From Xiphophorus maculatus (lineage: Eukaryota > Chordata > Actinopteri > Cyprinodontiformes > Poeciliidae), in assembly GCF_002775205.1 (NCBI RefSeq), contig NC_036443.1, forward strand, positions 12,205,698-12,269,697: DNA of 64,000 nucleotides, in the 5' to 3' direction. Positions 1-64,000 of the stretch are shown here, one piece after another (the first letter of the stretch is position 1; each line of letters begins with the position of its first letter). The notes below the pieces were generated by a model that was not told the origin of the DNA, searched no databases, and saw only the letters and a program-made list of their open reading frames with translations. The position numbers were made by a program, and so were the translations under genes.

Positions 1-3000
1 GATTGTGTTCCAGATTTCGGTCATAAAACACCTCATAGTGTTAAGTATTTACATTATCATTATCACTTAACTTTGGAAAATTGAATGTAGGCTCCTTAAG
101 GTTTTAATGCCTGAAGAAAAATAACTACAATCTGTACTTAACTTGGCATCAAGAAACATGTTCTCGTAAACAGCAGTAGGAGTAATGCTGCGTAGTACAA
201 GTGCCAATGTGTTCTTTTTTTTTTTCCAAGTTATTAGGTAACAACAACAGAAGTCTTTAATTTTTACTTCCAAGTCAATTCTTTGAAGTGAAAATTTGTA
301 CAAAAGAATTTATTCTCTTTTACAACTAAATGCAAGACATTTTCTGTATTTCACTTCCATGTTATAGGAAAGAATGAAACAAATGATGTATGAAACAGGC
401 ATGTTTCAGAACGCAGCTCTTCAGCTTCAAGGGAAAACCCCTGAGCCAAAACCTAAATGAAAATTCAGAGAAATTGGCATTTACTTCAATCTATACAGTG
501 AAGAAGCTGATGAGTGAAAAAGTGTTTGATTGAAGAGTAAAAGCTTTTGAGAAGCCTGACTTTCAATGTCTTTGTTTTGGCTAAATTTTACAAGATATAT
601 GGACTATAGTCAAAAGGACGGGCTGATCTTAAACACACATAAAACACACTGTTTGTGGATGTCCAGGGTTTGGAGCGATAACCATTCTCTATCATAACCT
701 AACAAGCTGTGGAGGGATGTTGAAATGGCATATAATGCCTAATTTCACATTTTTTAAATGAAGCATTTGCCTATCCACCTTAAAAACTAAGTAAGACAAA
801 GCTCTAATGTTAACAGATAGATTGCCTTTATTTTGCTCTGATTTCACAAACATAGATTCAAAAATGTATTGTGCTAACTGTAGATCTCAGTAATAGAAGT
901 CAACACTGGCCACTTTATTAGGTAACCTGTTCGAGTGCTTGTTAACTCAAAACAAATTCCATTCATCTCATGGTAGTAATTCGATACAGACCGGTGTCTA
1001 GACAAGATGAAGATGACTGGCTGGCTTTAAGCCGCACACAAGAAATACAATTTTAGTGACTTTGAGTATAGCATGGTTCTTGGTGTACATAGAACTGGTC
1101 TGAGTATTTCATAAACTATTAATCTGCTGGCGTTACCACACATCACCATCTCTTGAGTTTACATAGAATGGTTTTGGAAGGGGGGCGATGTCCAGTGAGG
1201 AGGAGCTGTAGGGATGAAAATGCCCTTTTGGTGTCAGAGAGTTGGACAGAATTTACACACTGGCTTAAAATAACGAAAGTTATAAAAATAAAAAAATAAA
1301 ATAATAATAATAATATTAATAAAAAGACAACAGTGGCTCATGTAAACTCCTTTTACAAGGCATGCAGAATACCATCTCCAACACGTCAAACCTTGAATCA
1401 CATTGTGTGACTTCAGCTGCAACATTCAGAATCTGGTGTAAACAACATGAAAGCACGTGTATCAATGATTCAGACTGCTGCTGCTGTATGTGATGTGATG
1501 GTGTGGCACACTTGGACCCCCTTATTACCAATTGACTAACTGAGCAGTTTTGATGACCATATCCAGGTGACTAATACAATTCTAAGAAGGTGTACCCAAA
1601 AAGTGGCCAGTTTGTCTACATAAAATTGAGGAAAAAATTGGTGTCATATTAACACTTCTAGTTATAAATTCTTATCTTTAAGAATCCATACACAAAATAT
1701 GAAGGCGCAAGGGAATGCATTTAAACTTTTGTCACCAATAAAGATGCATGTAGTCACAAGGGTTCTAAAGTCTTAATTTTGAGTGGACAACCAGTGTATT
1801 TCCATGTTTTTATATGAACATTTGCTTGATCTTAAAGAGAAATAGGCTAGAGAGATGTGACATAACTGATGAGATCACAGAACAGCACAGTCCAAGAAGA
1901 GTTAGCATTTATATTATTAGATTTATAGTGATAAAAAGTCGCTTTGTGGCATATAACTGCATCAAAAACTGCCTAATTAACTCATCTGAACCTTTTTAAC
2001 CTGTACATAAAGCATACGCCTTAGCTAACTCGCTGAAAGACTGAATTTTAAAACGCCTCAGGGCTTCGCTACTGTCTGACATCAAGGAGCAGCAGTGACA
2101 AAGAGCCCTCCTACTGTGTTTTTCTCACATCTCCTGCACTTGGGAAAATAATGGAAATAAGTGTCACCATGCAGATGACCTCGAACTGTCGGCTCCAGCA
2201 CAAAATGACCTAACCCATAAATTATTCAGTATTGTAGCTGTTTACACGTCTGTACAAGTCAGGTCATTATTAGTTCAGTTTTCAAGTGGCGTTTCATTTC
2301 TGACGCAACAAATTTGGCACATGGGCGTTTTAAAAATTTCTTGTGGTTCATTGATCACCACGGCCACTGTTCTATTATTTACTCTTTGATTCAAAGTTGT
2401 TTTTTTGCATCCCGATCGTTCTCTGGGATATTGCGGGTGTATTACAGAAAGAAGTCAAACAGACTGAGAAGAAGAAGAAAAAAACAACTTCAGAATTTGT
2501 GTGACTTTTCATACCCAGTGGCTACATCCATCTGTTGTACCATCTAGCATTTTCTGTCACCAAAACCGATAATCCGCCGTTCACCTCACATCCACTTCAC
2601 ACCCTCTTCACACCGCCACCAGGCAAGTGGAGGTGAGAAAGGGAGATGGCTTTCAACTTCTTTCTCACTTGTTTTGGTAACAGATCCCTGCATTTACAAC
2701 AGAGTTAAACACTGCAAGCACCATTTTTTAAAAGGCTAAATCACTGTTGCCATCTGTATGTTAGCAGTTTTTACAGTTTCCTAACATCTGGGAGTTCAAG
2801 ATACTTGTGAATAAAATGCATCATGGCAGCCTCTTCTTAAATGCATACCCCTTGTCAACCAATTTAAAACTCTTTTAACCCAAATCCTTCTTAATTAATT
2901 TGCTATCTCACAAACTATATGGTAATAGGTTTTCCTTATTTGAATGTGAGGCCTGTTTTTGCTTGCTTTTGTATTTTTTTTAATCGTGGGACTCAAAAGT

Positions 3001-6000
3001 TTTTACAGATTTTAATTTTACTTGAGTTAATTGCTAAATTATGTACATTTTAATTGAAAACTACATATGAAAAAATAAGGAAGATTTTCAATTAAAAAAA
3101 AACCTGTTTTGCTGCTAAATTATTAAAAAATGGATGTGTGAAATCAACAATAAGAAAATGCATAGGATTTTTCCTGTTTTTGCATAGGGAGGGTATTTTT
3201 GGCTTGAATAGTTCAATGACAGGCTAACTCCTTTTTGCACAACTTGCACATGGCAATATTCTTTTCCAGCAGCCCATCAGATTTTTTTTTAATCAAAAAT
3301 TAAGTGGGCCAAGAGCAGAGTTATATGCTCTAAAACTAAAGTTTTGTACACAAAACATATAACATCTTTTATTCATCTGCAACAACCTCTCATGCACCAC
3401 CTGTTTCTCTAGACAAATTAGTGATTTGAATTTCTTACATAACCCTGTTTAGAACCCAAAGCATTAAAAAAAAAAATAGAAGCCAAATCTGTGCAGTTTC
3501 TATCTATAAATTGTGATATGGCGTATTCTAAATTTCTTACAAATTAATTGCCTGAAATGTTTCTGCTCAATGAGGTTGTGAGCCTTTTTGAGGGTTTTTT
3601 TCTAGCTGGAAGGCTGCAGTGGGACATAAATATCTTACATTTTTTCATTTAGTTGAAGTACATTGGAACCTCATTGAAGTCATCGTTCCTTGACATTTAC
3701 TTGTTTATTGTGCTGTTAAAAGCAATTATTTAATTCCCATCACCACCAAGAAAAGTTTCAGGCTCCATTTTTTTATTATTTTTTTTACTTTAAGCCCTAT
3801 GATCAGAAAACCTCTCCTTGAACATTTCAACATAGCAACATGCATGTTAGAGTACAAATGACTGAAGGATTTACAGGAAACCTAACAATTCATTAATTAA
3901 TATGAAGAGAATATTCGAACAGAATTTTCAGTGTTTCCCTGCTGGGCACCCAGCCGAAGCCAGCCGATATGCATCATCATCATCAGCCATTAAAGTTGGG
4001 ACGAGACGTTTGAAATGCTGCCAATTGTGCCAGTCTGAAAACTGAAATCTAGCCACCAGCTTCGACGTTATTTGGATAAATCTATGGTCAGCTGTGTTTT
4101 AATACTTTGTGAATCTGTCCTTTGTTGTCAGTTGTACTATTGGCCTTTTTTTGTGTCGTTTGTGCTGTCACTGTTTGCTTATGTACTTCAGTGAAAAACC
4201 ACAGCCACCACCACTCAGGTACCCAGACCTGCTTCACTCTATCATGTAAATGCTCCAAGGTGGCAGGAGCGAATAGATCAGAGGGGTATTAGCTCAGAAC
4301 ACAATGGGCTATTTAACAGTCTGACTTGAATGGAAAGCCTGACATGTGCCATGATTTAGCAGACATTAAAACATCTTAATAAATTAGAGCAGGCCTGAGG
4401 GGTTTAGTGGGGAAAGGGCATTCGACTAATGGCACTAATGACACCCGCACAAGACTAATATATCAGGATTCAGGGAGGACTAAATCAGGACGGTTCTATC
4501 AAAATGACACCAGTAAAGGTGTGAGCATGAGACAAAAGACAAAGTGTGTGAGCAGGATTGTGTGTGTTATCACCATAGCCTATGGAGTCAGAGGCAAGTG
4601 ATTTCAAGAGGACCATTGTGGTGTTTAAATCTAAATTCTTCAACCTCTAACAATGCTTGTGGGCACAGAGTAAGTGAAGCATCACGGACATTCACGTAGA
4701 ATAATACAAGGTCAGTGTCGGGGGCGCGCAATGGATTTGACCCAGCCAGGAGCTGACAGGTCTGCTTTTCTATTAAATGATCGTAGATTACCAGAGCAAA
4801 GCGACTAGAGGGAAAATCCACAGAATACAGCCAATGTTGGGTGATTTTTTTCTGATTAAACCTTGTTTTTGTTTCCTGCAAATATGTGTAAATGACTCAA
4901 ACTCCTTTGAAGTCTAAGTCTGGTTTGGGGGTTTTTTCTGTGGCTTTCTGTGTATGTCAACTTATGTATGTTTTTTTGTTTTGTTTTTTTTACCACTGTG
5001 TTTTTATTAAATGAACATACATGCTTACATGGGTAACAAATGCTTTTGGCCGATGTATTGATCAAACAAATTGAAAAAAGGCAACCTTTATGTCTTTGGT
5101 ACATGGAAGCTTTGCCAGCCTCTTTGTTTTGTAATGTATTGGTAAAGTAGACATGATTTGATTTGGATGTTTTCTTTCTAAATGTTTGATATGGTTCCTA
5201 ATTGTTCCTGTTTTCTTTTTGTTTCTTTGAAAATTTCTGCACAAAGGCCAAGTGTTGTTCAAAGATAACAATTAAGAGCTGTTGTTTTCCAATATGACAG
5301 CTAGTCTCTATTAACTACGTACAGCATCCTCCACAATTATCAGTAGATGGGTAGAAAAAAAGTCCAAAATAAGTTCATCTTTTATTGCACTCACATAATC
5401 TCATATTAAAATATACTTCTGTCCTCATCCAGCCCTGTTTGCCACAGACTGAGGTGTTTAAAACGGTTTGCTTCCTGGAAGCAGATGTGAGCCACTTGTT
5501 ATTTTCTGCTAGCAGAAAGTCATAAATTGCTAATTAAAAGTTCTTAAAGACTCTAGTCAACGTAATAAATAAAGTGTACCTTACATTGTTTCTGCTGGGA
5601 TTTTAAAAAGTTACATTTTTAATCACATGAATATTTTTGGCCTTAAAAAGGCTTAAATGTGCCCATACTTACATCTTAAATTGGAAGAAACATTTGTTTT
5701 TTCGTTTACTTTTTTTCTTTTGGTTTCATTCAGTTTAATGTCCTCTTTTTTTTAGATTTTGATGTGCGTACCATTGTCAGATTACTATTTCTGTATCTTG
5801 TAGTTATAGCTAAGGAGCTATAAACTAGCTCCTTAGCCTCAAATTAAGCCTCAAAGCTTAATTTCTTGATCAAAAGGAGGAATTGAAGAAATTAATCACC
5901 TGACATACAACCATTTCTTATTTATGTTTTAGAAAATTGAAATCAAAACCTTTTTGTCATGTAGTAGTACCTTGTTTAAGATAATGTGTCTTTAATAATT

Positions 6001-8825
6001 AGAATTATTGTAAAAGCCAGAAAGCATTGGAAAGTAGTTTTATTTGGGATGCAATAATTTTGGAAGGGACAGCAAACAAAGTTTTTACCTCCACCCCATT
6101 TCTTTTCTAGTAGGATATTTGTTTAATAGCTAAAACATGTTTTCTTGTGTTGTTTATTCTTTTAACTTACGTTTGAAGTTCAAAGAAGTGTAAGATATTT
6201 AACAGTATCTTCAACTACCTTAGGATATTTGTTCTAATTCACAGATGTCTTGTATAATAAAATACCTTACATTTATCCCACAGAAACATGCAGAAAGACT
6301 GCATTAAAAAATGTTTTGGTTACATTTATATTACAGATATTTTTAGAGATGCCTGTAATAAAACAATTATTTAGAAATGTTGATTTTTTTTTCTGAGAAA
6401 AAACATACTCAGATCAAAAGCTGAAGTCGTAATAGACCTCTCAGCTGTAAGAAAGGATGAATTTATTTAAGGCTTTTTTCATGTTTTTAGGACACCACAA
6501 TGAGTTGATTTTGGTGTCTTATTTCGAATTCCTTTAGTCACTCGAAGCTTAAATTTGAAAAATACATGACTTCCACCTTGCACCAGCTGCTGTCTCTATC
6601 CTTTGGTGCACTGCTCCAAAATGTTGCAAGGTGGTCAAACTGATGAAATAGACCACAAATATATAACATTTTGTGTTTTTATAAAGTTTTTCCATTTTTT
6701 TTTCTTTTGCAATCAGTAAGCTTGATTGTAAAACATACATAGTATAAGATACTTTAAATTTGTAAAAGTGGTAAAACTAACAACTATTGGAGTTTTGGGT
6801 AACAACGCTTGGCCTTTTCTTCTTTGTGATTCCTCAGTATTTTTATGTCCTGGTGATCTCTGTGAGATCCTTAGACTTTTTCACATTGAAAAGTGAACAG
6901 TTGATCTTGATATGCGGAAGATGTGCATGTATGATATTGTTTGGTGCATTTGTGTTTTCTAAACGAGGGACTTAATAAAAGCAGTTCACTGAGGATTTTC
7001 TTTGTGGATTTTTCTGCTTTTCTATGATTATTCTGTGTGGGATGGGGTCATTTTCAGCATCAGCAGTTTTAGTGTCTTTTACTGCAGGAGGAATTTGAGT
7101 AGAGCCTCGGGGTGTCATGGCACCTATAAAATGGATGATATTATGAAAAAGCTAATAAATGGGGGTAAAAGGCTGCAGTGATATCCTCTTCACTGGATAA
7201 GGAAAACAGTCCATAAAAGTTTTTGCTTGAAACATTAATTGTATTGTTGCACATCATTATTAAGATCATAATCAAAGAAATGTGAGTATAATTCCACATC
7301 CGGTATTTTCAAGAACACACCGTCTAAACCTTAAAGTGTCAAGCTTTATGCTTCGCACCTCTCTGTCTCTTTCACTAGATCTAGTTTATTTGTGAATTTG
7401 TGAACTTCAGAGTTTCCACCAAAACAACAGAATGACACGGAACACTGCTGTGAGGTATTGATCGAACCAGTGTTGCAGAGATGCTTTTAAGATAATAAGA
7501 AAGAGAGGACCTTGTGAAGAGATCGATTCGAATGGGAAGTGAAGAAAAGAGAGGTTTCTCCCCACAGATCATTTATAATGAGCTGGTGTGTCAATACTTT
7601 GGCTCTTCACATGCTATCGACCGCTGGACCACTACACTGGGCTCTGCATGGTTGATGTTAACACAAAGAGAGATGAAAGATTTACAATGAGTATTTTCAC
7701 GTCGTAGCGCAACACTGCGAAACGCTTTAAATTCAGATATGGTCAGGACATATTTCATATAGAAATGCTTGTGAATGCATAAGTGGTGCACATTGGTTCT
7801 CCCAGTGCAGCAACTGCTGCCCCGTGGTTACCACAGATTGAAAATGTCCACACTGCCCCCTAATGGCGGTAGCGCGCTGGTGGATCGTTCTCTGCCAAGG
7901 TGGAGGAGATGAGGCAATACAGAGAAGATGTTGCTGTGTCTGCAGTGTCGCTGCATTGGATGGATGCACTGCTGACGAGCACCTGCTCCTGCAAGATTTG
8001 TATCCAGAAGCAATTAAGATTCTGAACAGAATTTAGTCCACATTGCAAAAGGCATCTGAAGATACTCTAAACATCACATAATGGTGGTTTCTTGTTTGGT
8101 TTTTTTTTTTTTAATTGCACAAGTACCTCAGCAAATATTCGTTGTGGCACACCTTCAGTTAAGCCCACCAGCAACCACTGCACCCCTGACTCACTGTTAA
8201 GAATGATTATTCGTGTTCCTTCTCATGTTCTTTTTTATTATTATTATTTAGTTATTCCTTAATTTAGCCGCCTTTAATTTTTTGCTCACCGGTAACTGTG
8301 GAAGCATTCTGTTACTCACTTTATTAACTAACTGAACATGGGCATCAAAGATTTTCCCATCTCAAATGCAAGCAGTAGAAATGATTAAATTAGCTGTGAC
8401 TCATGATCCTGTACCTTTCTGACTATAACGTTTCCCTTATTATGTGAACTACTGGTATGCTTGTTGCAGGACATTGTGTTCATTTATTTTAGCTTAAATT
8501 TAAATAAAAGCCAAGTGACTAAAACTGTACAATGCTATTTGTTGAATTTAAACTACGGTGTGTAGACTAACAAGTCAGATGTGAAGGTCTATTTGACAGA
8601 CACATGAAAAATATATTCTGACACATATACAATATTAGGATACAACTGAGTGAATTTTTAATTACAGTATTATAATTATAACTCGATTTCGAACCCGGTG
8701 ATTTTGCATTTAGTTCCTCCACAGACAGAGGGCGCTGTAGTTCCTCTACCGGTCTTCAGCTCGTCTCCGAAGAAAACAGTCACAGGGCTGCTTCCTGTGG
8801 CACGCATGTATACAGCACTGTTTAG
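1..8825. other. Left intergenic flank, no gene recognised
   Basis: I found no coding exon here that I can tie to a known protein. The open frames are short, AT-rich and lack paired splice signals. The sequence is mostly poly-T/poly-A rich unique DNA. The only clear element is the broken Tc1-type transposon at 904-1613. The last 150 bases (about 8690-8825) are richer in GC and CpG and probably hold the exosc10 promoter and 5' UTR. No TATA box is visible there. An untranslated exon or a 3' UTR of a neighbouring gene cannot be excluded. Confidence 0.6.
904..1613 (+). mobile_element. Broken Tc1/mariner-type DNA transposon
   Basis: The left end reads CTGGCCACTTTATTAGGTAA and the right end is its inverted partner (GTGTACCCAAAAAGTGGCCAG), the terminal repeats of a very common teleost Tc1-like family. 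Between them are stretches that match the remembered transposase region in order: the GTGACTTTGAGTATAGCATGG stretch near 1055, CAACACGTC around 1380, and CAACATGAAAGCA near 1445. The copy is about 0.7 kb, roughly half the usual length, so it has lost internal sequence. It also carries an AT-rich simple-repeat insertion at about 1285-1325. It has no intact reading frame and is an old, dead copy. Confidence 0.85.
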
Positions 8826-11800
8826 ATGATGAAAGCCTCCAAGAAGAAGGAATCCACCAACAGTGGCTCTCTGGATGATGATCCAGACGCCAACAGAGAG
8901 GAAAGTGAGATTTGTCCTGGCTTTAAAGACGCAGACGCCTTCGTTAAAGTGAGTCTGACCCAGAAATCTTTTCTCCTGGGAAAGAGGACAACGTGGATGA
9001 GCCGCTGTTAGCTCGGCTATGTGCTGCTAGTCTACTCGCCTCCTAAGAAAATCTCTAACACATGACAAACCATCTAAATGTGACATTTAATCACATTTAC
9101 CCAACGGTGCTTGACTTGAGTTTAGTGTAGCTGATACTTCGTTAGTCAAACTTGTTGTTAAATACAGTGTTGTATAGTAACAAAGTACAAATACTTCACT
9201 ACTTTACTTAAGTATATTTTGGAGTACTTCATACTTTCCTGGAGTATGAAAATTTTTGATGACTTTCACTTTTACTTCACTATATTTCCGAACTTAATTG
9301 CGTACTTTTACTCCGATACATTTTCAATGTGTGGTTTAGTTACTCGTTACAAAAAAGCGAGAGAGAGAAACAAAGTGTTTTGACCCCACCTACTGATTAG
9401 CAAGTAGCAAGCAGGCTACCGAACAAAGTCCGTAGCCTGCTTGCCTGGGCTTGTTCATCACCTCCAATAGGATACACCTGTTTCGCTTCTCCCATTGTTG
9501 GGGAAATCAGAACACCTTGCACCGGACGGGTGGGAGGGACGTACAGAGAAGAGTGCTGCCCGCACTGACGCGGCTCAGGGATTACGTGACACGCAGCGCC
9601 GTGCCCTATAATGCACTGTAAGCTATGTAATGTGTTTTGAGGCAATTGACCAAAATCCCGGACAATTTTTAAATTCCCCCCGGACATCTTTTTAGGTCTG
9701 AAAAGTAGGACATGTCCGGGAAAAAGAGGACGTCTGGTCACCCTAGTTCAATGGGGGACAGAAGCCATAGCGATAGCAATTTAGACTAAATTTAACGAAT
9801 ATAGGAAAGGCATGCAAGTTCAAAACCACAAACCATTAACATGTGCTACTCTTTAAAACTGGAACAATTTATTAGCAGGTTTCATTTTGCCTGCACTTGG
9901 TTGGGTACATTATTTTAAGTTTATTTGACAAGTTTACCAAAATATAAGAAATGTCATTCAAACTTGCCTTGTTTTACTTTTTACTTGTACTTTTCATTAC
10001 ATTACTTGAGTACATCCATTTTTACAGTAATTTCCATACTTAAGTACAAGAAGTTTCAGATACTTTAAGACTTTAACTCAAGTAACATTTCAGTCAGTGA
10101 CTTGGACTTTTACCAAAGTCGTATTTTGGAGAGGTACTTTTACTTGACTCTGAGATTTCAGTACTTTATACAACACTGGTTAAATATCTCTTTGCAGTGT
10201 GAGGTAACTTTGAGGTTCAAGATTATACTAATTATAAACACCTATATATATTCTTTTAACTGGCAATTTAAATGTTCAGGTTTGCTGAAGTTTGAAAATA
10301 AGAGTACTTAGTAAAACGTTAAGGTATTTCTAGAAGAATATATCACTATTATACTAATAGGTTTGTGTCATGACAGCTTTGAACTCCAGTTGCTTGATCT
10401 GCTATATTTAATCTACATGTAAATTGCACATTTATGCTATTGTTGTTTTAACTTGCGTCAAAGCTGGAGTTTATAGTCAACCAAATAGTCTGTTAGTTAA
10501 TTTCTATAAGTAGCTACGTAACAGGAAAAAATACTGCATAATTATCTTAGAACTTGCCTATTTGGCAAAACTGTATATCATTTTAAAACGCTGTGCCTTT
10601 CCTATCCCCCCCTCCCACCGCAGCAAGATTAACTTGGTACACATTAAAGTCTATCTTTATGCTTCTTCAAGTTAAATCACCTATTTTAAAATAAAATACT
10701 TTGGCAGTAAACATGTGTAGCAGACTAGTAAAAAGGTTTTGCTACAAACTTAAGTCAAAGCTGGTATTAAGATAACAGGTATAAAAAGTAGTTAACATCA
10801 TAGTCCAGAAACTGCCATAAGCTAACATTTTCTTCCAGCTGTCTTTGGATTTAAAAAAAATCATTTAGGACATTTTCTTAATCGCCACTTTGATTATATC
10901 ACAAATGTTTTTTAAGGTGAGTTTCTCCTCATTTCTTCTCTCCAGTATGGTTTGGGGGCTGTGATATCAGCCACTAAAGCCTCAGCTGGCTTACCTGTAG
11001 CAGGAGATGAATATGATTTCTATCGGAGCTTTCCAGGCTTCCAGGAGTTCTGTGAAAGTCAAGGAGACAAGCTTCTGCACTGGTAAGTGTTTAATTACAT
11101 TCCTTCAAGCTCCTTTCTATAGGACGGCACCTTTTCTTTAATTTATTAAGCTACATGTAAGTTGCACATTTATGCTATTGTTATTCTATGATTACTTTTG
11201 CCAGAGCCTGTACATACTCTCCTTCATTATTATTTTTTCCTAGCTTACTTTCATATTCTCCTCAACTTGAATGAACTTGTATGATTAGACCTGCTTTTGA
11301 AAGTTTATGTCAAATATACGCCTATCTGTATAAAAACCAGCCTAGATAACATGAGCTATTTATCATTTTGTCTTTTTGTTTAGCATGAGTCAGATAATGC
11401 AGCATCATGGCTGCAGATCTCACATAAGAGACCGGAACAAGCTCACTGGACTGGAGGAGAGGTTTGACTTGGTTGTGGACTCAAATGATGTTATTCTTGA
11501 AAGAGCGGTAAGACTTTTATCTAGGGAACTGTTTTTTAATTAAAAATCAAGATATTTTTGCAAACCAACCGAGCTCCGCTGCGCAACTTCCAGGGGATTC
11601 TCCTCGACGAAGCCGACGGGGTAAACAGGAGCCAGAATCCCGTTATGCCTGCCGGGTTTCAGCCTCCAAAAATTGTTGTGTCCAGCTGGAATCGCAAGGT
11701 GAGATAACTGACCTATCAGCTTCTCTTGCTGCCGTTTCAGTGACGGTTTTGAACCAAATCTAGCATTGTGTGTCCTAATCCAAACATCTAATCCAGTGGA

Positions 11801-14800
11801 GTCAAGCTAAAGTTCTCCATCAGAGGTGTCTTCTAACTCCTAGATATATTCTAAATCCAGTACGCTTGAGTCAAATAGCTGAACTACCATAATGTTGACT
11901 TTGGTGCCTAACACCTTTTTTGTTTTTTGTTGGGCGGTTTTTTTCCAGGGTTCCAGCTCTGGCAGCCGATCGGAGACGTTCCGACTCCTTCACGCCAAGA
12001 ACGTTGCGAGGCCCCAACTGAAATTTAAGGAGAAAGTTGACAACAGCAATACGCCTTTCGTTCCCAAGATCTTCATCAAGCCGAATGCGCTGAAGCCACT
12101 TCCGACATGTATGCCAAGCCTTTTACCCTCATAAGTGCCGTTTTACCTTCCCGACATTTCTGAGCGGATGACGTTTCTCAAACTGCAGATTTCTCAAACA
12201 AGCAAATACGCAAAGAGAGGCCAGAGGACCTTGACGTCCCGGCTGCCTTGGCTGACTTTATCCACCAGCAGAGAACTCAGGAACATGTAGATGACATGTA
12301 AGACTTGTGCTGTTGTGTAACGTGAACATTGTTGTGCTTTGTCTCTTTGTTAATGTAACGGTTTGGCTTCATGTAGGTTTGCACATCCATACCAGTATGA
12401 ACTGGACCATCTCACCATACCAGAAAGGTTACTGTCCAAGCCGGAGCCTCAGGTAACACGGTCAGATGAAGTCATCATGTAACATAAACCCAGACCAAGC
12501 TGGAGCTTTCTTTGTGCAGCATGTTAAGACCCATCTCTAAATTACTGCTGTTGATTAGAGAAAGTTGTGGTTGGGTAAAGATTAGTCCGCTTTCTTAAAA
12601 GTTCAATTTTCTGAAACGGTTATTTTTAGTTACTCAGATGACATTTAATTATTTATTTTTGGGTGTAATTTGTAGTGGTTGGCTTCACTTCTGTCAAACC
12701 AATCCTTTTCTGTTGCTGCTGTAGATTACAGTCCTCTAAGTCTGCTAAAATAATACTTGGATTCTACTTTTGTTGTTTCTGTCGCACTTGGTCCATTTTA
12801 AGCACCTTTGCTTAAAATTTACTTAATGGGTTTTACAGGTTTAGACTCTGTAAAGTTATACAAGTGAAAATGTTCTGCTGTCCAATAAAGAAAAAAAAAA
12901 GGAAATCGTTATGTGTTCCAGATAAGACTATTCTTTAGGCAATGGAAAGTCTTTGTCCGGAAAGCTTTTGCTGAAGCTTTGTCAACGTTATTGGGGTAAA
13001 CTTTGACTTTGTTTTTCTACCTAGCTTAGGATCTGTGGTCTCTTGAGGTTTTTTTAAAGCAGCTAACAACCCATCTTTTTAAAAAAGATGACATTTAATC
13101 AATTGCAACTCCTGTTCTTTAATTATTTGATATAACACAGTGACTTCTTGACTTAAAAGTGGACTTAGCTGCATATTTTCACTGAAGACTCTGATGTTTT
13201 ATCTACCTTTTGTGTTGTAGATGTACAAGCCGATGGCCGAGACGAAGCTTTCCTTTATTGACTCACTGGAGGACCTGGTCGCTCTGAATGAGAAGCTGTG
13301 CCGATTATCTGAATTTGCAGTGGATCTCGAGGTATGCAGATGAGTTTTAATTCAAATCAAAATAAAAGGAACAGAACTCGAACCATAGAACGATACATTA
13401 TTAGGTCTTATGTGATTAATGCTTGTAGAGGTTTTTTTTTTGTCTGTTTTTTTTTTTTAATCTTTTGAACATGTTATTGTTTTGTTCTCCACGGCAGCAC
13501 CATTCCTACCGGAGCTTCCTCGGCATTACCTGCCTGATGCAGATCTCCACCAGAGAGGAGGACTTCATCATCGACACTCTGGAGCTCCGCAGCGAAATGC
13601 ACATTCTGAACGAGGCGTTCACTGACCCGACTATCGTAAAAGTAAAGAAACGACTCCATGAATGAGTTCTGCTGTATGCTGCCTGAAAGTATAAAAATAC
13701 ATGACAAAGTTGGTTTAGTTACAGCAGCTTATTACTCTTTAAGGTTTTGTTTCTTGCTATAGTTTATAGAGAATTTATCATAGAGGCTTGTATACTGCCT
13801 CAGCATATTGTTGAGAAATTGCACTGACCCCTGCTGGTCTGCCTGTTTGGAGCTGTGGGATTTAATATTTTATTTGAAAGAAGGATTAGCACAAAGCTTC
13901 AGCCCTTATTTACGTTTTTAGCATATCTGTAAATCACACACACAAAAAAAATCTGTTGGGTTAAGTCCAGGAATAGTTTTCTGCATTTACTTCCTGGTGT
14001 TTTGTGTTCTTATCGTTGTGTTTCTGAACCGCATTGTTTTATTAAACGCAGACAGCTCTCTTGGCGCAACGCTTTTAAATATTTTGGCATGTTTTATGCC
14101 AGGCCAGCTCAACAATCTGAGCAAACTGGCCTTTACCCAGACGGAGTCTTTTGTTGCTGTGAGAAATCACTTTGACTAATAATATTTGAAATATTAAAAC
14201 CAAAGTGAAACAGATCATCTTTGTAATCTTCCCAAGCTGAAAGAGCAGTCAGAAGTTGTAATTGACATTATTTTAAATATAAAGCTCTGACTTTGTGTGA
14301 TGCTCTCTGTGAGAGCAATCCTATTCAGACAAGTTTGATGAAGTTGGCAGGTGTCTTGTGATGTGTGGGAGCCAACATGATTCACACTCAGCGGGGGACA
14401 CCTTTGGAAACAGTGTGCTGCGTGGGCTCATACTGCCAGCTGAATTGCAAAAAAGGATCCAAATGGAAAATTCATCATGTAGTCTTTTTTTTTTTTTAAA
14501 CCATTCAAAATGTACTTCCTCCCTACCCCCAGGTTTTTCACGGTGCTGATTCTGACATCGAGTGGCTCCAGAGGGACTTTGGCTTGTACGTTGTCAACCT
14601 TTTTGACACCCATCAGGCGAGTCGAGCCCTGAACCTGGCCAGACATTCTCTGGACCATTTACTGAAGAACTTCTGCAACGTGAACTCGGACAAACGCTAC
14701 CAGCTGGCTGACTGGAGGATTCGGTGCGTTGACGGCTGGAACCAATTATCTATTTAAAAATTTATTTATTTTTTAAACCTAAGACATTATTACATTTTGT

Positions 14801-17800
14801 TCTTTTTAACTTACAGTTATCGTTTCTTGCAAAAGTATTCACTCCCCAAATTCTGCTGCTTACTCCAGCAGACATCAGTGTAATTTATTGGGATTTCTAT
14901 ATGATACATAAACAGAAAGTGATGATGATGTGAAGTTGTGAAAAGTGTGGCAGGCATTTGTGTTCACCGCCTTTTTCTCTCCTACCTTTAAATAAAATTC
15001 AGTGCAGATAATCATTAAGTGTTAGTTGTGCTCTCCAGAAAACTGATCTTTAATCAATAGTGACAGGAAGTAATTTATTATGTGAAGAAAACCATTGAAA
15101 GTCCAGTTTTAAAATCTATGCAGGTTTAAAAAAAATGAAGCAACTCAGTGGGACTAAATATAAAAGTGTGAATACTGTTGCAACACTCTGCATTTCAAGT
15201 TGGGAGTTTTCACATTTTTCTTCTTTAACATTACTTAAAAAGAAGAGAAGTTAAACGTACATTATGTTGCAGCCCCTTGCCAGAAGAGATGATCGAATAT
15301 GCTCGAGCGGACACGCACTATCTCCTCTACATCTACGACTGCATGCGGGCGCAGCTGTTGGAGTCGAACCACGGCCAGCCGGGCCTGTTGCAGTGCGTCT
15401 GGAACAAAAGCAAAGACGTTTCGTTCAAGGTTTGCTTCGTGTCTCGCCTCGGTTTAATCATTCAGATGCTTTCCTGTGATCCAAACTGGTGCATTTGCAT
15501 CGAAGCGATGTGTGTTGAGTATATAATTATTTAATAACTCAGTGGAGGCGTGGGTAACGGCAAGCATTAAGAGAAACAGCACAGATGACTAATTGGTATT
15601 TTCATTAGCATTTTTAAGTGTAAATTACAAACGACTCTTTTATTTTTTTTTGTTCCGTAATGTTCTTCATTACCTCCTGTCATATTTCGCCTCACCGACC
15701 TCCTCTCTCTCTACCGACAGAAATACATGAAGCCGATCTTCACAGAGGAGTCGTATTTAGAGCTGCAGAGGAAGCAGAAAAGGTCTTTTAACACCCAGCA
15801 GCTCACCACATTCAGGCTGCTGTACGCCTGGAGAGACAAGCTGGCCAGGCAGGAAGATGAAAGCACCGGGTAGGCTGTGTGAATTCACTGGACCCGCTGT
15901 TCTAGAAATGTCCCGGATCCATTTTTATATGTGAATCTACTTATTTGAGCCCACTTGCTATGACTTTTTGTTTTGTTTTGTTTTAATGGCCACTTGTTTA
16001 CTTACAGATACGTCCTCCCCACTCATATGATGATCAAAATATCCGAAGAGATGCCCAAGTAAGACCCATCCCATTTATAAAGCATTTTAATGTGTCATGT
16101 ATTTCTCTTTTTTATTAAGAGGAATTTCTTTTGTCATTTAACTCCTCAGAGAGCCGCAGGGCATCATCGCCTGCTGTAACCCCGTCCCGCCGCTGGTGAG
16201 GCAGCAGGTCAACGAGCTCCACTTGTTGGTGCAGCAGGGCAGGGAAATGCCGCTCCTGAAGGTGAGGAGAGATTGACGGCGGCGGTTTGAGCTGCCACTC
16301 ACCGCGCAGCCGGCGAGCCAGCGCCACTTCCACATTTAACTTTGGAATTATTCCACTTTATTCTCACAGGCTGAGGTGGCAGCTCAGAAGAAGAAAGGAC
16401 TCACAACCATCAAAAAGGTTGGCTGAAGACGTTTTGGTAGATAGTAACCGGTTTGGCGTTGGTTGGGTTAATAAATGATTTTCTGTATCCAGGCAGAAGT
16501 CCCGTTGTTTGGTCCACATGATACGTCCAGGGGGTCTGAGAGCAGCCACCCTCAGCTCATTGCTGATGGTAAACTTGAATGTTGCACTTTTTTTAAAAAA
16601 TCATAAGGGACTATTGTTTTCATTTAATAATTTGTCAATTTTCAGAAGTCCCAGTGAAACAAGGAATCCTGTTCTCAGAGGAGGTTTACAAAATGGACGT
16701 TGATGAGCAGAAAATAAGCTCCTTGTTAGCTCCAGCTAAAATCACCTTGTTTAAGGTAACGCCTTACAAAAGTGTTCATACCCGTTAACATTTCTTTTAC
16801 AAATTAAAAAAAAAAAGTGGCATGTGCCTTCTGAACCAGAAATTTGTAGAACTTAACATTTGGGTTTTTTTTGTTAGTTTGTTTTGTTTTATTTGATCAA
16901 AGTGGCTGAAGCAATACTCTGTTAGACATAATCAAGACATTGCTGTCCAGGGAGGTATTATAACCAAATCTAAAAGATTTCAGAGAGTGAATAGTTTTAG
17001 AAGGGAGGTAAGCTTATTCAGCTGCTCTGTTTGTAAACTGCGTTACAGTTTTTATTAGAATTCTTCTTTCTTTCAAAGGAACTGGAAACTCCTGCTGGCC
17101 AAAAATCCCTTTCCGTAGCTCAGATGAAAGCCAGGAGTATCACAGAGTCTTTTGAAAATCCTTTCAGAATGGTAAAATAAAAGAAAACATCAGGCCTCTG
17201 AATTATTTCTGACTTTCATCACACTGTTTTTAATCCTTTGGGTTTTTTTCTTCGAAACCTCAGTATCTGCCCTCCACCGGCGCGCACGTCAACAAAAACG
17301 CCAAGTTTGACCCGTCTTCAAAAATATTCGAGGTAATCCGAGCCCCTCTGCTGTGGCTGCTGTGTTTTCTTTTTTATTGAGTTGTTGTCATAGGTCTGCT
17401 TTGTTACCTGAACAGATCAGCAAGCGATGGAAACTGCAGAGTGCTGAGCAGCAGCAGAAAGAGATGGAGGTCAAGAAGAAATCAAAGGAAGAAGCAAAAC
17501 AAAAAGCAAAGAAACTGTCAGGTAAAACAGGATCTAATTATCTCTAAGGTAACTGCTTTTTTGCTGGATGTTTCTGATTTTTTTTTCTTTTCTACAGAGG
17601 AAAGAACCAAGGCTAAACAGAGCTATCAGGAGTCTCTGCGGAACATCGTCCCTGTTCGCCAGCAAGCAACAGTAAGCCATTCACTCTGCTGTCTTTTCCG
17701 CTTTACCTGGTAAAAGTTTGATGAGAAAGTTGAGTTCCATGTTGCCAGCAAGTCTGGCGCCGCATTTTAAGGAGAGCGCTTTAACAGTCAGTTTAACCCC

Positions 17801-20299
17801 GTGCGGTGGCCTTCATTTCCCCCCCACACACACCTGGCTTTCCAGCAGAAGGAACACTCTGACTGACAAGCAGGTGAACTACATCTGCCAGCCTGCAGCC
17901 GCAGCATACTTGTTACATTTTTTTAAAATATTTGTGTCTGTCACATTACATGCCTGGGGAAGAGTAAGCGCACAGTGTGGGATTTGCAGCGCCGAAGACA
18001 TTTATTTCTTTCTTTCCCTCATTGTGCATTTCTTCCCTACTGAGGAGAAATGGGAGCTTCTTCCTCCTCTGAAGCCGCCCTGCTGTTAGATCGCTCTCTC
18101 TCTGAGGGTATTACATGATACCTGCTGAGTTACTCATAAACAAGCTTTCCTTCATGTTCTGTTTTATCTGCACTCTTCACTCCGTATAAAAGGTGAGCTT
18201 GAATAAAAGGAGGTCACGCCCTTTGATTTCCGCATGTCTTCCTGCCAGCTTTACTGTTTCTCTCCTGCAGGAGGAAAAGCATGCATGTGGGATAAGTGCC
18301 AAAGTTATTCAGTCTGTAACGATGAGAGAGAGAAAGTATCCCTGTATGCCGGCTTGTTAGCGCTGTCTGGTGGCATGGATCATAGTCAGAGATATTGGCA
18401 GAAACTCTGCAAAAAGTAGCAGTCGTCCACCTGCCAACTGCAGAGAAATATTGGCTGTGATGTTAGCAAATTGTCACTTTCAGATGGCCCCTTGGCAGCA
18501 AAGATTTCTTTTTTTTTTTTTGTCTAATTAGGATTTTATTTCAAAAGAGTTTTTACTTTTTTCTGAATAGCATTGCATTAACATTGACAGGTTATAATCG
18601 GGGTTTATCACCATTATTTGTTCTGTCTTCAAACAGAATTAAAAAGCACGAAGCAGTCATCCATATAAACGCATATCCAGCAACGAAGATCTGATACAAC
18701 AACTTTACGACTACATAAAGATAGTAACTTTTCAAATATAAAAAGAAATTTGTTAAAATCTAGTCAATTTTGTGTTTAAAAAAATTAATGTATCAGTGGA
18801 GTTAAATCTGTAACGTTGGGTTTTTTGTTTTCTATTTAAGTAGTTGGATTAATAGAAAGTGGAAGATAAAGATTTGCCATTTATGTAAGGCTCTGATGTT
18901 AGCCTTTTGTTTGCTATTTGATGACCCAAACATCCTTTTTGAGTTTGTTTTTTTGGGGGGGTTTTTAACCTCAACTAGATCTGATAGTCCTTTGTTTAGG
19001 TTGACAATCTGAGCCCCTGTGCTGTGGGTTCAGCAAAAAATGTCCTGAATTAATTCTATATTGATTACAAATTCTTTAAATGTTTCAGAAATATCCAGAC
19101 TGTGCTTTGTTCTGTTTGTGAACATGGAAAAAAAATGTTGATTCAATTCACAAATATATATTAATAGAATCTTGTCTGGTAAGCCCAATATCACATACAT
19201 GGTCTCATGAGTCAACTGTACATTTCTAGTTGCTATGTGCAATTAGAAGTACTGTATATGACTATAAAGATATCTTTTAAAAATTAGCTCTGTCTTTTTT
19301 TGGATCATGTGTATTATTTTTTTCAGAAATACCTCCTGTTTTTGGCCCTAAAATAATAATAATAAAAACATTTTTCACAATTGAGTATTTTAGATTTGAA
19401 GAACCTAAAACTGTGGACTGAAGTTGTTACGTGTCTAATTTTTAAACTTCTTTGGAAAATGTTTCTTTTTTTCATAATCCCTTGTTTGTTAAAAAAATCA
19501 TCTGGCAAAATGATAATTGAAAATTTGAAAAATATCTGTTTACATGTCCAACGAAGTAACAGACTTGCAATATTTATCATTTAACTCAAGCGATTGTTAA
19601 CATAGACAACGTTGATGTTTTTTTTGGAAAACAAACTAAGTTCTTTTACTTTAATTTGTTTCTGACCAATGTTTTTTCAGGATTCAAAAGATGGTGGAAG
19701 GAAAAAAGCGAGGGGTGGCAGCGAGGTTGGAGAGATGACTCCCAAACCGAGTAAGAAGCTGATGAAATCAGCAGAGAAATCCCAGAAGACCGAACCTCCT
19801 TCTGAAGAAACCTTCAAACCCTTTGACTATGCTCAGTCAGATCTTAAAGTTTTTGATGGTAGGCTTATTTGATCATGTCTTTTTATTCCTTTGAAAATAC
19901 CACATCCTAATTTTAATCCAAATTCCGGTGATGCTCAGTGTGAACAGACAGTTTCCTGCTCTGCTTCACAGGCTCCAAAGCTAAGGACAACATGCAGTTT
20001 GATCCAAATCGACAAGCCCAGGAATTTAGGAAAAAGGTGCGTTTGTGGTTTATTTACAAAACTATATATTTTCTTTATGCCTAATGAATTTAACTCTTTT
20101 GCCAGCAGAAACGTCCTCAAGGACAAAAAAACAACTTCTCTTCAGGAAACAGAAGCATGTCGTACATGAAGGGCAAGTCAGACAGGTAAACATTGAGAAC
20201 AGTAAAGTTTCTTCGTTTCTGCATTTTCAGACATCTCCCATGCTAAATATTCTGTTTAATACCTGCAGAGGGTTCCGACATGCCTGGCCCAAGAGATAG
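8826..20299 (+). CDS. exosc10: Exosome component 10 (Rrp6 exonuclease), 25 coding exons
   Basis: Nuclear-exosome 3'-5' exoribonuclease that trims rRNA and snoRNA precursors and degrades aberrant nuclear RNA. Exons: 8826-8948, 10946-11082, 11384-11507, 11594-11698, 11949-12108, 12189-12297, 12377-12452, 13221-13331, 13498-13641, 14533-14723, 15273-15429, 15721-15869, 16008-16058, 16150-16261, 16370-16417, 16493-16568, 16646-16755, 17079-17171, 17264-17332, 17416-17521, 17598-17671, 19681-19858, 19972-20036, 20106-20185, 20269-20299. All splice sites are GT-AG and all phases join, giving 892 aa (human 885). Domains: PMC2NT-like N-terminal region (about 55-130); DEDD-Y exonuclease with D313, E315, D371, Y436 and D440 all present, at the numbers I recall for the human enzyme; HRDC region (about 500-585); basic, Lys-rich C-terminal tail. 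Two ATG codons are adjacent at 8826 and 8829, and the first is used here. The end GFRHAWPKR resembles the human GFRYNWPQR. Confidence 0.96.
9165..10178. mobile_element. hAT-type non-autonomous element with 8-bp target duplication
   Basis: A 1,014-bp element lies in exosc10 intron 1. It starts CAGTGTTGTATAGTAACAAA and ends TACTTTATACAACACTG, so the ends are inverted repeats (CAGTGTTGTATA). It is flanked by a perfect 8-bp duplication, GTTAAATA, at 9157-9164 and 10179-10186, which is the hAT signature. The terminal 200 bases on each side carry many TACTTAAGTA-like sub-repeats. No transposase frame is seen, so it must have moved in trans. The middle (about 9395-9745) differs in composition and contains a hairpin and a segment ending GTCTGGTCACCCTA that resembles the terminus of another fish repeat. 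Confidence 0.9.
9407..9444. repeat. 13-bp perfect hairpin inside the hAT element
   Basis: GCAAGCAGGCTAC (9407-9419) is followed by a 12-base spacer and its exact reverse complement (9432-9444). It lies in the middle of the hAT element and is probably part of its internal or nested sequence. Confidence 0.8.
14827..15183. mobile_element. Tc1/mariner-type MITE in exosc10 intron 10
   Basis: The 16-base left end TTGCAAAAGTATTCAC (14827-14842) and the inverted right end GTGAATACTGTTGCAA (15168-15183) match at 15 of 16 positions. The motif CAAAAGTATTCACTCCC is a familiar terminus of fish Tc1-like transposons. The 357-bp element has no coding capacity, so it is a deletion derivative. It lies between coding exons 10 and 11 and does not touch the splice sites. 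Confidence 0.7.
16774..16985 (+). mobile_element. Probable Tc1-type terminal fragment in exosc10 intron 17
   Basis: The stretch CAAAAGTGTTCATACCCGTT resembles the outer end of teleost Tc1-like elements. No matching second end or target duplication was found, and the boundaries are approximate. Confidence 0.4.
17672..19680. other. exosc10: exosc10 intron 21, 2.0 kb, nothing further seen
   Basis: This is the second-longest intron of the gene, after intron 1 with its hAT insertion. It holds AT-rich unique sequence with several T-runs. The open frames near 17718 and 18234 show no recognisable protein or conserved splice phase and are taken as chance. No RNA gene was recognised. Confidence 0.6.
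20103..20108 (+). promoter_or_regulatory. exosc10: Tandem NAGNAG splice acceptor of exosc10 exon 24
   Basis: The acceptor reads CAGCAG, so splicing after the first or second AG gives proteins that differ by one Gln (codon 20106-20108) and keep the frame. The tract lies in the basic C-terminal tail, where a one-residue change is tolerable. Confidence 0.7.
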
Positions 20300-20468
20300 A
20301 CTCTGCATTTTTCCTCATCTTTTTAAATCACCTGGATTACATGCATTTTTCCTTTTTTTTCCCTGACCTCAAGGGAAACCCAGTTGTTCAGAACTGATGA
20401 ATTTTTGAACGTGTTTTTCCTCCACCTCTGATACTGCCCTGTAAATATGTGGAAGCACATAACTCTTT

Positions 20469-20474
20469 ATTAAA
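20469..20474 (+). terminator. exosc10: Poly(A) signal ATTAAA of exosc10
   Basis: ATTAAA lies 170 bases after the exosc10 stop codon, followed by a GT/T-rich stretch (GTTGGTTTTAAAAG) of the kind found downstream of cleavage sites. No AATAAA occurs nearer. Confidence 0.6.
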
Positions 20475-21973
20475 GTTGGTTTTAAAAGAAAACAGTCTGT
20501 GTTTTGAAGCTGCGTGTGAAATTGAATGTTGATTGGTCATTTAAGATTTCAAAAGCCTGGATGTGAAATATGTATGGCTTATTCCTGTGGAAGTGAGGGG
20601 GAAATATTAAAGATGTCACATTTTCAATGCCTGAATAGTTTTATGATTGGAATTATTTTATTTTAAACATTTTTTTTGACATTGTTGTCTAAATTTTTAA
20701 ACTTTACCATCCTCACTGTGGTTCGGAGGCGATGACCCATGACTGTTTTTGTACTTTTAAAATGGCAAAGTCTTATCAGAAGACTTTTAAGTTTTAAAAG
20801 AAATTATATTGTAATGCTTAATAGTTTTTTTTTTCATATGTATAGCATTCCAGCTAATTATTTTAATGTTGATTTAGACTTTTTCCCCCATGCAAAAGTT
20901 GGAACCTTTGATAAAGAAGCCAGAAATTGAGCTTCAGACTGCAGGGTTTACTGGGTGATCCAGAAATTACATTGTGTGTTTCTATAAGTCGCTGGCCAGT
21001 TCTGGGTTCAACTAAACTGGAGATCAGGGAGAGGTATTTTTGGTGATATGTGGGGTTTTTTTCTCTCTCTCTCTCTTAGTTTATCTTGCTAATGTAAGCT
21101 CAGTTTTGTGTGTGAGATGTGGACTGTGGCTGAGCACATTGAGAATCTTATTTAATTATCTTGATAGCCATGTCCACAGAAGAGAGGTGGGACACAATAA
21201 GATAAACCATATTTTTCGCTTCACAAATGGATCATATCTGGGAAGTCTGAAACAGCTGACTCAAAAAGCAATTCAAATGTAGGGATTTTTAAAGTGACGT
21301 GTTGGACAGGGATTCTGGTGAGGGTCTATTTCGCCTGTTGCTTGTTGCTGGCTGGACGTTATCTGCACCTCCATTACACTAAACAAATTTTGTAATGGGA
21401 AAAAAGGTAATTATCAGATAAAAATAGTTGTTGCATAAAGCATTCCTCTGATATGTCTGAGAATTAGTTTTTTATTGGATTGTGTGATCTGAATTATTGT
21501 TTTTATTCTGTTTTGTATTTTAAACCTTGTGTGACATTATTTGTTCTTGTATATGTCCAACTAGAGACAGACATCATATATTGGCTATACATGTTACAAT
21601 GCTCTTACAAAAATTAACCATTGACTGAAATGGACATTTCAGTATCGAAACACTACATAATTTTGTAGTAACAGTAAATTACAGCGCATATTAAACACAA
21701 TGTTTGGTATTTCTCTATGTTTTTTTTATATTAGAAGTTTTTAAAACTGTCTATGCACGCATACTAACTGAATATAATCTGTTTATATAAAATAGTAGCT
21801 AAAATGTTAATGTAAAAGAACTATCTGTTACTATCTTTGGCTGAGCCGAGCCAAATTAATCGGATCACAGAATACGGTCGGAAGTCCCGTCACTAACGTG
21901 GGGCTCCTCACAGCAGACAGGGCGGCGACCACGGTGCCACGTCAAACAAACTACACACTACCCGCCTTTTACT

Positions 21974-22019
21974 ATTGGTTCTCATAATTCCATGTGTTAC
22001 GTCAAAGCTATCTCATTGG
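21974..22019 (+). promoter_or_regulatory. srm: Two inverted CCAAT boxes upstream of srm
   Basis: ATTGG occurs at 21974-21978 and 22015-22019, 41 bases apart and about 120-160 bases before the srm start codon. Paired NF-Y sites in a TATA-less promoter fit a housekeeping enzyme. The upstream sequence (about 21840-21960) is also richer in GC and CpG than its surroundings. Confidence 0.5.
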
Positions 22020-22136
22020 TCAAAATGCAAAGCAGCATGTTAAGATGTCGGGAAACGGCTTTGTAGTCGTAAATTGCTCACGTTGCTGCTCTTCGACTCG
22101 CGTTAGTGTTCCTACCTGTGGCTGTGGGCAGCTGTC

Positions 22137-25631
<3,495 letters not shown>

Positions 25632-26271
25632 CCTGGAACAGAAGACATGCTTCTCCTCTGCTTGACCCTCAGAACACATGGAAGAAAAAAAATCCCCTCA
25701 TTCCATGACTTTGCCACCTCTTCATCATAGGTCACTGTCACCCAAGAGAAAAATCACTTGGTGGGAACCCACTGGATCACTACCCCATCAGTGTTCTTCT
25801 CCTTCAGTCTTACGAACATGTGCTGTTTTTTTTTTCTTTCTTTCTTTTTAAACTCCAGTTAATGTCCGATAATTTTTGTAGAGCTGTTTAATGGACTGGA
25901 CTGACTGGAAGACCATTGTGATGTAATCCTGACCTCATTCTCCAACCATGTACTGTCAGACTCTGGATGTTACAGACCATGTAGATATGTAATCTGTGTA
26001 CGTCGGATGCACATCGGTTATTTTGTTTTTTACGTTTGTTCATTGAATAATATGCAGCATCCATATATCACGACTGGGCGTCCAGGCCTCTCATCATTCA
26101 GTAACACAACAGACCTATAGTGCCTGATATTAGCACTGTGCTATGGAAAAAAAAAACATTCTGTAGAGTCCTACGCTCAAGTTCTCGGGCCAGTGTTTGA
26201 CTAATTTTAGAGTATCACCAACTTGAGAAAAATGACGATTAGCTGATGTGTAGCTTTGAACATCAGGTATA

Positions 26272-26588
26272 AATAAAGCTTTCTATTATGATATTAGAAT
26301 GTCAGAAAATAAAAAAAAGACCTAAGAATCTAACTGCGGTCCGAAATGCAAGAAGTGGACACCCTTTAAGATTAAATTCATTATTCAATTTTGGCTTGCA
26401 GAATTAGGGATTTACCTTCTGATAGGATGGCTGCTTTTGTAGTGAATCTGTTCTCCTACTGCAAGATGCTGATGACCTCTCTCCATGTGGAAATCTTGTA
26501 ACTGTTGAGTCAACATGATCTGTGTTGAGCCGTGGAGTTGTACATGAGTAATGAATTTGTTTTTATAAGAGTTATGAACTGTAATAAA
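26272..26588 (+). terminator. srm: Candidate poly(A) signals of srm
   Basis: AATAAA occurs at 26272-26277 and again at 26583-26588, about 640 and 950 bases after the stop codon. The intervening DNA has no other gene, so srm probably has a long 3' UTR with two possible ends. Which one is used cannot be read from the sequence. Confidence 0.5.
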
Positions 26589-26687
26589 TTAGTAACACAA
26601 ACTGAAGTTTGAAGGTTTTGTTTCCTAAGGATTTTTTTTTTCCATGAAAAAGAAAATTATAGCAACAAGGCCGAGTCCTGTCTACTT

Positions 26688-27116
26688 ACAGGTGTATCTC
26701 AAAAAGTAATATAATTGAGAAGTCAGTTCATAAAGGGAAACTTAGATTCATGACAGAGTTGCTGTGTATTAGTATATTATTGTAAGAAAACTGCCCAATT
26801 CTTTGATTTCTTGAATCATAAATTATGTCGAAAGCACCGAATTGGTGTTAAAGTCTGCTTTCAGATGAAAGGGAACTTAACATTTCTTTTGAAAATCAAA
26901 CTCTCCTGACTTTCTGGTGATCCTTTTCATCACCATCTAGAATGAAGAAACTATGGTAACTAGAGATAGGGTGCTTAATTTCATTTTGGCGTTATTAAAT
27001 AATTTTTGAATTGTATTGTTTGCAAGACTTCCACATATTATACAAGTTTCTCTTATAGAAGTTAGTCAAATAAATTAACCTGAAAATAATATTCTCCTTT
27101 ATCAAGGTGCAGGTGT
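26688..27116. mobile_element. Tc1-type deletion derivative downstream of srm
   Basis: It begins ACAGGTGTATCTCAAAAAGT and ends with an imperfect inverted copy (ATTCTCC..ATCAAGGTGCAGGTGT). Internal words such as TTATACAAGTTTC and CAGATGAAAG match a fish Tc1-like family. At about 0.43 kb it keeps the ends and little of the transposase. The same family recurs at 51603-51895 and 63760-63910. Confidence 0.6.
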
Positions 27117-27643
27117 GTTGTTGCTCTATATTGCTACTAACGTCTAAACATGCACTGAATATTCAGCTGCCAGAAGGTGGCGTTCTTGAATCTGTTCTGG
27201 ATAAATCGGCTGCAGCTCCTGTTGTTTTTAGGGGGGAGAAAAAAATAAATACAATTTTATATACAGCACCTTTAGGTTCCCGTCCTGATGTGATTTGATT
27301 TCATTTGAAAAGGCCCTGGGCAACATTAAATTGCTCTTTCTTTGTTTTTGTGGTGTCAGGTGTGAATATAACACAATTGCTGCTCAGTTACATCAACCTC
27401 AGTGACTGCTGTGTAAGACACCAGCCTTCATTAGTTTTTCTATTAAAATGTGACCGAGCTGAAACAAGAAATTATTTCTGTGGTTGCTCATGAGAGTGCT
27501 TCTCAGATGCGGTTGCTTGTGTGGTCATTCTCCACACAGCTCTCTCCCAACACAACTTCTGAACTAGTTCTTTATTTGATGTTTTTTTAAAAAAAAAAAT
27601 AATAATAATAATATGTTGAAAAGAAAAAGTTGGATCACTCCAA

Positions 27644-27963
27644 TAGTCCTGGGTTAGATTGCCCGCCCGAGGTCTTTCTGCATGGAGTTTGCATGTTCTC
27701 CCTGTGCATGCGTGGGTTCTCTCCGGGCACTCTGGCTTCCTCCCACAGTCCAAAAACATGACAGTCAGGTTAATTGGTCTCTCTAAATTCTCCCTAGGTG
27801 TGAGTGGGGGTGTGCATAGTTGTGTGTCCTGTCTGTTTCTATGTTGCCCTGCGACAGACTGGCGACCTGTCCAGGGTGAACCCTGCCTCTCGCCCGGAAC
27901 GTTAGCTGGAGATAGACACCAGCACCTCCAGACCCCTCTAAGTTTGTACAGAAAATGGATGGA
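27644..27963 (+). mobile_element. RTE-type LINE 3' fragment with 13-bp target duplication
   Basis: This is the familiar teleost sequence with GCATGGAGTTTGCATGTTCT, TCCCACAGTCCAAAAACATG, GACTGGCGACCTGTCCAGGG and a terminal (ATGG)n tail. I assign it to an Expander/Rex3-like RTE element; the exact family name is from memory. The copy is severely 5'-truncated (about 320 bp) and flanked by TGGATCACTCCAA at 27631-27643 and 27964-27976, a clean target-site duplication. Because the duplication overlaps the tail repeat, its left limit is uncertain by up to four bases. Confidence 0.85.
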
Positions 27964-27976
27964 TGGATCACTCCAA

Positions 27977-30900
27977 CATTTGTTTTTTGTAACTATTCCC
28001 AGTGCATCTTGATGGAAGCTTGTGGATTCACCTGGATTAGAAAACAAGGATGAATTCTGCAACACTCCTCTACAGATGGTTGTTGAGTAGATCTGTTCAT
28101 GTCGCAAAAAAATAAGAGGTATCAATCCCATTTATGCTATCTGGGAATACCGATATCCGTCATCTTACTGACTTCTTCTTACTGTTTGAAGACTCTTCTG
28201 AGCTTAACCCGACATTTCCTAAAGGCAGTGAGCCGTTGTGGCTTCTTCAAACACACTGAATTGTCAATACTGTAACCGTTTCAATAAGTCAGCTAATCTT
28301 CGGTCAAGTGCTCTGGGCTGGGTTCAGATCAGAAGAAAATACCCCCTAAAAACTGTTGTGAAAGCATGACCAGCCCATCTGAACATTTCAAACAGGGAGT
28401 CCATGTTCCTTGCCAGGGGCAGTCTGGCAAATCCTGCAAACTTACTTTATTTTTTTTATAAGTCTTTCAGATACCAGCTTCAAAATTACGTAGTGTGTTG
28501 GCTTAATCTGCTGTTCTTGTTAGTTTACTGCATCACAGTATATAACAAAACATATTTTGAAGTTAGATACTTGAAGGTATATGGCTCAGGAGGATAATAA
28601 TGGCATTATTACTAATGTCAAGAGATTTGAAGATTCAATAGCTGAGAAAAAGACTTTTAGACACTTGTGAGCAAATAGGCAATATTTACCATCGTGTAGA
28701 ACTCAATATTATATGTTAAAGTTCAGGTCAAGATTTTAAGTAAATTTACTTATTTCACTGGAAGAAAACACGTTTTGAAGACTTTAGTGAGATGGGTTAG
28801 TGGTTCTCAGTAATCCCCATCACTAAACTCTTAATATGAACAAATGCCACTTTGTTGTCAATACATTTTAAAATTGCACCAAAAAAAGTCCCACTGTTTC
28901 TGTTCATGATTTGTCACGAAAAAAAGGTGGATCTTTCCTCTTTATTTAATTAAAAATATCCATGTCAAAAAATAAATAAAAAGGAAAATGGCATCCTGAA
29001 TTCAGATTTCTGAGAGGGAAAGAGCACAGCTTCTAAATCAGCTCTGTTTTAAACTCTTATTTATTTAACCTAAAAGCTAGATTTCTCCTGGTTTTACAGG
29101 AAATGGTTAGTTTAGGCAAATTTGGGTCCCAGTTTATGACCCAGTTTGTTGAGCTGAAGAAGAAAATGAGCGTCATCTATCTTCAAAAAACCCCACTATC
29201 TTTAAATATACAATAGCCTGATCAGATTTCACTGACTTTGTCTTCCTCAGGGCGAAATAAGACATGGTAAGATCTAAAAGGGTGCTGTCTTATAACTTCA
29301 ACATCAGTGGGTTATGACTTTAATGATTAGATCACAAATTTGCTCAGTTAAAAAAACATTGGTCTTGTTTCTGCTAGCTATCAAATGATTTTCTCAGCTT
29401 TCCTCGGCAGTCACATTTTGGCCAGAAAAGCTGTCAATAATTCAATATAGACATACTGTAGTATTTGATACTGTGATATCTATTAGGTGGGATTATTGTC
29501 AGCCACGTCCTATTTTGAATAAAAGATGCAGTCTACTAGTCTGTGTTGTATCCTGCTTGTCACCCATTTTCTCTCAGAGCAACCCTGTGAAGAAGAAGCA
29601 GGTAGGTTACAGAAAATGAAAAATGCATCACTCACTTTAAGCCAAACACTTTGTGTTTAGTTGTTAAAGTTGTAGATTACTCTTTTCAACCCAGTTTAGT
29701 AGTCCCAGTGTGAACGTTACTCATTAAAATAATTTTTGTGGCATTAGGAACCAATATGCTCGGACTACTCCATTGTGAAAAGGTCGAGGGATATGAACTA
29801 TTTTGCAATGTTTCTGAATATTGTTCCAATAACATCTGAATGCTTTTTAATGGAGACATCTTTATTACTTTCTATTGCTATTAAAGTTAGCACAAAACCC
29901 AGGGATAAGCTTTGTGTGCTCCAGATCGAAATGTGTGTTTGGTAGCAATGCATCTTGGCAATAAATCTCAAAGAATCGTTGGGAAGCCTGTTTACAAATG
30001 GTAACACATTTGTCATGAATATTTATTTGCCATATCGTCTTTTCCGTTGTCTAACAGCTTTAAGCGGAGGAAGTGTAATGATGTGGGTCAACATCTCCTT
30101 TCCCAGAAAACAAGTAATTTAGGTAATTCAAAGCAGGAATATATTAAGATGAGCCTGCAACCAGTAGCAATCCCATCCATATCTCAGTACAAGTTCTAAC
30201 TTAAGGGGAAACAGAAAGCTGAAAGTAATCACTACAACCTGTTCTCAATTTACTGTCTTTTACTTCAGTTTCAGCTTGGGCAGGTAATTGGTGGGGCTTA
30301 CTAGCGCTACAGCTCAATTTTCTTCATATAAACATTGATAATCACAATCATGCACCACCAACTGGGAGAACCACCAAAAGTAACCCAGTGCAACCAGACA
30401 TTCTTGTGTCATATAGAAGCTTGGCTTTAGAGGTAAGTGTTTGGCCTTTACTTATTAGTGCTGTAACATGCTCCCGGTAAATGCCGTAGACTCTCCCTGT
30501 CATGATCTTTGGATCTGATTTAGCCTTTTTCTTTATTTTGGGATTTATTATTCCTTGCGTACATATCCAATTTATTCTACGGTTGTTTATTATTGTCATT
30601 TGGGTCTTGCCTTATATGTTAATTTCTTCGTGTTGAGTTTCTTACTTAAGTTTGTGTTTTAGTAGTCTGTGCATTTTGGCTTAAATTCCATGTTATGCTG
30701 TTTAGTCTTTGGTTTATATATCCTTTTTATCTAGTTCAGTTCTCTGTTTTTTCTGTGCTAATCACAGCAGTTTCTTCTTAGTGTCTTATCTCACTGGTCT
30801 CCCCAGCTGTCTCTCATTTGCTAATTAACTCACCTGGCAGCGTCCCAGTAATCAAGCCCCACAGTCCAGCATCCAGTCATGGGGTTCAACAAATAGCTAC

Positions 30901-32428
30901 TTAACAGTCAGAGCTAATTTATTGTCAAGATTTTTTTTTTATTATTATTATTCAGCCTCTAAAATCCTTACATATTAAAGAACTAAAAAAAGACCTTGTA
31001 AGCTTTTTTTTTTCCCAAGAATTTCCCCAGGGTTTAATAAAGAGACTTTGCTGAGTCTCCTCCGCTTTTAAGCTATAACCTGAAAAATATGAGTCCAATA
31101 AAACACTGATTTGGTAAAGCTTTCATTAGTAAATGCAGGGAAATGATTCAGTTAGATCCCAGCAATTCTGGAGGTCTTTTCCGCTGCCACTGTGGAAAAA
31201 CACTACAACAATAAGATATCATAAAGTACATGTAAGGTCTATGTCAGTAGCAGTGGTCAAACTTCCTTAAAAATAGCTGGAGATTAATGAAACCGGTTTG
31301 TATTTGTGAAATACAGGAAGGACTGTTTGAATCATTAGCGGTGTGTGTAACTTGTGTGTGAAAAAAAGTAAAACTGATAGAGAAGTGGGTGTTTTAAAGT
31401 GACTAAGTGTTGCTCTATCAGAGCTGTGCTGCTTTCGAGTCTTTGGGAGTGTCAGACAGTTCAATTGTAATATAAAGGCGTCAAATAGACACATGGAGAG
31501 AGGATGACAGGAATCAGACGTCGCCTGAAGTTAAATGTCAATCATCATGAAGAGTAAATCAGGTCATCCTTATTTCTTTAAAATAATTGATAGCTCCCTC
31601 TGGAAAACCGTATTATTTGAGCAATTAATAAAAAGAATATGACTCAGAAAAACGTTCAAAACCAACATTAGCGCATCGTCACTCCCTTTAGCAGAAACAA
31701 TGTAACAATGGTCTGTTGAGACATTGTAACTTGTTAATATCAGCCATCATAACACTGTATCTCACTGAACTGTTCGAGTTTGAGCTGTTTTAAATGACTA
31801 AAACCAGCTAAAGTGTAAGAAAAATGTCACAAGCTACCACTCTGATGAAAGTGTGTTTATATTTCAAACAAGCTGAAGCTGATGTGGCATCTTTTTAGGG
31901 AACTATAGTCATAACATTTACAGAACCTTGCTTAAAAAAATCAAATTAGCCCTTTCAATAATAAGACAGAGATTCCCAAAATTGGGATCCATGGAAGAGT
32001 TCCAAGGTGAAAATCTCATCTGAAATAGAAGACAAAGACCCATCTCACATTTTTCTAAAGACGATTGTTGCTTTGATGCTTGATCTGGACAGCTTGTTGT
32101 AACTGCTAAGGAAAGGTTGGGTTGGATAATTTACTTCTCCAAGTGCCATTTACTTTGGTTTCCTTTGTGTGATATTAGCTCTTGATATGAAACATCTACG
32201 TTTTTTTTTTTTAATGAAAAAACATTTTTCATAACATTACCTAGTGACGTTGTTTTCTCTCTGCAGATGTTCACATTACAGCAACAGTTTGTCAAAGGGT
32301 GAACGTCCAAACGTTTCCATTTGTTGTATCCTGACCTCTTCATCGCCCCTTCTCTTTTTCATGCTCACGTACTGATACCCCAACAGCATACACGCACACA
32401 CACCGTCCGTCACACACCCACCAGCCTC
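27977..32428. other. Intergenic DNA between srm and cort
   Basis: No coding exon was recognised. The sequence is AT-rich, with A/T runs and a few repeat-like patches. For example, 30480-30870 resembles a non-coding tail shared by many fish repeats, but I cannot name it. The open frames are short and show no family resemblance. Confidence 0.55.
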
Positions 32429-32435
32429 TACGTCA
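32429..32435 (+). promoter_or_regulatory. cort: CRE-like site upstream of the cort TATA box
   Basis: TACGTCA (TGACGTA on the other strand) lies about 32 bases before the TATA box. Somatostatin genes are classic cAMP/CREB targets with a TGACGTCA element just upstream of the TATA box, so the position fits. The site is one base short of the full palindrome. Confidence 0.55.
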
Positions 32436-32466
32436 GTTGCAGACGAGGGTGGAAGGGGGGGAGATG

Positions 32467-32473
32467 TATAAAA
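32467..32473 (+). promoter_or_regulatory. cort: TATA box of cort
   Basis: TATAAAA lies in a purine/GC-rich setting about 250 bases before the start codon, predicting transcription from about 32497. The predicted 5' UTR includes the (AC)18 microsatellite. Confidence 0.75.
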
Positions 32474-32616
32474 GAGTGGGGGACTTTGGAGGTAGAGCAG
32501 AAGAAACATCTGAGTTTTCCCAGATCTGATGAGCAGCTGCCACCAATTGCAGCACTCTTTCTTCACCACCACCGCTCTCCACCTGGACCTTCAATCGGTC
32601 TGAACTGCTCAGACTA

Positions 32617-32622
<6 letters not shown>

Positions 32623-32658
<36 letters not shown>
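32623..32658. repeat. (AC)18 microsatellite in the cort 5' UTR
   Basis: An uninterrupted AC dinucleotide tract of 36 bases lies between the predicted transcription start and the start codon of cort. It is likely to vary in length between individuals. Confidence 0.95.
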
Positions 32659-32660
<2 letters not shown>

Positions 32661-32715
32661 TCATACACTCTTGTCTCCTGCTCCTGTTGCGCTTGTACTG
32701 CACTCCTGCCACAAC

Positions 32716-33343
32716 ATGCAGCTCCTGGTGGTGTTAGCAGCTCTCATGGGGGTTCTGTTCAGCGTAAGAGCAGCTGCCGTGCTTCCTCTGGAGGACAGGA
32801 GCCCCATCCATGCGAACAGGGTGAGGAAATTTAACACATGGATGATATTAATTTCTGATGGTCATTGTTATTTCTGTGAAATGTTTTAATTTCATCATTT
32901 CAAAAAGTGCTGGATAATTTTAAAAAGTAGTTAACAGAATATTAATAAGCAATTTTTTTTATAAAATAAATAGATTAAAATTGTCAGTCTCATTGCACTT
33001 CTTATTTAATCCTGTTGCTTCTTAATAGACAAACACAAAAATACTAACAGTGAAAATATAAATTTGTCTAATAATTTCTGTATTGCCTTTTGCTCTTTTT
33101 TTTTTGCCTTCTCAGGAGCTGAGTAAAGAGCGTAAAGAGCTGATCCTGAAGCTGGTGTCCGGCTTATTAGATGGAGCTCTGGACACCAACATGCTGCCTG
33201 GCGAAGCAGCTCCTGTGGACCTTGAGGAGCCGCTGGAGTCCCGCCTGGAGGAGAGGGCCGTCTACAACAGGCTATCTCTGCCTCAGCGTGACCGCAAAGC
33301 GCCCTGTAAAAACTTCTTCTGGAAAACGTTCACCTCGTGTTAA
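32716..33343 (+). CDS. cort: Somatostatin-2 / cortistatin precursor, 2 exons
   Basis: Secreted neuropeptide precursor acting on somatostatin receptors. Exons 32716-32820 and 33116-33343 (phase 0, GT-AG) give 110 aa, a normal length for this family. There is a hydrophobic signal peptide at 1-20 (MQLLVVLAALMGVLFSVRAA), then an acidic pro-region. The mature C-terminus is APCKNFFWKTFTSC (97-110) after a dibasic RK. The Pro in place of Gly at position 2 marks the [Pro2]-somatostatin-14 of fish, which is orthologous to mammalian cortistatin. A 28-residue form would start at Ala83 after a single Arg. The two cysteines of the cyclic peptide are intact. The ATG at 32716 is the only one in frame. Nearby dffa and pex14 support orthology with human CORT, which lies beside them. 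Confidence 0.96.
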
Positions 33344-33565
33344 CAGAGCCCAAAAACCGCCTGGCTCTGTACTTCCGTTTTTTTTTTTTTTCTCCACCGC
33401 TCCTCAGCTCAACATGAACTGCAGTAGATCTCAGTTGTACATATCATCTACACCTGTGCAGCATCGATGGACTTCACTGAGACAGTGTGTATGTCTTAAT
33501 ACTGACTATTTATGTACACAATGTATGTATTTATGTATCGTACCGTACCGGTTTATTTCAGGCTT

Positions 33566-33571
33566 AATAAA
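33566..33571 (+). terminator. cort: Poly(A) signal AATAAA of cort
   Basis: AATAAA lies 223 bases after the cort stop codon, in AT-rich sequence. It gives a compact transcript of about 0.8 kb after splicing. Confidence 0.8.
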
Positions 33572-34022
33572 AAGCATGGATTATAATGTTGGAAACAACA
33601 GCGGCAGTTGATTCTGCAAAAAAAAAAAATAAAATTAAACAGGAGGTCATATTTTTCACCTGCTTCTAGAGTTCAAATACAAAGTCAGATCAAATGCAAA
33701 AACAATGGCTGATGTTTTTTTTTTTTATTTCTCGCTTTGGAAAGTGACTGAGATTGTGGCAATATTTGTGCAAATATAATTTTCTATCTACAAAACACTG
33801 CCTTTGTGGTGATAAATGTCACAAAGAGGACACATCACACTTTTTTTTTCAATCATAGCTTTGCAAATGCAACAATCACTGGAAAACAGCATTAAACCAG
33901 GATGTTTCACAAAAACTAATATGAAAATAGATCCTGCTCAGTTCGACAGAATGATAAGCAAAAGTAGATGTTTTTTATGAGACACATTAAAACAATATGT
34001 GGAGGGTTGTTGAAAGGGATTG

Positions 34023-34167
34023 GTGCTACACAGCTCAGTGGAAGAGCAGGCGCATTAAATGCAATGGCTACGGTCCTCAGCGCAGATGTTCCTGGTTGGA
34101 TTCCTCTGCTTCCTGTCCAGCTACTAATGAATAAATGAAACTAGAGCCACAAAAACCCTTAAAAAAA
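34023..34167 (+). mobile_element. tRNA-derived SINE, old copy
   Basis: The left part has a tRNA-like A box (AGCTCAGTGGAAGAGCAGGC) and a B-box-like GGTTGGATTCC. The right part (CCTGTCCAGCTACTAATGAA, ACTAGAGCC..AAAAACCCTT) matches the tail of a common teleost tRNA-type SINE, and it ends in an A-run. It is about 145 bp, diverged, and probably inactive. No clear target duplication was seen. Confidence 0.7.
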
Positions 34168-37100
34168 CCATTTGGCCAAATTGAAGCATCACATAAATGA
34201 CATCTAAAACAAATGAACAGACCTACATCCCTGTGGTGCTTCGGGAGCTCATAGGGAGTGAACCATGGCTTTTACTGCAATGTCAGGAAAGCTGACTAGA
34301 ACAGCTGGACTTTACGTGGAGTAAATCAGAAGAATGTTAAATGGTTTACAAATGCATGATTTGTAAAACGATTTACGGGTTTACAAACTCCTAGTCAGCA
34401 CGGGTCTGATTTTGGCGGTTCATGCTAAACACAGCCACATCCCCAGTTATTAAAGTATGTGCTCACATATTCACCATATTTAATGACATTTTTTTTAATA
34501 TACCTTTTCCCCAAAACAAACATTTTTAAACTGAATTTAATTAGTTATAGGTCACGTTAAATATGGAAGATAGGAAAAAATTTGTTACTGGAAAACATCG
34601 CCAATGAAATGCTATTTAAACCCACAACAATAGAGTCTTAAAAACAACAAATCAAAAAATACAATTAAAATGAATATCAATTATCTGCACTGTTTAATCT
34701 GAATTAAGTCAGCGGCTCCATAAAAGCTAATATTTTAACACAGATCACAGATATATAAATGTAACACTTGTTTATTGAGATTATCAATGCTGCTAAATTT
34801 GATTGAATGGTTTCAGCATACATAAATTAAAATAATTTAAATTGTTTAACATTTAAATCTAGGATTTTAAGAAGCTGGCAAGTTTACTTTATAAAAGTTC
34901 AAAGAACAATATTCATAGTTAGATTGTTTTGTTACAACAGCTACAATCTGATGCAGTGAGTTTAATCTTTCAGTTCACAAATGCAAATTAGTAAACTGCA
35001 ATTATAACTTATTGCTTTATAGGTTGGCCAATTAAACTACTTCCCCTGTCCTAGATTTAACTAAATCTAACACAGAAGCTGTTAGAGGTGCTGATGTTTT
35101 TAGCAGCAAGAGGAACCCCTAAGTCAAATTCTGCTCAAGGTCTCATACAGCCTTGGACCGGCCCTGGATGATGAGTTAAATCCGCTGCACTGCGCGTAGA
35201 GATGCGCAACAAATGGGAGATTTAATTTAATGCTGCTAACTTCTGTGGCTTTAGTAAAAATAATAATAATAAAAAAATATAAAACTAGCGTGATGCGTGA
35301 CTACAAAGGCTCCTCACTGGGCTCAACCTGCCTGATGAGTGGTTAACGCTGGTTCGTTAACCATTAACGCACCGGCCAACCGGGAACACTTACATAAACT
35401 AGAGAGAAGAAAGCCAGACGCTGGGTGGCGTGTTGAGATGTAAATTATTTGTTCACAAAGATAAATCATTCTCACCACTCCCTTGACACGCACGAGAAAT
35501 ATGCCTCCCGCATTGAAGGTGTGATAGAATCATTGATTAAAGAATACAGACTGAGACTTAAATATGAGGAGCAGCTCAAAAGACACATTAGCAAGCATCC
35601 AAATTCAAAGAACAAGAGGAAACAGTGAAATCGGTCAGGTTGCAGGGGTGAAGTTGAAACTTGCTCTAGAAAATAACCATCCTAGAGTCTCCACCCAACC
35701 AGAGGTCCCCCTGCAAACAGAGCAAAGACCGACCTTCATGCCACCAGGGGTCTCAATGCATAGCCTGGGTCCACCTTTACGCCAACCCAAACCCAGATTG
35801 TAAACTTCAATAGCCATTAAAAGAAGCCAAAAGTTTAATTGTAGCATACTGTGACCACAGTACTAATATATAAAATATATAATGTCGTCTAGAATCATTG
35901 GTATGCAAGTCTTTTATAGGTTTTGTTTTTTCCTATGTCTATGTGAGCCACGAGTCTGTTGAATAAAGCAATTATCATCAATATTTTAAATGTAATTCCA
36001 TCACAAAAATTGTACACTTAAGATATACTAATCAAGCACGTTTATATTACATAAAAACCTTATACTTAAAGTGTACAAAGTATACCTCTAGTTGTTTTCA
36101 AAAAGCATATAACACTCTTCAAATTGTGATTTTCTATAATTTAATTACAATTAAAATATATTAAGCATAAAATTACTTGTTCCAAAATAACATGCTTCAA
36201 GTTAAATAATCCTTAACAAACTTGAAATACTGATGATTAGACTGGCTTCATGTATGTATATAGTTAGTATATTTATTTTACACAAGGGTAGTCTAGTTGT
36301 AACACATTAAGGTAGTCGACTAATTACAAATTTTGCTTTGATTCATAAAAACTGCACATATCAGAGTGTTTGGTTCTGGTAAGTTCTAACTTTGGCATAG
36401 TTTGCTTATGCCTGGTGGTCAGAATACGCTTAGCTTTGAAAATAGAAAATCATTTTTGCATTGAGGTTTTACGGATGTGACCTGTTTGATTAGTGCAAGC
36501 GGCTTGTTGGGGACAGCAAAGGCTTCTGCTGCATGTGGAGGTAATGAAGTCTGCCTGACCCTATCAACACGCTTTGCCGTTCTTGAAGTAAACAAGACAC
36601 CAACCGACTGCCTCATTATTTACACAGCAGCGGCAACACTCTTCCATATCGCAGCTCTTTAATTCAGGCTGTTTGTTACTCTCAGAGATGTGCTGAGAGG
36701 TATAATAAAACCCTGATTTCAAAACCTTCCCTCAGTGACTCAAGAGATTCTCTACAAATGAAAGATCTTGCTGACACCGTTCAAACAAGCTGGATTTTCC
36801 TTTAGTTGTCATGCAGCTAATAATCACACAAGTCCTTTATGAGATTCGTGAGATCATTCCCTGCACATACAAGTGGAAAATAATATTACTAATGCATAAC
36901 ATGATTTAATTACTTCTATTTCTATTAGCTGCAGAGACACAAAGCAGTGCTTATCTACTGCATGCGTGTCTGAAAGAGGCAATTTCCTTCTGCATCCATT
37001 CAAATTTCCAACTTTCAGCTTGGAAAATTAACCAAAGGGTTTCCTGAAATCAGAATTTCAAAGTGGGAAACTAAGAGGCTGTTTCTGGTGTCTGGCTTCA

Positions 37101-37185
37101 GAATCCAATCTGGATTCTACGAACCTACACAACCTGACTGCGTGTTTGAAAAGACAAATAAAAAATGGCATGTTGTTAAAAAGAC

Positions 37186-37690
37186 TTTAAAGCTGCAGTA
37201 GGTAACTTTTTAAAAATATATAGATTTTTACATATTTGCTGAGACTGACAATATGTCCTGACAGTGAAATATGAGAAATAATCTGTGAGTGGTCCTATTG
37301 CAACCGGGAGAAATACAACGGCTCCCGCTTCGAAATGACCAATCAGAGCGATGAAGAGGGTCGTAGCAGCGTTAATCATGCTTGTGCAAGTGCTGCTCAC
37401 ACTGGGGGTGCAGGTGCTCTGCAGATGTGCCAATGGGGAAGAAATTAACCACCCAACATTATAGAAAAATGTTGGGTGGTTCTTGGGGAGACTTCTTGGG
37501 TTCTTGACAGGCTCTGCTCTGTTTATGCTGTGGGGGAGGAGCCATCTGCAAATTTGGCGACCTGCGAGGTGGAAGGTGTGCTTGTTCACATTTTCAGGCT
37601 AAGTTCACAACTTTCTCCGAATTTCCGACAAATTTCACAGCATAAAAGTGGTTTGATTCAAATATTTTTATGGTTGCTGAATGTAGCTGT
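37186..37690. repeat. Teleost interspersed repeat, one end only
   Basis: It starts TTTAAAGCTGCAGTAGGTAA, a terminal sequence shared by very many copies in fish genomes. It continues with the familiar CATATTTGCTGAGACTGACA and GACCAATCAGAG words. The matching inverted right end is not seen, so the copy is truncated, and the right limit is approximate. It contains the hairpin at 37447-37481. Confidence 0.6.
37447..37481. repeat. 14-bp perfect hairpin with 7-base loop
   Basis: AACCACCCAACATT (37447-37460) and its exact reverse complement (37468-37481) are separated by ATAGAAA. The hairpin lies inside a repeat copy. Confidence 0.85.
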
Positions 37691-40600
37691 TTAAACGTCG
37701 AAACCAGTGATAAGTAATAGAGTAAGGGATTTGTTGATTCTTTTTTTTTTTAAACAGTCACAGTTTTCAATTAAAGTCATTGAATAAAAAAAGCAGAGTT
37801 AGAATCAACCTGTGTTTGATCAAATACGTTCATACATACAAGGAATTTGTCCTTTGTGTATTTTTGTTATATGTATTTAAAGCAATGCATATAATTCATC
37901 AGCTTTTTAGCAAAAATGCAGAACAACTCATTTAAAAAAGACAAGTAAATATTTCTCACAGGCCAAAGTAATGAACTTTTAAGACTCTGTAAAAGTCCCG
38001 AAGTGCCAGAGTAAAAACAAACTCCCGTTGCAGCTCAGTTTCAGTCCCATCAGCTCTCTGCCCAGAAGAATAGCAGCTAATGATTCATAATCATGATGAT
38101 TTACCAGTCGCAGTTCGAATTCAATTACAGGTTTGGCAATAAAGGCCGTGTTCATGACATCCTTTCATTTTACGTTTGTGCTTGTGTTTGGAACATGTGC
38201 AGAGAACACCTTGTCGTTGGTGGGGCCTGTCTTTTAGGGAAATCTTCTCTTGATGGTAAGTGATAGTGCTTTGAATCTCAAAAGCTAAATAATTACACGC
38301 TGCTTACATCCACTTGGAGCCCTGCGTCTTTAATGACGCTGAGCAGACAAAGCCTCTCCTGGGCTTGACTAATTACAGTCCTTCACCGAGTATCATTTAG
38401 TCTTATTTATGTTTGGAAGAAAACAGGAAAAAATAATATAAATTCCACATTTTCAGACAGTGAGAGACAAACTTGAGACATGTTAGAATAATAAAAAAAA
38501 AAACTAGAATAAGAATAAAAATAGTCAATGCAGGCAAATCAGTTTTCAGAATTAAAACAAGAAAAATAAATAGTATCTGACACCAGTCTGCATCACCTCA
38601 ACATTTTAAACATGGCACAATTTGACGTCCGTCCACTCCTGACTTTATGCCTCGGAGCTCAAATGAGCACGCGGAGGTGCAACATCAAAGCTGATGGCTG
38701 CAAGCAAAGCATTTTATTGGCTTTCCTTTTGATCTGAATGAGGAGGGAGGGAGAGAAGTACTCAGGCCTAACTGTGTAATTCAAATTTAAATGTGACCTG
38801 ATATGTGCGGGTGTTTAAAAATAACAAAGACTTCGCTGCTGATTCTCCACCTGAGAGAAGGGGGAAAAAAACAACTTCAAAGTGAGCACACCTGGACTAC
38901 ATGTGCAGGGGATAAACTTCACGGGATGTGAGTGTGTTTTTAAATAACTCTGTGTTAAATCAGGATATCTGCTATATAGTCTTGAACACACTCATTATTT
39001 TTCTTTCATTGTAAAGAACATTCCCTTTCTGAGAAACCAGAGGGAAAAATCTTCTTTTTCTTCTTACTATTCTTACTTTTGGTATTACATATGCAATTAA
39101 ATGGATTTAAAGTTGATGAATTGCTTCCCTTTAGAAAAATACTTGACAGCATCGGTTGTGTTTTTACAAAGCATGTACGCCAGTTACCTATTTATAATTT
39201 AGAAACATTTTATAACTAAAAATGTGTGTGCTTTTCTCTAAGAGAGCATCATGAATAAATACACTTGTGTTTTTCTTTTCTTTGAATTTAAAGGACAAAG
39301 AGTCACATGATGTTGAATCTCCAAAATGACAACGCCATAATATGCAAAATGTAGGAGTTATTTGTTCAGGTTTGATTTAATAAACCAGCAGAGTCCAGGG
39401 GGAAGAATACCCACCACATAAACTGATAACAGAGATTTCAGTTGTTAAAAATAACAGTGAAGGGTTATATTAATTATCTGCCGCTTTTTATTTCTCCCCT
39501 GTACACTTGTATGTGCCAAAGTTATATCTGGACTGAACTGACATCCTTCGCTCTTTTCTAGAGTCCACATGTGCAAATTCTAAAAAAAAAAACAACACTA
39601 ATTCCTTATACAAAGTTCTTAAATTTCTTACTTTCGCAAAAAATCCTACCTACTAAACCACAGCTGTCTCATCCCCCTGAGTGCTCCAAGATTACTATGT
39701 TTCCCTTTGGATTTAACAGGTGTGTCAGGACTAATTTTCATCCTGGCCGGGTGTGCATTTAGAAACGGTTAACATCAAATGGTCTGCTAACCTGGCCTCC
39801 GTCAGCCAAGACAGGCCAAATTAACACCCACTGCTCGGCTGAATGCTTCTGATCACAGGTGTGAGCCGGCAGGCCGTGTGACAGTTTTCCACTGTAAGGC
39901 AGTCTGTGTCATCCCTCACCTAAAATAAACACCACAAAGTTTAACTCACATTGAAGAAAAACACTTACATGTTTGTAACTTTACGACAGACTCACATTAG
40001 AATCGGAGTCAGCCGTGTGTTCTAACTCATTATGTCGCATATCTGTATCGGATTACCCAGAGGATGTGTGTGTTTTGCTTGCGAAACTTCCTGCAAGCCA
40101 CACAGATGTGCAAGTTTACTTTATTAACTCTGTAGACCTTGCTTCCAGCAGTCTAATTCATCCCTGTCAGGCTCATTTTGTTCAGCTGTGACATTTTTAG
40201 ATTTAGGTTGCAGCCCGAGCCTTAAACAAATGTAGCGTGGCTGACAAGCTCAGGCACAAGGAGGCAAAATAAATACTTAGCTTTTTCAAAGAATTCCTAT
40301 TAGGGTGGAGCTATGCCCAGTGTTACTATGTATATAGCAGGTTTTGATCAGGTTCACAGGTTATTAGAACTGTTTTTGAGGGGAAAATATAATTTCACTG
40401 TCCTATGCTGTTTAACAGACACTATTTTCTGTTTCTTTGAGTAAATACCCTTAGGTTTTGGTGTACCTGATAAAGTAACAAGCAAATTAAGCTTTTCAAG
40501 AGCATTACAAAGACCTATGTCATCAGAGAAATCCGATATTGGAGTTAAGCATTCTAGGACACACAACACACAAACTTAAGTGTCTCTGATGTATTTGTCT

Positions 40601-41109
40601 CAGAGAGCTTCCCTGTTTGGAAGCACCAATGGAAATGAAGAGATTGTTTTCCCCAGCAGGGCCTAATGATGCCTGATGGCTTATTCAGCTGCTGAGTGCC
40701 AGCGCTAAAAGCTGATCATTACGGAGCCCCTCTGCTCTTTCGGTGCTAAAGCCGTGGCTCGGAAAATGAGCTGTCACCGGCTCGAGAAAGCAACGCCGCG
40801 TACTGTGGTGACCCTGTTCTCTGTGGTTGCCACCGCTTTGGAGGATGGAGAAGGCCTGTGTCGTGAAAGTAAAATACGGTTTTTAAAGCTTTGATTGAAA
40901 GTAAAAATCCAGTAAATTAAAACTCTGGTTTGTGGTTGTTTTTAGCAGCTTGGGGTCTTTCCTGTGGTGTGAAAAGAGACATGAGGCAAGTCACTACAAA
41001 ATGTCCTCACCAAGCCTTTTAGGTTTTGACTCAACAAATTTAACCCATGCAGACCTCCAAGGTACAATACTTGTTGAGGTCATAAACAGATATCAGAACA
41101 CACTATTTA

Positions 41110-41640
41110 TTTAATACTTGGTACAAAAGTCTTTGTCATTTCTCTCTCTGAAGCCATTTGAGAGCTTCCTTTGCTCTGTGTTTGGAATCGTTGTCTTGCT
41201 GAAACGTCCACCCTGTTTTCATCTTTATCATTCTGGTAGATGGCAGGAGTTTTTTGTTTTTAATTTAAATCAAGAAGGTCTCAGTAATGTAAAGTTTTCC
41301 ATTCATCCTCCCTTCAAATATATTAAGTTTGCTTGTAACATTTGGAGAAGAACAGCCCTACATCATGATGTTCCCACCTCCACACTTCACTGTCGGTGTG
41401 GTGTTTTTCAGGTTATGTGTATTTTGTCCTCCAAACATGGTGTGTGTCATGGCATCCAAATAGTTCAATTTAGCTCTAACCTGATTATACTTTGTTCACC
41501 CAGTATTTTATGGGTTTGTACAAATGTTGTGTAGCAAACTTTAAATGAGATTCAACATGCTTTTCCTTTAGCGATGGAGTCTTGGCCCATGGCCGTTAAG
41601 TGCAATGCTTGTTGTTTATTATTGTATTGCCTCGGCTATA
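41110..41640 (-). mobile_element. Broken Tc1-like transposon, transposase on the minus strand
   Basis: Long stretches follow the reverse complement of a teleost Tc1-like transposase gene in the correct order: AAGCCATTTGAGAGCTTCCT, TTGTCTTGCTGAAACGTCCA, ATGATGTTCCCACCTCCACA, CTCCAAACATGGTGTGTGTC, TGGAGTCTTG and GGCCGTTAAGTGCAATGC. The N-terminal DNA-binding part and one end are missing. The 138-codon plus-strand frame here is a shadow of the transposase. Confidence 0.85.
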
Positions 41641-44600
41641 ATGGCTGGGAGCCTCCACATTAATATATAAAACAACAGTAATGTGTCACAGTTCATTAGT
41701 TTGGCTCTTGAACTGGATGTCATGACCCAGAATCCTTCATAATGTTCGCATCATTAGAAGACAGGGTCTCCAAGCTGGGTAAACAGCAGCACAAAAATCA
41801 GGAGTGTTTTGTTTAAATACCGAAGCGTGTTCTGTATAGTGTTTGTGCCTATTCACAAGTTGGACAGTTTCTTAATTAGCCATAAAAACTGTTCATGTTT
41901 GCCTCGGCCCTTTGCAGCTAACAGCTTTGTTGCTGTTGCTGCAGCTGAGGATCTCAAGTAATGTTATTTTCTCCCACTAGGCATTATAGGACTGGACTAT
42001 TTTCAGGACAATTGGGCCCTTGTGGGATAGCAATACACCAGATTGGAGTTACTTCAACCACATGAAATCCCCTCTATGTCATATGGTCAGGATGTAACAT
42101 GGAAAGGAGGAAGAAAAGGGACTCGGAGAAGCTAAATGTCACTGCAGCAGCGTGGGTGACAATGATGGTTGCCGGTAATTAATGGTATGTGAAGTCACGG
42201 TCACTTACAAGAGAGTCACACCATTACTCCTATTGGAAATCCATGTGTAATGTTTGAAGCCAGTTGTCATTTTTCTCAAGCCTAACAGACCTGAAAATGT
42301 TTCATCAATTATACAAGAAATGACCCCCATTAATATCATCATTTGACTCTTTGAATGATATCCTGTTGGCACAATTTCAATTTCATACAGTGGCAGTTGC
42401 ATTCAAAATCCCATAATGAGAAAGTGTATGAGGCTAATATTCACTGATTATCAGATTTGGTTAGATTACTTGTAGTTAAATAAAGAAAATCTGGTATAAA
42501 TAATTCCTGGACAAATTAGGCCATAAAATCACTTAAAAATGTCAAAGTGTTATTTATTTATATTCTTTTAATGAGACTGTGCTGACAGTTGAAAATGAAA
42601 ACAATTTTTATATCCCTGTGGAGTTATTTAGACATTAAGACAACTCTGGTGCATTCAGATGTCCCTTTATGTACCTTAAAAGTTAGGAGAGTGAAATCCT
42701 GGAGCTGTGCAACATTTTAGGCTGGTTAAATGCTGCTAGAGCAGCACCAGGATTTGGACTTTTCACCAGTGCCAGCAGTGTTTCTATTGTTGTTGTTTCA
42801 TGTCAGTAATTAAGTTAAAATGCTGACAGACCTTTGGTTCCTTCACTGTTTCTTTCTTTGTCATCACTGTAGCTGAATAAGAAACCCCAACTTTCCTAAA
42901 ATAGCTGTCTTTAGTAATAGTGGGGAGACCACACTGTTTTGTTTTGGTGCTGCATTTTTAAATCTGAAAATAAACATTTATGTGCTCCACTTTAAAACAA
43001 CACTGTATTAACTCAGATTGAACACTGTACTGATCTGCATTGAAAAGACTGTACTAAATATTTACATCATATATTTATGGACCATTATTCCCCTAATGCC
43101 TCCTTAGACATCTGTAATATTTTTGCTTTTCCTACTGCTTTACTTTATATCAGCCAGTTACTGCTGCTAATTTTTTTTTTTACATATTCTGTTCGCAGTA
43201 TGTGTTTCACTCAGGAAGATCACTGGTGCACAGTCTCCAATATTTGTTTCCCAACTATATTAACATTAACTTCTGTGAAAAGAACCACAAATTATAAAAC
43301 TGATAATGGTGATATTTAAGTTGTTTTAAGATAGTTGAAGCTAACTCTGGTATCATCCGCTTTGTACTAGCCATTAGTGTCTAGCTAATTAAATGCACCC
43401 TAAATGAAGATAGAGATTTACTAGAGGTGAGAAAAAATCTGAAATTTTCTTTTGCTTTACTAATTTTTGTTTTTTTGTTTGAGAATCCTCGCCAAACAGT
43501 GAAAGTGTGATGTAAAGTCCCTTTTTTTATTAAGACCAATAAATATATGTGAAATGTTCCATCACATCAGCACCTTGTTTTTAAAAACAGAATCACTGTT
43601 CGGGTTGCAATGAGAGCAAAAACACAACGCCGTTAAGGGTCACACGGTGAAGGAAAGAATTCAGCAGACGAGAGGCGCACCTGTGTGCCATTTCTCACCA
43701 AATGTTTCTCAAACCAACGTCACCGACTGCTTTACTGCCTTATGGCAGTTTGCTGCATTACTAAAGCAGCAGCCTGTTTGAATTAGCAAGGAAATGGCCG
43801 TATTTGTTATCTGTGAAAAAGAGCCACGCCAGGGTAAATTGAAAGAGTAATGGGCCTGACGTCAGGAATGAATTCCGGCACAAAAGACTCAGCATCGATT
43901 CATCAGGAAGATGTTGGTGTTGATTAGCATCTGGGGATGCAAGGGAGCACGAGGAGAAATAAATTACACACTCTGAACGTGTGGGTTTCAAATCTGGGAC
44001 GCTGCGCAGCAAAACACAGATAGAGACATGGGGAGATTTTTTTTGTAAAGATAATCCCTTCTTCATTTAGACATTTTATCCTAGTTAATTTTACCTCTAC
44101 ATGTATTAATTCAGATGTACTGGGACAACTTATCTCTAGTTACACAGATCTGATGCTTAAAGACTTAGCACAACTCCATTTAATATGTTTGGGAATACCA
44201 ATATCCCATTTTTGCTTTTGGCAAATGATGTGCTAATGTCGACGTCTTCAAGTCTTGACTTTTGCCGTGCTATGAAGCAGAGAGCACACTGGAGTATAAA
44301 TATAGTCAGATCCAGATCCAGGATGTTTTCAAGGCTTATGCTGCTCCTGGAGCAGCTTCAGAAGTCCTGGAGTGATTCTACATGGTTAAGTCCAGCATTA
44401 ACAACATGTTTCCTCTAAATGGAAGAGTCCTGACTGGAATGATAGATAGTGAAGCCTTCTCCAAAGATGAAGTTTCAGAATACAAGAGGAAACATGCAAA
44501 ATGTGGGTCAGCAATTATAAGAAGCCTTAAGTAGCTCTAATGATAAGGAACGCCTTTTAATTGATTATTGAGAAGGAGATAATTGATTTTCAACATGCCA

Positions 44601-44697
44601 ATTTTTGCTAGAATATTAATTAAAAACAACAAAGTTGGGCATTGTTTCATCATCTTCTGAGATATGAATGTCATTTTCTAGCAGAAGCAAACTTTCT

Positions 44698-44729
<32 letters not shown>

Positions 44730-44730
44730 T
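44698..44730. repeat. (TGA)n trinucleotide microsatellite
   Basis: About eleven uninterrupted TGA units occur in intergenic DNA. The poly-Asp frame it creates is not a gene. Confidence 0.9.
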
Positions 44731-45096
44731 TGATGACTTTAAATCTAAATATGCCAGGGGAATGAATAATTTTATGCCTAACGGTATCCTCTCTGGCATT
44801 TCTGTGCCAAAAATTGCACTTGTGCAGATCTGTTCTTAACACATCTGGTCCAAATAAAAACAAGGAACAAACTGGAATCAAGGAATGAACAAGGCAACGA
44901 AAAGGAAATCCAATAAGATAGATAGAAGGTGTTATGCATAGGATGAGTATTGAAATTGTGCCATTCTGAAGGCTGACAGACATTGTTCTCAGTGTAAATC
45001 AAGCTTAGACAGAACAGTGTGTTACAGAAAGAAATGGGCCTGTCATATTGCACCACAATATGTTTCTCTGTATTGAAACTAACCCAAAAAATATGT

Positions 45097-45370
45097 GGTA
45101 ACACTTTTTTTGAAGAGGTGTGCATAGTTGACTTTTAATGCAAATTTTAATGGAACTTTGCATTAAAAGTGTCACTATTTACTGACTAATACAAAGTTTA
45201 CACTTTTAAAGAACTTTTACTGCAACTTTTAGAGCACCTTTTAATTAAAAGTGTCATTATTTACTGAACAACACTTCAGGACAACAGTCGTAATCATTTA
45301 TGAGGAGTCATTCATGTTCATGACTGTCTCATATCAGTCTTATGCGCACCCATTCAAATAAAGTCTTACC
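45097..45370. mobile_element. hAT-like MITE with 8-bp target duplication
   Basis: The 274-bp element starts GGTAACACTTTTTTTGAA and ends TTCAAATAAAGTCTTACC, which are inverted repeats. It is flanked by AAATATGT at 45089-45096 and 45371-45378, a perfect 8-bp duplication typical of hAT-type insertion. Inside, ACTTTTAATGCAAA..TTTGCATTAAAAGT forms an inner inverted pair, and related words recur further right. There is no coding capacity. Confidence 0.85.
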
Positions 45371-48300
45371 AAATATGTATATTTGCAACTGCTTAAAACA
45401 AAACTTCCTTCTGTGGTTTTATTTATTGCAGTCATTTGAACATTCATGCATATTCCAGGTCCTCTCTTTCCTACTGTGTGTCACTTTAAAAATCACCTTT
45501 TAAAAAAACAAGTGGAAAAAAAAATATCCAACAACAGCAACAGAAAATCGAACAGTCTTTCACAAGAGATCGCTGTGAGGCATTTGCAGGAGTACCTTCA
45601 GTCTGTGCCATTTGCTGCATGTATGTTACAACAATAGCAGCAATAATGGAAACATTTAAACGAACCTTTCCGCAGAACAAAGGAAAATGTAAATAGTATT
45701 GATGACATTCAATGAATTTTTTCTCGCCTGCTGAACATCAGGCCTCGAGGCTCAAGTCACGCCACGCTTTGGAAATAGAGCAGGAAACTCACTTCCTCAC
45801 AAGCATTATTTGACCTCTTGTAGAAAAGACAAATAAGAGTCTATCTGACACTCGGGGATGTTCGACTTTAAAGCTGCGTGCTTTATTGAGCAGAAAGCGA
45901 GCTGCAGAAACATAAACTCCGCACAGCAGCGGCGGAGCAAATAACAGTGGATTAACTCAGTATTGTTCGTTGGCATTCATCTTTGCTGACACATCCCCAT
46001 TTCTTCAAGTCCTTAATTACAGTTTACAGCTGGTGGGTGGTTACAGTTGCTGTGCTTGCAGCCGGCGGAACACAAAAGGGATAAAGATGGCAGAGTGAGG
46101 GTAAATATGCTCAGAAAGTGTAACAAATATTAGCACAAGAAGCCCGGAGAGGATGTGTAGCTCACAAAAGCTTCAAGTTCGGGTCAACTGGGGTCCCATG
46201 AGAAGTTCAAATTAAACAATGTTAAAAAACAACGCGTCTTTCTATTCCTTCTTCTTCCAGCTTGTGATGCTGCATCTCTCTTAACATCACATTCAACTCT
46301 CTTTTGTTGACTCTCGGATGCTGACAGTCACTACCCCCTTTTAGTCGGTTTCAGCAGAGCTAATGACTGGCTGACTGGCTTCCTATAAGGAAGCACTTCA
46401 TTACCGCATGGCACAGCAAGCAGGTGGAGCAGAGCCGTGAGCGCAGCGTCTGTGCTGCGCACATCGAGGTGTAAGATTTGATCATGCTGAAATCAAAACA
46501 GCCGCAGCCTTGTGTTTGTTCCTGCTGTTTTTTTTTTTTTTTTTTAATGCAAGCTCATTTATATGTCCACGGTACTTGTACAGACTGAATTTAGTCAGGG
46601 TCTTGCAAACTGACGTTTTGCTGACGCAAATGCATATTATAATATATTTAGACTTAATCTTACCTCTTGATTTTGGAACATCTGATAAGCACACATTTTG
46701 CATCTAAGTAATCCTTTGTTTCATTTTGCAACACTCAGGTTTCTTGCTGTAAATTATTCACCTGCAAACCAAACAAACTCTGCATACAGTGAAATCAAGA
46801 TATTAAGTAGACACATTAAAAACAGTTTTCCAGGTCAGTTGGGATTAGCAATTCTTTTTTAAAAATGTTTTGACACACTTCCTTGAGATACTGGTTTGAC
46901 ATCTCCACATACATTATTTCTTTTTCTTATGATGTCATCTAGTTTGTGAGGAGATACGGCTTGAAACATCTCCATGGATGTTTGAAGCGAAACACCCAAG
47001 GAAAATGATGCCGCCACTCCTTTGCATCACAGTTGAGATGGTGTCTTCAAGATCAGAAGCTTTTTTTCTCACATTTTTTACTCCCACATTTAATAATGGA
47101 AATTATGGCTACACACTTCAATTAGTTTCATCAGACTATTGTCAAAGATGAAACGAGATATGTCAGACATTTTTCTGTCTGCTCCTCTATATGTTGTTTT
47201 AGCTGCACAAACCAAGTATTCACCTAGCACATCTTCTTCCACGTTACCACAGTTCAGAACCAACCAGTTTTTAGATAGACTTTTTGTCTGTAGTTTAATC
47301 AGAAGCAAATTCTTCTGATGAAAGCCAATCAGAAGGATTTGCTACTGTAAGTAAAACGCTTCAAACCACATATCGTGAACCAGGTTATTAGAGATCTGAA
47401 AATTGTAATTAAGACACGTCACATCTGTACTCCTAAGGTTTGGAATTGCATAAAAAGCTTTCCAAAACAAATTAGTTTGCGATTCTTTCATTTCATCTGT
47501 ATGTTTGGTCTCTATTGAATTCCACCTTCAGCCCAAAGGCACTCACAGCTGAACAAAATGGTTGCTAAACTCTTAAGAATATGAGCTAAGGAGGAGAAAA
47601 GCACAACCACAGTCATAACCAATCAAACACCGGAAGCGCAGAAAAAAAAGGTGCTGTAGGCCTTTTTTCGAGGATTAGTTTCCACTTTATAAATCAGCAC
47701 AGGCTGCAGCGAACAACCAAAGAGACGGTCAATGAAACAAGCAAGAGGTTCATTATGAAGGATTGACTGTGTTAAAACTTCTAATTACCACATCTATGGC
47801 ATTTCAGTACCGACACTGCAAATGGCATTTAAAATGTGAACCCGGAGTCAGCAAAGGCAAAAATCCTGCAATATAACAAAAACAGGGATGTTTGTTGCTC
47901 TGTTTTAACTAGATTATGTGTTCTGAAATGTTGCTGATGTTTAAAAACAAAACAATGTTTCTAATGATAGCCCAGGCACTGCTTTACTAAAAATGCAAAA
48001 TGATCATGTAAACAAACTTTAGTCTCGCAAAATAAAATACATGTAGAAATTGTATCTTGTTTCAATTAATGTTTTTTTTATGTCTGTGTGGTACTTTTAA
48101 GATTTTGCTTCAGTTTGAACAATGTTGCTTAAATGCCATCCACATTGCAGACCTTTCTACAGTCCTCTGACAGTGAGCTTCGTAGTATTTTTTTATCTCC
48201 TTCTATTCTGTGCGTGATGGTGAGATAAGCATTGGTCCTCATCTGACCTTTCTGCGTCACAGTTCCAGTTGTTAAATGTTGTTCTGATTTTAGATATTGA

Positions 48301-50121
48301 CAAGAAAGAAAGAGTTAGTATACAGATGGGTTTACACAATTGTTTCCAAAGCAAAATTAAACTATATTGCAGCATACTAGATCAACTTATTTCAGATTGT
48401 TAAAATAGAAGAATTGCCAGAATATTATTGTTGGACTGACAAGTGACATTTAAGTCCACAAGCAATACATCTTTCTTTCCCTACAGGTCTGAGTATGTTC
48501 TCTGGTCGTGAATGTCTAAAAGTCTCAAATCTATTTAAAGTCATCAAGAATTAGAGATCGTGGTGCTGAAACAAGCTCACAAATTAAACATTTTTGCTTT
48601 TCTAATAATGTGGTTGTACTTTCAGAGCTGCGTTTTGTTAAGTCAGGGGGTGTCAATTCTGTTGATGTGTCATGCCGGATGATTAAAAGCCTCAAAAAGC
48701 TGGATGACGTCTGTGCAGAAAACATCTGCAACATGCATAGACTGCTCTGAGTCTCCAACATCCCACCAGCTCTACAATAAGGGGAGCCGAAAGATCACGC
48801 CTGAGAAAGAGTACCATCAAAAAGGTCCTTTGATATTGCAAATTAACATTGATATTCATGGGGATAATTATTGCAATTCACGTCAAATACCAGCCATTAG
48901 TGCTGCAGTGTTAGGGGAAAAAGGGGCTTTGGTTATTAAAAGCTACTTATCAGACAACTGTTGCTGGCTGAAAAGCCTTGCTTGCTACTGACTAACATCA
49001 ATATCCACGTTCCATTAAAACAGACAGGACAAACCCTCTGCAATTCCCCTATTAAAATGGCTTTCACAATAAACCTGTGGCTACAGCATTCGTCAAAGTG
49101 CAGATTTATGAGAACAAATGTACATTTTGTAGCAATCTGGTTTGATAAACCAAAAGCAACATGTTGTTTTGTACGGTTTTTAGACTTTGTAATAGTGAAT
49201 AAGTGCAAAGAAAATGCTTTACTTCAAAATGTTGCAATTAAAATGTATTAAATCGTTTTTTTGGTTGGTGAAGGGGAAGGAGGGTATTTAGTACCCTTAG
49301 AGGAACAGGATCATAATTAGTTATTGGCATGAGTCAAGTTTCATCAGCATCATATCTAAACAAGATTGACAGGGCATCAAAGTATGCAGAGGATGGTGGA
49401 TGCTTTACAGTCTATTAATACATACAAGCTTTACCCTGATAGCTTGTTTAACAGTAGATATTTGCCAAAATTCTATATTTTTTTACATCTCAATATTAAA
49501 ATAACATTTTATCTTCAGTAAAATGTAACAGAATTATGTCAGAATGTCTCAGTCTACTATATATCATAATAATTTCGTACTTTCAGTGGTGTTACATGTA
49601 CTCATCCTCACTGATTTCCAAAATCAAGCATGGGGTGCAGAAGTTCAGGTTTATTGTGGATTTTCTTTAATCAAAAATATATTTAGGGGCTCATGTATGT
49701 ACATACACCATAACTGTCAAAAAAGCCAAACAAGAACAAAGAAGTAAAATGTTGGAACACTTTTGTTGGTGTCCACAGAGAAACAGCTGATCAACCAAGG
49801 AGGTTCCATCCACATTCTTAAACTCAAACTCAAAGCAACAACTTTTTTCAAATCAAAATCTTTTTGAAACACGTTGTAGTTGTATACTGTATTACAGATT
49901 CACCACCAAAATGAAAGGATTAAAATAAATGATTAAAAGTCTAAAATGTTTATGATATTGTGTTCTATAACTGATAATTATAAATGAAGTACAGCAGGAG
50001 GAGGTTAAAAAAAAGCCTAGAATTGAACCTGAAGAGTTGTGACATCGGTCAGTTTGATAGATTTGTGTGACAGAAGAAGGTGGAGGGATGATGACACACA
50101 GATCATGTGTCTGTCTCGCTT

Positions 50122-50128
50122 TGTTTAC
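50122..50128 (+). promoter_or_regulatory. FOXA-like site upstream of the MASP2-like gene
   Basis: TGTTTAC lies about 100 bases before the start codon, in a region without a TATA box. Complement genes of this family are mostly expressed in liver, where FOXA factors act, so the site is plausible. A 7-base match alone is weak evidence. Confidence 0.3.
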
Positions 50129-50228
50129 CTAAATGTCAGCCTGCTGGGACAGCTGAGTTCATTTACCTCCCCATTAGTCAGAGTAAACTGTTCCAAAACA
50201 GGCAGCGTCTCAGGGCTGTGAAGCAAGC

Positions 50229-53200
50229 ATGACCAGGTGAGTGTCAGCTCTTCATTTTTTTTTTTTTCAGAGTGTGATCCTCCAACCTGCTTCTATCCCC
50301 CCTAATTTTCTGCAGTGGCATCTGTGTGTTTGCCCTGTCTTCCCTCCTTGGTGTCTCACTGAGTGTGGAAATGACCGGGTTATATGGCAGCTTTGCCTCC
50401 CCTGAATTCCCGCAGCCATACCCCGACAACCAGCTCGTGGTGTGGAACATAACCGCTCCGCACGGCCACCGCATCAAGCTCTACTTCACCCACTTCAGCT
50501 TGGAGCCCTCCAACCAGTGTGAGTACGACCACATCCAGGTGAGCTGCATCTAAACAAAGCCCCATTTGTGCAAACCGGAACTCCTTGCTCACCAAAGAGG
50601 CCTCTAACCCTGTCAAAACAGGTTTTGGCGGAAGGGAATGAAACCCTGCGGTTCTGTGGTGAGGAGGAAAAGAACCACGAGAGCACCCCCAGGAACACCA
50701 TCATCATGTCAGCCGGGAACGTCATGTCGGTGGTCTTTAGGAGTGACTACTCTAACGAAGGCCGATTCACTGGCTTCCAAGCGTTTTACACCTCAGAAGG
50801 TGATGTAAAAATGTGACGTTTGTTCCCAGAAGGCAAATAGGGCATCAGCAGCTATAATGAAATGCTTTAAAAGTTCATGTAGAAACAATGGGACTATTAG
50901 ATCATCTTAGGCACAGTCAGCTTTTAAGCCGTACACAACTTATGAGAAAGACTGACAGAAATACAAAAAAATGTTAAAACATGTTTGAAGAAATGTAGAT
51001 ACTCCTCCATCCACCAGTTCTCATGTCGTACCCCTTTTCTACTAAAGTGGGTCCATTCAGAAGACAAAACCCCGGCCATAAACCATAGACACTTTATCAT
51101 TTTTAATCTTACCTTTTTGCTGTTTTATATGATAAGCTCAGAGGAGCCACAGATATGTATTTAAACCTCATTACCCTGAGACCCCTCAATAAAATCTAGT
51201 GCTTTTGAAATTCCCTATCAGTAAATGGCATCCATTCAAATCTCAATATAAGGAGCTGTTCTGACCAGGCATTAAAGTAGTATTTATTTTCAATTGGCCT
51301 CCTCAAATCCAGGCTTCAAAAGTGTCCTGCAACTTTTGGATGTGTTCCTGGTTTAACACACCTCAGCCAAATGGCTGTTTGAAACAGAGACCCATCTAAA
51401 ACCTGCATGATCCCGGCCCTCGAGTCCTGAACTTGAGGTTCCCTGCCCTAGAGTGTTATATCTGTTTCTTGAGTAGATTTAGGTTTGAGGACCCGAGCTC
51501 TCGAGGTGGAGTATAAACAAGTCTGTTTAACATAAGAAGGAGCTTGACAATTCAAGGCCCGAGAAGTTAAAGTCAGGATGTTACAATGAATCCTACAGAC
51601 CCATTCAGTAAATTAGAATATTATTAAAAAGTTTATTTATTTCACTAACTCCATCATCATGTAGAAAATTGTAATTAGACAAGAACTACCTGTTTATTTC
51701 TTGTAGTCTTGGTGATTTTCTGCCAACAGCTAGTGAAGAGATGGCAACTAAAATTAGTGCACTACATCAGATCAATAAAAAAAGTTTAAAAAAAAAAGAA
51801 ATGTTGGCTTAATGAAAAGCATGTTTAATACCTGCTCAAAAGGTACTTTTAATCTGACAAATGAGACTCGGGACATATGTTCTAATTTATTGAATAGGAC
51901 TGTACAGTAAACATGTAACCACTATAAAGACATTAAGACAGTGATGTGAGATCTTCTGTTTGTCATCACTGCAGAGCTTCAGACTAACTAAAAGTTATCA
52001 AGAGCGTTTTTGTTAATGTATGTGAAAAATGTCTAGACAAGAGTTTTTCTACCATCTTGAGAAAACTAACCATGACTCTGAGCCTTCAGACAACATAATA
52101 TACACTGCTACGCTTTGAAGAGAGCAACCCGGCCAGCTGTAGCATCAAACCTCAGCTAGCTGATATTACATTATTACACTAAATAGTGCAATGGAAATAA
52201 ATTGATTGTTAGTATGGCTCATATTCTAAAGCAGTATTGGCTTACACTGCAGGGTGATGAATCCAAACAAATAGTCACAGTTGAAACAGTTAATAGACTC
52301 AAGGCACCCTCCAGGGTCACACATCTCATTAAGACAGTCTAGCATCATGCATCTTTAGAGTGAAAAGATACAAATGTACCGAGTAACGCTAAACCATCAT
52401 CCTGTGTCGGTCTCTTCCAGATATCAACGAGTGCCTATCCAGGGTGGATGGCGAGCGAGTATGTGACCATTTCTGCCACAATTACATCGGTGGCTATTAC
52501 TGCACGTGCAAGCAGGGACACCTTCTCCATGACAACAAGAGATCCTGCACAGGTAGGAGCAACCGGAGCTGAAACCCAAGAGGCGTGTTCGTTTGGGTGC
52601 AATCAAAGGAGCTCAGAAGGCTCCCAATGAGGTGTGGTGTTAAAGAGCTCGGCATGAGGGAATGACTGCATTAGTAGTTGTAAAGCAGATCAGATAAACT
52701 CACGCTGAGCCTCTCAGCCTCTTGTCTCTGTCTGAGACAAGTGGTGAAAACAAGTCCAAGTCCTCAAAATGCCTTACTAACACAACACTAAGATTTTAGG
52801 ACATTTAAAGCAAGATGAAAATGCACCTACATATAGTAGTACCTTTGTAGTACCTTACAAAGGTACCTTACAAAGGTGTAAAATCCTTTGCAGAAAATAA
52901 TGATTTGACTTTTAACATAAGACACATAGTAAGTGTAAGATGTTGGATTTTATAATGTAATAGGTGTTAATTCTAGGCTGAAAAGAAATACTGATGCATG
53001 CAGTTGCTGATCTCTGGCAGCTGGTGCTCAGTGAGGTTAATCACAGCCAATTCCTCAGGGAAGAGCAACTTTGAAATGGCTATAAAAATTGATACCTGTG
53101 TGCAGCACTTACAGCGCACCGGCACCAGGTAATTAATCACAATTACCAGCTGATGTGCCTTAAATTATTATACTTTGCCAGGGGAAAAAAACGGTGCCAC

Positions 53201-54306
53201 AACAAATCATGCAATGAATAGACAAAAATGATTATCTGCCCACAGATTGTTCTAATTATATAAATTACAGCAACTCTGCCTCTTTGCGGAAGCTCATTTG
53301 TTTTTGTCCATAACTTCATCTGCACACTTCGCCAGGGCAATAACACAGATCAAAATTAATCTAATCTTTTATGGTGCCAGTGGAGAGAGCAATTCACAAA
53401 GAAATGTTATTTTCTGTCTTTAAAAAAATCCGGCGTGACAAAACAGTTGAAGGAAGAACCCAATTTTAAGAATTCAGTATCATTCACTGAGGTTTGAACA
53501 CTGGGTATAGGGATCCTTCAAGCTCTGGAAAGGTACAGAAAGTGTTTTCTGGATTTTCCAGGTGGGTAAGATTCTTATAAACTGATGTATTTATATTCTA
53601 AAGTGTTTAGCTCTAACAGGATTTAAGGGTAAGTAAATCTGAAAAGGTGAATATTGACACAAAACATGCGTAGGAACCAACTTATGTCCTAAACAAGTGC
53701 AAATTTCACCTAATCTGTGTTTCCTCTACAGTGCCTTGCAAAAGCCAGGTGTTGACGTCAGCATCTGGAGCTCTGACTAGTCCTGGCTACCCAAACCCTT
53801 ATCCACCCATGAGCCAGTGCGATCACACCATCAGTCTGCCAGAGGGCTCCAGAATCATCCTGGACTTCTTGGAACCTTTTGACATAGAGGGACACCCTGA
53901 AGTCCCTTGTCCATATGATGTGCTAAAGGTCAGTACCGCACAATGCTAATGTAGACAAGACAATGAATAAGTAATGTATTCCTCCCCATGGCTTTAAGAC
54001 AACCTGTCACTGACTTACCCTCTGCCAGCTGATTTACTACATGCTACTGCGTTTTCTTGCATATTTGAGTTTGGCAGGGCAATGGTCAGAGACCCAATGA
54101 ATCAATCTTCTTTTTCCTTTTGGATGTTTCTTTTTTTTTTTTTTTAGATTTTAACAACTGGACAAGAGTACGGACCGTTCTGTGGCTTGGCACCACCAGA
54201 CTCTATTGATACTGGAAGTTACCAAGTGCATGTGGCGTTCAGGTCTGACTCTACTGGGAAAAACAAGGGATGGAAGATCAAATACACCAGCACCAAAGCT
54301 GAATAG
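50229..54306 (+). CDS. MASP2-family CUB1-EGF-CUB2 protein lacking the protease part
   Basis: Secreted, predicted to bind collectins and ficolins of the lectin complement pathway. Exons: 50229-50236, 50316-50538, 50622-50799, 52421-52552, 53732-53928, 54148-54306; GT-AG, phases 2,0,1,1,0; 298 aa. Signal peptide 1-19. CUB1 (about 20-136) keeps the Ca-site residues E66, D74 and D119 and one Cys pair (C71, C89). The EGF domain (137-180) has all six Cys and a DINEC Ca-binding start, with N157 in the hydroxylation motif. CUB2 is 183-296. Wording is closest to MASP2 ([26 protein letters not shown]). Where MASP genes splice on to the CCP domains, this one reads KAE then a stop, with no donor. I see no CCP or trypsin-like exon in the rest of the window. 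It resembles the short MAp/sMAP products and could be a competitive inhibitor of lectin-pathway activation. The 8-base first coding exon is the least certain part. Confidence 0.88.
51603..51895. mobile_element. Tc1-type MITE in intron 3 of the MASP2-like gene
   Basis: The ends ATTCAGTAAATTAGAA (51603-51618) and TTCTAATTTATTGAAT (51880-51895) are inverted repeats matching at 15 of 16 positions. The inner words AGAAATGTTGGCTTAATGAA and AAGTTTATTTATTTCACTAA belong to a well-known fish Tc1-like family, of which only the ends remain (293 bp). Confidence 0.75.
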
Positions 54307-54464
54307 CTTTCATAACTTCTGATAACTGATGGCTGCCTGCCTGGATAATATTTTCCTCTGCAAGTTTTAAGATATGTTATTTTTTATTACTTTATTTTGG
54401 AATTAATAATTATAAGTCTAACTTTTGTTATATTTTTCTGACTTTTTGAACCAATACATTGAAA

Positions 54465-54470
54465 ATTAAA
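54465..54470 (+). terminator. Poly(A) signal ATTAAA of the MASP2-like gene
   Basis: ATTAAA lies 159 bases after the stop codon, in AT-rich DNA. No AATAAA occurs closer. Its position directly behind the early stop supports a real short transcript. Confidence 0.5.
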
Positions 54471-54659
54471 TGCACATGACCTGCAAATTGAATTACACCT
54501 CTTAATTTTTACTTTTTTAACATATGGAGTAGTACACAACGGTTTTGAAAAAGTGGAAGCTCAGTTATTTTTGGGGTTTAAAAAATATTAAGGTGGTCAT
54601 GCATTTGTGTTTAACCCAGTTTTATGTACAATTACATCGCACAGAGGAGGACTTTATTT

Positions 54660-55047
54660 ACAGACAAGTGAGTTTTAAAGGTATTTATTCTGAGTCCGGC
54701 TGTTCTGTTCAGCTTCCTGAAGACCAGGAAACACAGCAGATAGGACCGGACTAAAGTTGTGGAGAAGTTTAAAGAAATGTTAGATTACGAAAAAAATTCT
54801 CAGAGTACTGTTCAATCCATCAGCCAATGTATGCCCATAGCTCAGGGATTTTCACCTACAAGGCAAAGGCAAAACAAGTATTTACCAGAAAAGCAGCCAA
54901 TAAATACAAAACACAATTTATCATCTTCCTTTCCTTTTACTTCCCAAATATTAACCATTTTGTGTTGGTCCACCATCAAAAATCCCCCCAAAATGTAAAG
55001 ACGTTTGTGATCAAATGTGAAAAGTTCAGGGGTTATGAGTACCTCTA
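54660..55047 (+). mobile_element. Tc1-like transposon remnant behind the MASP2-like gene
   Basis: AAAGTTGTGGAGAAGTTTAA and AGTACTGTTCAATCCATCAG match the 5' third of a teleost Tc1-like transposase. AAATGTGAAAAGTTCAGGGG..TATGAGTACC matches its right end. The middle is missing. It carries the shadow frames in this interval and lies immediately downstream of the MASP2-like 3' UTR. Confidence 0.65.
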
Positions 55048-55286
55048 CTCTTTCATGCATCATTCATTTCATTTTTACCAAGACAGTAATTATGCTCATT
55101 TTCTCTCATCTCTTTCTGCCTCTTTACAAATTGCTTGGTTCAATTTAGTGTTTTCACTTTTTATTAGACCATTCTTTTGTTGTGATTAAACAACAGATGC
55201 ACACTTCCTTAAATTCAGAAGATCTCAGCTGAACCACACACAGAATAAGATTTGTTTCCAGCACGATGTGCCGTGACAGCGCTTAC

Positions 55287-55506
55287 CTGAGCGCTCTCGA
55301 GTCACCATCTCATCCTTACAGACAGCGTGACATACGATAGCACAGTGCAGCTGACTGCTCAGATACTGCATCACGCTCGCGCCAAACCGTTCAGCCGAGG
55401 TGGAGTCAGCTTCACAGGAATTACGCACACCATGATTCCCATTAAGTACGGTAGCTGTTGGAGGAAAAAACCCCAGCAGCAGTAAGCTCAGAACTCGTGT
55501 ACTCAT
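55287..55506 (-). CDS. Unidentified exon-like open frame, minus strand
   Basis: I do not recognise this. A GC- and CpG-rich patch in AT-rich DNA carries an open frame from ATG at 55506 to a good donor (CAG|GTAAGC) at 55287, 73 codons plus one base. The first 20 or so residues (MSTRVLSLLLLGFFPPTA) look like a signal peptide, and the rest has four Cys, three close together (LHCAIVCHAVCKDE). A second reading uses an acceptor (TTTTTTCCTCCAACAG) ending at 55455, which makes 55287-55454 an internal 168-base exon of phase 1-1. No partner exon was found on either side, and the plus strand is also open over part of it. It could be a small secreted-protein gene, a decayed exon or a repeat. Confidence 0.22.
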
Positions 55507-58268
55507 GCAGAAACATACTAAACTGGTGGACAAAAATGTGAGGACAAGACAAAAACTTTAGACACATTTATTTACCAAAAGACATGTTAAAAGTCGCCGT
55601 TGCATCATATTATACAGACGTTACACCTTGATGTATCCTGGAGAACAATCTGCTTAAAAACTATTCATGAAAAAGCAATGGGTCCGCTTCACACCAAAGC
55701 TCAACTGCTTTCGCAAAGACACAATACTCACTAATTACTCTAGGACAGTTGGGAATGGAGCACGTTTTGTCTGTATTATAAAAAACACAAATTATGCAAG
55801 TAAAAATAAGTCCTTTGATTCTGTTCGGTGTTCCAGAGATAAGAGGACACAGCAGAGAACCTACTGCATGTTCATGTCACACGGACCAACACACACCGTC
55901 TTACATCACACATTCATCAGACCAACACATGACTGTCGGGATTGTATGCAAGATATACACTTAAATCATCCACAGTACATAGATAACGTGTTAATCTGGT
56001 AGTGTTATCTGGTTTCTGGCAGTGTCGTACGAGTCTGCTCAGGCAGAAGGCTGTTTATATTTTTCAGATAGAATTTGCTGTAAGAAAGAAAAGAAAACAA
56101 TTCCTTTTTAACTGATAAGTAGGAAATCTGACTAAAGAAATTTGTATGTAGCAAATGGCATCTGATTGATGCTTTTAAGTTTTGTAAAAGTTGCCCTGGA
56201 TTTTTGAGAGCATCATTGCGAATACATAAAACTTGTTCCCCAAACAAACTAAATGATGCCATTTGATTGGCCTTGAAATGGCTCCTTTAGCTCATCCAAA
56301 TCCTTAAATGCTGCATCTGATGAAACATAGAGCATATTTGTCATCATTAATGGAGGTGTTTGAAATATAGTAAATTGGCGGATTTAAAAAGGAGAAATTT
56401 GACAAACTCAGAGGAGCACTTTGTCCGTCTCTGGGAAGAAATTATATTTATTTATTTGAACAGTTTAGCAACTGATTACTATCTATGAAGCTAACTGCAA
56501 TTAGCCTAACTTAGAGAATAGACAAGGCAAAGCAGTGTTTAGGTAAACACTAACAAAATTCACCAGCTAATTGTATATCTAATACAACTGAAAGCAGAAA
56601 GTGAACACCAGAATACTCAAGATTACAAAACACAATTTCTAGATTTATTGTTAAAGAGTGACATATTTAAGGGTACCTGTGAGTGTCAAAAAGTAAAGTA
56701 TAAACCTTTTTAGAACATTTTTCAGACCAATATTATTCAAATTTAGGACAAGCATGAATAGCAAGAAATGATTTAATCCGAATTAATAAATAATGTTGCT
56801 CACTTAGCTTGGCAAGATAACCAAGCTGAAACTTGTTGTTTTTTTGCCCTAGGAAGATGACTACAATACTTTTCTACCAAGGCTTACTGCAAACAGTAAA
56901 CCTAAAACAGCAACTGACCAGAGGTTTTATACAGTTATTAAAAGCTCTGTTTCCTAACCATACATTAAGTAAACATTTGTTATTCACAGAAAAAACACGA
57001 GCTGGTAGTGGATGACGTTACATTAACTGTTTTCAGAAGCAAAAAATAAAAACAGAAAATGAACGAGTAAACAAATCTGTTATATAAACTAATGCAAATT
57101 TAAATCTGTACAGTTTTTTTTTTATTTTATTTATGTTATTAAATGTTTTGGTACCATGCAGAAACCATGTTCAGTGCCATCTAGTGGACAATATGAAGAG
57201 GTTCCGAAACAACTAAGGTATTGATTAGTTTGCTTTAAATGTGGGGGGGCTGAAGGTGCCACAATCCAGAAAATGACTCGTCAAACTTGTACATGTGATA
57301 CTTTAAATAAAATGTTAATATTTATCTGCCAGTAAGGTTTTAAATACGAAAAGCATAAAACAGAAATCATTAATTAGAGTTTAAATTCCTTGTATGTTAA
57401 ACTTTTAAGTACTTCAATATTTATTTAATTATTTCATAGTTCCCTTATCTACGGCCCATCATGACGTAATGTAAACAGTCACTTTGGCTAGACAAACATC
57501 AAGCTAAAGATGTTTGTCTTTTGCTAGAAAAACAAAAAAATACCCCAATGTGGGAATCATACTCTGATGTTAGATTGGTTAATGGACAGCAGGCCAATCA
57601 CTTTGCCTGTAGCTGAGTTAGTCCAGGCCACCGATTTAATGAGTACGGCTCACAAGTTTAAAAAACAACAACAAAAAAAACCATGTGCTGCAATTCAGGA
57701 CTATGAGATAATTATATAAATACTACAATAATTATATAAGCTTTTACCATTGAATTCAACTTTAAAAGGAAGATTAGCAGATATAATATTTCCGTAATGA
57801 TGAGTAACTATTTGATGAATACAATACCAATATTTTTTAACTGCCACATATAAATAAATATGCAAGTATTTATTTATTGTGGCACCTTTAGCTCTCGAAG
57901 TACTGGATGACATTAACTTTCAGCAAAACCACGCTTGCCTCCATTACATCTTTATATATAAGACAACTGGGAGCTAGCATGTTAATATTCATAAGCATAT
58001 GTTTGTCTATAGCTATCATCCCAACATAACCCAAATACGGAAATCAAAAAGTGGTTAAACATATTCAAACTGAACACATTTGTGCAAATCAGGCCAGGCG
58101 CTCTCCAGACCAACTTCACCGCTTTCTCAGCGTTCCAAAACCACGCAGAGATTCACATCTTCAACATTTTTAGCTGTAGCTACATAAACAGCAACACAGA
58201 GCAAATCCCATTCTCCTGACCTCGAGGCAGGTTAGTGTGAATCCTTATCAGTCTCTGCTCGGTCAAAC
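55507..58268. other. Intergenic DNA before dffa
   Basis: AT-rich sequence with short open frames that show no family resemblance. No CCP or serine-protease exon that could extend the MASP2-like gene was seen. The last 400 bases or so are probably the dffa 3' UTR. Confidence 0.55.
57869..57878 (-). terminator. dffa: Candidate poly(A) signals of dffa
   Basis: Overlapping TTTATTTATT on the plus strand gives AATAAATAAA on the minus strand, about 390 bases past the dffa stop codon. Other A/T-rich words are nearby, so the choice is tentative. Confidence 0.35.
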
Positions 58269-61200
58269 CTAGCTGCTGCCTTGGGTCGCTGTTCCCGCCC
58301 CCTCCCTGTGTTTGCTGCTGTCCTGCTGCGTGCCGCTGATGGACTGCATGGCCTGAATCTGCTGCAGGCGCGTCGACAGCTCCGCTTTGCAGGCCTGCAG
58401 CAGCGCGGCGGTCCTGCCTGCGTCCCAACCCAGCACCTGCTGCATGGCTTCCAGCCCTCTGCTCACTACAGCCTGGAAGCACACAGAGCCGAACAGAACT
58501 TCAAACAAAAGAAATCTACACGAGAGGTTTTATAACTTTACAGGATTGTGGATGCGGCAATTAAAATCTCATGAGTGGCACATAGAAAACCATTGTGTAA
58601 AGAAGTCCAGCGGTTCAAAGCCACATACGGCAGAGAGCTGACATCACCACACAAAAACACACATGGTGGAAAAACAGTTTTTCAGTAGGCGCAGTGAAGC
58701 TGGTCAGAGTTAAAGGGAAGACAAATGCGGTTCAATGCAGGGCAGTGGTGCAAAGAAAACTGTTGAGAGAGGCAAACGACTCGAAACTGGGAGGTTTCAA
58801 ATCTGCAAAGCTGGTAGACACATGTGTCAAGAGAGTCAAAGGTGGTTGTAACGTCAAACCATGGGAAAATGTTTAGAAGGTATCAGTACCCTTGCCAGCC
58901 TCTGTAGTCTCTTTAAGGTATTTTTACACATCAGACTCAGTGGGCTCGCTGGTATTAATGTGCGCCCTGAGCAACAAGCGCACCGCTCAAAGTTGGGGTG
59001 TGAAACGATTGCCTCAATTTTTCCCCTATCAGTGTGCTTCCAGGACCACAGGCCAACTCAGCCTGCTGATGAATAATAAGCTGTTTTTCCTCCAGACGGT
59101 TCAGTCTCCCCTGGCGATTAATCAGGCATTTTGAACACTAGTGGCCAGCTGCATGAGAACAAATAAAGTTTTTGAATTGCTTTAAATTATAGGTTGGTTA
59201 ACACATATATACCAGTTATATATATACTATACAACTGGTTGTGGACAGACCAGGGCTTAACATTATGTGCATGTTTTTATAAGCTATAAAAATACAAATT
59301 GCATAAAAAACTCCTTGCACCAGATAGAATGAGACAATAAAAATAGGACATAGAGTTCACAAAACAGCTGGATTGTGCTTTTGTTGCAAGTTTCTGCTTA
59401 AGTATACTAAATCAGTGGCTTTGTAGAGGTCTGGAGTTTCTGATAAAGGTGTTTTTATTTTATTGTATTTAGATAATTTAAGCCGTTATAGAGCAGTGGT
59501 GAGAGAAGAATACCTGCAAATCCTCAGTGGAGAGTCTGGTCTCTGGGCTGGTTTTGCCTTTCAGGACCATTAGTGTCCTGGACATGAACTCGGACGCAGA
59601 ATCCACCTCCACTCCATCCGGCATATCCACATCTCCAGCACCTGACATATTGAAACAGGTTTTCTCTTATATTCAGTATAGATTGTGGTAAATTGGTTGA
59701 AATATTAGGGATTATTGAGGAACTGCAATGACTCCATCTAGTGACCAAAGGGTAAGAGTGCAACAAGGCACCATGAGCAATCAAAATGTGAAGAAAGTAA
59801 GTACATTTGATCTCTGAAATATCATCTAGAAAATTACCCGTAAAAAAAATTAATTTTCTCCTTTATATTGTTGTCTCTTAATTTTTTTTCCCAGACTATA
59901 ATCATACTGAAATCAAATCCCAGAGTGCATAGGAACCTGTAAACAACACATTTTTCTTCACTAAATCAGAATGCTGCAGAAGATTTTACTGAAAATTGCA
60001 GAAAGGTTTCTGTTAAACATCTTTATCTCAAATGAAATACAAGATTCTTATTCTGCTGAAAAGGGAAAAGAAATATTTCAAACTATTAAACCACTTTCCT
60101 CAATGAGACAAGGATACAATTCCATAGATCATCATTTACAATAACCTTTTCCATGTAGGCAGAATAAAAATACATTTTAAAAAAGCAGTAACTACACATT
60201 GCCTTACCGTCCTGACTAGAAGGACTTGTGGCTCCCTGCTGTCTGTCCTCGTTCTCCACAGCTTTGAGGTACAACTGGAGCAGCTCTTTGGACTGCCTTT
60301 CCTCCTCTCTGCGATCTAAAACCCTCTGCAGCGTCTCCTGAAGTTCCTCTGCCTTCTTCTCTTGGAAGCCCAGGGCAGAGGCTAGTTCAGAGCACGGCGC
60401 CTCTACTAAAGACTGGGAGAGGAAAGTACAACATTCTCTTTAAATGTCAGTTATGTGAAAGTATGAACAAATGAAAACTGTACCTGCTTGAACCATCCAA
60501 CACCTTAAAATGGCAAAGAAGAACTATTGGAATGTGTGTTTTTTTTATGTGGCCTTATTTCTAATCTGCAACACAGGATTCTAAAGTGAAACAGTGAAAT
60601 CCTGCCCATACCTGTAGGTCTCCCTCAGACATGAGAATGATACTGGTCAGGTCTTGCTTCAGCTGCAGCGCCAGATTCCACCACGGCGCCTCAATAACGT
60701 TGGAGTCGACGACATCAGTTTCCAGAACCACAGACTCTCTCGCCATCCAAGCCGTGCCGCCATCAACTGTAATAACAGCGAAGAGAGCAACAAAACACAT
60801 AAAATGTGCATTCCCTCCCTCATCAGAGTAACAATCCAGGGTTATGATCATTCAACCTGCTTACTCTTGCGAGCTGGAGCCCACGTTTCTTTGTCATGCA
60901 GCAGCATGAACATGGTGTTAAAAGGCAAACACAAAAAGTAGGCTTGATCCTCTACTATGGTCCCATCACCCTCAAGGACCACAGTGACCGGGTCTGAGGG
61001 GTTCACTCCCAGAAACTCACATCCTGTTGGAGGGAGAGCAGTTTTAAGTTAACAGATAATGAACTAAATAGCATGTCCACCTAAGTAATTCCGAAACAAT
61101 CTAGTCATAACACCATAGGAATTGTAATCGAGAAACTCTACAATGTCAACCAAAAGTATTTATTCCCCTTCGACTTGCACATTTGTCAACTATTTTTAGT

Positions 61201-61856
61201 GAGAGTTTATGCAATAAATCCACAAAAAAGGCAGATTTTTGGAGTGTCTCATACGTCAGCAGTGACATTTACACTTGTCACTTGTTTTTCACAAAGCAGA
61301 CTGCTATTCAAAGGCCGAACGGCAACAGCTGACAGCATGCGGAACCCAAATAAATCAAATGCCTTTGATGGGCAGAGGCTGCATGACTTCAGTGAAAAGG
61401 GCCTGGTGACTAGCTCTCTAGGAATGAACACAAACAGAGGACTGATTTCTAAGTTTTAAGATTCGCAGGTTCGAACACGACTGAAATCGACTTGTTTCTG
61501 CACACAGAAACAAGTCGTGAGTGATCATGATTGATAAGCAAGCTTAAACCGAGCAGTGAAGGCACCACGGGTCTTCATCATATCTTCATCATAACTGTCT
61601 TTCCTTTCACTTCCACGTTGTCTCTCATCTGAGGGGCAAACCAAAACGGAAATGGACAAAAACAGTAAGTGGAACTACATGAAACTAATCCAAATGTCAC
61701 CTAACACAACCTGTTCGTTTTAATTATAGTTCCTCGGAGGTGCTTAACTCATGCCAACTTACCTTTTTTCTTCAGATCATCCAACGTGGGAACAACCACT
61801 CCGTATGATTTCTGCCGTGTGAAGTTACACACTTTGCAGGATCTCCCGTCTGTCAT
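58269..61856 (-). CDS. dffa: DNA fragmentation factor subunit alpha (ICAD/DFF45), 6 exons
   Basis: Chaperone and inhibitor of the apoptotic nuclease DFFB/CAD; caspase cleavage releases the nuclease. Exons in transcript order: 61763-61856, 60865-61023, 60613-60766 (60612 by phase), 60208-60412, 59514-59641, 58269-58472; GT-AG, 314 aa (human 331). The CIDE-N domain covers about residues 5-83 and includes EGDGTIVEDQAYFLCLP. The middle carries IDGGTAW (85-91) and the helical segment LTSIILMSEGDLQ. The C-terminal part has the conserved LGWDAGRTAALLQACKAEL helix pair. Two likely caspase sites line up with the human DETD and DAVD sites: LETD (99-102) and DMPD (210-213). The start ATG at 61856 gives a shorter N-terminus than the human one. 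The gene is head-to-head with pex14, as in human. Confidence 0.94.
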
Positions 61857-62369
61857 TATAAGCCTCAAGCTTTGAGTCCTGTACTGATTGTGAGTTTTCA
61901 ACCTAGAAACCACGAAACTGCAGTCCGACGCTTTCAGCTAATGTACTTCTGCCTTTTCGAATGCGGAACCACCACTTGAGCGCTATGAATGCTGGGATGT
62001 GAAGTTTTTACAAGAAAACGAGAAAATAATGTTGCAAAAAAACCCAACAACAACAACAAAAACAGTCAATCAAGATTACATTTGTTTTTACATACTCGTG
62101 TCTTGAAAAAGAGACAAGATCAGCTAAATTACAAACACCTTGTGTTACTTTATACTTTATGTTTGAGAGAAACGATGACAGCACACAAACATGCAAAAGC
62201 TACAGTTTACATACACATTTTTACAGTATTTTAGCAGCCAAGACTCTGATAGGACTCATGTAAGGGCTAAAATACAGTAAGCATTTATTTGAACGTTATA
62301 AACAAGAAGAGCCATCTTCAGGAAAAGCAATCGAGCGTGATACCGTCGACCTATCGGGGGGCTGGGAAG
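61857..62369. promoter_or_regulatory. Shared dffa-pex14 head-to-head promoter region
   Basis: Only 513 bases separate the two start codons, which point away from each other. There is no TATA box at a suitable place. The parts nearest each gene carry some CpG, while the middle is A-rich. A bidirectional promoter is likely because the pair is also divergent in human. Confidence 0.6.
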
Positions 62370-62405
62370 ATGGCATCCACCGAGCAACCTGATCCACCAA
62401 CACAG
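62370..62405 (+). CDS. pex14: Peroxin-14, first coding exon only (partial)
   Basis: Peroxisomal membrane docking protein for the PEX5 import receptor. This exon codes 12 residues, MASTEQPDPPTQ, and then a donor CAG|GT. Human PEX14 begins MASSEQAEQPSQ, so both wording and length agree. The conserved receptor-binding and membrane parts lie in later exons beyond the window. With so short a match the call rests equally on its place next to dffa in the divergent arrangement known from human. Confidence 0.82.
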
Positions 62406-62556
62406 GTCTTTCTTTGTCTATCACCCAACATTTACCTCATGTCCTCCAGATATCTTTGGGAGCTCTTCGAAATTGCTTCTAATTGTTGCTTTTACGCATT
62501 AGCCCTTTTAGCGGCTACTTCAGTAACTGCTCAGCTAATGGATGCTAGCATGCTTG

Positions 62557-62576
62557 CTAGCTAGCATGCTAGCTAG
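62557..62576. repeat. 20-bp perfect palindrome in pex14 intron 1
   Basis: CTAGCTAGCATGCTAGCTAG equals its own reverse complement. The 25 bases before it repeat the GCTAGCATGC word, giving a small cluster of nested palindromes 150 bases after the start codon. Confidence 0.9.
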
Positions 62577-63759
62577 GGAGCGTTTTAAAAGTTTCTTTTC
62601 ACCCAAACTGCTGTACATAAGTGGATGTAAATACGATGTAGGGTTGGCCTTATGTTTTCACAGATAACATGGTTAGTTTACGTTACTGTCCCACCATTTA
62701 TAACGCTCCCACGTTGCTGAGTTTTTTTATTTCTATTTTGAACATGGAGTCATGACTGTCATGAGTAGTTGGTGTGTGCAGGGGAAAGGTCATTCAAAAA
62801 GGGGTCAAGACTGGCTGGTAGAAGTTTGTTGATTCTCTAAAGAGCTGACTGCAGTTATAATCTGTGATTTTCTATTTATCACTTGGCTGATAAGATACAT
62901 GAATGCATTGTAAATACATGCAGTAAACTTACCAAACAGAAGGTAAAGATGGAATGCATGCTGACTACTAAACCATTAGTGGATTATCACAGTGACAGAT
63001 ATCGTATAATAATCATGCACAGCAAAATTAGAACCCCTCAACTTATATTATGCCAGATATTAACACTGCGATTATTAGCGAAATGAATCTATGAATTGAC
63101 ATAAACCCTGGTCTAATGAATTAGTCTGAACTATCTGTTACATTCATGTAATTTTAGAAATGAAACATTTGTCAAAAGGTTTATCTCTACAGGTTATTCT
63201 ACTTTTGTTATGTATCTTATTGCTCTTCTTTTACCAATCAAATTGGTTTTCTCTTTATCAGCCCTGTTTCAACTGGGTCAACTACTGATAACAAAAAAAC
63301 ATTTTTTCCCTGATGCATAAATAACCCTCCTGTAGGTCAACATTACTAATTATATTGCAGAGTCTCTAGCTAAATTTTTCCTGCTTATATGTTTTGGTCC
63401 TTAGGAGGAAAAAAACCCAGAATTAGCAGGTTTGATGTCTAACCAAGCTAGAAATGTTTTTGGCCAGGAAAAGCCTTGTATACTCTTGCCTCAATTTGTC
63501 CAAAGCAGGATTTAGGTCATGAGGCCCTGCTTTTTATTTTTTTGGTCTTCATTCCTTTTTTTTGCTCTGATACTGAAATATAGCGGCTCTTCTTACTGTC
63601 AGATATAATTTTTCATTCCATATTAGACTTATTTATTTTTTTGTATTATTTAAAACAGATCTCTGAGTGAAGTGTGTGTTTAGTCTTCTAATTGATAAAT
63701 GTCTTGTTTTGGTGGAATGAATACATCACAGCATTTTAGAATAAGGTTGAAAATTCTAA

Positions 63760-63910
63760 CTTAATTTTGGGTTTTCATTACCTGTAAGCAATAATCATCA
63801 AATTGAAAATAAAAATCTGACATATATCACTCTGTGCAATGAATCTTCACTGTTTAAATCAAACAGGTGTAATTTATTAACCCTTAGGTGATATTCTAAT
63901 TTACTGAGAT
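63760..63910. mobile_element. Tc1-type terminal fragment
   Basis: GGGTTTTCATTACCTGTAAG, AATAATCATCAAATTGAAAA and the end ATATTCTAATTTACTGAGAT match one end of the same fish Tc1-like family seen at 26688-27116 and 51603-51895. The other end is not within the window. Confidence 0.65.
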
Positions 63911-64000
63911 TTAACTGTGTAATTAGAACTGAAGGTATATTTAGTTTTTGTAGAGGATTTTTCATACACAATTAGGGCAACACACTCAGTAAAAAACTAG

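What the first reader, a model, noticed from the sequence alone, without database searches (positions are those of the whole stretch)
50229..54306. A MASP2-family gene that stops after CUB2, with no protease domain in the window
Seen: six exons code signal peptide, CUB1, EGF and CUB2 with all structural Cys and Ca-site residues intact. They end KAE-stop where MASP genes splice on to CCP1, and a poly(A) signal follows. Known: in mammals short products (MAp19, MAp44) arise by alternative splicing of full MASP genes, and protease-less MASP-related proteins are, as I recall, reported in carp. Inference: here the short form is a gene on its own, fixed in the genome, and likely a collectin/ficolin-binding competitor of lectin-pathway proteases.
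Basis: partly seen in the sequence, partly recalled or inferred. Interest (0 to 1): 0.72.

Follow-up and report, generated by a model that had tools for sequence, protein, structure and literature searches.

The report
Fish gene for protease-less complement regulator
This is a fish gene for a short blood protein called MAp34, already known from tilapia and tongue sole, which keeps the lectin-binding front half of a complement protease but has no protease; what this stretch adds is that it appears to be a gene of its own, not a splice form.

Summary
Six exons (50229-54306, +) encode a 298-residue signal peptide-CUB1-EGF-CUB2 protein that stops right after CUB2. All 12 conserved cysteines are kept; 8 of 9 published Ca2+ ligands are identical, the ninth is Ser to Thr. 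Pfam scans of most of the surroundings (8 calls) and tblastn of the whole window found no CCP or protease exon, while the same methods find the CUB and EGF exons. DFFA, on the other strand, converges on the gene.

It is not a new kind of protein. It matches teleost MAp34, published from tongue sole and Nile tilapia; three coding-region tilapia primers match at 22/24, 17/19 and 17/20 bases, while the end primers do not match. The tilapia paper calls MAp34 a splice product of MASP-2; here it looks like a separate gene. The order EXOSC10-SRM-(CORT)-MAp34 recalls mouse Exosc10-Srm-Masp2, but sequence alone puts it equally far from MASP1/3 and MASP2. Whether this fish has a full MASP2 elsewhere is untested: the genome search did not complete. 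Published function conflicts: inhibitor in tilapia, promoter in tongue sole.

The parts
50229..50236 (+). exon 1, start codon and first 8 coding bases (signal peptide)
   Evidence: GT donor matching 9 of 9 consensus positions; joins in frame to exon 2
50316..50538 (+). exon 2, signal peptide and first half of CUB1
   Evidence: AG/GT borders; tblastn with rat MASP-2, E 3.3e-23 for exons 2 and 3 together; tilapia primer EMAp34-F matches 22/24
50622..50799 (+). exon 3, second half of CUB1
   Evidence: AG/GT borders; tilapia primer qMAp34-F (17/19) spans the exon 2/3 junction and qMAp34-R (17/20) lies in exon 3
52421..52552 (+). exon 4, calcium-binding EGF
   Evidence: tblastn E 3e-15; Pfam EGF_CA 3e-6 in the spliced protein
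53732..53928 (+). exon 5, first part of CUB2
   Evidence: tblastn E 1.9e-21; AG/GT borders
54148..54306 (+). exon 6, terminal: end of CUB2, last residues STKAE and stop codon TAG
   Evidence: tblastn E 1e-11; no GT from 54270 to 54363
54465..54470 (+). ATTAAA, likely poly(A) signal
   Evidence: motif 159 bases after the stop; inferred
58269..61844 (-). DFFA gene, convergent downstream neighbour (CIDE-N and DFF-C exons)
   Evidence: Pfam: DFF-C 1.2e-28 and 2.9e-25, CIDE-N 4.3e-14, covering 60209-61027; a further CIDE-N piece at 61758-61844 (1.1e-4) is just below Pfam's cut-off (coordinates are my arithmetic). The last two exons, at 59478-59666 and 58269-58529, are assigned by eye against recalled human DFFA.
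33287..33340 (+). cortistatin/somatostatin-type peptide (PCKNFFWKTFTSC), upstream neighbour
   Evidence: Pfam Somatostatin 1.7e-11
22155..23771 (+). SRM (spermidine synthase) exons, upstream neighbour
   Evidence: Pfam Spermine_synth 2e-33 and Spermine_synt_N 1.4e-10 (coordinates are my arithmetic)
14500..15867 (+). EXOSC10 exons (3'-5' exonuclease and HRDC), upstream neighbour
   Evidence: Pfam DNA_pol_A_exo1 3.1e-20 and 4.7e-7; HRDC 0.0049, below Pfam's cut-off; the gene name is my reading

Best explanation
The locus is the MAp34 gene of a fish, probably a percomorph: a stand-alone gene in the MASP2 neighbourhood whose product is a secreted CUB1-EGF-CUB2 protein. Exon 6 carries no splice donor between CUB2 and the stop, reads a few codons past CUB2 into that stop, and is followed by its own poly(A) signal, so the protein has no CCP or protease domain (shown on the DNA; transcripts not seen). 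The protein most likely forms the antiparallel MASP-type dimer and docks through the Ca2+ sites of its CUB domains onto the lysine of the collagen stems of MBL or related collectins (residues shown, binding inferred). There it occupies the sites of the MASP proteases and lowers lectin-pathway activation (shown for the tilapia protein, inferred here). The confidence given is for the gene being a stand-alone MAp34; for the competitor role I put about 0.65.
For: Gene model and frame. CUB-EGF-CUB match to MASP structures. 12 of 12 conserved Cys, 8 of 9 Ca2+ ligands identical plus one Ser to Thr. Domain layout (EGF 137-179, CUB2 from 183) equals that of tongue sole CsMAP34 (EGF 137-180, CUB2 183-295). 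Three coding-region primers from the tilapia MAp34 paper match exon 2, the 2/3 junction and exon 3; of 20 codons compared 14 are the same, 4 differ silently and 2 change the residue. No Sushi or Trypsin family in any of 8 Pfam frame scans. tblastn with human MASP-2 CCP1-CCP2-protease finds nothing better than E 0.018, a hit with a stop in it that overlaps DFFA in another frame, while the CUB-EGF-CUB probe finds exons 2-6. DFFA converges. Tilapia MAp34 binds MBL, displaces MASP-1 and lowers C3 deposition.
Against: No transcript was seen. The tilapia paper calls MAp34 a splice product of MASP-2. Tongue sole MAP34 promoted complement and recruited MASP1. Four of the eight MAp34 primers tried (tilapia 5' end, both tilapia 3' primers, tongue sole 3' primer) do not match above the shuffled-primer level, so the tails or UTRs differ. 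Half CCP exons are short and could be missed by Pfam; in the frame scan even the EGF exon stayed below Pfam's curated cut-offs. Two donor-like sites (6 of 9 consensus positions) lie inside exon 6 at 54226 and 54243; use of them would cut into CUB2.
Confidence: 0.8

Rival explanations
1. The six exons are the front part of a full-length MASP2 gene, and MAp34 is an alternative 3' end or splice product, as the tilapia paper says.
For: Stated in PMC7435015; mammalian MAp19 and MAp44 arise that way.
Against: No CCP or protease exon found in the window; DFFA converges downstream and a possible PEX14 first exon follows (frame, by eye). The word exon does not occur in the tilapia paper's main text, so I saw no gene structure there.
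Confidence: 0.08
2. MAp34 works as a recruiter: bound to microbe-loaded MBL it brings MASP1 in and promotes the lectin pathway. (This is a rival on function only; the gene would be the same.)
For: Tongue sole data: MASP1 bound MBL only with MAP34 present, MAP34 raised haemolysis and killing, and antibody to it lowered complement activity.
Against: Tilapia data show the reverse; human MAp44 is held to inhibit (discussion of that paper). The tongue sole protein carried Trx and His tags; I did not look up the tilapia construct.
Confidence: 0.25
3. A decayed pseudogene of masp2 in which only the first six exons have not yet broken down.
For: The gene lacks the protease half relative to MASP2, if it is the MASP2 orthologue (synteny).
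Against: Intact 298-codon frame, all 5 intron borders canonical, conserved Cys kept; the same kind of protein is expressed and infection-induced in two other fish (abstracts).
Confidence: 0.03
4. Assembly error: the CCP and protease exons were dropped or placed elsewhere.
For: Cannot be excluded without the reads or the rest of the genome.
Against: No N in 64 kb; a three-domain product of this kind was cloned in tilapia and in tongue sole.
Confidence: 0.04

Closest known systems
Nile tilapia MAp34 (OnMAp34, PMC7435015)
   Same: Signal peptide of 19 residues, CUB1, EGF, CUB2, stop; the expression primer reads VEMTGLYG, as here; the three coding-region primers match at 85-92%.
   Different: 305 residues against 298; 5' and 3' end primers do not match; described as a splice product, whereas here it looks like a gene of its own.
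Tongue sole CsMAP34 (PMC5180248)
   Same: Same domain layout at nearly the same residue numbers; 304 residues.
   Different: 9 residues after its CUB2 end (295) against 3 here; reported to promote, not inhibit, complement. One of two primers matches weakly, the other not.
Mammalian MAp19 and MAp44
   Same: Protease-less short forms of MASP genes that bind MBL and ficolins.
   Different: Both are alternative products of full MASP genes. MAp19 ends after EGF; MAp44 runs on through CCP1 with its own tail.
Carp truncated MASP / MASP-related protein (recalled; no paper text seen)
   Same: Protease-less MASP-like protein in a teleost.
   Different: Not compared; no sequence available here, and a search for a paper on it gave none.
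Hammerhead shark MASP2 transcript without protease domain (PMC6795676, passages only)
   Same: MASP2-type transcript lacking the protease.
   Different: Could be an incomplete transcript; no gene structure seen.

Membership tests
Teleost MAp34 | Secreted CUB1-EGF-CUB2 and nothing further | tested here: met
   (on the DNA; no transcript or protein seen)
Teleost MAp34 | Orthology to OnMAp34 / CsMAP34 | tested here: met
   3 coding primers of OnMAp34 match 22/24, 17/19, 17/20 against maxima of 16, 14, 15 in 20 shuffles each; CsMAP34F2 15/20 against 14 (weak). The other 4 of 8 primers (5' and 3' ends) do not rise above their shuffles (restriction-site tails trimmed by hand).
Teleost MAp34 | Expressed, and binds MBL | not testable with these tools
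   published for tilapia and tongue sole only
MASP2 (orthologue) | Conserved neighbours EXOSC10 and SRM, same order and strand | tested here: met
   against the mouse table in PMC10376023 (passages); but CORT lies between SRM and this gene, and DFFA, not Tardbp, follows
MASP2 (orthologue) | Groups with MASP2 in a tree | tested here: inconclusive
   49.2% to rat MASP-2, 49.6% to MASP-1/3; support 0/35, none of 4 topologies rejected
MASP protease | CCP1-CCP2-serine protease | tested here: not met
MAp44 / MAp19 | Alternative product of a gene that also encodes a protease | tested here: not met
   no protease exons found within the window; beyond 64 kb not testable

The most novel reading that the evidence does not exclude
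In percomorph fish the MASP2 locus has been reduced to MAp34, or MAp34 is an old MASP2 paralogue with its own place between CORT and DFFA. In the first version these fish have no MASP-2 protease, so C4 and C2 cleavage must rest on MASP1-gene proteases, with the former MASP-2 gene kept only as a regulator. Hints: the tongue sole paper lists five sequences named MASP, in two clusters of accession numbers, though one of the cluster that holds MAP34 is not described and could be a full MASP2; and the gene is as far from MASP2 as from MASP1. Against the first version: the tilapia authors speak of an OnMASP-2 gene. Other teleosts do have a MASP2: carp MASP2 is reported to act on C4, and a yellow catfish masp2 is described with CCP and protease domains.
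Probability: 0.3. Interest if true: 0.6.

Novelty: new member of a known kind. Interest (0 to 1): 0.32.

Why it matters
MAp34 is described in print as a splice form of MASP-2. If it is a separate gene, it can be knocked out without touching a protease, which would help settle whether it inhibits or promotes the lectin pathway, a point on which the two published fish studies disagree. It would also raise the question of which protease cleaves C4 in these fish.

Tried and rejected
Rejected: full MASP2 with exons inside the window (frame-wise Pfam and tblastn). Rejected: assembly gap inside the window (no N). The tree of 6 proteins could not decide between MASP2 and MASP1/3 kinship. The tblastn hit at 60243-60446 (-), E 0.018, was set aside: it overlaps a DFFA exon in another frame and holds a stop; the other 9 of 10 rows have E 0.49 or more. 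Weak Pfam matches below the curated cut-offs were set aside: Ubiquitin_4 0.11, FeThRed_A 6.7e-4, DUF6141 0.72 and DUF7420 0.099. NCBIfam gave nothing for 2 of 2 proteins. A PDB search with a minus-strand frame of the cortistatin exon was a wrong turn and found nothing. Idea considered and left open: an inversion breakpoint inside masp2 joined its front half to DFFA; against it, the order cortistatin then MASP on one strand resembles SST-MASP1 on human chromosome 3 (recalled), so the arrangement may be old.

Not scanned by Pfam: - strand 50201-54306 and below 30600, + strand below 15300 (except chosen ORFs on either strand), and + 44601-44699. tblastn (composition correction off) covered the whole window on both strands.

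Full report
Observation. Six exons on the + strand (50229-50236, 50316-50538, 50622-50799, 52421-52552, 53732-53928, 54148-54306) join with canonical borders at all five introns into an 897-base frame of 298 codons plus TAG. The product is a signal peptide, CUB1, a calcium-type EGF and CUB2, ending ...[12 protein letters not shown]. It matches solved CUB1-EGF-CUB2 chains: human MASP-3 (3dem, 330.4 bits), rat MASP-1 (5ckq, 328.5) and rat MASP-2 (1nt0, 314.6) (species of 3dem and 1nt0, of 5ckq recalled). The 12 columns in which at least 4 of the 6 compared proteins have Cys are all Cys here. Of the nine Ca2+ ligand positions given by Nan et al. (PMC5300068; outline with abstract and passages seen), eight are identical and the ninth is Ser to Thr, as in C1s.

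The end of the gene. The stop comes 6 residues after the end of the Pfam CUB match and 3 after the CUB2 end given for tongue sole MAP34. No GT occurs from 54270 to 54363, so there is no donor between CUB2 and the stop. The next four GTs (54364 to 54427) reach fewer than 6 of 9 consensus positions. Donor-like sites do exist inside exon 6 (54226 and 54243, 6 of 9 each) and beyond the stop and the ATTAAA at 54465 (54593, 54668 and 54681 with 6, 8 and 7 of 9). The former would cut into CUB2, the latter lie outside the reading frame. There are no Ns in the window.

Search for the missing half. Reading frames with stops shown as X were scanned with Pfam: + strand 15300-64000 in five calls (27, 32, 35, 55, 56; 99 bases at 44601-44699 left out) and - strand 30600-50200 and 54307-64000 in three calls. 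None of the eight gave a Sushi or Trypsin family (E up to 10, up to 1 in the others). As a control, the same method found the CUB exons at 8.1e-34 and the EGF exon at 1.2e-4 (EGF_CA) and 1.6e-5 (FXa_inhibition); the last two are below Pfam's curated cut-offs. tblastn with the human MASP-2 CCP1-CCP2-protease chain over the whole window gave 10 rows, the best at E 0.018 (overlapping DFFA in another frame, with a stop), the rest 0.49 or worse. The CUB-EGF-CUB probe found exons 2 to 6 at 1e-11 to 3e-23. Half CCP exons could still be missed.

Neighbours. EXOSC10 exons at 14.5-15.9 kb (+), SRM at 22.2-23.8 kb (+), a cortistatin-type peptide at 33.3 kb (+), then this gene (+), then DFFA (-). Pfam places DFFA at 60.2-61.8 kb; two more exons down to 58.27 kb are my reading, which would put about 4 kb between the two stop codons. 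A frame holding MASTEQPDPP at about 62.4 kb (+) may be the first exon of PEX14 (by eye and recall; no Pfam or NCBIfam support). In mouse the order is Exosc10(+) Srm(+) Masp2(+) Tardbp(-), with Pex14(-) Dffa(+) Cort(-) further on (table in PMC10376023, passages seen). So this gene sits where MASP2 is expected next to EXOSC10 and SRM, except that CORT lies between, and DFFA, not TARDBP, follows. Sequence alone does not decide: identity over 266 shared columns is 49.6% to MASP-1/3, 49.2% to rat MASP-2, 43.2% to C1r and 39.8% to C1s, and none of four topologies is rejected (AU 0.29 to 0.66).

What it is. Two papers describe the same kind of protein in percomorph fish (lineages). CsMAP34 of tongue sole has 304 residues, EGF 137-180 and CUB2 183-295 (PMC5180248; abstract, passages and sections 4, 13, 20, 35 seen). 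OnMAp34 of Nile tilapia has 305 residues (PMC7435015; abstract, passages and sections 7, 21, 28, 29, 30 seen). Of six tilapia MAp34 primers (restriction-site tails trimmed), the three in the coding interior match the spliced window gene (22/24, 17/19 across the exon 2/3 junction, 17/20; best of 20 shuffles 16, 14, 15). The three end primers do not rise above their shuffles. Of the two tongue sole primers, one matches weakly (15/20 against 14) and one does not. In the 20 tilapia codons compared, 14 are identical, 4 differ silently and 2 change the residue. I conclude that this is the MAp34 gene of a related fish, probably a percomorph (inference).

Splice form or gene. The tilapia paper says MAp34 is an alternative splice product of MASP-2. 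Its main text does not contain the word exon, so I found no gene-structure evidence there. In this window the gene ends by itself and the next gene converges on it. That speaks for a separate gene, at least here. I found no statement of this in the parts of papers that I saw; the ten searches were made, in an open-access library only.

How it works. In MASPs, a Ca2+ site in CUB2, with a like site in CUB1, contacts a lysine of the MBL collagen stem, and CUB1-EGF pairs form an antiparallel dimer (PMC5300068, passages). The Ca2+ residues are present here, one as Thr instead of Ser. Tilapia MAp34 bound MBL, competed with MASP-1 and lowered C3 deposition. Tongue sole MAP34 instead recruited MASP1 and raised complement activity. 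I favour competition at about 0.65, against recruitment at 0.25.

What stays open. The window's own genome could not be searched, so a full-length masp2 elsewhere is neither shown nor excluded. Other teleosts have one: carp MASP2 is said to act on C4 (passage in PMC5180248), and a yellow catfish masp2 is described as like masp1 (CCP and protease) but with one CUB domain (PMC7959794, passages). PMC11312191 lists zebrafish and eel MASP2 in a figure legend (passages); I saw no percomorph MASP of any kind in that legend, so it says nothing about percomorphs. A further lead is a hammerhead shark MASP2 transcript without protease domain (PMC6795676, passages). PMC7768046, on fish complement genes, has no occurrence of MASP. 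Two other papers gave only background: PMC10855846 (passages) and PMC5237311 (passages, which names TARDBP, MASP2, SRM, EXOSC10 and MTOR as the vertebrate angptl7 neighbourhood; its figure was not available).

Noticed in passing
window 33062-33340 (+): A cortistatin/somatostatin-type precursor ends in PCKNFFWKTFTSC and lies between SRM and the MAp34 gene on the same strand. This resembles SST near MASP1 on human chromosome 3 (recalled), as if the MASP genes and the somatostatin genes were old neighbours.
   Followed up: partly
window 58269-61844 (-): DFFA converges on MAp34. In mouse, Dffa lies between Pex14 and Cort, about 0.5 Mb from Masp2, so the gene order around MASP2 differs between this fish and mouse.
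   Followed up: partly
window 33.4-50.2 kb: About 17 kb between cortistatin and MAp34 with no Pfam match above its cut-off on the + strand (99 bases left out) or the - strand. Two weak matches to families of unknown function (E 0.099 and 0.72) lie near 38.4-38.6 kb (-).
   Followed up: no
window 54286-54306: The tail after CUB2 differs in length from tongue sole MAP34 (9 residues after position 295 there, 3 here), and the published 3' primers do not match, as expected if the tail is former intron sequence.
   Followed up: partly
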